Source: a virus
IMG/VR virus record: IMGVR_UViG_3300034954_000175
Span: 1 to 41,365 of that record
Length of the DNA: 41,365 nucleotides
Direction: 5' to 3' (one strand)
The notes below the pieces were generated by a model that worked only from the letters and a program-made list of their open reading frames with translations, was not told the DNA's origin and made no database searches. Position 1 is the stretch's first letter. Each line of letters begins with the position of its first letter. Both the position numbers and the translations under genes were made by a program. Below are positions 1 through 41,365 of the stretch, one piece after another.

Positions 1-1
1 A

Positions 2-424
2 GTTAATGTACTAGGGGTAGAGGCGATTGCAACTCCAAACGGAGTCTCAGCTACTGGTGGTACATCTTCACCCACCGTTTCAACTAATGTGGAGCAATCT
101 TTTACTGTTACTGTACAAAGCACTGGGTACGGCAATAAGTACTTTATTGATGGCTCACAACAGCCCACAGGAACGCTAAATGAAGGTAGCACTTATACAT
201 TTGATCAATCTCACTCAAGTAATAGTGGTCACCCATTAAGGTTTTCTACTACACCAGATGGAACTCATGGAAGCGGCGTAGAGTATACAACTGGGGTGAC
301 AACTGGTGGGACAGCAGGAAATGCAGGTGCTTATACTAGGATTACTGTAGCTTCAGGCGCACCAACTCTGTACTACTATTGTACAAATCATAGCGGCATG
401 GGGGGTCAGGCAAATACACCTTAA
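2..424 (+). CDS. virion protein with C-terminal cupredoxin-like domain (5' partial)
   Basis: The frame is open from the left edge, so the true start lies outside the window; the GTG at 89 is internal. Short Gly/Thr/Ser/Val-rich repeat material (about residues 1-28) precedes a roughly 100-residue beta-rich domain. That domain has a His in SGHPLRF (codon 230-232), then YYYCTNHSGMGG with Cys (380-382), His (389-391) and Met (398-400). The C-x2-H-x2-M spacing is that of amicyanin-type blue copper proteins. The same domain recurs in the gene at 11346, also next to the short repeats. Position just upstream of the adaptor gene suggests a capsid-decorating or head-associated protein; that role is inference. 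The protein ends right after the domain. Confidence 0.75.
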   Translation, partial: VNVLGVEAIATPNGVSATGGTSSPTVSTNVEQSFTVTVQSTGYGNKYFIDGSQQPTGTLNEGSTYTFDQSHSSNSGHPLRFSTTPDGTHGSGVEYTTGVTTGGTAGNAGAYTRITVASGAPTLYYYCTNHSGMGGQANTP

Positions 425-475
425 CGGTAGATTTGAGAATTTAAACATGATAGGATTGCTAAAAGGAGATTAGAC

Positions 476-664
476 ATGCCCGGAAAGTTAAAACCAATCC
501 CTAAAGGTAAAGAGAATAGTTTGGGCCAATTACCTGAACCTGTTATAAACCGAATGGGTTTTACAAAGACGAAAGACGACACGTTAAAAATGAAGCATGG
601 CGGTCGCACATGCAAAGGTATGCGTAAAGCTGTTAGAGGCGGTAATTTTAGTAGGAACGGATAA
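476..664 (+). CDS. small basic phage protein, unknown function
   Basis: A 62-residue, strongly basic protein (many Lys/Arg, a KMKHGGRTCKGMRKAVRGG stretch) with no recognisable domain, membrane segment or signal peptide. The start is well supported by AAAGGAGA about 6-8 bases upstream. It lies between the partial head-associated protein and the adaptor, where phages of this type often keep a short basic open frame. Its charge would suit nucleic-acid or virion contact, but nothing in the sequence proves a function. Confidence 0.65.
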   Translation: MPGKLKPIPKGKENSLGQLPEPVINRMGFTKTKDDTLKMKHGGRTCKGMRKAVRGGNFSRNG

Positions 665-670
665 GTTCAA

Positions 671-1330
671 ATGAACTACACAGAGCTAACACAGGCTATA
701 AAGGACTATACGGAAAACACAGAGACTTCTTTTGTGGCTAACATCCCTACGTTTGTCCGTCAGGCAGAAGAGAAGATACTTCGTCAGGTTCTCATACCAG
801 AGCTTAGAAAAGCTTCTACTGGCTCTACTGCGTCAGGTTCTCAGTATCTAGCTAGGCCAAGTGATATGATAGCTGTGTACTCTATAGCTATACAGGATGC
901 GAGTGGTAACTGGAGCTACCTCTTAAACAAGAACGTGACTTATATGAAAGAAGCATACCCTGCTTCTGATACAGGCTTACCTAAGTATTATGGTCAGTTT
1001 GTTGGGGGTACAACAAGCACTCCGGGGTTTTTCATATTAGCGCCAACTCCAGATCAAGCCTATCTAGCTCAAATAAATTACTATTACGATCCACCATCTA
1101 TTGTAACAGCGGGTACAACATGGTTGGGTGACAATGCCGAAACAGCTTTGCTGTATGGGTCATTATTAGAAGCTTATTCGTTTATGAAAGGTGATACAGA
1201 ACTTATGAACGAGTATAGAAAACAACATCAACTGGCTATGCAAGCATTTACCAAGGTGGGTGGTCTGCTGCAACAAGATGGCTATAGAAATGGGGAGGAG
1301 GGCTACGGCCCTGATGAAGCTAATGTTTAA
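671..1330 (+). CDS. head-tail adaptor protein (P22 gp4 / SU10-adaptor-like)
   Basis: A 219-residue, mostly helical protein. The N-terminus (MNYTELTQAIKDYTEN) followed by FVRQAEEKILRQV is characteristic of adaptor proteins that form the first ring below the portal in short-tailed phages. The middle contains YLARPSDMIAVYSI and a beta segment ending in INYYYDPP. The C-terminal part has the helical ALLYGSLLEAYSFMKGD motif followed by EYRKQHQLAM. Length fits the family. The stop overlaps the start of the next gene. Family assignment rests on remembered motifs rather than a search; the general role in head-to-tail joining is reasonably secure. Confidence 0.7.
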   Translation: MNYTELTQAIKDYTENTETSFVANIPTFVRQAEEKILRQVLIPELRKASTGSTASGSQYLARPSDMIAVYSIAIQDASGNWSYLLNKNVTYMKEAYPASDTGLPKYYGQFVGGTTSTPGFFILAPTPDQAYLAQINYYYDPPSIVTAGTTWLGDNAETALLYGSLLEAYSFMKGDTELMNEYRKQHQLAMQAFTKVGGLLQQDGYRNGEEGYGPDEANV

Positions 1331-1616
1331 GTTTAATATAGATGTACCAAAAGAACCTATAGTTAACATAAAAACTACAGAGAATAGAGGGTTTACACCT
1401 GATGAGGTAGCAGAGAGATGTGTAGAGAAATTGATAAGCGTTTCTGAAGGATCACATCCTGCTATTAGAGATCAGGCAAATGCCTTCAAAAAGCACATGG
1501 AAAAAGTGGTTGCATTTTATATGCGAGAAGCTATTCGCAGTGACCGCACAACCGTGTATAATGCCTTGAAAGACGCGGGGCATCCTAAACTTGCCGAACT
1601 AATAAGGAGATTATGA
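1314..1616 (+). CDS. small phage protein of unknown function
   Basis: About 100 residues. The ATG at 1314 is chosen because GGGGAGGAG lies 13-20 bases upstream and the gene then overlaps the adaptor by 17 bases; the ATG at 1323 is a possible alternative, while the further open frame upstream is a shadow of the adaptor gene. After a short N-terminal segment (KFNIDVPKEPIVNIKT) the rest is predicted helical and charged, with GFTPDEVAERCVEKLISV and an HMEKVVAFYMREAIRSDRTT segment. No domain recognised. Its place between adaptor and virion proteins suggests a role in assembly. Confidence 0.65.
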   Translation: MKLMFKFNIDVPKEPIVNIKTTENRGFTPDEVAERCVEKLISVSEGSHPAIRDQANAFKKHMEKVVAFYMREAIRSDRTTVYNALKDAGHPKLAELIRRL

Positions 1617-1617
1617 T

Positions 1618-2064
1618 ATGGCATTTTCTGGTAACTACATGTGTACGTCCTTCAAGCAAGAACTTCTTGAGGGAGCGCACAACTTCAAAAACTCAGGAGG
1701 CGATGTATTCAAATTAGCAATGTATACAAATAGTGCTTCTTTTAACGCAGCTACAACTGCTTACACAACTTCTAACGAAGTAAGTGGATCTGGTTATACT
1801 GCGGGTGGTGGAACTCTAGTAAGAGTAGACCCAACAACATCAGGCACAACAGCTTTGACAGACTTTGCTGATCTGACTTTCTCTAATGCTACTGTGACTG
1901 CTCGCGGTGCTTTGATTTACAATACTACAACAGGTAGTGGATCAAGCACAACAGATACAGTCGTTGTATTGGACTTTGGTTCTGACAAAACTTCTACAGC
2001 AGGTGATTTTACTATTCAGTTCCCTGCAGCAGATGCTTCTAACGCTATTATTCGTATAGCATAG
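1618..2064 (+). CDS. putative virion/tail structural protein
   Basis: A 148-residue beta-rich, Thr/Ser/Ala-rich protein beginning MAFSGNYMCTSFKQELLEG. This opening, followed by FKLAMYTNSASFNAATTAY and a C-terminal GDFTIQFP segment, resembles a protein found among tail genes of many marine and environmental phages. AAGGAGA sits just upstream of the ATG. It follows directly on the previous gene and precedes a fibre gene, so a tail or baseplate-like structural role is likely. No enzymatic motif is visible. Confidence 0.65.
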   Translation: MAFSGNYMCTSFKQELLEGAHNFKNSGGDVFKLAMYTNSASFNAATTAYTTSNEVSGSGYTAGGGTLVRVDPTTSGTTALTDFADLTFSNATVTARGALIYNTTTGSGSSTTDTVVVLDFGSDKTSTAGDFTIQFPAADASNAIIRIA

Positions 2065-2079
2065 TCTGAAGGTGATGTT

Positions 2080-2880
2080 GTGGTCAAATTCGCAGATAGA
2101 GTTAGGGTAGGTACAAGTACAACTGGTACTGGAACTATAACATTAGGGTCAGCGGAAACAGGCTATCAAACTTTTGCCTCTGGTGGTGTTAGTAACGGAG
2201 ATACTGTTAGGTATGTAATAGAAGATGGAGTTAGTGCTTGGGAGATTGGGACAGGTGTTTACACTCACTCAGGCACTACTCTAACTAGAGTTTTAACTTC
2301 TAGTTCTACGGGATCTCTACTAAATCTTAGTGGCAATGCAAAGGTTTTTATAAGCCCTTCTGCTGCAGACTTAGTTTTAGCTCCTAATGCTTTTAATGTT
2401 AACGAGTTTACGGCAACAGCAAACCAAACAACATTTACGGTAAATTACACAGTAGGCACCATTGATGTTTTTCTCAATGGAATCAAACTGTTACAGGGAG
2501 ATTATACGGCAACAAATGGCACAAGTGTCGTCTTAGATGATGGCGCTGCTGCAGGTGATAAAGTAGAAGTTGTGGAATATGGGCTTGGCGATAGCAATCT
2601 TTCCACATTCTCAAACACTTTTACATTGCCCGGATCTGATGGGTCAAATGGGCAAGCGTTAGTTACAAATGGTAGTGGGACACTTAGTTTTTCTACTATT
2701 TCTGGTGGGGGTGGAGCTACTGGTGGTGGTAGTGACACAGTTTTTCACGAAAACTCTACCACAGTTACAACAAGTTATACTTTAACTACAAATAAAAATG
2801 CCATGTCGGTAGGCCCGATTACGATAAATAGTGGGGCGACTGTTACAGTCCCTTCAGGAGCTAGGTGGGTGTTGCTATAA
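2080..2880 (+). CDS. tail fibre / receptor-binding protein
   Basis: 266 residues, starting at GTG with GAAGGTGAT upstream. The N-terminal part ([20 protein letters not shown], then [20 protein letters not shown] and LTRVLTSSS) is a module widely seen at the N-terminus of phage tail fibre proteins. The middle contains an [17 protein letters not shown] / VDVFLNG-like beta segment ending in DKVEVVEYG. The C-terminus ([19 protein letters not shown] then GARWVLL) is a recurrent fibre-tip ending. The stop TAA shares its last base with the next ATG (TAATG), implying translational coupling to the propeller protein. Confidence 0.75.
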
Positions 2881-4040
2881 TGACTGAAATAAAAGTTGAT
2901 AACGTACAGAATGCAGCAGGTTCAGGTAAACCAAACTTTCCTGTGTCTCCTACACACTCTGCAGGTTCAGCTCTTTCTACGCTAAACACATACTCGTATA
3001 CATCTTCTGGTTCAGAGCCAAGCAGTCCTAAAAATGGAGCTTTGTGGTGGGACAGCGGCAATGATAAAGTTATGGTTTATATAGCAGGTGAGTTTAAGGA
3101 GATTGAGTTAAACGCTGCCGCCGCCGCTGCTTTTACTTGGGGTGGTGATAGAGGTGTTTTTGCTTCTGGTTATGCAAACGGAAATTATCAAAATACAATA
3201 GATTATATTAATTTAACCTCTGCAGGTAATGCTACCGATTTTGGTGATACAACAGAAACAAGAAACGGAGCTAGGGCAACTGGAAGCTCAACTCGATTTG
3301 TTACTGGTACAGGTTATACTGGAAGTGGCTATAGTCAAAATTTGGATTATATAACCACTGCAACCACAGGAAATGCCTCTGATTTTGGTGATCATACACA
3401 TACTGGAATTAGTGGATTGAATAATGGTATTGTATCAAGCGGCACAAGAGGGTTATTTGCAGGTGGATATTCTGCTAGTCTTTCTGCCAGAGTCAATGAA
3501 ATCACTTATATAACTATAGCTAATACTGGAAACACGACAGATTTCGGAGACCTTACTATAGCATTAAATAATGCTGCAGGTGCAGGTGATGGATCTAGAG
3601 GTTTATTTGGAGGTGGTCAGAACGCAAGCTTTGGGTATGAAAATACAATAGGGTATGTAACTATTGATACTACAGGAAATGCCACAGATTTCGGAGACCT
3701 TACTATATCAAGAAAAGAAGGCTCTGGAGCTGCAGATACTACTAGATCTCTTTTTCTTGGTGGTTCGGTTTCTGGAACGGCATCAGACGGGGTTGTGATC
3801 GATTATGTTACAACCCAAACTGCAGGGAATGCTACCGATTTTGGAGATCTTCTTAGTTACAGGTTTGATGGCGCTGCAAGCAGTAATGGAACAAAGGCAG
3901 TAATGACGGGTTATTACAACAATGCTACATCAAATGTAATTGAGCAAGTTACTATACAAACCGCAGGAAATTCCACAGACTTCGGTGATCTTACTTTAGG
4001 AAGAACCGGACATGCTGGAGGATCAGGAACAGCATCATGA
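2880..4040 (+). CDS. six-repeat beta-propeller-like tail fibre protein (copy 1)
   Basis: Start at ATG 2880 (TAATG overlap) rather than the in-frame GTG at 2865, giving 386 residues. N-terminal attachment module ([11 protein letters not shown] ... GSEPSSPKNGALWWDSGND ... VYIAGEFKEIE) comes first. From about residue 85 to the end there are six tandem repeats of about 48-52 residues, each following TRGlFaGGy...NtIdYvTIatTGNATDFGDLt. The Gly-Gly turns and regular spacing suggest Kelch-like blades of a six-bladed propeller; this is inference from the repeat pattern. Likely a receptor-contacting fibre. Three homologues with the same repeat number follow at 6619, 7834 and 8958. Overlaps the next gene by ATGA. 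Confidence 0.75.
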   Translation: MTEIKVDNVQNAAGSGKPNFPVSPTHSAGSALSTLNTYSYTSSGSEPSSPKNGALWWDSGNDKVMVYIAGEFKEIELNAAAAAAFTWGGDRGVFASGYANGNYQNTIDYINLTSAGNATDFGDTTETRNGARATGSSTRFVTGTGYTGSGYSQNLDYITTATTGNASDFGDHTHTGISGLNNGIVSSGTRGLFAGGYSASLSARVNEITYITIANTGNTTDFGDLTIALNNAAGAGDGSRGLFGGGQNASFGYENTIGYVTIDTTGNATDFGDLTISRKEGSGAADTTRSLFLGGSVSGTASDGVVIDYVTTQTAGNATDFGDLLSYRFDGAASSNGTKAVMTGYYNNATSNVIEQVTIQTAGNSTDFGDLTLGRTGHAGGSGTAS

Positions 4041-4972
4041 CAAAATCAAAGAATAGACAGTTTGCAGAATTAGCCAGATCTACAAAACTTGCAGAGTTAA
4101 AAGACGCTGACATACCTGCTGGATTAACAATATCAGCATATGGAGCTACTCTTATTGATGATGCACATGCTACTGCAGCAAGAACTACACTAGGTTCTGT
4201 TATAGGTACAGACGTTCAAGCACATTCCTCTGTACTAGATAACACTACAGCATCTTTTACTACAGCGTTAAATACAAAGCTATCTGGTATAGCCGCAAGT
4301 GCTAACAACTATGTTCACCCTAATCATAGTGGCGAGGTTACAAGCTCTGCTGACGGTGCAACAGTTATTGCTGATAATGTAGTTGATGAAGCTAATCTAA
4401 AAGTAAGTAACTCACCTACAAATGGATACTTCCTTTCAGCACAGTCAGGAAATACAGGTGGATTAACTTGGGCAGCTGTTCCAGCGGGATATTCTGATAG
4501 TGATGTAGACACGCATTTAAACCGCTCAAGTGCTTCGAGTGGTCAATATCTGCAATGGAACGGCAGTGATTACGCTTGGGCTACTGTTTCAAGCGGCAAC
4601 CCTTTTAACCAAAGCTTAAATACAAGCGATAGCCCAACTTTTAGCGCATTGACTGTAACAAATACGTGTACAGCAAACACTTTTAACGCTACTTCTGACG
4701 CAACTTTAAAAACAAATATTGCGCCAATAGAAAATCCCTTGGCTATTCTGGAAAACATAACAGGCGTGTCTTTTGATTGGAAAAATAATCAAGGAAGTGC
4801 CGAGGGCGTTTTAGCGCAAGACGTAGAGCAAGTATTGCCCAACGCAGTTAACACAGATGAGCAAGGGAAAAAATCTGTCAGCTATAATAATTTAGTCGGT
4901 GTGCTTATTGAGGCAGTTAAAGGGCAACAAAAGCAAATTAATGAATTAAAGGAAAAATTAATTGGCTTATAG
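4037..4972 (+). CDS. tail fibre/spike with C-terminal S74 intramolecular chaperone domain
   Basis: 311 residues. The N-terminal part is Ala/Thr/Ser-rich fibre sequence with FTTALNTKLSGIAASANNYV and HPNHSGEVTS, a motif frequent in phage fibres; the middle contains GQYLQWNGSDYAW and SPTFSALTVT. The C-terminal ~90 residues are a peptidase S74 (endosialidase chaperone) domain: TSDATLKTNIAPIENPLAIL, GVSFDWKN, GVLAQDVEQVLP, YNNLVGVLIEAVKGQQKQIN. In this family the chaperone directs trimerisation and then cuts itself off using a Ser/Lys dyad five residues apart; Ser220 and Lys225 match. A mature fibre ending near residue 219 is therefore expected. Starts in an ATGA overlap with copy 1. Confidence 0.85.
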   Translation: MTKSKNRQFAELARSTKLAELKDADIPAGLTISAYGATLIDDAHATAARTTLGSVIGTDVQAHSSVLDNTTASFTTALNTKLSGIAASANNYVHPNHSGEVTSSADGATVIADNVVDEANLKVSNSPTNGYFLSAQSGNTGGLTWAAVPAGYSDSDVDTHLNRSSASSGQYLQWNGSDYAWATVSSGNPFNQSLNTSDSPTFSALTVTNTCTANTFNATSDATLKTNIAPIENPLAILENITGVSFDWKNNQGSAEGVLAQDVEQVLPNAVNTDEQGKKSVSYNNLVGVLIEAVKGQQKQINELKEKLIGL

Positions 4973-5366
4973 AGTTAATAATGTTGAATATGTGAACAGT
5001 AGCGGTCAGTTTAGTAACCAAGACTTATTTAGAACTGTTCATGGAAACAGCCTTATAGGGACAGGAAATATAGATACATCGCCCGGTTCGGCGGCCTCAT
5101 GGGGGACAAGTCATAATTCAGTAGGTTCTCTAATTACTGGTTTTAATCTTTCATACTCTAACCAAAATGCGGGCGATTCTGTTGCTGGGTCAAGCCTTTA
5201 TCACTTTGTATGGACGAGCAATCAGGAATTTTTGCCAATGGAAAATTGGCGTAACAGCCAAGCTAATTTACAATATCAAAGTTTAGGTGGAACGTGGCGA
5301 TCCTTAAATTATCACCATTCAAACTCAACTACTAACCACAATAGTTTTTTTTGTAGGATATCATGA
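4962..5366 (+). CDS. small tail-tip-like protein, tandem family member 1
   Basis: 134 residues from TTG 4962, supported by AAGGAAAAA just upstream and an 11-base overlap with the S74 gene. It shares its overall plan with the next two genes: an N-terminus of type M-[ATS]-[YF]-x-[VI]-N, an Asn/Ser/Tyr/Gly-rich middle, and a C-terminal block here reading GGTWRSLNYHH ... FFCRIS. No known domain recognised. Position directly behind a chaperone-bearing fibre suggests a fibre-tip or adhesin partner; that is inference. The start codon is the least certain part. Confidence 0.6.
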   Translation: MAYRVNNVEYVNSSGQFSNQDLFRTVHGNSLIGTGNIDTSPGSAASWGTSHNSVGSLITGFNLSYSNQNAGDSVAGSSLYHFVWTSNQEFLPMENWRNSQANLQYQSLGGTWRSLNYHHSNSTTNHNSFFCRIS

Positions 5367-5752
5367 CTTACCAAGTAAATGGAACAAATATAATAACTAC
5401 GAATTTGCAGTTCGCAACAACTTTACTGCCTAAAACTATTAACGGAAATAATTGTGTTGGATTCGGTGACACACACTGGGTACGGCCTCGCTTTTGGAAT
5501 TATGTCGGGACGTATGGCGTTTTTGTAGGAACAAGAGGCTCTGATTACGATTATAGTGCAAATAATACTCTTGGAAGCAGTAGCTTATATTATACTGGTA
5601 GCTCCAACTATGGTTACTCTTATCCTTGTGTTAGAGCAAACCCAAATCATCAAGGTGCAGGTGTGAGTGGAACGTGGCGGCATACAAGCACTAGGTCACG
5701 AAGCGTTTTTGGCACTGACATGGTTCCCGCTCTTTGGTGTAGGATTTCGTAA
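5363..5752 (+). CDS. small tail-tip-like protein, tandem family member 2
   Basis: 129 residues starting MTYQVNGTNI in an ATGA overlap with member 1. Rich in Tyr, Ser, Gly and Asn. The C-terminal block SGTWRHTSTRSRSVFG ... LWCRIS aligns with GTWRSL...FFCRIS of member 1, and both end at the same distance behind it, while the middle is very different. Two Cys (PCVRANP and LWCRIS). No enzyme motif, membrane segment or signal peptide. Probably a virion surface protein by context. Confidence 0.6.
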   Translation: MTYQVNGTNIITTNLQFATTLLPKTINGNNCVGFGDTHWVRPRFWNYVGTYGVFVGTRGSDYDYSANNTLGSSSLYYTGSSNYGYSYPCVRANPNHQGAGVSGTWRHTSTRSRSVFGTDMVPALWCRIS

Positions 5753-6174
5753 TGTCTTTTCAAATAAACGGCACTCCTGTTATGTTTTCTGGAAACACAA
5801 AATTGTACGATAACGGTGTACAGTTTAAAAACTATATGGGAACAACACTTGTAAGAAATACTAGCCAAGCAACAAATTTATATAGTGCTACTGCTTATGC
5901 TACCAATTTTAATTATATTGGTAATTATACGCTTGCATTCTGCGACTCACGATACACTTATTACTCGCCTATTGTTGGAGGCAATAGAGAATTTGGAAGT
6001 GATTTATATACCATTAGATATACTAGCGGTTTATCTCAACCTATAACTTGGGGTACTTCTGGGGGGTCTACTGGTACGAGCCAAACTGGATTGTCTGGAA
6101 CTTACGAGCATATGTGTACTAGGTCAGCTTATTACGGCTATCGTATATTGGCACTTTATCAGAGGGTTGCATAA
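5752..6174 (+). CDS. small tail-tip-like protein, tandem family member 3
   Basis: 140 residues starting MSFQINGTPVMFSGN, in a TAATG overlap with member 2. The family plan is kept (N-terminal SFQINGT like TYQVNGT of member 2; C-terminal SGTYEHMCTRSAYYGY then LALYQRVA, matching SGTWRHTSTRSRSVFG then LWCRIS), but identity in between is low. Rich in Tyr, Thr and Gly. The three tandem genes read as diverged duplicates under diversifying pressure, fitting a receptor-contact role. Function is not proven by sequence. Confidence 0.6.
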   Translation: MSFQINGTPVMFSGNTKLYDNGVQFKNYMGTTLVRNTSQATNLYSATAYATNFNYIGNYTLAFCDSRYTYYSPIVGGNREFGSDLYTIRYTSGLSQPITWGTSGGSTGTSQTGLSGTYEHMCTRSAYYGYRILALYQRVA

Positions 6175-6602
6175 TGATTTGGAGTATAACTGAAGTAAGA
6201 AACGCAAAGTCAATGAATGAAGACAATAGCGCATTAGATATGGAAATTAACCATCCTGAATTAGGGTGGATACCTTATAGTCTAAATGCTCATGACCCAG
6301 ATAATAGTATAAGCAACGAGCAATTACTTGATTTAGTAGGTTCAGATTATGCCGCTTATGTGCCGCCAACGTCAGAAGAAACTATTGCAAAACAAGCAGC
6401 AATAGCAAGGGCAGAAAGACAATTAGCTTTCGAGCATTTTGTTGACCCATTCGTTACAAATAGCTTGCGTTGGAACAGTATGACGGATGCGCAAAGACAA
6501 ACTATAACCGATTATAGACAACAGTTATTAGATATATCTGAACAATCTGGTTGGCCTCATACTATAGAGTGGCCTACACCGCCAGACACCTCTGGTTTTT
6601 AG
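6174..6602 (+). CDS. tail fibre assembly chaperone-like protein
   Basis: 142 residues from ATG 6174 (TAATG overlap). The N-terminal half (MIWSITEVRNAKSMNED, DMEINHPELGWIPYSL) and a central helical AERQLAFEHF segment lead to a C-terminal RWNSMTDAQRQTITDYRQQL ... SGWPHTIEWPTPP. The yRqqLldi...gWP..i.WPtpP ending is typical of phage tail fibre assembly chaperones (lambda Tfa-like / Caudo_TAP), which help fibres fold and are not always kept in the virion. Its place in the middle of the fibre cluster fits this. Family call from motif memory. Confidence 0.65.
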   Translation: MIWSITEVRNAKSMNEDNSALDMEINHPELGWIPYSLNAHDPDNSISNEQLLDLVGSDYAAYVPPTSEETIAKQAAIARAERQLAFEHFVDPFVTNSLRWNSMTDAQRQTITDYRQQLLDISEQSGWPHTIEWPTPPDTSGF

Positions 6603-6618
6603 TTAGATAGGAAGCAAT

Positions 6619-7830
6619 ATGAGTACACTAAGAGTAAACACCATTACGAATAATGGGAGTGCCGTTGACTTACCTCAAAAATTTAAGATAGGCGGGAGCA
6701 ACGTAGAGCAAGGATATACAGCTAGTGGAAGTGAACCTAGCAGCCCTGCAACAGGTGACTTTTGGTGGGATAGCAGTAACGAAAAACTGTACAGATATAT
6801 TAACGGTGAGTTTAAACAGTTAAGTCTGGCTGGATCTTCTGCTCCTGTCTGGGGTGGTTTAAAAGGTTTTACCACAGGGGGCGGCGCTTACACTAATGCT
6901 GCAGGTTCTGGTGACCCACAGGGGCCAAGTAGTAGTTACCTGCAACAGATAGATCACTGGACTATAAATGATAGCACACAGGGTACTGATTTTGGTGATC
7001 TTAATATGACTCAACCTAACTACACTTATGGAGCGAGCAATAATACAAGAGGTGTAATTGCTTCTGGTTATCAAGGTAGCGGAACAGCCGCAAATCAAAT
7101 AGACTACATAACCTGTGCCACAGCAGGAAATGCTTCTGATTTTGGAGATCAATCTGTTGAAAGAACTACTAGTATGGGAGCTGTTGGTAATGGAACTCGT
7201 GGTATCTTCGGTAACGGATATAGCTTTGGTCAAAACGGTTACGTTAACACTATTGACTATGTAACCATCGCCAATACTGGCAACGCCACCGATTTTGGAG
7301 ACATGCTAGGGGGAGAAGGTAGTAATACAGGCAATTTGAAAAGTGGAGCCTCTTCTAATGACGAAACTACTGGGCTGTTCATGGGTGGTCATACACAAAG
7401 CCCGTATACTTATCAAAATAGAATACAAAAAATAACTATGGCGACAGCAGGAAATGCTGTTGATCATGCAAATCTTACTGGAGCAAACGCATATTTTTTA
7501 AAGGGTGTAATATCTGATAATACAACTGGAATAGTTGGAGGTGGTTATAACGGCTCTCAAGATGTTCAGTCTATAGATAGATTTACTATTGCCACTGGTG
7601 CAAATGCTACTGATCATGGAGATCTACCTAATGGCGTTAATGATGGAGCCGCTGTTTCTAACGGTACTTACGGAGAGTTTGCAGGAAGTAATTTGGGAGC
7701 AGGAGTTGCCAGTGGCCCCAACCTTGATGGAAGAAGGTATGTAGTTACCATAGCAACCGCAGGTAATGCCTCCTTTATAGGGAATCTTGCTATTAGGTGG
7801 TATAGTACTTCGGGTTTTTCTGGGGCTTAG
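6619..7830 (+). CDS. six-repeat beta-propeller-like tail fibre protein (copy 2)
   Basis: 403 residues, with AGGAAG before the ATG. The N-terminal module (MSTLRVNTITNNGSAVDLP ... GSEPSSPATGDFWWDSSNE ... YINGEFKQL) starts with the STLRVNTI type opening common in marine phage fibres. Six repeats follow. The first is unusually long (insertion GPSSSYLQQIDHW); repeats 4 and 5 have degenerate cores (GNAVDHANL, ANATDHGDL) and the last reads GNASFIGNL. The most divergent of the four paralogues. Probably a receptor-binding fibre. Only three bases separate its stop from copy 3. Confidence 0.75.
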   Translation: MSTLRVNTITNNGSAVDLPQKFKIGGSNVEQGYTASGSEPSSPATGDFWWDSSNEKLYRYINGEFKQLSLAGSSAPVWGGLKGFTTGGGAYTNAAGSGDPQGPSSSYLQQIDHWTINDSTQGTDFGDLNMTQPNYTYGASNNTRGVIASGYQGSGTAANQIDYITCATAGNASDFGDQSVERTTSMGAVGNGTRGIFGNGYSFGQNGYVNTIDYVTIANTGNATDFGDMLGGEGSNTGNLKSGASSNDETTGLFMGGHTQSPYTYQNRIQKITMATAGNAVDHANLTGANAYFLKGVISDNTTGIVGGGYNGSQDVQSIDRFTIATGANATDHGDLPNGVNDGAAVSNGTYGEFAGSNLGAGVASGPNLDGRRYVVTIATAGNASFIGNLAIRWYSTSGFSGA

Positions 7831-7833
7831 AAT

Positions 7834-8961
7834 ATGAGTGAATTCCTAAAAGTAACAAAACTTAGTGATAGAGCAGGTACTGGCGCTGTTAATTTTTCTA
7901 ACGGTTTTAATATAAACGGTTCTGATAGCGGTATTTCAAGCTTTACACATACAGAAGGAGCTACCGAGCCTAGCAGCCCATCCAACGGAGACACTTGGTG
8001 GGATAGTGATAATGACATCTATAAAGTCTACATGGACAATGCATGGAAAGACTGGTTAGGAACTTCTGCTGCTGCATTTGGTTGGGGCGGTGATAGAGGG
8101 ATTACCGCAGCAGGAGATGGCGCAAGCACTTATAATACTATCGACTATTTTGATATAACTTCAGCAGGTAATGCGACTGATTTTGGTGACACATCAAGTG
8201 GCGCTAATAAAGTAGCAGCTATAAGCAATGCTTCAAGAATAGTTATTGGTAGTTTGCCGCCAAGCAACACACAAACTTTAGAATATATTACATCTTCTAC
8301 AACAGGAAATACTACAGACTTTGGTGATCTAATAAACGGGATGAGTTATTGCGGTGCGGTTAGCAATGGAACCAGAGGAGTTTGGGGCAGCAAACAGAAC
8401 AGTGGCGGTATGGAATACATTACTATAGCCAACACAGGTAATGCTACATCTTTTGGGTCTTTAGATTCTTCGAATTCTTTTGCTAATAATGGCCCCGCTT
8501 GCGGTAGTGATGGAAGTAGAGGACTATTTGCAGGTAACGGTAATGGGTCTAGTATCACAAACGAGATTCAATACATAACAATAGATACAACAGGAAACGC
8601 TACTAATTTTGGTACTCTAACTACTACATGGAGAGATTTTTATGGGTTTCAAAAAGTCTCCGATGCTACAAGAACAGTTTTTGGTGGAGGTTTGTCTACA
8701 GGAGGTAGCAATAATACTATAGACTATGTTACAACTGGAACTACAGGAAACGCTACAGATTTTGGAGACATGACTACTGGAGTAAGAGGTTGCACAGGTA
8801 CATCTAACGGCACTGTTGGTGTTTGGATGGGAGGATATACTTCTACTACTGTAAACACTATTCAGTCTGTAACTATACAAACACCCGCAAATGCTGCGGA
8901 TTTTGGTGACTTAACTGTTGCAAGGTATGAAAACGCAGGGTCATCAGGAGCCGCATCATGA
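7834..8961 (+). CDS. six-repeat beta-propeller-like tail fibre protein (copy 3)
   Basis: 375 residues. Residues 7-77 (KLSDRAGTGAVNFSNGFN ... TEPSSPSNGDTWWD ... WKDWLGT) form an N-terminal module nearly identical in protein to copy 4. The remainder is six repeats of about 45-52 residues with cores NATDFGD, NTTDFGD, NATSFGS, NATNFGT, NATDFGD and NAADFGD. The propeller fold is inferred from repeat number and glycine pattern. Ends in SGAAS, like copies 1 and 4, and overlaps copy 4 by ATGA. Confidence 0.75.
   Translation: MSEFLKVTKLSDRAGTGAVNFSNGFNINGSDSGISSFTHTEGATEPSSPSNGDTWWDSDNDIYKVYMDNAWKDWLGTSAAAFGWGGDRGITAAGDGASTYNTIDYFDITSAGNATDFGDTSSGANKVAAISNASRIVIGSLPPSNTQTLEYITSSTTGNTTDFGDLINGMSYCGAVSNGTRGVWGSKQNSGGMEYITIANTGNATSFGSLDSSNSFANNGPACGSDGSRGLFAGNGNGSSITNEIQYITIDTTGNATNFGTLTTTWRDFYGFQKVSDATRTVFGGGLSTGGSNNTIDYVTTGTTGNATDFGDMTTGVRGCTGTSNGTVGVWMGGYTSTTVNTIQSVTIQTPANAADFGDLTVARYENAGSSGAAS
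7852..8064 (+). repeat. N-terminal fibre module, first copy of pair
   Basis: 213 bases encoding the attachment module of propeller copy 3. It aligns without gaps to 8976-9188. The encoded proteins are nearly identical but silent positions differ at more than half of conserved codons, so this is a diverged direct duplication kept under protein-level selection. Confidence 0.8.
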
Positions 8962-10166
8962 GTACTGCCGAAGAAGTTACAAAAATTAGTGACAGGGCAG
9001 GAACGGGTGCGGTCAACTTTTCTAACGGCTTCAATGTAAACGGATCTGACAGTGGCATCTCAAGCTTCACGCACACAGAGGGAGCAAATGAACCAAGTAG
9101 CCCATCGAATGGCGACACATGGTGGGATACGGCCAATGATGTATATAAAGTATATATGAACAACGAATGGAAAGAGTGGCTAGGTACTACCTATTCTGGC
9201 CCTGCTTATATGGGTACTAGGGGTATAATAGCGAGTGGTTATGGGGGTGGCCCATCTAATACAGGGGCAGAAGATATACAGTATATAACTATAGCCTCTG
9301 CAGGAAACGCTACAGATTTTGGTAACTTGACAAGATATACATCCCGCGCTGGAATGCACTCTAATGGATCTAGGATTATCGTAGCTGGGGGACGGGCTGG
9401 GGGAACCGCGACAAACTCTATAGACTACGTTACAGCAGCAACCCCCGGAAATGCTTCCGATTTTGGTGACCTGACTGAATCAAGGTTTGGTATGGGAGGT
9501 GGAGGCGATGCTACTAGAAGCGTTTTCGCAGGTGGATGGGGGGCGGTCAATACAGGGTCGCAAACAGGAACCGACAGCAGAACAATAGATTATATAACCA
9601 CTGGCACTACAGGAAATGCTACTAACTTTGGTGATCTGTCTTACTATCGAAAGTATATATCAGCAACTTCAGATGCTACCCGTACTATATTTGCGGGTGG
9701 ACAAGAGACTGTTAGTGGGACTACCTCCCTTGTTAATAAAATGGAGTATGTAACAACTCAAACAACAGGTAATGTTACTGACTTTGGAGATTTATTGGCT
9801 GTAAACTATTCTATGGGTGCTGGAGTTATTGCTAGTGAGACAAGGGGTATTTTTGTAGGCGGTGCGCAGACAAGTCCTTCTTTTACTTATGAGCAAACTA
9901 TACAATATGTAACCATTGCAACTACAGGTAATGCGACTGATTTCGGTGATACTCTTCAAGGCATTTTACACTCTGCTACTTGTGCTGATGGCACCACTGG
10001 AATAATTGCAGGTGGACAAAAAGGTGGCTCGGGTAGCCAAGATGATAACACAATACAAAAAATTACAATAGCAACAACAGGCAATGCAACCGATTTTGGT
10101 GATTTAAATGCCATAAATAGCTCAGATGCTAACAATAAATACGCTTCTGCCGCATCAGGGAGCTAG
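8958..10166 (+). CDS. six-repeat beta-propeller-like tail fibre protein (copy 4)
   Basis: 402 residues from the ATG in the ATGA overlap. The N-terminal module (KISDRAGTGAVNFSNGFN ... NEPSSPSNGDTWWD ... WKEWLGT) matches copy 3 almost residue for residue although the codons differ widely. Six repeats follow, cores NATDFGN, NASDFGD, NATNFGD, NVTDFGD, NATDFGD and NATDFGD, with loops longer than in copy 3 (for example VNTGSQTGTDSRTIDY). Ends in AASGS. Last gene of the propeller cluster. Likely surface-exposed receptor-binding fibre. Confidence 0.75.
   Translation: MSTAEEVTKISDRAGTGAVNFSNGFNVNGSDSGISSFTHTEGANEPSSPSNGDTWWDTANDVYKVYMNNEWKEWLGTTYSGPAYMGTRGIIASGYGGGPSNTGAEDIQYITIASAGNATDFGNLTRYTSRAGMHSNGSRIIVAGGRAGGTATNSIDYVTAATPGNASDFGDLTESRFGMGGGGDATRSVFAGGWGAVNTGSQTGTDSRTIDYITTGTTGNATNFGDLSYYRKYISATSDATRTIFAGGQETVSGTTSLVNKMEYVTTQTTGNVTDFGDLLAVNYSMGAGVIASETRGIFVGGAQTSPSFTYEQTIQYVTIATTGNATDFGDTLQGILHSATCADGTTGIIAGGQKGGSGSQDDNTIQKITIATTGNATDFGDLNAINSSDANNKYASAASGS
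8976..9188 (+). repeat. N-terminal fibre module, second copy of pair
   Basis: 213 bases in propeller copy 4, partner of 7852-8064. Third positions end in G or C more often than in the first copy (for example gac/gtc/aac/ttc/cac against gat/gtt/aat/ttt/cat). Confidence 0.8.
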
Positions 10167-10184
10167 CCGTTTAAAGGAGAAAAA

Positions 10185-11024
10185 ATGGGAAAAACTAAAA
10201 AGAAAACTAACGTAGTAACGAAACCAATTACGTTCTCGTTACCTATAGAGGCGTCTGAGAATATCAATCAGGTAGCTGCTGCGCGGGTGGCAGAGAAGTT
10301 ACCAGAGATAGATCAGGCGACTAGAGCGTTTGATCGTAATAACTCAGCTACAACTCTGTCTATGATGACGCTTACTATGCTTAACGGTCACTCACCTTAC
10401 CGTATGCTTCGTCAGATTACGGCAGAGGTAGAAAAGCGTAAGATGGCACTTGCAGACGCGCAGGTCTCACATGCTGAGAAACGTGTAGAATTACTTGAGC
10501 TTGAAGAGGCTGATGACGTTGTTTCTGAGGCTAAACTTAAAGCAGGTAGGCACGGTCTTACAATGATGGAGCATAAGATAAATGGCTCTATCAAAGACAT
10601 TGCGGTTCTTATCGATAGCTATGAGAACATAAAAGAGAAGTGGGGTATAGACGAGTGGGATGAAGAAGCCTTTGAAAGAGAAGAGAAGCGTCACCATGTG
10701 CGCCGTGGCTTTGAGCTTATGTACCGAAACCTGATGGATGGTGGCAGGGTATCTACTTCTACAATAGAATACATGCAACAATATGGCGTTCACCCACAGG
10801 TAGCTATGACTGAGGTCTCTGGGTATATACAGCATACCGCACAACGTATTAAGAACCATGAGCTACCTCACTCTAACGATTTAGAAGAATTTATGGATTT
10901 AATGGCGGATAAGTATTATAAGAATGCAGATAAAACTGCTGAAAGAATATTCGGCAAATCAGATTTTCTGAATCCTGAATATATGTTAAGGTTAGAAAAA
11001 TCGGAGAAAAAAGATGATACTTGA
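10185..11024 (+). CDS. predominantly helical phage protein of unknown function
   Basis: 279 residues, AAAGGAGA before the ATG. Basic N-terminus (MGKTKKKTNVVTKP), then an extended charged helical region (residues about 75-150, with AEVEKRKMALADAQVSHAEK and VELLELEEADDVVSEAKLK) likely to form coiled coil, then EKWGIDEWDEEAFEREEKRH and a helical C-terminus. No membrane segment or enzyme motif. Sits between fibre genes and the second cupredoxin gene; a scaffold, chaperone or internal structural role are all possible. Not assigned to a family. Confidence 0.65.
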   Translation: MGKTKKKTNVVTKPITFSLPIEASENINQVAAARVAEKLPEIDQATRAFDRNNSATTLSMMTLTMLNGHSPYRMLRQITAEVEKRKMALADAQVSHAEKRVELLELEEADDVVSEAKLKAGRHGLTMMEHKINGSIKDIAVLIDSYENIKEKWGIDEWDEEAFEREEKRHHVRRGFELMYRNLMDGGRVSTSTIEYMQQYGVHPQVAMTEVSGYIQHTAQRIKNHELPHSNDLEEFMDLMADKYYKNADKTAERIFGKSDFLNPEYMLRLEKSEKKDDT

Positions 11025-11334
11025 ATACAAAATGCATATGACTGCAGGGGGTATGAAAGCTCCTGAGTGGGTAGAAGATGGTGGGTACTGGGGTAAATCA
11101 GACCATACTTACGTTGGCTGGTCACCAGATGAGTCTGATAGAGAATATTATATTCCAGATACAGTAACCACTCTTACAGCAACAGAGCTAAACACTAGAG
11201 TACTGGCGCTTCACAGTGCTAACGCTTTTCAAAAAGATGACCCCGACAGCGATGATCCTACTGCTACAGTAGACATGACTAACGATGAAGTGTCGGCGAT
11301 GGTCACCGCTTGGGTAAACGCTAGAGAGTCATAG
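11014..11334 (+). CDS. small phage protein of unknown function
   Basis: 106 residues overlapping the previous gene by 11 bases; GGAGAAAA upstream supports the ATG. Acidic, with aromatic-rich WVEDGGYWGKSDHTYVGW and an Asp-rich KDDPDSDDPTATVDM segment; the C-terminus (MTNDEVSAMVTAWVNARES) is helical. The aromatic segment followed by DREYYIPDTVTTLT resembles short tail-associated proteins encoded near phage fibre genes. No firm function. Confidence 0.6.
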   Translation: MILEYKMHMTAGGMKAPEWVEDGGYWGKSDHTYVGWSPDESDREYYIPDTVTTLTATELNTRVLALHSANAFQKDDPDSDDPTATVDMTNDEVSAMVTAWVNARES

Positions 11335-11345
11335 GAGAGCCTTAG

Positions 11346-12815
11346 ATGTTTGGCTTTCAACCCCTCGCAAAAGTTCCAATAGCTGATGATGTTATTGATT
11401 CAGTACCAGTATCTCTTACTGCTACTGGAGTATCTGGAACTGGGCAGGTTGGAAGTGTAGCAATATCAGGTGCTAATGACACACCTGCGGTAGGACTTGA
11501 GGCTAGTGCTGGCCCTCATGCTACAGTTACCTTTACTGTTACAGTAGCTAATAGTGGGTCTGGAAATAAGTTCTACATAGATGGTGCAGAAGCACCAACG
11601 CTTAATCTTGTAAGAAATACAACATACGTCTTTGACGTATCAGATAATTCAGTTTCAGGCCACCCACTTGCTTTTAAAGATGGGGGTGGAAATAGCTATA
11701 CTACAGGAGTAACCACTACGGGGACTGCAGGAAATTCTGGAGCTAAAGTTACTTTCGTTGTTCCAAGTAATGCCCCTGATGCTCTTAGGTATTATTGTAC
11801 TGTTCACGGTAATGGTATGGGTAATACCATTGCGGTATCAACTCTAGACTTCTCTGTATCGGGTGATGCAAGCGTAGGCGTTACAGGTATTGCAGCTACT
11901 AGCGGTTCTTCAGGAGTTGTAGTTGAGACAGGTATAGGCGTTTCTGTAACAGGTGTAGCAGGGACAGCGTCTACTTCAAGCGTAAGCATAATAGCAATAA
12001 GAAATATTACAGTTGCGGTTAGTGGTGTTGCTGCTTCTGGTGATGTTGGCGCTACAGGAGCTTCTATACCGAAATCTGTTGATGTTGGAGGCTCTCAAGC
12101 AACAGTTAGCACAAATGGAGTGACTGTAGGCGGTGCAGCAGACGTAGTTGAGACAGGTTTTCAAGCATCTTCTGCAGTTGGTAGCCCAACCATAATCGGT
12201 GCGGCAAGTGTAGCGGTAAGCGGTTTGTCAGGCACAGGCGCTGTTGGCTCTGCAAATATTACTATACCTGTAACAGTCTCCGTAACAGGTGTGACTTCTA
12301 GTACTGCAGTGCGTGGTGTTGAGATCGTTATATCAGCAGATGTATCAGTTACAGGGCCATCATCTACTGGTACTGCAGGTTCTGTAACTACAATAGGAAC
12401 GGCAGACATACCATCAACAGGTCTTGCAGCTTCTACGTTTGTTGGTTCTGTTACAAGCATCGCTACAGCGAACATATCGGTAACTGGTATATCCGCAACC
12501 ATAGCTACAAGTTCAGTTACTCCGTACATATCGTTCCCAACAACAGCAGAAGGCTCTACTGGTCAGGTTGGAAGTGTATCAGTTGAAGCAAAAGCCGAGT
12601 TCTTAATAACAGGCGTTTCTACTGGCACTCCACTTGTTGGTCAGGTAAGGATGTATAATTCAGTAGATCCTTTACAGGAAACTTTGGCAGATCCGTATTC
12701 ACCCTTAGTTATAGACGTTCCAACAGAAAATGTGTATAATGACATAAATTTAACCGTTGATGAATCTGCTCCCCCTGTATGGTCAGATTTAGACATAGAG
12801 AACGAGGCAGCATAG
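11346..12815 (+). CDS. repeat-rich virion protein with embedded cupredoxin-like domain
   Basis: 489 residues, GGAGAG upstream. Residues about 20-55 carry one or two short Gly/Thr/Val repeats. Residues about 60-165 are a cupredoxin-like beta domain containing SGHPLAF (His106) and RYYCTVHGNGMGN (Cys151, His154, Met158), a full type-1 copper ligand set by spacing (C-x2-H-x3-M). Residues about 165-435 are roughly ten repeats of 27-33 residues of the form V-s-V-t-G-v-s-g-T-a-x-x-G-S-V, probably short beta modules. The tail (LADPYSPLVIDVP ... WSDLDIENEAA) is acidic. Likely a virion surface or tail protein. Copper binding is predicted from ligand pattern only. Confidence 0.7.
   Translation: MFGFQPLAKVPIADDVIDSVPVSLTATGVSGTGQVGSVAISGANDTPAVGLEASAGPHATVTFTVTVANSGSGNKFYIDGAEAPTLNLVRNTTYVFDVSDNSVSGHPLAFKDGGGNSYTTGVTTTGTAGNSGAKVTFVVPSNAPDALRYYCTVHGNGMGNTIAVSTLDFSVSGDASVGVTGIAATSGSSGVVVETGIGVSVTGVAGTASTSSVSIIAIRNITVAVSGVAASGDVGATGASIPKSVDVGGSQATVSTNGVTVGGAADVVETGFQASSAVGSPTIIGAASVAVSGLSGTGAVGSANITIPVTVSVTGVTSSTAVRGVEIVISADVSVTGPSSTGTAGSVTTIGTADIPSTGLAASTFVGSVTSIATANISVTGISATIATSSVTPYISFPTTAEGSTGQVGSVSVEAKAEFLITGVSTGTPLVGQVRMYNSVDPLQETLADPYSPLVIDVPTENVYNDINLTVDESAPPVWSDLDIENEAA
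11865..12650 (+). repeat. array of short coding repeats (about 80-100 bases)
   Basis: About ten imperfect in-frame repeats encoding variants of VSVTGVSGTGAVGSV. They are diverged at nucleotide level. The same unit type appears before the cupredoxin domain, at the left edge of the window and at the end of the gene at 16767. Confidence 0.6.
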
Positions 12816-12824
12816 GAGCATAAA

Positions 12825-13565
12825 ATGCCTAGTACATTTACAACAAACACAGGTATAGAAAAGCCCGCCTCTGGTGAGCAATCTGGTTCTTGGGGCATAA
12901 CCGTAAATACAAACAGTGACATTATAGATCGCGCTATTAATGGTGTTGTTAGTTTATCTCTGGTAGGCACTTCTAGTAACCTTACCACGAATAACGGAAG
13001 CACATCGGATGGTCAGTATAAAGTTTTAATTTGTACAGGTACTCTAGCCGCAGCTCATACTATCACCATACTGCCCTCAGACGCACAAAAAGTTTACTAT
13101 GTAAAGAACGATACAAACCAAACAGTTACCCTATCTCAGGGTTCTGGGGCAACTACAGCAAATGTAACTACTGGGTCTTTTGCAATCATATATGCTGATG
13201 GTAACAACAATGTTGTAAACCTATCCTCTAACACGCAGCTAGGACAACTAAAACAAAATGGAGTTGCTATAACTTCGTCTGCTGCAGACCTTAACTTGCT
13301 TGATGGCGCTGATGCCACTACCTTAGAGTTAGCAGATTTACAGCTTTTAGACGGAGCGGTAAAAAATACTGTGGTTAATCAAAAAGCCGTTATCTACGGA
13401 GATAGTGGTGAGGTTCAAGCAGGGTTGGTAGATTTTGGAGCGTGGACTATAGATGAGGCAGGTGGTAAATTAGTTTTTTACTATAATGGATCTGCTAAGT
13501 TTAGCATAAACTCTTCTGGCGCAGTAGTCGCTGCAAATGATGTGACAGCATATGGATCACCGTAA
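12825..13565 (+). CDS. tail fibre protein
   Basis: 246 residues, AGGAG seven bases before the ATG. N-terminus PSTFTTNTGIEKPASGEQSG then SWGITVNTNSDIIDRAINGV is a widespread opening of marine phage fibre proteins. A beta-rich middle (HTITILPSDAQKVYYVKNDT, SFAIIYADGNNNVVNL) leads to two copies of the aaDLNLLDGAd / LADLQLLDGAv repeat, then YYNGSAKFSINSSGAVVAAN, a fibre-tip type segment. Translationally coupled to the glycine-rich gene by TAATG. Good confidence for fibre, none for receptor. Confidence 0.75.
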   Translation: MPSTFTTNTGIEKPASGEQSGSWGITVNTNSDIIDRAINGVVSLSLVGTSSNLTTNNGSTSDGQYKVLICTGTLAAAHTITILPSDAQKVYYVKNDTNQTVTLSQGSGATTANVTTGSFAIIYADGNNNVVNLSSNTQLGQLKQNGVAITSSAADLNLLDGADATTLELADLQLLDGAVKNTVVNQKAVIYGDSGEVQAGLVDFGAWTIDEAGGKLVFYYNGSAKFSINSSGAVVAANDVTAYGSP

Positions 13566-14281
13566 TGGGCTTACCAAACGCAGGAGTTCCGTTAAGTTTA
13601 GATGATATTCAAGATGAGTTTGGTGGGTCTAACCCAATAGGTTTGTCTGAATACTTTTCTGCTGCTTCTGGCGTACCTGCTTCTGGTAATCCTATTTCTG
13701 TAAGTGATTTCTACGGCACAGCAAATACCGTTACTTTTAGCTACGAAATTATAGGTGGTGGCGGAGGTGGTGGCTATGGCCTAGAAGATGGTTACGGCTC
13801 TACTGCTAGAGCGGGGAGTGGAGGAACTTCTTCGATTACAGGGTCTGGTATGACCACAGTAACTGCAGCTGGAGGACAAGGCGGAAGACACGCTGTTATT
13901 TCTTGGGATACAGGCGTAGGTAGTGAGGGTGGAGATTCTTATTATGGCGTAGGGCCGGGGCAAACTCCTAACGGCGTTGCAGGGGCATCAGCGGTATCAA
14001 CTCATTATGGCGCAGGTGGTTCAGGTGGTGGTGGAGATTCTCCTAACAAATTCGATAGTTCAGGAGGTAAAGGAGAAGGTGGAGATGCTGCGACTAGGTA
14101 TACAGGAACACGAGAAGTTGTAAGCGGAACTACTATTACGATAACTATTGGAGCTGCAGGTGCAGGAGGCACTGGGGGCAACCACGCAGGTGGTAACGGA
14201 GCGGCAGGTTATGCAAGAATTACAGTTGGTGGCAACGTGTATCCTTTTACATCCAGTGGAACTTTGACATTAAGTAGTTAG
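13565..14281 (+). CDS. glycine-rich tail adhesin-like protein
   Basis: 238 residues. The N-terminal ~55 residues (GVPLSLDDIQDEFGG ... ISVSDFYGT) are an attachment-type module also found at 17555. The rest is a beta/glycine-rich domain starting SYEIIGGGGGGGYG, with several Gly-rich runs (GGSGGGGDS, GAGGTGGNHAGGNGAAGY) and ending YARITVGGNVYPFTSSG. Such runs resemble polyglycine-II adhesin domains (as in phage S16 gp38) and the Gly-rich domain of many fibre proteins; the structural analogy is inference. Likely contacts the host receptor. Confidence 0.7.
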   Translation: MGLPNAGVPLSLDDIQDEFGGSNPIGLSEYFSAASGVPASGNPISVSDFYGTANTVTFSYEIIGGGGGGGYGLEDGYGSTARAGSGGTSSITGSGMTTVTAAGGQGGRHAVISWDTGVGSEGGDSYYGVGPGQTPNGVAGASAVSTHYGAGGSGGGGDSPNKFDSSGGKGEGGDAATRYTGTREVVSGTTITITIGAAGAGGTGGNHAGGNGAAGYARITVGGNVYPFTSSGTLTLSS

Positions 14282-14288
14282 GATAAAA

Positions 14289-14837
14289 ATGTCTTATATA
14301 GGAAAATTATTTGCTCATCTTCATCCGTCCACAAACGAGTTAGATTCAGCAATTCTAAATAAAACAACAGAACTCATTTATTGTTATAGAGACGGTGTCG
14401 AAAGCGTAACTTTAGTGGTTGATAATAGGCAGACCCTTAGAGATTTAGTCGGTGACTTGCCTCCAGAAATATACAATACAACTAGGTATGGAGTAGATCT
14501 AAGTAGTATTGGAACTGATAAAGTTAGAATATATCTCAATTCTCATTCCAGTGAAGAGCATATAATAGGTTATTACTTTTCTAGCGATAACAAAGTAGTC
14601 CAAAAGAAAAACTACAAAAAAACTGATACTACCGATGCATTGATCGATAGGTATGAATCTGATGGCACTGAAATATCTATAGATGAAGTTGAAGTTGTTG
14701 CATCCAGAGCCGACTGGGGCGGAAGTAGTTCATTAGCCGATAGCTTAGAAAAGATTGCTTCAGATAATAATTTTATAATAGTATATTCCAAGAGAGAAGG
14801 TAAGGATCAAAGCTACATAAAAGTAGCTGCTTATTGA
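14289..14837 (+). CDS. phage protein of unknown function
   Basis: 182 residues; AGGA overlaps the end of the adhesin gene just before the ATG. Soluble, mixed alpha/beta, with ELIYCYRDGVESVTLVV, YGVDLSSIGTDKVRIYLN and C-terminal SLEKIASDNNFIIVYSKREG. No family recognised. It lies between the glycine-rich adhesin and the nozzle gene. Confidence 0.6.
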   Translation: MSYIGKLFAHLHPSTNELDSAILNKTTELIYCYRDGVESVTLVVDNRQTLRDLVGDLPPEIYNTTRYGVDLSSIGTDKVRIYLNSHSSEEHIIGYYFSSDNKVVQKKNYKKTDTTDALIDRYESDGTEISIDEVEVVASRADWGGSSSLADSLEKIASDNNFIIVYSKREGKDQSYIKVAAY

Positions 14838-14847
14838 GGGTTTTTAA

Positions 14848-16767
14848 ATGGTATTACAAAAAATGGAATTTAGGCCCGGAATAAACTCGGAGCTTCCTGA
14901 TTACGCCAATGAAAACGGTTGGAGTGATGGGGATAAGATACGGTTCAGAGAAGGTTACCCAGAAAAAATAGGTGGTTGGGCTGCTAAAGGTGAAAATCAG
15001 TTTATAGGTTCTTGCCGTGCATTAAAGCCTTGGTTGACGTTAGAATCAGATAGATTGGTAGGGGTGGGTACGCACCTTAAATACTACATAGAAGACGGTG
15101 GAGTCTTTTATGACATTACACCAATAAGAAACACAACCGCAGCGGGAGATGTAACTTTTTCTGCCACAACTGGTAGTCATGTTATAACTGTGACAGATAC
15201 AAACCATGAAGCTAAACTAGGTGATTTTGTTACGTTTAGTGGGGCTGTTGGCCTTGGAGGGGCAATAACAGCAGATGTTTTAAATCAAGAATATCAAATA
15301 CAAACAGCTACAAACAGCACTTATACGATAAATGCTAGGACAGCAAATACGGACATAAATCAGTATTATGATGGTGGGGTTATAGATGATACCGCAGCAT
15401 ATGTATCAGCGACATCAGGAGATACAAACACTGGTGGCTCAAATACAGTAGGCGCTTATCAAGTGCAGTCTGGTGTAGATACATCTACTTTTGGCAATGG
15501 TTGGGGTGCAGGTACATGGTCTAGAGGAGCTTGGAACTCAAGAGCTTCAGTCAATGTTTTGGCAGAGACATTAAGATTATGGCAACATGATACTTTTGGT
15601 GAAGACCTTATTTTTTGTGTACGAGATGGGCCAATATTCTACTGGGATACATCTAGCACTGTTTCTCAGAGAGGTGTATACTTATCAGCCCTTACAAGTG
15701 CGAGCAACACACCTTTAGTAGCAAAACAGGTTATGGTGTCAGATATTGATAGGCACGTTATAGCTTTTGGCTGTAATCCGCTTGGATCTAACGTACAAGA
15801 CCCTCTTCTTATTAGATTTTCAGATCAAGAAAATCCTGCGAATTGGACACCTTTGACTACCAATACAGCAGGAGATCTCCGTATAGGTTCTGGTACAGCC
15901 ATAGTGCAAGCGGTTGAGACAAGACAAGAAATACTAGTTTTTACAGACCAAGGTCTACACTCTATGCAGTTTATAGGCCCACCTTTTACTTTTGGTATAA
16001 ACAGGGTTTCAGAGAATTTAAGTATTAGAAGTCCTAACTCTGCTGTTGCTATAGGTGATAATGTATATTGGATGGGTGTTGATCAATTTTATGTGTACTC
16101 AGGTAATGTCTCTCAACTTAATTGCACAGTAAAAGAGAAAGTACTTACAGATATTAATAATGAGCAGTCAGAAAAAATATTTGTTGGTGTAAACTCTGGC
16201 TACGGTGAAATATGGTGGTTCTATCCATCGTTAGAAAGTGAAAACATTAATAAGTACGTTGTCTATAATTACAATCAAGACATTTGGTATTATGGGACTT
16301 TAGACAGAACCGCATGGATAGATATGGGTGTAGATGATTACCCAATAGCAGCGGGGACAGATGGTAAACTTTATTTCCACGAGTTTGGACTTGATGACCA
16401 AAGCACTCCAACGCCAACTGCAATCAATGCTTTTGTGCAATCTGCTCCCATAGATTTAGGAGATGGTGAGGTCTTTAGCTATGTTCGAAAGCTAATACCT
16501 GATGTAACTTTTAGAAACAGCACTAATGCTGCACCGACAGTAGATTATACCATAGACGCTTTTAACTATAATGGTGGGCTGCAGGTTAGCACTGACACAG
16601 CAAATATTGTTAAATCTTCCTCTGTTCCCATAGAGCAGTACACAGAGAAAGTAGATCTTAGAGTTAGAGGTAGAGCTATTGCTTTAAAAGTGCAATCTTC
16701 TCAAACAGGCACAACATGGAGATTAGGTCTAAATAGACTTGATATTAGACCTGACGGAAAAAGATAA
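14848..16767 (+). CDS. tail hub/nozzle protein, P22 gp10-like
   Basis: 639 residues. Opening MEFRPGINSELPDYANENGW then SDGDKIRFREGYPEKIGGW is characteristic of gp10-type DNA-stabilising/nozzle proteins. Central DPLLIRFSDQENPANWTP, TAGDLRIGSGTAIVQAVETR, EILVFTDQGLHSMQFIGPP, SPNSAVAIGDNVYWMGVDQF are propeller-type segments of that family. An inserted beta domain (about residues 95-170, SGDFVTFSGAVG-like) follows the N-terminus. In P22 gp10 sits below the gp4 adaptor ring and closes the DNA channel, consistent with the adaptor at 671. TAATG overlap with the next gene. Confidence 0.75.
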   Translation: MVLQKMEFRPGINSELPDYANENGWSDGDKIRFREGYPEKIGGWAAKGENQFIGSCRALKPWLTLESDRLVGVGTHLKYYIEDGGVFYDITPIRNTTAAGDVTFSATTGSHVITVTDTNHEAKLGDFVTFSGAVGLGGAITADVLNQEYQIQTATNSTYTINARTANTDINQYYDGGVIDDTAAYVSATSGDTNTGGSNTVGAYQVQSGVDTSTFGNGWGAGTWSRGAWNSRASVNVLAETLRLWQHDTFGEDLIFCVRDGPIFYWDTSSTVSQRGVYLSALTSASNTPLVAKQVMVSDIDRHVIAFGCNPLGSNVQDPLLIRFSDQENPANWTPLTTNTAGDLRIGSGTAIVQAVETRQEILVFTDQGLHSMQFIGPPFTFGINRVSENLSIRSPNSAVAIGDNVYWMGVDQFYVYSGNVSQLNCTVKEKVLTDINNEQSEKIFVGVNSGYGEIWWFYPSLESENINKYVVYNYNQDIWYYGTLDRTAWIDMGVDDYPIAAGTDGKLYFHEFGLDDQSTPTPTAINAFVQSAPIDLGDGEVFSYVRKLIPDVTFRNSTNAAPTVDYTIDAFNYNGGLQVSTDTANIVKSSSVPIEQYTEKVDLRVRGRAIALKVQSSQTGTTWRLGLNRLDIRPDGKR

Positions 16768-17318
16768 TGGCAGATAACCCGCTCCCACGGTACTTCTTTG
16801 CCGTACCACCAAAAGAATACGACCAAAATTACATGCGTGAAGTGGTTAGAGCTTTTTCTCTTTTCCAAGAGCAGTTAACAAACCCCGGAAAGGTAACAGC
16901 TAACGAGTTAAATTTAAGACCTGAAGGTGGGGGCATAAAGCAGTTTGCTAATAACGTAGAAGCTTATAATGCAGGTCTTAAACCCGGCGATATGTGGATG
17001 TTATCTACAGGCGAAGTTAGAATTGTTATTGACCCTAATGTAGAAGTGCCAGTGAGTATTGAGTACTTTAGATCAGGTACGGGACAGGTGGGTCAGGTTA
17101 TAACCTTTGATGCTTCTGCAGAGATAGATGATGTTATTCATTTTATGGCAGATGGTCAGGTTGGAAGTGCTAATGCTGTTGCTGTTTATAGTATTACGGG
17201 TACAGCCGCCGCCGCTACTTCTGGCGTTGGGGCAGTAACTACTGCATTTGCGTACTCTTTTACTGGAACCGCTGCATCTGCTACTTCTGGTGTGGGTACA
17301 GTAACTATTGTAATATAA
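16767..17318 (+). CDS. virion protein with C-terminal short repeats
   Basis: 183 residues. The N-terminal half (LPRYFFAVPPKEYDQNYMRE, VVRAFSLFQEQLTNPG, then AGLKPGDMWMLSTGEVRIV) is a compact domain seen in tail genes of related phages; the central part resembles DGDMWy..gvLRvv segments of fibre proteins. The last ~60 residues are Gly/Ala/Thr repeats (YSITGTAAAATSGVGAVTT and YSFTGTAASATSGVGTVTI), related to the repeats of the 11346 protein. Coupled to the nozzle gene by TAATG, suggesting joint assembly. Function unproven. Confidence 0.6.
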   Translation: MADNPLPRYFFAVPPKEYDQNYMREVVRAFSLFQEQLTNPGKVTANELNLRPEGGGIKQFANNVEAYNAGLKPGDMWMLSTGEVRIVIDPNVEVPVSIEYFRSGTGQVGQVITFDASAEIDDVIHFMADGQVGSANAVAVYSITGTAAAATSGVGAVTTAFAYSFTGTAASATSGVGTVTIVI

Positions 17319-17327
17319 GGAATTGTT

Positions 17328-17555
17328 ATGTCTGATACAGTAATAAATATGCCTGATGGCTCAAAATGGTCACCTTCTTCGTCTACGGATGTAGTAAAGT
17401 GTGCAAATTGTGAAAACGAGGTAGATACACCTGCAGAGATTGCATCATACCCTGATGGCGATTGCCCAGATTGTGGAGAGCCTTGGACAGGAAGTGAAGT
17501 AAGAAAAACTACAATATCAGTTACAGCACCTGCTAAGATTAGTGGCGCTACCTAA
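17328..17555 (+). CDS. small zinc-ribbon-like protein
   Basis: 75 residues, TAAGGAATTGTT before the ATG. Two CxxC knuckles (CANC and CPDC) lie 23 residues apart, so a single zinc ribbon is likely. N-terminus VINMPDGSKWSPSSS is polar; C-terminus TTISVTAPAKISGAT is beta-like. Context is tail fibre genes, so the protein may be a structural piece stabilised by zinc rather than a regulator. TAATG overlap with the next gene. Confidence 0.65.
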   Translation: MSDTVINMPDGSKWSPSSSTDVVKCANCENEVDTPAEIASYPDGDCPDCGEPWTGSEVRKTTISVTAPAKISGAT

Positions 17556-18124
17556 TGACACTACCTTCCTTTGGAGTTCCGTTAAGCTTAAACCAAATTC
17601 ATGTTGAGGTTGGTGGTACAAGCGGAACTACGGTTTCTCTAAATGAGACCGATGTCAGAGGTTTAATAAACAAGACTGTAAATACTTCTAACTCTATATC
17701 AGATTATTATGGAGCAAGCTATGTTCCGCCTTATACCAGCCCGATTGTATCTGGTGATGGTTTTTTCTGGTGGTATTCTATATCTACCCTTGGTGGTCAA
17801 CCAAATCCACAATTTACCTTTGCTGCAATCGTTGTAAAATTAGGAGGTAATGTTGTCAAAGGAAGCTTTACAGCTAGTGCTACCAATGGAGGTTTGAACC
17901 CATCTGCAGGTCAATCTTGGCATAATGGCACTAACAGTTCATCAAACAATTTAGCTTTTTTAGCTGCTGCATCGTTTGTTCATACAGATGGATATACATA
18001 TGTGCCTGTTAATCCTGTCATTCAGGGACAGACCTCAACATACCCATCAACTAATCTTGGAGGAAGTCTTCCTCAACAACAAAGTGCTTATGATGCTGTA
18101 GGAATTAAACTACAGGGGACGTAA
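17555..18124 (+). CDS. tail protein with SLNQI-type N-terminal attachment module
   Basis: 189 residues. N-terminal LPSFGVPLSLNQIHVEVGG ... VSLNETDVRGLINK ... NSISDYYGAS is the same module as at 13565, common at the start of phage fibre and adhesin proteins. The C-terminal ~120 residues are beta-rich with WWYSISTLGG and a Ser/Asn/Gln-rich end and match no domain I know. Last gene of the tail region before the lysis cassette; probably a receptor-binding or fibre protein. Confidence 0.65.
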   Translation: MTLPSFGVPLSLNQIHVEVGGTSGTTVSLNETDVRGLINKTVNTSNSISDYYGASYVPPYTSPIVSGDGFFWWYSISTLGGQPNPQFTFAAIVVKLGGNVVKGSFTASATNGGLNPSAGQSWHNGTNSSSNNLAFLAAASFVHTDGYTYVPVNPVIQGQTSTYPSTNLGGSLPQQQSAYDAVGIKLQGT

Positions 18125-18127
18125 ATA

Positions 18128-18155
18128 TAGACTTTTTAAGGCATAGTAGTATAAT
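18128..18155 (+). promoter_or_regulatory. candidate sigma70-type promoter for lysis cassette
   Basis: TAGACT (18128-18133, 4 of 6 to consensus), a 16-base spacer and a perfect TATAAT (18150-18155). It lies in the 60-base gap between the last tail gene and the first lysis gene, one of the few gaps on the + strand. Not tested. Confidence 0.45.
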
Positions 18156-18184
18156 GTGTAAGAAGTTTTTGAGAGTATATTGTT

Positions 18185-18580
18185 ATGAGTGATAAACTAC
18201 CAAAAGTAAGTATTGCTGTAGTCGGGGTTGTAATTGCCCAAATCGGTGGTTTTATATGGTGGACGGCGCAGCAAGCTAGTACAATACAGAACCTTGAAGA
18301 AACGGTGAATGTCCTAACAGTAGAGAACAATGCTACGGATAGGACAAACCTAATCAGGGATGTAGAACAAAACAGTGAAAATCTCGATGAGATAATCGAC
18401 ATACTTGCAGAAATTTATGAGGATATGGAAGATGGCGATAACGAGCTTTGGGAAGAAATAGATCAAATTCACGAGGATGTCGGTGGGATGGCAGCTCATA
18501 TGATGGCTATTGTAAAGTTACAGTCTAGGGTGGCAATTTTGGAAAAGACCGTTGAGTTTACACGACAAGATGGAATGTAG
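18185..18580 (+). CDS. membrane-anchored coiled-coil protein (lysis-region, spanin- or holin-like)
   Basis: 131 residues. One N-terminal membrane segment (about residues 8-27, VSIAVVGVVIAQIGGFIWW) is followed by an acidic heptad-like helical region (NLEETVNVLTVENNATDRTN ... EDMEDGDNELWEEID) to the end. An N-terminal anchor with a long periplasmic coiled coil is the layout of inner-membrane spanin subunits, but it also occurs in other lysis-accessory proteins. No lipoprotein partner is evident next to it. The gene ends at a TAG at 18578 that may be a recent change (see findings). Confidence 0.65.
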   Translation: MSDKLPKVSIAVVGVVIAQIGGFIWWTAQQASTIQNLEETVNVLTVENNATDRTNLIRDVEQNSENLDEIIDILAEIYEDMEDGDNELWEEIDQIHEDVGGMAAHMMAIVKLQSRVAILEKTVEFTRQDGM

Positions 18581-19038
18581 AAATAGACCCTTTAACGATA
18601 TTAGCAGGACTGAAAACAGGTCTTGCCGCAGGAAAAACAGTAGCGTCTCTATCTAAAGAAATCGGAAACTTCTTCGATGCTACAGACGCGGCTAAGAAAA
18701 AGTTACAAAAGAAAGGCGTAGGCAGTTCAGACGTAAATAGTGTCGCGTTAGACCGTTGGGCTAAAGAGCGTGAGGCTGCTCAAGCCGAAGAGGAACTCCG
18801 CGAATGGGTAACAAATAATTTGGGTTTGAGCCAGTGGCAAGCTTTGCTCCGCATACGAAAAGAAGTGCTACAGGAAAAGCGTGAAATGGAGGCTAGGTTG
18901 CGCCGTGAGGCGATAGAAAGACAAGAGCTAATAATAACCATAGTAGGAATACTTGTATTGTTGATTTTCACGTTTGTAGGAGCCAGTGCTTATTTGCATT
19001 ACATGGGGTGGATTGACGTGAGGAGTTACTTTAGATGA
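18577..19038 (+). CDS. lysis-region membrane protein, no standard start codon
   Basis: The reading frame from 18577 codes for up to 154 residues of clearly protein-like sequence: VEIDPLTILAGLKTGLAAGK, SLSKEIGNFFDATDAAKKK, a charged helical region (ERQELI), then one membrane segment near the C-terminus (about residues 118-140, IITIVGILVLLIFTFVGASA). No ATG, GTG or TTG occurs in the N-terminal part; the first TTG is at 18820. The natural start appears to be codon 18577 (now GTA), which would be GTG with a G at 18579. As written the gene may be silent, start at a rare codon, or begin at TTG 18820. Overlaps the next small gene by ATGA. Confidence 0.6.
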   Translation, partial: VEIDPLTILAGLKTGLAAGKTVASLSKEIGNFFDATDAAKKKLQKKGVGSSDVNSVALDRWAKEREAAQAEEELREWVTNNLGLSQWQALLRIRKEVLQEKREMEARLRREAIERQELIITIVGILVLLIFTFVGASAYLHYMGWIDVRSYFR

Positions 19039-19211
19039 TCTATGTACTGGTCTTTATTCAGTTTCTAAATACAGACAATCTAAGGTTCTATCAAATAGCA
19101 ACCTTTCCTGAAATGAGCCAATGCCAAGAAGAAAAAAAGAAAGCGAGCGTAATGAAAAACCACACAAGCCAAGAGCTTTTGTGTTTGGAGATAGTGACCC
19201 AGTTGCAGTAG
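19035..19211 (+). CDS. very small lysis-region protein
   Basis: 58 residues from ATG 19035, in an ATGA overlap with the previous gene and with AGGAG 10-14 bases upstream. Sequence MIYVLVFIQFLNTDNLRFYQ then EMSQCQEEKKKASVM and LLCLEIVTQLQ: a short hydrophobic start, a FyqiatFpemsqCq pattern and two Cys, resembling small phage proteins with a conserved Cys pair (the SxxxC..kk..a..M...CLEI pattern). Its 3' part overlaps 19121-19330 in another frame. Moderately sure it is real because of coupling and the pattern. Confidence 0.5.
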   Translation: MIYVLVFIQFLNTDNLRFYQIATFPEMSQCQEEKKKASVMKNHTSQELLCLEIVTQLQ

Positions 19212-19330
19212 AACATGGTAAAAAATGGGGCGTATACGATAAAAATGGACGATTAATTATTTTAGGGTATAATAGAAGAATATGTCAGGAGTACGCAAAT
19301 GCCCAAGCAAAAATACGATCTAAACGATAA
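19121..19330 (+). CDS. small basic phage protein of unknown function
   Basis: 69 residues. N-terminal Lys/Arg-rich region (PRRKKESERNEKPHKP), then RAFVFGDSDPVAVEHGKKWG, VYDKNGRLIILGYNRRI and CQEYANAQAKIRSKR. The central WGVYDKNGRLIILG looks like a beta-hairpin. Two-thirds of the N-terminal coding sequence overlaps the 19035 gene in a different frame; it also overlaps the start of the holin candidate by 32 bases. No known domain. Confidence 0.5.
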   Translation: MPRRKKESERNEKPHKPRAFVFGDSDPVAVEHGKKWGVYDKNGRLIILGYNRRICQEYANAQAKIRSKR

Positions 19331-19607
19331 CGGAAAAATTGATCCAGATGAGCGTCAAATAATGCTCGAAGACCGCCGTCGTATGATGGAAGATGCAGAC
19401 GCCAAGCGCGATGCACAGCTTCGCATGACATGGTTTGCTTTATCTGGCATGTTAGCCTATCCGCTTCTTATAGTTTTGGCATCATGGTTAGGGCTAGAAC
19501 AAGCATCTAATCTTCTTGCAGATATAGCTGCGGTATATGTGGTTGCTGTGTCGGGTGTAACGGCAGCGTATTTTGGTTTCACAAACATGGGTGGTAAAGG
19601 ACAATGA
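19299..19607 (+). CDS. EF-hand protein with two membrane segments (holin candidate)
   Basis: 102 residues, AGGAG before the ATG. Residues 7-18 (DLNDNGKIDPDE) fit the canonical EF-hand calcium loop D-x-[DN]-x-[DN]-G-x-I-x-x-x-E in every position. A charged helix (about 20-42) follows, then two membrane segments (about 44-64 and 72-95) and a short polar end. Small size, two TMs and position ahead of a second holin-like gene and the endolysin point to a holin or antiholin; this is inference. Calcium binding is predicted from the loop alone. ATGA overlap with the next gene. Confidence 0.7.
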   Translation: MPKQKYDLNDNGKIDPDERQIMLEDRRRMMEDADAKRDAQLRMTWFALSGMLAYPLLIVLASWLGLEQASNLLADIAAVYVVAVSGVTAAYFGFTNMGGKGQ

Positions 19608-19987
19608 TAGGACAGTTACTAGGGCCAGTAGCGGGTCTAGCTAGTAGTTGGCTCGATGCAAAGACTACAAAGCAAGCTGCGGAAGCAAAATTAAAACTTA
19701 CTGAGGCCGAGGCGAAAGCCAAGATACTATTATCTGAAAAGACGTCTGTGGCTGATTGGGAACGTATCATGGCGGAGAACAGCGGTTCGAGCTGGAAAGA
19801 CGAATTTTTCGTAATTGTGCTGTCAATCCCGCTTGTTTTAGCCTTCATACCGGGTGCAGAGGGTATTGTGGATAGGGGTTTTGAACAGCTTCACAAGGCA
19901 CCGGACTGGTATTTTTACAGCTTGGGTATTGCAATAAGTGCGTCTTTTGGCGTGAAAGGATACAAGCAGTTTGTGAGGAGAAAGTAA
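19604..19987 (+). CDS. holin, 3TM (GTA-holin-like) family
   Basis: 127 residues. A hydrophobic N-terminus (IGQLLGPVAGLASSWLDAK) is followed by an Ala/Glu/Lys-rich helix (TEAEAKAKILLSE), the SGSSWKDEF motif, and two membrane segments (about 68-84 and 102-119), ending in basic KGYKQFVRRK. This order, including the AEAEAK helix and SSW[KR]DE just before the TM, is that of the 3TM holins found in gene transfer agents and phages. It would make the membrane lesion that frees the endolysin. Directly coupled (TAATG) to the GH19 gene, which fits. Confidence 0.75.
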   Translation: MIGQLLGPVAGLASSWLDAKTTKQAAEAKLKLTEAEAKAKILLSEKTSVADWERIMAENSGSSWKDEFFVIVLSIPLVLAFIPGAEGIVDRGFEQLHKAPDWYFYSLGIAISASFGVKGYKQFVRRK

Positions 19988-20604
19988 TGGCGTTTGAAGC
20001 ACTAAAACAACTACAAAAAAAGTGTGGTGTAGCGCCAGACGGTGCATTCGGCCCTAACACAGCCAGAGCTATAGTAACACACTACGAGTTGTCTCCAGAA
20101 AGAGGCGCACATTTATTGGGTCAAGTTGTGCATGAAAGCGGATCTTTTAAGTATACAAGAGAAAACCTAAACTACTCTGTAGAAGCTATCATGAAAGTAT
20201 GGCCTAGCCGTTTTCCTACAAAAGAGAGCGCAGAACCATTTGCCAGAAACCCTAAAGCACTGGCTGAAAACGTATATTTTGACCGCATGGGGAACGATAC
20301 CAAAGAAAAAGCCAGCGCCTACATAGGCCGAGGATTTTTACAATTAACCGGATATAACAACGTCAGATCTTTTGCATCAGACATGCGTGTCCCAGAAGTT
20401 CTAGATAACCCACAGTTGTTAGAAGAAGATTATGCAATGGATACAGCTCTGTGGTTCTTTAAGAAGAATAATTTATGGAAAATATGTGATGAAGGTGTCA
20501 ACGATGACACTATAAAAAGACTGACAAAACGTATAAACGGCGGTTACACTGGACTAGACCACCGTGTGAAGGAAACAAAGAAGATTTATGAGTGGATATC
20601 TTAG
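19987..20604 (+). CDS. endolysin, glycoside hydrolase family 19
   Basis: 205 residues. The fold of GH19 chitinase-like lysozymes is shown by GAHLLGQVVHESGSFKYTRE (catalytic Glu50 in HES), NLNYSVEAIMKVWPSRFP, YIGRGFLQLTGYNN and the C-terminal TKRINGGYTGLDHR. A short N-terminal segment (KQLQKKCGVAPDGAFGPNT) looks like a reduced peptidoglycan-binding motif. No signal peptide is present, so it depends on the holin for export. It cleaves glycan strands of the cell wall at the end of infection. Placed directly after the 3TM holin. Confidence 0.85.
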   Translation: MAFEALKQLQKKCGVAPDGAFGPNTARAIVTHYELSPERGAHLLGQVVHESGSFKYTRENLNYSVEAIMKVWPSRFPTKESAEPFARNPKALAENVYFDRMGNDTKEKASAYIGRGFLQLTGYNNVRSFASDMRVPEVLDNPQLLEEDYAMDTALWFFKKNNLWKICDEGVNDDTIKRLTKRINGGYTGLDHRVKETKKIYEWIS

Positions 20605-20621
20605 CACACAAATGCTATTAT
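20593..20621 (+). promoter_or_regulatory. weak candidate promoter before internal virion genes
   Basis: TGGATA (20593-20598, 4 of 6), a 17-base spacer and TATTAT (20616-20621, 5 of 6) in and just after the end of the endolysin gene, 25 bases before the next ATG. One of the few + strand gaps. Low confidence. Confidence 0.3.
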
Positions 20622-20646
20622 ACACACAGACTTGTTGGAGATTAGT

Positions 20647-21822
20647 ATGGTACTTCCCCTCTTAGGTAGCTTTTTAGGTTCAGCGTTCCTGCCGGGATTA
20701 GCAGCAAAAACAGGTTTAGCGTTTCTAGCTAACCCAGTAGCAGCGGGGGCAATAGGCTCTGGGATCGGTAGTTTACTACAAGGGGATTCTTTAGACGAGG
20801 CGATAGGAACAGGTCTTACTTCTTATTTTGGAGGTAAACTATTAGGTGGTTTACAGAAACCTGTAGATACAACAGCACTTTCTGGCCCTGTAGGTGGAGG
20901 GATGCTTACTGATCCAAAGGCTTTAGGTGCAGAGGGTCTAGCTTCCAAGCTAACAGTGCCGAGCAGCCCAGTAAATATACTTGATGCAGGTAAAGCAGGT
21001 ATAGGGCAGGGTTTAAAACAAGGTTTAGGTACAATAATGGCAAACCCACTAGCTGCAGCGGGTACGGCAGGTGGCGCAATGTTCGCATCCGCCGCTAATC
21101 AACAAGGCGAGGATATGAACGCGCCTAGTAACTATAAACGTTCTGAGACAGTGCCTATACAACAAAACATAAATACGCCTTTTGCAGGGTACAGAGCAGG
21201 TATAGACCCACAATTTAATTACGGGTTCCGCAACCCTTCCGCAGGGGAAATACAGACACGGTTTCTAAATCAAGGTGGTATGGCGGACTATGTAAATCCT
21301 ACAATGTTGTCTAAAGGCGGTATAGCTACCTTCGCCGAAGGTGGAGACGTAGTAGAAGAAGAACAATCACAGATGAGTATGCTCGATGCCAACGAAAAAG
21401 ATATTATTATCAACGCAGTAAATGCCATAAAAGGCAACATGCCCGAAAGAGAAGCCTCCATAGCATTAGCTATGTTTGTAGAAAAATTTGGCGAAGAAGC
21501 GTTAGAAGATCTTGTAGAAGATGTTAAGAAAGGCGAATACGATAATATAAGTGGTAAAGCTGACGGTAGGATCAAAGGCGGCGGTGACGGAATGAGTGAC
21601 TCAGTACCTGCAACTATAGACGGCAAACAAGACTTATTAGTAAGTAAAGACGAGTATGTAGTAGATGCACCCACTGTAGCTATGATTGGTAATGGTTCTA
21701 GTGCTGCAGGTGCAGAAAAATTAGACAAAATGCGTGAAGAAGTTCGTAAAGCTGCAACAGGATCGCGCATACAACCGAAAGAAATAGACGCTGAAGAGAT
21801 TATGGGTAAAGCTATAGCATGA
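20647..21822 (+). CDS. internal virion protein
   Basis: 391 residues from ATG 20647, chosen over the in-frame TTG at 20632 because TTGGAG ends eight bases before the ATG. N-terminal half is Gly/Ala/Leu-rich (LPGLAAKTGLAFLANPVAAG, GLTSYFGGKLLGGLQ), probably membrane-active or packed helices. The middle has GGIATFAEGGD, and the C-terminal GDGMSDSVPATIDGKQ, SKDEYVVDAPTVAMIGNGSS, GAEKLDKMREEVRKA is a widely conserved phage virion motif. It begins the block of internal/ejection-type proteins. ATGA overlap with the next gene. Confidence 0.7.
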   Translation: MVLPLLGSFLGSAFLPGLAAKTGLAFLANPVAAGAIGSGIGSLLQGDSLDEAIGTGLTSYFGGKLLGGLQKPVDTTALSGPVGGGMLTDPKALGAEGLASKLTVPSSPVNILDAGKAGIGQGLKQGLGTIMANPLAAAGTAGGAMFASAANQQGEDMNAPSNYKRSETVPIQQNINTPFAGYRAGIDPQFNYGFRNPSAGEIQTRFLNQGGMADYVNPTMLSKGGIATFAEGGDVVEEEQSQMSMLDANEKDIIINAVNAIKGNMPEREASIALAMFVEKFGEEALEDLVEDVKKGEYDNISGKADGRIKGGGDGMSDSVPATIDGKQDLLVSKDEYVVDAPTVAMIGNGSSAAGAEKLDKMREEVRKAATGSRIQPKEIDAEEIMGKAIA

Positions 21823-22262
21823 AGGACGTACGCACAGGTTTGATGTTTTCTCCAGTACCAACGGAGTATGCATCTGGTTTGTGGCCTAGTGTATCAAAAG
21901 TGCTAGACAGATCCGTTGCTACAGCAGAGGGGAAGTACAAAACAGACGATATACTTAATTGTATTTTGGAAGATGAGATAGTCTTGTGGATTGTGGTAGA
22001 TCATGAAGATGATGACGATATTATAGCCGCCATAACAACTAGGCTCATAGAATATCCACAAGGTCGTGCTATGGCTATGGACTGGATTGGTGGTACAAGG
22101 ATGAAAGAGTGGTTGCCGATGGCACAAGAAACTATAGCAAAGTATGCGAAAGACCATAACTGCAAATATTTAGAGGGTTATGGAAGAAAAGGTTGGGGTC
22201 GTTGGCTTGGTAAGTATGGGTGGAAGCCAGACTATATTGCTTATAAAATGGAGTTAGGTTAA
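21819..22262 (+). CDS. GNAT-fold-like internal virion protein
   Basis: 147 residues. Architecture beta (DEIVLWIVVDHEDDDDIIAA), long helices, beta (KYLEGYGRKGWGRWLGKYGW, then KPDYIAYKMEL). The C-terminal GRKGWGRWLGKYGWKP is a hallmark of small phage proteins with a degenerate acetyltransferase fold, comparable to T7 gp13 in the internal virion gene group. The usual acetyl-CoA binding R/Q-x-x-G-x-G/A loop is not evident, so catalysis is doubtful. Coupled to both neighbours by overlaps. Confidence 0.6.
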   Translation: MKDVRTGLMFSPVPTEYASGLWPSVSKVLDRSVATAEGKYKTDDILNCILEDEIVLWIVVDHEDDDDIIAAITTRLIEYPQGRAMAMDWIGGTRMKEWLPMAQETIAKYAKDHNCKYLEGYGRKGWGRWLGKYGWKPDYIAYKMELG

Positions 22263-23125
22263 TGGGCAAGGGTAATAAATCAGCACAATCTGGTAGGCAG
22301 ACCATTGTAAATGAACTACCAGAGTACGCACGTCCGTTTTACGAAAACCTTATGGAGCGTACAGAAGCTGAGTCTTTAGGACAATTTCAACCTTATCAAG
22401 GTCAAAGAATAGCCGAATCTGGCAGTATAGCTGACATAGCTAATTCAAGAAACATGGTCAGAAACGTTGCAGGTGCGGGGCTTCCTGAATTAGATGAAGC
22501 CATTAGTGGTATGAGAGATATATCACGACGCGGGCAATTTACAGGGCAAGTAGCGCAAGACTACATGAACCCTTATATGGAGCAGGTTGTAGACAGGCAG
22601 AAACAAGCCGCAATACAAGACTTTAACCGCATGGGCGCAGCTAGAAATGCTCAAGCTGTAAACGCAGGTGCATTTGGCGGGTCTAGACAGGCTGTGAACG
22701 ATTATTTAGCGCAGGAAGGTTTGCAACAACAACTTGGTGACATAGACGCCGCAGGTAGAGAAGCTGCATTCCGAGACGCTAGGGCAGGTTTTGATGCTGA
22801 TAGGCAGGTAGGTATGACAGGTCTTGGTCAGTTGGCTACGATGGGTGGGTCACGTAGGGCAGCAGATATTCAAGGCGCACAGCTACTAGAGGGTATCGGT
22901 AAGCAGCAGTTAGGCGAACAGCAAGCTATGCTAGACACAGGGTATCAAGACTTCCTAGCACAGCAGAACTTTAATAAGGATCAATTAGGGTTCTTGTCTA
23001 ATATACTACAAGGTGTGCCTGTGCAGCCCGACAAGTCGGTAGCTAATTATCAATCGTACAACCCACTACAACAAGCATTAGGTGCAGGTATAGCAGGGTT
23101 AGGTCTTTATCGCGGGATGATGTAA
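22262..23125 (+). CDS. internal virion (ejection-type) protein
   Basis: 287 residues. Helical, Gln/Ala/Gly-rich, with DYMNPYMEQVVDRQKQAAIQ, RNAQAVNAGAFGGSRQAV and DFLAQQNFNKDQLGFLSNIL. The YMNPY...V.DrQ / GAFGGSRQ combination is frequent in internal virion proteins of short-tailed phages from aquatic samples. The end (GAGIAGLGLYRGMM) is hydrophobic. Probably enters the cell with the DNA or forms part of the channel; role from context. Confidence 0.65.
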   Translation: MGKGNKSAQSGRQTIVNELPEYARPFYENLMERTEAESLGQFQPYQGQRIAESGSIADIANSRNMVRNVAGAGLPELDEAISGMRDISRRGQFTGQVAQDYMNPYMEQVVDRQKQAAIQDFNRMGAARNAQAVNAGAFGGSRQAVNDYLAQEGLQQQLGDIDAAGREAAFRDARAGFDADRQVGMTGLGQLATMGGSRRAADIQGAQLLEGIGKQQLGEQQAMLDTGYQDFLAQQNFNKDQLGFLSNILQGVPVQPDKSVANYQSYNPLQQALGAGIAGLGLYRGMM

Positions 23126-25437
23126 TGAATATTCTAAAGCTACAAGATGACCTAAAAAACTTCTCACAGCAACAACTTGTCATGGAAATGCAAAGGCCAT
23201 CCGGTAACGTACCGCAGTTCCTAGTGCTTAGTGAGTTGAGTCGTAGAAAACGCATGCGGGCAGAACAGGATCGCGCAGAAGCGGCTGACACCCCTACTGT
23301 AGCACAAGAAACCGTTGCAGCAGCAGGTATGCCTATGGGTGGCGTAACACAAATGGCACGGGCTATGGCTCCGAACACAAGCATGACTGAGAACACAGGT
23401 ATTGCTGCAATGATGCCAAAACAACCTACACGGATGGCAGAAGGTGGGACTCCTCAGTACAAAAACAGATATGAACAGTTAATGGCGTATCTATTTGGGA
23501 GAGATGATGACGAAGAAAAAGAGAAGCCACGCGAGGGTACATCATTAGCGGAAATGATTAACTTTGGTGGAGACTACGAACCTGTTAAAAAAGCAGAAGG
23601 CGGTGTGGTCAAAATGCAAAGAGCAGGTCTGGCAGGGGGTACAATATCAGCCATAGCTCACTTAAAGGTAAATTATCCAAAGTTATACGAAGCGTATAAA
23701 GACGATCCAGAAGAACTAGCACTTGTGGCGGCGGAAAAATTTGAAAAAGATATGGAAACCGCTGAAGACGCTGAACTTACAGGTTTAGAACAGATTGAAA
23801 CGCCGCGTACAAATTTCCAAAAGATTATGGATTTTGCCAGCTATAGCCCTTTAAAAGCTAGAAAGAATATGGAGAAAATAGAAAAAGGGGCGAAAGAAAG
23901 AGATCTACAGGCACGAGTAGACACGGCAAACGCATTACGTCGTAGAAATCAATTTTACGTTGGTGAAGATCCTATATTTAATGATGGGGGGTATAGCGAA
24001 CAGCTAAAAGGTTCAGTAATACCTGTGCCACTAGCTGATGCAGACCCACTAAAATTTACACCACCGAACAACCTAGGTGGCCCTAGCGTTGCTATGGATC
24101 GCCCACTTAATACGGATAATCTAAGTCAACTAGAGCTTGGCCCAGTGCTGCCAAACGTCTCTTCAAACAGACCTCCTGTGCAGCCCGATAATTTACCCGT
24201 TAACACTTCTCCAACATTCACATCGATGCTACCAAATATATCACAAGAAAATGTTAGGTTAGGTGGAGATGCAAGGGACAAAGTTATAAAGGATTATCTA
24301 GCAACCTCGGATAGTTTTGTTGATGCCTTGGATGAGGCTAATCAAATGGGGGGAGACAGAAATCGCGCATTTGAGTTGTTCAATGCACTAACTGAAATGA
24401 GAGCTGATCCTACGATAACAGACTTTAAAGGCCCATACGATGACGCTATATTTGACGTAAACAAGCGAGCAATGGACTTTATTAGGAGTGACACTTATCA
24501 ACCACCCAGTGAGGTTTACCCTTTTCTGTTAGGCGGTGATCCACGAGCCATTGCTAAGTTTCAAGGAGAGAGTCCAGAAGAGGTTCAGGCTATTTCTGAT
24601 CTATTGGCAAAGCAAGCCGCAGCAGATGAAGCAGCAAAGGAACAAGGGTTCTTTACTGAACAGGATGATGCCGCTCAATCAGTGTTTGACGAAGCGATTG
24701 CAGCGCAAGAGGCGATGGTAGAAGCCGAAAACGAACCAAAGACTGCATCTGATAAAATTATAAAAGCGTTTCAAGATGAGTATAGAAGAATAAAAAATAA
24801 CAAAGCGTCGAAAGCGTTTGATGCCGAAGACGTGGCTGTAGGCTCTGAACCTCCAGATTTTGAAAAAATAGCTGAAGAAACTGAAAAGAAACAAGCAAAA
24901 GATAGACAAGAAGCGATAGAAGCTTCCGCGCAAAATATACTTGATCAGATTCAAACATCTCAAGCTGCTACACAAAAACAAGCTAGTGCTGCGGACATGT
25001 CGTTGTCTGAGTATATTAAGGGTCTTGATAAAGACAGAGAGTCTAGCAAATGGCTTGCGGTTGCAAGGATGGGCGCAGAACTTATGAAGCCGTCTGCCAC
25101 TATTGGCGAAGGTATAGGTAAAGCAGTTTCAGTAGGCGCAAAAGATTTACAAGAAGGTAAAAAAGCATACAACAAAAATAAACTTAGTATATTAGCACTA
25201 CAAGCACGTATCGATGCCGCTAAAGCAAAGAGCGGAGCGTTGACCACCAACCAAAGGTTAACTCAAGGTCTCAAGTTCCAAGAAGAAGCGCGTAAACTTA
25301 AAGAGGCGGCAATGCTATCTGATCCCCCTAATCTCGATGCACTAGGACAAGCTGAAGCGTATGAGAGAGTAGCTGCTAATCTATTAGGCATGCCTTCTAT
25401 GTCAGGTGGCACAGTGAAAGCACCATCCGCGAGGTAA
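23125..25437 (+). CDS. large internal virion protein
   Basis: 770 residues, starting in a TAATG overlap. N-terminal MNILKLQDDLKNFSQQQLV then VPQFLVLSELSRRKRMRAEQ is a recognised opening of internal virion proteins; AEGG motifs (RMAEGGTPQY, KKAEGGVVKMQ) recur as in the 20647 protein. The centre is polar and partly low-complexity (Asp/Glu/Lys). The C-terminal third is helical (ADMSLSEYIKGLDKDRESSK, WLAVARMGAELMKP, ATIGEGIGKAVSVGAKDLQE). No enzyme motif. Likely an ejection or core protein working with its neighbours. Confidence 0.65.
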   Translation: MNILKLQDDLKNFSQQQLVMEMQRPSGNVPQFLVLSELSRRKRMRAEQDRAEAADTPTVAQETVAAAGMPMGGVTQMARAMAPNTSMTENTGIAAMMPKQPTRMAEGGTPQYKNRYEQLMAYLFGRDDDEEKEKPREGTSLAEMINFGGDYEPVKKAEGGVVKMQRAGLAGGTISAIAHLKVNYPKLYEAYKDDPEELALVAAEKFEKDMETAEDAELTGLEQIETPRTNFQKIMDFASYSPLKARKNMEKIEKGAKERDLQARVDTANALRRRNQFYVGEDPIFNDGGYSEQLKGSVIPVPLADADPLKFTPPNNLGGPSVAMDRPLNTDNLSQLELGPVLPNVSSNRPPVQPDNLPVNTSPTFTSMLPNISQENVRLGGDARDKVIKDYLATSDSFVDALDEANQMGGDRNRAFELFNALTEMRADPTITDFKGPYDDAIFDVNKRAMDFIRSDTYQPPSEVYPFLLGGDPRAIAKFQGESPEEVQAISDLLAKQAAADEAAKEQGFFTEQDDAAQSVFDEAIAAQEAMVEAENEPKTASDKIIKAFQDEYRRIKNNKASKAFDAEDVAVGSEPPDFEKIAEETEKKQAKDRQEAIEASAQNILDQIQTSQAATQKQASAADMSLSEYIKGLDKDRESSKWLAVARMGAELMKPSATIGEGIGKAVSVGAKDLQEGKKAYNKNKLSILALQARIDAAKAKSGALTTNQRLTQGLKFQEEARKLKEAAMLSDPPNLDALGQAEAYERVAANLLGMPSMSGGTVKAPSAR

Positions 25438-25440
25438 ATC

Positions 25441-28400
25441 ATGGGTATATACTCCTACACAGACCCTCAAACAGGTAAGTCTTATCAGTTTGAACACGCA
25501 GGAGAAGCGCCAACTAACGAAGATTTTGCGTTTATAGCAGACTACGTGAGGGGCGAACGGGAGCAATATGCTAAAAAATATAAAGATCTTTTAGGTGAAG
25601 ACTTTGAACCTGACGATGGTACAGCTTTTGGTCGGGGGTTAGATCGTGCGTTTGAAAACATACGAAGCGCAGTCGGCGAAACAATAGGCACTGCAGGAGA
25701 AAAAACAGGTCTAGGTTTTCTTGAAAACTTTGGTCTTGGTATGGAGGAAAAAGGTAGGCAAAACCTAGGACAGTTGTTGGCAGATCAACCGGAAAGATTA
25801 CAATCCACAGATGTAGATAGTATAGGTTCAGCTCTAACCTATGCAGGGGAAGTAGTCGGCGAACAACTACCACAATTAGGTCTTGGTATAGGTGCAGTAG
25901 CATTAGGCGGTGTACCAGCCGCCGCTACCGTAACTGCTCCGATTTTGTTTGGTAACAATATCCAAAGACAAGAAGACAGAGTAGCAGCAGGAGAACTTGA
26001 TAGCGTCGATGTAGGCGCGGCTCTTCGAGCTACGTTTGGACAAGCAGCCCTTGAAGGTATATCTGACAAGATCTTGTTAGGTGGACTGTTCCGACCTATA
26101 GGCGGATCAATATTTACACGAACTATAGGCCGTGCAACGGGCGGTGCTACAACAGAAGGTCTAACCGAAGTTGGACAACAGATGCTTGAGCGCAGTCAAG
26201 CAGGTCTAGCCATTGACAGCGAAGACGCGATTGCAGAGTATCGTGAAGCAGCTATTGCAGGTGGCCTAATTGGTGGCGGCACACGAGCCACTTTCGGCGC
26301 GTTTCAAGGCTCCCCAACACGAGACGATCTACCTACAGATACACAAACAACACCTGCTGTAGAACCTGTAGTGGACACAGAAGCTACTGAGACAACACAA
26401 GAAACACAAGAAACACAAGAAACACAAGAACTCGATCAAGCGAAAGAGGCTAGAGATGCAACTGATACCACAGGAAATACAACTGTCAGTGAGGGAACTG
26501 GAACAGGCGATGGACGCGGTGAACCTAGCGTGGTTGGAGGCACAGGGACTGGAAGTGGAAATACGAATACCGAAGTCACTACATCATCTAACGATGGAGC
26601 AATGGGAAGAGGTAAGCTGTCTACTGATGATACTACAACATCAGGCACTAACGAGTCAGATACACTAGCACTAGCAAAGGCGGGGGTTGCAATCGCTAGT
26701 GATCCAAGATTGTTAACACAAAGCGAAAGCTTTGTACGTGAGGAGCTAGACGCAGAATACTCCCCAGAAGTTATAGAAGCGGTAATAGCAAATCGCCGTC
26801 TAGCCGGTATACCAACTGAAGGTACAAAGACTGAAACCGAAGCTGTAAACATGAGTGGTATGCTTACTGAGAAAGCAGAAACCAAAGAAGCCGCTACTAC
26901 AGGCACTACTGATACAGATGTACAAGAACAAGAACAAGAACAAGAGGCGTTTGCTGAAGAATTAGAAAAACAAACAGAAAAGCAGACCGCTACACCTGTG
27001 CAGACGATAGGAGACACTTCTGAACTTACTCAAGCAGAGCTGTTTGATGATTTACCTACAACTCCTCGTGGTGAGGTAGGTGTTGTAAGGGACACTCAAG
27101 GACCGCTACCTAATGTGATACCTCAAGGACAACCTACGCTACCACTTCAACAACCAGAGGGCGTTGGACCTAGAGGCTTGGTTACGTCACCTCCACCAAC
27201 AGGTGTCCCTACTACGGGGCAAACGACAGGAACTGCGGGACAGGTAATACCCCCGGGGGTACAAGTCCCTGTCACACCAAGAGTTGTTGGTGCGCCTGTA
27301 CAGCAAGAAGTGTTACAAGCTGCTGAAGTAGAAAGGCAGACAGCGGCACAGCAACGTATAGAAAAAATATTCGAAAGTAATCGCGGTAAACAGGGAACTC
27401 GTAGAGAGTATCATGATACTCAAGTAGATCCCCGTGCTACTGAAGATACAACAACAGCACTAGATAAAGAAGCTGTAGCTGATCTCATTGAAGCGAAAGA
27501 CAAAGGCTTAGACGCTAATGCCAAAGCTGCGAAACTCTATTTTAAAAGATTTCGAAGACCCATTGATGCAGTAGCTGAGATTGGCGCGATGCGCGTTACA
27601 GGGCCGACACAGCAAGCACTTGAATCAGATAAGATTACTGGTGGGAAAACAGACAAGGATGATAGCGGTAGGCAGTACTACACACCAAAACAATTTGCTT
27701 ACTACCAAGGTATGACTCAACAGAACGCACTCAAAGCTACAGCATGGGTTCGTGAGAATATGTCCGAAGGGCCAAGAAGAGAATTAGCTGAGTCTAGATC
27801 TGTAGCCATGAGGGATACGACTCCACATCAAATTTCGGACAATGCTCTAAGAATAAAAAGAGAAGCGCAAGAAATAAAACGCAAAGAAGAAAAAGCAGAA
27901 AGAGAAAGGATTAGAAGGTATACAAAAGACCAGACACTGCGAGAAGAAGAACAAAACGTAGCTCCTATAAAAATGCCAATACCGCCTTGGGAGCAGAAAA
28001 ACAATGAACTAGCACTTATAGATCCTGTGCATAATCTAAACACGGCGTTACTACCTAGCATACGGAACGCCTTGCTACGAGGTGATCTACAGTTCGCTCT
28101 TAATGCAATAGCTGCTACTAACAATGGAGATCGTGTACGTCAGATAGCTGCAACGTTAGCTGAAAACGTAGGCACAACAAAAGTAGAGGTTGTTGATAGT
28201 GTTACTGAACTACTAGGGAAAAGAGCAGTTGGCTTCTTTGAGCCTGAAACAAACACCATATACATAGATGCCAACGGAGGCATGAACACACATACTCTAC
28301 TACATGAGATGATGCATGCGGTTACCTCTGCAACAATAGCTGATAACCCTTCTCTACCAGAAACACAGCAGCTACAGAGTTTATTAAATGCAGCTAGAGA

Positions 28401-31400
28401 GCAATTCGGCGATGTGTACGGCACTAGAAACCTAGACGAGTTTGTAGCAGAAGCGTTTAGCAACCCACAATTTCAATCGGCTTTGGGGCTAACAAAAACA
28501 GACGGAACAAACATCCCGGCGCTGGAGAAGTTCATAAACGCAGTAAGACGTGTTGTCAGGAAACTACTAGGTTTGTCTCCTCAAACTAACTACGCCGAAA
28601 TAGACGCGCATGTAGAAGCGTTAATAGCACCCGCGCCAGAAACACGCGCTGCAGGTAGAATGTTAATGGAATCTAGTACGTCGGAAGGTTCTGGTAGGAT
28701 ACTGCAGAGTATGACTAAGGCTGTGCCTGTAAGCGTACAAAATAAAGCAGATCAACTACTTGATGTAATTACAGATGAGCCATTGGGCAAAAAAGTTTCA
28801 GATACCGTTAATAGGTTTTATCCTGCAAATGTTTTGACAGATAAGCTAAAGGATAAAGGTATACCATTCGCACCAGAGCTAAACGTCATTATTAATAAGA
28901 TGAGTGGGGCGTTGCGAGAAAAGACATCTGTTACAGAGGCTATAAATAGAGGCTTAGTAAAGTGGCAGCGTAGGCACAGAAAAGAAGCAAAGATACTAAA
29001 CAATATAATACCTCAAAGCACCTATCTACAAATAGACCCATCAAGAAAAGACAAAAAGTATTTAGAGTATATAAAGGCTGATCGTGAGAGAACGGCTGAG
29101 TATAATCAGCTACGCAAAGAGTTTAATAAGTTAGGTCAGGAAGGCCAGAACTTATACAGACAAATACGAGACCATTTTAAGAATACTTATGACGATATAC
29201 TAAAAGCGTTAGATGCACGTTTAAAAGCAACCATACCTGATGCAGAGATGCAGAAATCGGCTTTTAAAAAGCTCCAAGAGATACTACAAAAAGAAAGCGG
29301 TATAATAAGTCCTTACTTTCCACTGATGCGTAAGGGTAATTTTAGGCTGCAATATACCGCACCTAGCCCACAAACTGGACAGCCAGAGGTTTTTGTTGAA
29401 TACTACGAGACCCTTAGACAAGCAGAGAAAGCGGAACAAGCAGCGAGAGGTGTGAGTGGCGTAACAGATGTAGGGCTATCACGAAGCTCTAGCACTATGA
29501 ACTTTGACAGCGTACCCTCTACTAGCTTTATACGTGATATACTAGACACACTGCAGGTCTCTGGTGCAGACAAGCAAACTATGCAAGCCGTAGTAGATCT
29601 AGCGTTGGACGCCATGCCTGAACGGTCTTTCATGCAGAACTTTCGGCGTCGTAAAGGCGTCAGAGGTTTTATTGGAGACAAAACTCCAACAGGTATGGGC
29701 GGTATAGAATTTGATGCTAGCACAATGCTCAAAGAAAAAGGTAGGGATCTTGACAGGCAACTTGTTCAGATGGTGTCATCTGCGGAGTTAGAAGGATTTA
29801 TTAAGAAACTAAACGAACCTGTAAACGGTGTAAGTGGCCCAAATTATTTTGAAGACATAAGAACAGCTAAACCTGCGGAGACATTGAAGAAGATGGCAGA
29901 TTTTGCCAAGTCTCCAAACGTTAACAGGTATTCACAAATAGCCAATAACTTAGGGTTTGGTTTTACTATGGGGCTAAACTTTTCTTCGGCAGCTATAACT
30001 TTCTTTGACGTAGCTATGTCTGCGATGCCTGTGTTATCAGGTACATACGGAATAGGTAATACTTCCAGAGCTTATGGAACAGCGACTAAAGCGTTAGCGG
30101 GCGCACCGACAACACGCAGGATTATGGTTACGGGGCCAGATGGTAAAGACATACCACAAGATATAAATATGGGTACGGTAGGTAAGTCCATATCAAACTA
30201 TACCCCTGAACAGCTACTTAAAAAATTTGGTAATGATGTGCGTATGGACATATTAGTTGAAAGGGGTCTAGAGCAAGCGCAGTTTAATCAGTCTATGATC
30301 CAAGAACAATTAGAGATTGGGCAAGGCAACTCTATGGAAACTTTTAATAAGTATTCCAGTTTTATGTTTCACCACTCGGAACGTTTTAACAGAGAGACAA
30401 CTCTTACCGCTGCATATTTATTAGAAGTAAAAGACATGCAGAAGAAACGCGGTAAAAACCTCACCGAAGACGATTATAATGAGGCTGCACAAAAAGCTAT
30501 AGAAAGCACAGAGTTTACGCTAGGTGCAACAGCATCTGCGGGCAGACCCGTATTTGCTCAAACAGGATACGGTAACGTTCTCTTCTTGTTCAAACGTTTT
30601 GCGGTCAGCAAATATTACATGATGTCAAAGCTTGCAAGCGAAAGCATAGGAACTACCAACATCAGTAAGATAATGGAGCAAGAAGGGGTAACCCGAGAAC
30701 AGGCGCAAAATATAGCAGAGAACAGACGTGCGGCTCGTAGAGCGTCAAGAAACTTTCTAGTTATGACAGGCTTGTTGTCTGGGCTAGGTGGTATGCCGCT
30801 GATGGGCGCTATTGGTGCATTATACAATCTGTTCGCAGACGATGATGAAGATGATTTTGAGTCAGTTCTTAGAAAAAGTGTGGGTGAAGTACCATTTCAA
30901 GGTCTTGCGAACGAGGTGTTAGGCATAGATATAGCCAGTCGTATTGCGTTGAACAGTCTTATATATCGTCCACCTATAGTTGAGAAAGATCAAAGTCCGC
31001 TCTTTACATTGGTGGAGCAGCTTGGTGGCCCTGTTTTTGGGGTAGGTAACTCAATAGTGTATAGAGGTGTGCCTGACATATTCCGAGGAATACGTGACGC
31101 GGACGCTAAGACTTTCCAAAGAGGGTTTGAAGCAGCCACTCCTGCCGCAGTAAGAAACATTAGCAAGGGGGGTAGGTTTCTATTTCAAGGAGCTAATACA
31201 CGCAGAGGCGATCCAATTACAGAAGACATAAACCCTTACAATGCAGTTATGCAGGGTCTAGGGTTTGCACCACAAAACTATAGTGAAGTGTTAGACTACA
31301 ACAGAAATGAGCGGCGAAAAGACAAAGCGTTGTCACAAAAACGTAGCAAGTTGTTGAGACGTAGGAACATGGCTGTGCGAGAAGGTGACGGCGATGAAGT

Positions 31401-31605
31401 ACGTAGAGTGGACAGACTTATAGCTGAGTTTAATAAAAGTTTAAAACCTGACGAGAGAGCTGCTTTGATAACTAGCGATACAAAAGAACGCTCACAAAGG
31501 TCTTTTACACAAACTACGGCAAAGATGCGTGGCGGTGTAACTTTTACACCTGCTATGTTGGCAAGCCTAAAAGAATACAACCAAGGCTTTAGACTCTTCG
31601 ACTAA
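25441..31605 (+). CDS. giant internal virion protein with HExxH metallopeptidase motif
   Basis: 2054 residues, the last + strand gene. N-terminal ~290 residues contain Gly/Ala-rich hydrophobic helices (QLGLGIGAVALGGVPAAATV). Residues about 300-650 are a polar linker rich in Thr, Gln, Glu and Pro. Residues 955-959 are HEMMH within THTLLHEMMHAVTSA, followed at 999-1006 by DEFVAEAF, the pattern of a gluzincin-type zinc peptidase. The C-terminal ~500 residues (NRETTLTAAYLLEVKDMQKK, GNVLFLFKRFAVSKYYMM) match a region common to large phage and prophage polyvalent proteins. Size, position and layout suggest an ejected virion protein, possibly cell-wall or protein processing. The end (RLFD) is 77 bases from the convergent operon. 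Confidence 0.75.
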   Translation: MGIYSYTDPQTGKSYQFEHAGEAPTNEDFAFIADYVRGEREQYAKKYKDLLGEDFEPDDGTAFGRGLDRAFENIRSAVGETIGTAGEKTGLGFLENFGLGMEEKGRQNLGQLLADQPERLQSTDVDSIGSALTYAGEVVGEQLPQLGLGIGAVALGGVPAAATVTAPILFGNNIQRQEDRVAAGELDSVDVGAALRATFGQAALEGISDKILLGGLFRPIGGSIFTRTIGRATGGATTEGLTEVGQQMLERSQAGLAIDSEDAIAEYREAAIAGGLIGGGTRATFGAFQGSPTRDDLPTDTQTTPAVEPVVDTEATETTQETQETQETQELDQAKEARDATDTTGNTTVSEGTGTGDGRGEPSVVGGTGTGSGNTNTEVTTSSNDGAMGRGKLSTDDTTTSGTNESDTLALAKAGVAIASDPRLLTQSESFVREELDAEYSPEVIEAVIANRRLAGIPTEGTKTETEAVNMSGMLTEKAETKEAATTGTTDTDVQEQEQEQEAFAEELEKQTEKQTATPVQTIGDTSELTQAELFDDLPTTPRGEVGVVRDTQGPLPNVIPQGQPTLPLQQPEGVGPRGLVTSPPPTGVPTTGQTTGTAGQVIPPGVQVPVTPRVVGAPVQQEVLQAAEVERQTAAQQRIEKIFESNRGKQGTRREYHDTQVDPRATEDTTTALDKEAVADLIEAKDKGLDANAKAAKLYFKRFRRPIDAVAEIGAMRVTGPTQQALESDKITGGKTDKDDSGRQYYTPKQFAYYQGMTQQNALKATAWVRENMSEGPRRELAESRSVAMRDTTPHQISDNALRIKREAQEIKRKEEKAERERIRRYTKDQTLREEEQNVAPIKMPIPPWEQKNNELALIDPVHNLNTALLPSIRNALLRGDLQFALNAIAATNNGDRVRQIAATLAENVGTTKVEVVDSVTELLGKRAVGFFEPETNTIYIDANGGMNTHTLLHEMMHAVTSATIADNPSLPETQQLQSLLNAAREQFGDVYGTRNLDEFVAEAFSNPQFQSALGLTKTDGTNIPALEKFINAVRRVVRKLLGLSPQTNYAEIDAHVEALIAPAPETRAAGRMLMESSTSEGSGRILQSMTKAVPVSVQNKADQLLDVITDEPLGKKVSDTVNRFYPANVLTDKLKDKGIPFAPELNVIINKMSGALREKTSVTEAINRGLVKWQRRHRKEAKILNNIIPQSTYLQIDPSRKDKKYLEYIKADRERTAEYNQLRKEFNKLGQEGQNLYRQIRDHFKNTYDDILKALDARLKATIPDAEMQKSAFKKLQEILQKESGIISPYFPLMRKGNFRLQYTAPSPQTGQPEVFVEYYETLRQAEKAEQAARGVSGVTDVGLSRSSSTMNFDSVPSTSFIRDILDTLQVSGADKQTMQAVVDLALDAMPERSFMQNFRRRKGVRGFIGDKTPTGMGGIEFDASTMLKEKGRDLDRQLVQMVSSAELEGFIKKLNEPVNGVSGPNYFEDIRTAKPAETLKKMADFAKSPNVNRYSQIANNLGFGFTMGLNFSSAAITFFDVAMSAMPVLSGTYGIGNTSRAYGTATKALAGAPTTRRIMVTGPDGKDIPQDINMGTVGKSISNYTPEQLLKKFGNDVRMDILVERGLEQAQFNQSMIQEQLEIGQGNSMETFNKYSSFMFHHSERFNRETTLTAAYLLEVKDMQKKRGKNLTEDDYNEAAQKAIESTEFTLGATASAGRPVFAQTGYGNVLFLFKRFAVSKYYMMSKLASESIGTTNISKIMEQEGVTREQAQNIAENRRAARRASRNFLVMTGLLSGLGGMPLMGAIGALYNLFADDDEDDFESVLRKSVGEVPFQGLANEVLGIDIASRIALNSLIYRPPIVEKDQSPLFTLVEQLGGPVFGVGNSIVYRGVPDIFRGIRDADAKTFQRGFEAATPAAVRNISKGGRFLFQGANTRRGDPITEDINPYNAVMQGLGFAPQNYSEVLDYNRNERRKDKALSQKRSKLLRRRNMAVREGDGDEVRRVDRLIAEFNKSLKPDERAALITSDTKERSQRSFTQTTAKMRGGVTFTPAMLASLKEYNQGFRLFD
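26401..26427 (+). repeat. 9-base tandem repeat in linker
   Basis: Three perfect copies of gaaacacaa, preceded by a near copy, encoding repeated Glu-Thr-Gln in the linker of the giant protein. A second short repeat of agaacaa type (26925-26946) encodes Gln-Glu repeats in the same linker. Both could vary in copy number without frameshift in the 9-base case. Confidence 0.7.
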
Positions 31606-31629
31606 AAAAACCCCCACTATATGTGGGGG
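31604..31629 (-). terminator. rho-independent terminator of the - strand operon
   Basis: CCCCCAC (31611-31617) and GTGGGGG (31623-31629) form a seven-pair stem with a five-base loop. On the - strand the stem is followed by seven U (complement of the A run 31604-31610), the standard arrangement. On the + strand the stem is followed by CTACAAG, so it should not work well for the structural operon. Confidence 0.8.
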
Positions 31630-31681
31630 CTACAAGTCAATGGAGAACAACATCGGGTATCGAGTTGTCATATCTTGTGTA

Positions 31682-31894
31682 TCACATAGTTCTCCATACA
31701 CGTAAACCTAATTTTTTATTTTCTATGCAAATCTGCACTTCAAACTCCCATGCTTTCATTTTTGCAACACTTTTTAGTTGTTTAGTGCCTTTTTCTGTAT
31801 TTATGCACGGTAGAAAGAACGAAGAACCTACATCCATAGCGTCCCAGTTTATAGTAACTCTAAGCCCATCAGGGTTTAGGTCATCAAGCTTCAT
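31682..31894 (-). CDS. small phage protein downstream of primase
   Basis: 70 residues from ATG 31894 (MKLDDLNPDGL), preceded by AGAAGGTG and overlapping the end of the primase gene by 11 bases; an upstream in-frame ATG at 31933 lies inside the primase gene without a good ribosome site. Motifs GSSFFLPCINTEKGTKQLKS and C-terminal KKLGLRVWRTM fit a small beta/alpha protein seen in replication operons of other phages (SFFvP ... GvRVWR pattern). No known function. Last gene before the terminator. Confidence 0.65.
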   Translation of the reverse strand: MKLDDLNPDGLRVTINWDAMDVGSSFFLPCINTEKGTKQLKSVAKMKAWEFEVQICIENKKLGLRVWRTM

Positions 31895-34700
31895 CACCTT
31901 CTGGTTCATCAGAGACCTCATCAAACCCTTCAAATTTCATTTGTAGTACGTCTTGTGGAGGCATGTTGAAGTCTGTGCCTTTCGTTAGACGTTTCTTTAC
32001 ACGCTTTGCGTTTTTCTTTTGTTTAAGATCATCAACCAAAGAAGCATAGTTTATCTGTTGATCTGTACACCAATCCTTAAAAGGTTTGATCCGCAAGAAG
32101 AGTATCTTGGTATCAGGTTCATACCTAGCAACCAACTGCCCACGCGGTACAGCAGTGACAGGTACTAACTGATCTAGACCGTTATCGTTCTTGCCGCGTA
32201 GATCCTCAGTGCTTTCGATCTTGAGTATGTTGTTGTAGTTCTCTGATATGTAGTTACCTAGTGTGTCGTCCACAGAAGCCCCTATATCATTCACAAACGT
32301 GTTTCTACGTATAAGTTCCTTGACTACCCACTTGTACACTTTGCCTACGTCATAGTTAACAAACCCTAATTTCCTAGCAATCATCAGCCCTGCTATTATC
32401 ACAGCGTTGCCATTAGACCAGAAACGGTTCTCAGGCCCAAGCCCTGCCGCTTCATCTAGCTTTGCTTTTATAGACTGCACAATCTTACGCGCTTCATCTT
32501 TATTGTTTATCACCCATTGTATGTATTTCGGCCCTATCCAACCATAGTTCACCTGAATGTCTTCGTGTAAGTCCGCTGTAGTTTTTGTATCTTCTGCACC
32601 AGATATTAACTTCAACACCTTTATCTCAAACAACCGCTGCATCTCTGCTTTCGGCGTAGCTTTATCACGGCTCAATATCTCCCACGCGCTCGTGTTACCA
32701 GAACTAAGAGCTAGTAGTTTCCACGGCTTACCACGTACACGCTCCTCGTTACCGTTTGCTGATAGCCTGTTCTTTTGACGGCCCCCCGATACTTGATACA
32801 CATACTCAGACATCTCTGAGCTTGTCACGTTGGTCATCTCATCAGATATTAGAGGTAAACTATGCATGACTTCGCCACGGTTCATACGTGAGTTGTGCGT
32901 ATCCGATTTCTGTAGAGATAGTAGCTCTGGGTTGCCCCACAAGGACATAGCCGCATACTGCGCTGTTGTTTTACCTACACCTGTGCCACCAAACAAATGC
33001 ACTGCCATACTGTTTAGACCTGTCAACGCCATGAGAGGAGACCCAAAACCTACACCAACTACGTATTGATGCATCTCAAACCCTTCTCTGTCGTAGAAGT
33101 TTAGGAGTTCTATGTTCTTTTCTTCTGACCCTTTCGGCTCGAAGGAGTCCATAAACCCCGCTGTTTTGGAAGAAGGCGGGTTGTAAGTTATGTCGTTTGC
33201 TTCAACTAGTTTCTCACCCAGTACAAATGCTTCCATGTCTTCATCAACCCAACCAAACTGTCTATGCGCCTCAGATGCTGTTGATGTGTGTTGTAGTTCA
33301 TCTATCCATTTTGTTGTGTATACCATAAGTTTATCCAAGTTTTTTCCCCATGCAGTGACGCCCTCTCGTGCCATGCTCTTACGAAACTCTTCCCTTGAAG
33401 TTACATGTGTAAGTGGCACGGTGAACTGACGCACACCGTCACGAGGTAAGTGTAAGCGAAAGACTAACGTTTCGCCAAGTTCTTCGTCGTGTAGGCGACG
33501 AGTAATATAAATATCGTGGTGATATATTAGTTCTTCTTCTATATCTCCGTCAGCATTGCTGCTACGCAGAAAGACACCCCCCGCCGTACCTCTAAAGTAT
33601 GGTTTGGGGAATATAGGTATATCGTATTCTTTTGTTACAGACTTCCCCGAAACAGGAGCCTCTATAGTAACTTCTCCCTCAGTTTCTTTTATGCGCTTGC
33701 CCAACACAATCGGCGATTTTATCTGTTCTCTCAACGGGCATTTGTTGCAGACACCCTCGTTTAGTTCGTTAAACCTGTCACAAGTATACGGCCCTTTGAT
33801 TTCGTCCATCTTCTTATACATAGATGTTGCGTCGTAATCAGGATGCCTACTAGATATTTTCTCTGCGGCTACGTCACCATCTACGCAGAACTTTGCAATC
33901 GATAGCCCTGCTCTCCACAAGGGTTCGCTTACTTCCTCTTGCCTTGTAGCGATGTATTTTAGCTGTCCACATCCACGCCCTTGTAATGTTTTCTGCATAA
34001 TAGTCTTAAAAACATTCTCAGAGTTGTCAGCATACGCTTCGTAAAGCGCGTCTTTTCCTAGGTCAATGTTACTAACTGGCTTCAAATCAACGCCAAGTTT
34101 GTCAATAAACTCCGAGAGAACCACAGGCTTTATAGGTTCCACGCCGTACAACATGACGGGCAGAGGGTTATCGTCTTTGTAGTTATTAGTGTTAGGTACT
34201 CGTAAGATACGAGCCACGTCAGCGGTCACCGCAGGGTCAGCCAGTAAACCGTTATCGGCACAGGCTTGCTTTAATCGCTCTGCGGCATCTAACCACTGTT
34301 CCGCCGAAACTGCTTCGGTAAGAGGCCAATAAACGTGTACTCCCCGCCCGCTGTTGACCATTGTAGGTTTAGGCAGAGAAAGATGTTTACAGAAGTTACG
34401 TAACGCGGACACAGCGAGCTGTTGTGTGGCGTATTCCTTCGAAGGCCCGCAGTCTAAATCAAGAAACAAAGCTTTTAATTCTTCAGCGTTGTCACCTTTA
34501 CGATTTGTTGGTTCTTTAAATGTACTGAGCGCGAAGTATACGTCTAACCCATCGTTGTCGTATTTGTTTGCGGCACGTTCTACTTCTTCGATAGTGTTGT
34601 AGAACTTTTGTATCCGTATGTTATCTTTCGCTCTTGCAGCGAATACACAGTAGTTACCGTTACTACTTAGTACCCCCCGTAAAAATTCTGTTGTTTCCAT
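31884..34700 (-). CDS. primase-helicase: AEP-type primase fused to DUF927-like ATPase
   Basis: 938 residues from ATG 34700, chosen because TTGGAGCAG lies nine bases upstream; upstream in-frame codons run through a hairpin leader. N-terminal archaeo-eukaryotic primase-like domain: Asp81 and Asp83 in LFLDLDCG, and SGRGVHVYW (117-125, His122). A Cys cluster near residues 305-323 (EGVCNKCPLREQ) may bind zinc. The C-terminal half is a DUF927-type helicase ATPase: Walker A GGTGVGKT (571-578), then SLQKSDTHNSRMNRGEVM, Walker B PLISDEM. It should make primers and unwind DNA at the fork, working with the family A polymerase. Confidence 0.8.
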   Translation of the reverse strand: METTEFLRGVLSSNGNYCVFAARAKDNIRIQKFYNTIEEVERAANKYDNDGLDVYFALSTFKEPTNRKGDNAEELKALFLDLDCGPSKEYATQQLAVSALRNFCKHLSLPKPTMVNSGRGVHVYWPLTEAVSAEQWLDAAERLKQACADNGLLADPAVTADVARILRVPNTNNYKDDNPLPVMLYGVEPIKPVVLSEFIDKLGVDLKPVSNIDLGKDALYEAYADNSENVFKTIMQKTLQGRGCGQLKYIATRQEEVSEPLWRAGLSIAKFCVDGDVAAEKISSRHPDYDATSMYKKMDEIKGPYTCDRFNELNEGVCNKCPLREQIKSPIVLGKRIKETEGEVTIEAPVSGKSVTKEYDIPIFPKPYFRGTAGGVFLRSSNADGDIEEELIYHHDIYITRRLHDEELGETLVFRLHLPRDGVRQFTVPLTHVTSREEFRKSMAREGVTAWGKNLDKLMVYTTKWIDELQHTSTASEAHRQFGWVDEDMEAFVLGEKLVEANDITYNPPSSKTAGFMDSFEPKGSEEKNIELLNFYDREGFEMHQYVVGVGFGSPLMALTGLNSMAVHLFGGTGVGKTTAQYAAMSLWGNPELLSLQKSDTHNSRMNRGEVMHSLPLISDEMTNVTSSEMSEYVYQVSGGRQKNRLSANGNEERVRGKPWKLLALSSGNTSAWEILSRDKATPKAEMQRLFEIKVLKLISGAEDTKTTADLHEDIQVNYGWIGPKYIQWVINNKDEARKIVQSIKAKLDEAAGLGPENRFWSNGNAVIIAGLMIARKLGFVNYDVGKVYKWVVKELIRRNTFVNDIGASVDDTLGNYISENYNNILKIESTEDLRGKNDNGLDQLVPVTAVPRGQLVARYEPDTKILFLRIKPFKDWCTDQQINYASLVDDLKQKKNAKRVKKRLTKGTDFNMPPQDVLQMKFEGFDEVSDEPEGDEA

Positions 34701-34720
34701 AATGCTGCTCCAAAATGTGC

Positions 34721-34756
34721 CGTGGTGAGGCGGAGAAGTATGGAAGCCCCACCACG
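34721..34756 (-). promoter_or_regulatory. 11-pair hairpin in the primase leader
   Basis: On the - strand CGTGGTGGGGC (34756-34746) pairs with GCCTCACCACG (34731-34721), ten Watson-Crick pairs and one G-T. The loop TTCCATACTTCTCC contains CTTCTCC, complementary to a Shine-Dalgarno core. It sits in the 87-base gap between the ssDNA-binding gene and the primase gene, about 10 bases before the primase ribosome site. No U-tract follows. Could be an attenuator, a processing site or a translational switch. Confidence 0.55.
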
Positions 34757-34787
34757 ACAACCACCATTGCTAATGTTCCCCAGTAGG

Positions 34788-35666
34788 TTAATCATCCCAC
34801 TCATCAACAATGGACGCGAGGTCTTCATCAGGCGGCGGAGCAGCGCCATCTGCCTTCTTGGAGACCTTCTTTGGTTCTTCTACAGTATCCTCAACGTCCA
34901 CCACGTCTTCGGTTTCCTGTACCTTCACCTCGCGTTTCTTTTCAACTGCATCGACTTTAGATACAGTCATAGTAATAGCGTTCAAAGCTTGAGGGCTTTC
35001 TCTAGCTTCAAGTGCTTGCTTCAACTCCTCTTCTTTGAGGGGTCTCTCTGGTTTAAAGAACAGCTTTGGCACAGCACTATCTTCGTCAAAATACATTTTT
35101 GTAATCACACCAATAGATGGCGCACCTTTTGACTTTAAGAAAGCAACGTATTGTTGCATACCCATACCTTTTTTGTCTTTACCAAATATAGAAGTTGCGG
35201 GGAGTTGTAGTTGATACACGGTATCAAGGTCTCCCTCAAGTAAAACAGCTATACGCTGATTAAATCTACAAGCACGGCTTTCGCCTTTACCTGATCCCTT
35301 AACGTTTTGAGGGCAAGACTCACAAGTTTTAGCCTGTGGGTTTTCTACCTCTGCATCAGGTTTTTTATTGTCAGGTGACCAACATGCGGGGGGTGTAGGG
35401 TTATCGCTATCGTACTCACCTTCGTAGTAAGTGCGAGAGAGCGCCCCTGCGTTTACAATTACCACATTTAAGAAATCGTCTTTGCGAACTTGTGTTTGTT
35501 CGCCACTTACCATCTCTCTAAACTTTGCACCTTTGATGCTTATACGTGGTGGTATAGTACTTACCGATGTACCGCCCGATAGTAGATCGTCTACCGCTGT
35601 AAGTTCCTTGAAAAGATCTTTGCTTATGAGGGAATTGCCCTCTTCAAATAACGCCATATCCGACAT
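34788..35666 (-). CDS. putative ssDNA-binding protein with zinc motif and acidic tail
   Basis: 292 residues; GGAGAAACATAG lies directly before the ATG. The core (about residues 30-215) is beta-rich with IPPRISIKGAKFREMVSG, DFLNVVIVNAGALSRTYYEG and VYQLQLPATSIFGKDKKGMG. Cys95, Cys115, Cys118 and Cys133 (CWSP, CESC, ACRF) fit a zinc site. The C-terminal ~45 residues are acidic and end IVDEWDD, the type of tail by which ssDNA-binding proteins recruit replication partners. Location between HTH and primase genes supports a replication role. No search was possible; gp32-like is an analogy. Confidence 0.6.
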   Translation of the reverse strand: MSDMALFEEGNSLISKDLFKELTAVDDLLSGGTSVSTIPPRISIKGAKFREMVSGEQTQVRKDDFLNVVIVNAGALSRTYYEGEYDSDNPTPPACWSPDNKKPDAEVENPQAKTCESCPQNVKGSGKGESRACRFNQRIAVLLEGDLDTVYQLQLPATSIFGKDKKGMGMQQYVAFLKSKGAPSIGVITKMYFDEDSAVPKLFFKPERPLKEEELKQALEARESPQALNAITMTVSKVDAVEKKREVKVQETEDVVDVEDTVEEPKKVSKKADGAAPPPDEDLASIVDEWDD

Positions 35667-35888
35667 CTATGTTTCTCCATTTTCAGTTAGGGTTTGATCT
35701 TGCCCTTTTTTAGTATTGTGTGTCAATGCTGCTTCAACATCGTCTAAACGAAATCGATATACTTCACCGACTTTTATGTAGGTATCCTCTGGAATAGATT
35801 TATTGGTTACCCACTTTCTTATAGTGGACACAGATACTTGGAAGTAATCCGCGACCTTTCCTATATTTACATAAGGTGTATCTTCCAT
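35667..35888 (-). CDS. excisionase/MerR-type HTH DNA-binding protein
   Basis: 73 residues from ATG 35888, which shares a base with the stop of the preceding gene (TGATG); a GTG one codon earlier is possible. VNIGKVADYFQVSVSTIRKW forms the helix-turn-helix, followed by the wing VGEVYRFRLDDVEAAL, the standard HTH_17 layout. Such proteins act as excisionases or small regulators. No integrase is seen in the window. May control the replication operon, in whose middle it lies. Basic/polar tail (KKGQDQTLTENGET). Confidence 0.75.
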   Translation of the reverse strand: MEDTPYVNIGKVADYFQVSVSTIRKWVTNKSIPEDTYIKVGEVYRFRLDDVEAALTHNTKKGQDQTLTENGET

Positions 35889-36280
35889 CACTTATTTTTC
35901 CTCACAGATATAACGTATTCACTGTCTACATTTAGACCCGCAGGTTGAAGATCAGGGTTTTCTTCTAAGAACTGCTTTACGTTAGTTTGATTAAGACGTT
36001 TTTCAAAAAATTCAGGAACCTCATGCTTCAGTACAAATTTGTACATAGACTCCCAATCGTTTGTCCAAATCTTTTTCCTAATAGTGCGATAGAATACACC
36101 ATCCGCAGTCTTCACACTATCCACCCCTTGCTCTTTGCAGTGGTCTAACATAGCGAATTTGATTTTATCCTGTTGTTTAGATAACTTCTCATCCGCTTCT
36201 TTAAACTCTGCGGACAACTCAGACCTTTTGTTTCTTATTCTTATAAAAGTCTTTACCAATTTATCGATATTTACCGACAT
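35888..36280 (-). CDS. coiled-coil phage protein of unknown function
   Basis: 130 residues, with TGGAGAACATATA before the ATG. Residues about 5-50 are a charged coiled coil (LVKTFIRIRNKRSELSAEF, ADEKLSKQQDKIKFAML). The C-terminal part (DSVKTADGVFYRTIRKKIWT, DWESMYKFVLKHEVPEFFEK, RLNQTNVKQF, NPDLQPAGLNVDSEYVISVR) is a conserved-looking domain found in phage replication operons. The general plan is reminiscent of Gam-type nuclease inhibitors but I cannot support that assignment. First gene behind a candidate promoter. Confidence 0.65.
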   Translation of the reverse strand: MSVNIDKLVKTFIRIRNKRSELSAEFKEADEKLSKQQDKIKFAMLDHCKEQGVDSVKTADGVFYRTIRKKIWTNDWESMYKFVLKHEVPEFFEKRLNQTNVKQFLEENPDLQPAGLNVDSEYVISVRKNK

Positions 36281-36311
36281 TATATGTTCTCCATTTTTAT
36301 TACTTTTCTGA

Positions 36312-36339
36312 CATATAGTAACTTATACTACTTAGTCAA
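36312..36339 (-). promoter_or_regulatory. candidate promoter with inverted repeat in the spacer
   Basis: On the - strand TTGACT (36339-36334, 5 of 6), a 16-base spacer and TATATG (36317-36312, 4 of 6). The spacer and -10 contain TAGTA-TAAGT-TACTA, a five-base-arm inverted repeat that could be an operator. It overlaps the end of the SNF2 gene and would drive the genes from 36280 downward. Low to moderate confidence. Confidence 0.4.
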
Positions 36340-37867
36340 GTATTTCTTTGTATAAATTTATCATTTCTGTGTGTATGTTAATACGATCATCTAAAAGACG
36401 GTAAATACGTTTTTCCGCGTTAGACCCCGCAAGCTGTATAACAGTACACTTATGCTTCTGCCCCGACCTATGCACACGAGCATTTGCTTGTGCGTATGTT
36501 TCGAGAGATGAAGTCGGCCCCCACCACACTACAGTGTTAGCAGCGGTCAAGGTAACACCATGAGCAGCCGCTTGAGGTTGTATTATTAATACACGAGGAT
36601 CACGATTTGATTGAAAGCGCCGGAATATCTCAGTGCGATTAGGCGCAGAAACATCTCCTCGTATGATCTCAGACGTTACGTTGTCCTGCTGGAGCTTCTC
36701 CGATAGTAGATCGATAGTGTGTCTGAACGGTACAAACACCAGAACCTTTTGGCTACTCTCGTCTATAACCTCTTTGAGAACTTGATATCTGTTCTTTATA
36801 TCAAACTGTATAGTATCTCCCTCGTCTGTATAAAGTGCGCCCGTACTTATCTGTAGTAGTTTGTTCAACCCAATAGCCGCATTTGCTGCCGTTACGTCTT
36901 CACCTGCCACCTGCATTACCATCTGCTTACGCAATGTTTCGTAATACTTCTTCTGTTGTGAGGTCATTTCAACGAAACGTTTGGCGTACACCATGTCGGG
37001 CAGGTCTAGACATTCTTCTTTAGTAAATCTAATCGCGGGTTGTAATGCTTTGTACACTGTATCTTTGGCGGTTTCTTTTGGTTTGTATTTAAACTGCGTT
37101 ACTTTCCACATAACCATGTCTCGCCAAGACCCGAAGAACCTTGGCACTGATAACGGGTTAACCATTTTAGCTAAACCATAAGCGTCCAAAGGGCTTTGAG
37201 CTGCTGGAGTACCAGTCATCATCCACAGCCAATCATCTTCTCCTATGATTTTGTTAAGGGTTTTCCAACGTTTTGTCTGCACGTTCTTATAGTGTGTGGC
37301 TTCGTCTACAATAAACAGGTCAAACCCACCGTTTGCTATCTCGTCTTTAACTATCTCAACACCATCATAGTTTATAATCACAAACTCTGCGCCACTGTTG
37401 ATAATTTTCTTACGCTTCTCTTTTGCGCCGTAGGCAACGTCAACTGTCCTGTGCATAGCAAAAGAAAACAGATCGTTTCTCCATGCACTATCCATAATCG
37501 ACAAAGGACATATAACCAGAACCCTGTTTACCTTACCTTGTTTCATAAGATAATCAGCCGCCCATATAGAGGACGCGGTTTTACCCGTACCTTGTTCGTT
37601 AAAACAAAAGGCTTTCTTGTTCATAGTCAGAAATGATGCTGTGTCTTTCTGATGTTCGAACGGCTTGTACTGCCCGGGCCAGCTATAACGTTTAGTAATA
37701 GGTGACGGTACGTTTATATTTAAACTTTTTAGTTTTAGGGCTTCGAATATACCCCAGTTAACTAGAACTTCATTCATAGACAACTCCTTGCTTTTTGGGA
37801 TTACAGTCGTGATCTGTTTAGGATTACGAACTTTTAGCAGTAACGCCTTATCCCTTATTATTTTCAT
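36332..37867 (-). CDS. SNF2-family DNA helicase/ATPase
   Basis: 511 residues, GGAGAACAAC before the ATG. Helicase superfamily 2 motifs in order: Q-like region (FEHQKDTASFL), motif I NEQGTGKT (GTGKT 93-97), motif Ia VICPLSIMDSAW, motif II DEAT (188-191) in LFIVDEATHYKN, motif III MMTGTPAAQS, then motif IV VLVFVPFRHTIDLL, motif V HGVTLTAANTVVWWGPTSS and motif VI YAQANARVHRSGQ. The RSGQ ending is characteristic of SNF2 proteins. Phage members act as replicative or recombination translocases. No extra DNA-binding domain is visible. Confidence 0.85.
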   Translation of the reverse strand: MKIIRDKALLLKVRNPKQITTVIPKSKELSMNEVLVNWGIFEALKLKSLNINVPSPITKRYSWPGQYKPFEHQKDTASFLTMNKKAFCFNEQGTGKTASSIWAADYLMKQGKVNRVLVICPLSIMDSAWRNDLFSFAMHRTVDVAYGAKEKRKKIINSGAEFVIINYDGVEIVKDEIANGGFDLFIVDEATHYKNVQTKRWKTLNKIIGEDDWLWMMTGTPAAQSPLDAYGLAKMVNPLSVPRFFGSWRDMVMWKVTQFKYKPKETAKDTVYKALQPAIRFTKEECLDLPDMVYAKRFVEMTSQQKKYYETLRKQMVMQVAGEDVTAANAAIGLNKLLQISTGALYTDEGDTIQFDIKNRYQVLKEVIDESSQKVLVFVPFRHTIDLLSEKLQQDNVTSEIIRGDVSAPNRTEIFRRFQSNRDPRVLIIQPQAAAHGVTLTAANTVVWWGPTSSLETYAQANARVHRSGQKHKCTVIQLAGSNAEKRIYRLLDDRINIHTEMINLYKEILD

Positions 37868-37891
37868 GTTGTTCTCCGTGGTAGCTTGTAG

Positions 37892-38155
37892 CTACTTCTT
37901 TTTGCGCGGTGGTTTACTCATCCTCCCACCTGCTGCTCTGTTCTTTGACGGGCTTTGTAAAGTGTAACCGTCTTTATTTGAACCACCCCTACTTAACGCT
38001 TTCTTGTGAGCGATATCTTTACCTTTTCTATTTACTTTTTTCTTATCTAATTTTCTACGAGCGCGTTGCCTCTCCATGCGATCAGCATGTTCGCCTCTCG
38101 CTTTCTGTTGTTTGTACTCTTTCTTGTAAGGTCTAGGTTTGTTCTTATATGGCAT
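37892..38155 (-). CDS. small very basic protein with HNH-like remnant
   Basis: 87 residues from ATG 38155 (TAATG overlap with the nuclease gene; GGGAGCAACT upstream). Almost half the residues are Lys or Arg (MPYKNKPRPYKKEYKQQKAR). The segment GKDIAHKKALSRGGSNKDGY followed by SPSKNRAAGG resembles the DIDHkkPLskGGsn...N core of HNH nucleases, but there are no Cys and the rest of the domain is missing. Likely DNA-binding; nuclease activity uncertain. Similar short proteins occur in other phage replication operons. Confidence 0.6.
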   Translation of the reverse strand: MPYKNKPRPYKKEYKQQKARGEHADRMERQRARRKLDKKKVNRKGKDIAHKKALSRGGSNKDGYTLQSPSKNRAAGGRMSKPPRKKK

Positions 38156-38826
38156 TAGTTGCTCCCATTGTGAGGACACTCCGTTACTGGACAGTGACGC
38201 TTGCATAAACCAGAAGGGCGGGGGTTCCATACTTCTGTATCAAACGCTGTCTGCATCTTAGCATAGGTTGATAACCATTTCTCCCAAAGAATTGACTCTG
38301 AGTCAATTTCATATGTTTCTTTTACTAAACTACCCGCAATGACAAATAGCAGCCCTGCCTTTATCTTTTTTACTTCGGGGTAATGTTTAAATACAGTAAG
38401 AGCCATTAGTTCTAGTTGACCTTTGTCAGCGTACTTGGATGATTTACCTGTTTTGTAGTCAATCACCCAAGCCGCCCCTGCCAATACGTCAACAATTATA
38501 AGATCGGCTATACCTCGGAACCACACCTTCTTATCAAAGAAACCGCAAGGTTCCAAGTTCTCAGTTAGCCCCAACTTCTTTTCACATATCTTTACACCAC
38601 GCTTTCCCTTCAGGGCTTCTAACGTAGGTTCTATAAAACCAAACTTTTTTGGTAGTGGTTTTTCTTTGTCTATGTAATCTTCACACGCTTTATGGAACTC
38701 AGTACCATACCGCATGGCCTCTGTTTCTTCGAAGGGATATTCTTTTAGTATATTAACGTGGTAGAATTGCTTGGGGCATGTTTCAAATGCCTTCGCTTTA
38801 CTAAACGACCAAGGTGCTATGCTCAC
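38155..38826 (-). CDS. Cas4/RecB-like PD-(D/E)XK nuclease
   Basis: 223 residues from GTG 38826, which overlaps the polymerase stop (GTGA) and has TGGAG upstream; a longer frame upstream is a polymerase shadow. Motifs: APWSFSKAKAFETCPKQFYH (N-terminal), YGTEFHKACEDY (His45), RGIADLIIVD (Asp108), WVIDYKTGK (Asp123, Lys125), KGQLELMAL (Gln137): the full PD-(D/E)XK exonuclease set. Cys17 plus Cys208, Cys212 and Cys217 near the C-terminus could hold an iron-sulfur cluster as in Cas4 and AddB. Works in end processing or recombination during replication; directly coupled to polA. Confidence 0.8.
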   Translation of the reverse strand: MSIAPWSFSKAKAFETCPKQFYHVNILKEYPFEETEAMRYGTEFHKACEDYIDKEKPLPKKFGFIEPTLEALKGKRGVKICEKKLGLTENLEPCGFFDKKVWFRGIADLIIVDVLAGAAWVIDYKTGKSSKYADKGQLELMALTVFKHYPEVKKIKAGLLFVIAGSLVKETYEIDSESILWEKWLSTYAKMQTAFDTEVWNPRPSGLCKRHCPVTECPHNGSN

Positions 38827-40649
38827 TCGCAGTCTCCATATGATTTCCCCGTGCCGCTCTCGCAATCCACAGGTAAGCCTGTTGCCCAATCGGGTGTCCA
38901 TCTCATACATTCTTCAACGTACGCTTGCGCTGCTGAGACTTGATCATCCTTCACACAGCAAACTATTGAGTCGTGTACCGTTAACACCACTTTATATTTC
39001 TTATTAATTCGTAGCATTTGTTCGCCTATAATGCAACGTGCTATTGCTTGGCACACATTCTCTATTACCTTACCGCCATATATCCTAGTGCGTCCACGGC
39101 GTGTTTTGTATGTATATTCTAAACCGTTTTCGGTTTGCTCTGAACCTAGTTGATCGTACAATATACTTAACCCGCTTGGCATTATCAGGGCTTGCTTTTC
39201 AGCATCTACTTCCACAATACCTTTTAAGCCAAACGCTGCTTGCCTACCGTTAGCCATTTGTTGAACCATGAAGTTTGCATCTCGCCACACCTTACTAATC
39301 TTATAGTTAGCGTCACGATATATCTGTATGATCCTCCGGGCCTCGTGAGGTTCGACTTCATACCCAAACGTCTTGAGCTGTATACCGAACTTCTCGGCCC
39401 CCATGCCATACCCTGCGCCAAGTATTGTAGTTTTGCCAACAAACCGCTGATCTTTTGTGACATCTTCCTCATCACATTGGTAAATACGTGACGCCATCTT
39501 TACATATACATCCTCACCTTTTGCAAACGCAGCGGTAAGATCGTTCTGCCCTGCAAACCACGCCAATACTCTAGCTTCAATTTGTGAACTATCAGCTTCT
39601 ACTATAGTGTAACCTTCGGGCGCAATGATCGCTTTCTTTAACTTCTTAGCGTTCGGCCCTCTGCTTGGTAGGTTTTGTAGATTTATCTTGTCAGCACCTC
39701 CCCATCTACCTGTGTGTGCTGCGTAATATCGCACGGGAACTGGTAACAATCCTCGCTTACATATGTCTATAAACCGTTCAGTACGCGTTTCTTCTAGGGT
39801 ACTTTTGTTACCCATACGAGCGGCTACTAAAGACTGTACCTTATCATCCTCGTGTTCTTGTAGTGCTTTGAACCCTTCATCGGCTTTGGCTAGGGCGTAC
39901 GTCTCCTTGCCTGTCGTAGGACTGATTTTCATCGGGGGTTCCACACCAAGATCTCGTAACATGTCGGCAAACTTCTGATTGCTCATCAGATCTTTCTTAT
40001 CTTCCACATTGGCATCACGTAACAACTTGTCTTTACGTTCTTTGGTATCTTCGAGGTGCTGCTCCAGAAGTCCAAGATCAAGGTCAAGCGTAGGCTCTAT
40101 AAACATACGCAATGTCAAATCTATTAGCTTGAGTTCTTTTATGGGAAACTTTGCTCCCATCTTTTTAAAAAGATTGTAGGTTAAATCTACATCGTTCTTG
40201 GCGTACTCGCCATATCGTAAAGTCTCTTCCCTAGTGAAATCGGCGCGGCGTTTACCCTTGGCATTGTGTACCTCGGTTCCCTTAACGCCGACACCGTATC
40301 TTTCCGCTACTGCTTTGAGAGACGCGCTAGTCTCTACACCATGCAAAGCACGAGCCATGCACATCGTATCAAACCACGCCTTTGGTTTTATCCCATACCG
40401 CCACGAAAGTATTGCCCCATCGAACATAGTATTATGACAGAGAATACCACACTGAGAGAAGTCTATGTGTGCTAACAGACGTTGTACCAGCCCGGGGTCA
40501 TCTACGTACTTAGTCTTCTTGTCGTTCTTCTTGATCGCAAGGCCAATTACCTCGAACCTTTTGTCTCGCACATATTCTTCAGTTGTCAGCTTTGATAACG
40601 AATAGTCTTGAGCGTAGTACGTTTCAAAGTCTAGCGTGTAAATATCCAT
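38823..40649 (-). CDS. family A DNA polymerase with 3'-5' exonuclease
   Basis: 608 residues from ATG 40649 (TGATG overlap); an upstream in-frame ATG lies in the previous gene. Exonuclease motifs: Exo I YTLDFET (Asp7, Glu9), Exo II NTMFD (Asp77), Exo III YAKND (Tyr149, Asp153). Polymerase motif A VEADSSQIEARV (Asp353), motif B RFVGKTTILGAGYG (Arg402, Lys406, Leu410, Tyr414), motif C VLTVHDSIV (Asp560). By alignment to E. coli Pol I, Leu410 is at position 762. No 5'-3' exonuclease domain and no DnaJ-type zinc insertion. The replicative polymerase of the phage. Confidence 0.9.
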   Translation of the reverse strand: MDIYTLDFETYYAQDYSLSKLTTEEYVRDKRFEVIGLAIKKNDKKTKYVDDPGLVQRLLAHIDFSQCGILCHNTMFDGAILSWRYGIKPKAWFDTMCMARALHGVETSASLKAVAERYGVGVKGTEVHNAKGKRRADFTREETLRYGEYAKNDVDLTYNLFKKMGAKFPIKELKLIDLTLRMFIEPTLDLDLGLLEQHLEDTKERKDKLLRDANVEDKKDLMSNQKFADMLRDLGVEPPMKISPTTGKETYALAKADEGFKALQEHEDDKVQSLVAARMGNKSTLEETRTERFIDICKRGLLPVPVRYYAAHTGRWGGADKINLQNLPSRGPNAKKLKKAIIAPEGYTIVEADSSQIEARVLAWFAGQNDLTAAFAKGEDVYVKMASRIYQCDEEDVTKDQRFVGKTTILGAGYGMGAEKFGIQLKTFGYEVEPHEARRIIQIYRDANYKISKVWRDANFMVQQMANGRQAAFGLKGIVEVDAEKQALIMPSGLSILYDQLGSEQTENGLEYTYKTRRGRTRIYGGKVIENVCQAIARCIIGEQMLRINKKYKVVLTVHDSIVCCVKDDQVSAAQAYVEECMRWTPDWATGLPVDCESGTGKSYGDCE

Positions 40650-41086
40650 CAGGTCTCGGCAATCTCGCCGCCCAATGACATATACCCACAAACATCTATG
40701 TAGTTGTCTATGTTCTTTGTGCCGTCCCCGTGTAGTCTTGCGATCTTCATCAGGGTCAGCATAATCGGAACATCATCTACCTTTATAAAATCTATAAGAC
40801 CAAGGTGCGTGTTCCAGTACGTAGCCATCATCCTAAAGTTCTCTTCAGCATCACCGTGCTGCTCGGCTCTGTCTGTAGTGACAAGATCTTTTGCTGTGTC
40901 TAGTATCTCGCCGCGTCCGGTTGATTGAGTAGAGTTTACTTCCTCACGCCAATTTTCTGAACTTATTCTAGACGTAATGTTTTTAACAAACTCGATGTCT
41001 ACCCCACACTCGTCCGCTACGGTAGCGTAGTCGGCTTTGCGATTTTTAACTAGGTATTCCCATACCCTCACTTCTTTTTTAGTCAT
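40649..41086 (-). CDS. winged-helix plus DUF6378-type protein
   Basis: 145 residues from ATG 41086 (overlapping the 36-residue gene by eight bases; GAGGA upstream). Residues 1-40 (VWEYLVKNRKADYATVADEC, GVDIEFVKNITSRI) are an HTH-like segment. Residues about 60-145 (ILDTAKDLVTTDRAEQHGDA, EENFRMMATYWNTHLG, VPIMLTLMKIARLHGDGTKN, IDNYIDVCGYMSLGGEI) match the phage DUF6378 pattern, an all-alpha domain with conserved acidic and His residues reminiscent of MazG-type nucleotide pyrophosphatases. Function not established; nucleotide metabolism is inference. Confidence 0.7.
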   Translation of the reverse strand: MTKKEVRVWEYLVKNRKADYATVADECGVDIEFVKNITSRISSENWREEVNSTQSTGRGEILDTAKDLVTTDRAEQHGDAEENFRMMATYWNTHLGLIDFIKVDDVPIMLTLMKIARLHGDGTKNIDNYIDVCGYMSLGGEIAET

Positions 41087-41189
41087 CGAACGCATCCTCA
41101 ACCAAACTTAATAAACGTTTAGCTTTTTCATCGCCACGTTCAGTCATGTCTTTCAAATATTCTATAAGCATTTCTTTTAAATCATCCAT
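41079..41189 (-). CDS. 36-residue small protein
   Basis: MDDLKEMLIEYLKDMTERGD then EKAKRLLSLVEDAFDD: one amphipathic acidic helix pair. TAGGAGAACAGCAA before the ATG is a good ribosome site of the type seen at other genes of this operon, and the gene overlaps the next by eight bases. No known function. Could be a leader or a small partner protein. Confidence 0.55.
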   Translation of the reverse strand: MDDLKEMLIEYLKDMTERGDEKAKRLLSLVEDAFDD

Positions 41190-41200
41190 TTGCTGTTCTC

Positions 41201-41356
41201 CTACCAAGGTCTTAATTTTGGTTTTACTATTCGTGACGCGACCTCGCTTACATCACAATGACCTTCTGTTGCATTTATTTGATCGTAAAACCCACCGATA
41301 TTTAGCAGTATATCCCAACAAGCATCCTCGCTAGGAAACCAGATAGTCGTATACAT
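41201..41356 (-). CDS. small protein at right edge, possibly 5' partial
   Basis: 51 residues from ATG 41356 (MYTTIWFPSEDACWDILLNI ... VASRIVKPKLRPW). The frame stays open to the right edge (three more codons), so a start further right cannot be excluded, and no ribosome site can be judged. Aromatic-rich N-terminus; no domain recognised. First visible gene of the - strand operon. Confidence 0.5.
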   Translation of the reverse strand: MYTTIWFPSEDACWDILLNIGGFYDQINATEGHCDVSEVASRIVKPKLRPW

Positions 41357-41365
41357 CTGGTGTTC

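Follow-up and report, generated by a model that had tools for sequence, protein, structure and literature searches.

Predicted six-bladed kelch-type propellers, putative exchangeable adhesins, in the tail-fibre locus of an uncultured phage

Kelch-type proteins are known from tailed phages. Several per genome occur in jumbo phages, for example CBB_550, CBB_552 and CBB_554 of phage CBB and proteins of BcepSaruman and of PhiPA3 and its relatives. CBB_552 has been found in the mature virion (PMC5259590). Cyanophage P-HM2 is also listed with a kelch-repeat protein (PMC3037559).

Propellers also occur in receptor-binding proteins. The receptor-binding protein of Staphylococcus phage phi11 has a propeller platform, with a cavity that could hold a sugar receptor (PMC4901313). 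Clusters of receptor-binding proteins are likewise described: Ackermannviridae carry up to four (TSP1-4), with distinct C-terminal specificities (PMC9965104). Marine-phage ‘metaviromic islands’ hold tail-fibre genes with a conserved N-terminus and a variable C-terminal recognition part (PMC3909814). Kelch propellers in jumbo phages, propeller receptor-binding proteins and clusters of multiple receptor-binding proteins are in other words already known.

Here we describe four propeller genes on 41,365 nucleotides of viral DNA, the full length of IMG/VR record IMGVR_UViG_3300034954_000175, called the window below. Related loci from other sequences carry L numbers. In the open-licence papers searched we found neither this propeller family nor its six-only rule, and no account of its exchange of cassettes or of propellers split in two.

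The locus and its genes

All four propeller ORFs are present and complete (Table 1). The initial annotation had placed them in one locus, and they are all there; three are adjacent, and gene 1 is separated from these by five others, namely the S74 fibre, three small genes and the tail-fibre assembly gene. Gene 1 starts with an ATG, has an in-frame GTG at 2865, and overlaps the tail-fibre-like gene immediately upstream. The last four bases of gene 3 are also the first four of gene 4. The record is a 41 kb ‘linear’ one, so the genome would carry at least four propeller genes.

Table 1. Features of the window, and split propeller genes in related loci.
Feature	Sequence	Position	Strand	Remarks
SU10-type tail adaptor	window	671..1330	+	Pfam PF24175, 9.5e-21
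Tail-fibre-like gene	window	2080..2880	+	PHROG 34255 (1e-11), 5342 tail fiber (8.5e-6)
Propeller gene 1	window	2880..4040	+	386 aa; N-module and six kelch-like blades ~3147-4031
Fibre with C-terminal intramolecular chaperone Peptidase_S74	window	4037..4972	+	Pfam PF13884, 2.8e-15; PHROG baseplate/tail fibre families
Three small overlapping genes	window	4962..6174	+	134, 129, 140 aa; by eye they look like paralogues
Tail-fibre assembly protein	window	6174..6602	+	PHROG 4628, 7.7e-19
Propeller gene 2	window	6619..7830	+	403 aa; N-module and six blades ~6883-7827; blades 1 and 6 diverged
Propeller gene 3	window	7834..8961	+	375 aa; N-module alpha type and six blades ~8092-8952
Propeller gene 4	window	8958..10166	+	402 aa; N-module beta type and six blades ~9216-10157
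Stabilization/needle-head type virion protein	window	14848..16767	+	PHROG 3287, 2.3e-73
Chitinase-like endolysin	window	19987-20604		
Split gene	L032	1644-2755		4+2 blades; orthologous to one L103 split, 88% identical
Split genes (two)	L103	4019-4887, 5885-6850		one 4+2 (L032 orthologue), second 2+4
Split gene	L070	7117-8285		4+2 blades
Split gene	L036	4940-6024		3+3 blades; one event with L182, L180
Split gene	L182	2350-3287		3+3 blades; one event with L036, L180
Split gene	L180	816-1759		L036/L182 event; one whole blade lost, total five
Split gene	L223	4882-5822		3+3 blades; also in L227

The SU10-type tail adaptor is a hallmark of short-tailed phages. Together with the stabilization-type protein, it suggests that the uncultured source virus is probably one of these. 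The best relatives of the stabilization-type protein, by tblastn, are in phages DSL-LC04 and CRP-901/902. Roseobacter phage CRP-902, a cultured relative, has a similar gene order of tail adaptor, single large tail fibre, chitinase and ‘constituent protein’, which places the propeller array in the tail-fibre position. The S74 fibre, the fibre assembly protein and the adaptor are all nearby, so by location the array falls among tail-fibre or receptor-binding genes.

Some neighbours deserve mention in their own right. The three small genes have no family match, and they have diverged in L014. The gene at 10185-11024, which adjoins the 3’ end of the array, is 94-98% identical in L008, L012, L014 and L093 despite strongly differing arrays, and finds no match in cultured phages. 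At 25441-31605 the window encodes a 2054-residue protein, the C-terminal part of which resembles a DarB-like antirestriction family (PHROG 10089, 1.3e-37).

Blades, fold and blade number

The four proteins have in common an N-terminal module of about 85 residues, with the motif EPSSPxxGDxWWDxxN...Y, followed by six repeats of about 50 residues. The products of genes 2 to 4 are 39-48% identical to that of gene 1. A blade profile, seeded with the repeats from the window and with three related genes, recovers six blades, no more and no fewer, from each protein, in agreement with the initial annotation. The scores in bits are 46/38/68/73/65/41 for gene 1, 15/64/65/37/61/14 for gene 2 (where blades 1 and 6 are weak), 37/44/50/45/62/52 for gene 3, and 50/49/60/61/71/50 for gene 4. 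A search from gene 4 recovers the paralogues at E-values of 1e-28 to 1e-58. This, and the recurrence of the count of six in hundreds of relatives, means that the resemblance is not due to chance.

As cut here, the repeat starts in the middle of a blade. Strand B and a Gly-Gly turn come first (TRGxFAGG), then a variable loop and the stretch NxIDYITIATTGNATDFGDL, which holds strands C and D; a variable segment leads on to the next strand A. The double glycine after strand B, typical of the kelch fold, is dominant at profile columns 7-8.

Known sequence families are of little help here. The only Pfam kelch match is that of gene 4, at 12.1 bits against a gathering cut-off of 20.1 for Kelch_1; genes 1, 2 and 3 have none. 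Pfam and PDB sequence searches yield no significant family for the propeller proteins, and the only PHROGs matched are 26444 and 19111, both of ‘unknown function’. Searched with tblastn against cultured phages, gene 4 finds nothing at E<1e-5 and gene 1 finds only S-SKS1, at E=2; a close homologue is absent from about 50,000 phage records. Hundreds of environmental phages do carry the family. Matches from the genome collection are mostly on MAG contigs, and these were left out of host assignment.

Structures were predicted with AF2 for gene 4 (pLDDT 86.3, pTM 0.80, alignment of 86 sequences) and gene 2 (pLDDT 81.2, pTM 0.77, alignment of 63 sequences). Both models give a propeller of four-stranded blades. 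Their top Foldseek matches in the PDB are mainly kelch domains with six blades (KLHL12, KLHL3, KEAP1 and the designed SAKe6), with E-values down to 2.3e-18 and 4.4e-16, target TM-scores mostly of 0.83-0.90, and 313-344 alignment columns. Among the targets, each covered over its entire length, are KLHL12 (6v7o, E 2.3e-18, TMt 0.85), SAKe6 (8pjr, TMt 0.90) and KEAP1 (1zgk, TMt 0.88). Despite its weak outer blades, the gene 2 model fits six-bladed domains from end to end.

In the gene 4 model the first blade is entered at strand B and the final DSSP strand is at 397-401. Nearly all relatives terminate 0-8 residues past the last blade. The strand order and the structural match suggest ring closure of the ‘velcro’ type, in which the C-terminus would supply strand A of blade 1. 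The products of genes 1 and 3 are homologous to the modelled proteins, with six profile blades each.

Blade numbers in relatives provide further evidence. Related loci were taken from IMG/VR and GTDB because they resembled six-bladed queries, and more divergent forms may be under-sampled in the counts that follow. A refined blade profile was applied to 392 closed, non-identical ORFs. Six blades were counted in 326 of these, twelve in 39 and eighteen in one. The seven ORFs with an apparent seventh blade all include a match of 3-6 bits upstream of the first real one, and a single count of five (L192) hides a diverged blade that is visible by eye. Of the remaining 18, 16 are single halves of split genes and two are fragments. 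Truly variable blade number was considered and rejected: with the refined profile or on inspection by eye, the counts of 5, 7 and 11 turned out to be only apparent.

Each of the listed proteins with 12 or 18 blades has a linker of 12-16 residues directly behind blade 6 (where there are 18, also behind blade 12), with practically no linker at other positions. Numbers of 6, 12 and 18 are what ring closure leads one to expect. Varying repeat counts between related genomes had been named as a sign against a closed ring, and apart from the two fragments the only exceptions are split genes. Based on the two models and these counts, the proposed closed six-bladed propeller is strongly supported. The predicted proteins have the kelch fold and lie outside the Pfam Kelch sequence family. 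As a natural example of ring closure quantising the number of repeats, the family is a clear one.

The collection also contains some odder data. L034, L081, L091, L062 and others have the tandem double or triple propellers. The fragments, L161 2787-3200 (three blades, anomalous start) and L291 76-774 (a short ORF with two blades), follow neither the rule of six nor the split pattern, and are possibly assembly artefacts or decayed genes. In L254 (166-1167) the N-module is joined to another type of repeat domain, made up of five units of about 50 residues and possibly a five-bladed propeller. In the 660-residue protein of L063 (6891-8870), the six-bladed propeller is preceded by an fn3 domain and by a match to a seven-bladed propeller of Lactonase type (Pfam PF10282).

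Exchange, loops and split genes

The nearest relatives with a complete array are L014 and L069. Compared to these, propeller genes 1 to 3 are 94 (on amino acids for gene 1), 94.5 and 96% identical and the gene downstream 97.5%, while gene 4 is only 49% identical. For the propeller parts of the first three genes, identity to the nearest relatives is 92-98%; the fourth has been replaced. Gene 1 is 99.7% identical to its counterpart in L013, and L093 lacks a close counterpart of gene 2.

The pairing of modules is crossed. Between gene 3 and L014 gene 3, the propellers are 98% identical on amino acids with a dS of 0.05, and the N-module dS is saturated. Between gene 3 and L014 gene 4, the N-module dS is 0.16 and that of the propeller 1.6. 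The N-module of gene 4 in turn matches that of L014 gene 3, with a dS of 0.36, where all N-module values are from short stretches of 48-56 synonymous sites. This means that N-modules have been re-paired with propellers and that at least one propeller was replaced, the breakpoints lying close to where the two modules meet.

The same is seen more widely. Among 157 genes, 83 pairs have N-modules at least 85% identical and propellers below 60%, against 16 pairs where both reach 85%. A conserved N-terminal part and a variable C-terminal part that is exchanged between relatives is the pattern of tail-fibre and receptor-binding proteins. The pairs are also a readable record of the exchange of recognition domains among phages.

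Recombination through the repeats themselves, as initially suggested, was not detected: in the window no recent blade duplication or shuffling was found, with blades within one protein at most 54% identical, and exchange takes place at the boundary of N-module and propeller. Blade order is weakly conserved between proteins, with zero as the best circular shift in 26% of pairs versus 17% by chance. Ancient shuffling would be neither supported nor contradicted by this. The single-blade deletion in L180 demonstrates that repeat-level change is possible, if rare.

Copy number ranges from one to nine per locus among relatives, with three in many loci. Four copies had been called unusual. This holds against cultured phages and not within the group, where arrays of 3-9 are normal.

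In a set of 2658 non-redundant blades, it is strands B, C and D that are conserved, and both the highest entropies and the differences in length fall in the BC loop, after the double glycine, and in the D-A segment. Entropy in the BC loop is about 3-3.9 bits, and insertions there reach 12 residues. Between genes 1 to 3 and their L014 orthologues, 26 of 265 positions in the BC and D-A loops carry substitutions, compared to 15 of 542 elsewhere in the blades (Fisher p 5e-5). In KLHL proteins, substrate is bound by the DA and BC loops (PMC10146909). This correspondence points to the variable loops as a putative ligand-binding face.

In eight genes of relatives, representing five independent events, the propeller is divided over two ORFs, always within the BC loop and a few residues past the Gly-Gly turn (Table 1). 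This loop accounts for about 16% of a blade. The junction sequences are GGTGGAGATACATAATG, GGGGGAGATACGTAATG, GGGGGCAACAGCTAATG, GGGGGAGATTCCTAATG and GGTGGAGGCAATTAATTTATG. Except in L180, the halves sum to six blades. In four events the restart ATG overlaps with the preceding stop codon as TAATG; the fifth reads TAATTTATG. Such overlap is also the commonest layout between neighbouring propeller genes. The G-rich codons of the double glycine before the restart resemble a ribosome-binding site.

Sequencing error is an unlikely cause, since two of the splits recur across contigs at 88-96% identity and all are in one loop. A programmed frameshift is not required, and a change of frame is impossible in L103 at 6313/6320, where the halves are in the same frame. 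For the second halves, dN/dS is about 0.30-0.43 (L032/L103 and L036/L180) versus 0.80 (L036/L182), all from few changes, which suggests constraint. The two chains would form a two-piece six-bladed wheel. Because the splits recur in one loop, assembly and split-tolerance of kelch propellers become directly testable.

Possible roles and comparison with known systems

The proteins had been described as fibres. No fibre shaft is present in any of the four, and they are globular tip- or adhesin-like proteins with a short N-module. Yet some relatives fuse the propeller to the N-termini of known tail components: L044 with PHROG 1640 ‘tail protein’, and L077 and L070 with tail-fibre PHROGs.

The reading we consider likely, if well short of certain, is that each gene encodes a virion-exposed modular adhesin. 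A short conserved N-terminal module would dock it, and a closed six-bladed kelch-type propeller would present the variable BC and DA loops as one binding face. Different propellers on related docking modules could provide several binding specificities per virion or per phage population, and homologous exchange at the conserved module would swap propellers in and out. The fold (two of four modelled), the six-blade rule, the locus position, the loop hypervariability, the propeller replacement and the re-pairing of N-modules have all been computed. From these we infer attachment to tail or fibre, ligand binding and an effect on host range. The propellers are probably interchangeable grippers of the host surface; a receptor or host-range role is plausible, with indirect support from locus, loop hypervariability and cassette replacement. 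Counting against an adhesin, the N-module lacks a characterised docking function, and motifs related to it are also present in other phages, in large proteins of virion type.

Alternatively, the propellers would decorate head or tail, weakly binding environmental or host polysaccharides for retention or particle attachment, with no choice of receptor. The presence of the kelch protein CBB_552 in the mature virion of jumbo phage CBB (PMC5259590) agrees with decoration, several paralogues would suit it, and no enzymatic signature was found in the propellers. But the array lies among fibre and fibre-assembly genes, where CRP-902 has its tail fibre, and the replacement of a propeller while its flanks stay conserved is what host-recognition genes usually show, as in metaviromic islands (PMC3909814). 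We regard decoration as unlikely. The four copies could also be redundant paralogues kept by drift, or together make one hetero-oligomeric ring, with no separate specificities. Three adjacent genes are common and could reflect a fixed heterotrimer, but this is hard to square with one to nine copies per locus, or with replacement of one propeller in four between close relatives while the others stay 94-96% identical; it seems quite improbable.

Within cells, kelch propellers can act as protein binders, which makes a role other than adhesion conceivable. Working within the infected cell, the propellers would be protein-binding modules for anti-defence or takeover, like the kelch proteins of poxviruses, some of which are among the Foldseek relatives; kelch domains in general are mostly protein-protein interaction modules. 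Against this, the genes are within a structural block, their N-module motif is shared with other virion-type proteins, some relatives carry tail-fibre or tail-protein N-termini, and a partner domain such as BTB is absent. An intracellular role is very unlikely.

The adhesin reading can be extended into a combinatorial system: kelch propellers would be cassettes that can be swapped on one shared docking module, would come in whole six-blade units, and would repeatedly tolerate division into two co-translated chains. This we offer tentatively, with rather more doubt than conviction. Independent of role, a structural identity can now be given to an unannotated family that is common in environmental phages (PHROGs 26444 and 19111).

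The kelch proteins of jumbo phages, with BcepSaruman also a fold match by Foldseek, differ at about 10-16% identity and in their jumbo context, and the parts of those accounts used here do not describe a six-only rule, an N-module or cassette exchange. The phi11 propeller is five-bladed, not kelch, and sits within a large trimer with stem and tower from a single gene. The Ackermannviridae proteins are tailspikes in a branched complex of myoviruses, without propellers. The metaviromic islands have C1q, lectin or YadA-type domains, with no mention of propeller or kelch (PMC3909814). KLHL12, KEAP1 and SAKe6 differ from the propellers in the window by having only 9-16% identity to them; the propellers miss the Kelch_1 cut-off, have a phage N-module in place of BTB/BACK, and have the NxIDYITIATTGNATDFGDL consensus. 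What they share with these three is six blades of four strands each, the double glycine that follows strand B, the variability of the BC and DA loops, and superposition over the whole domain.
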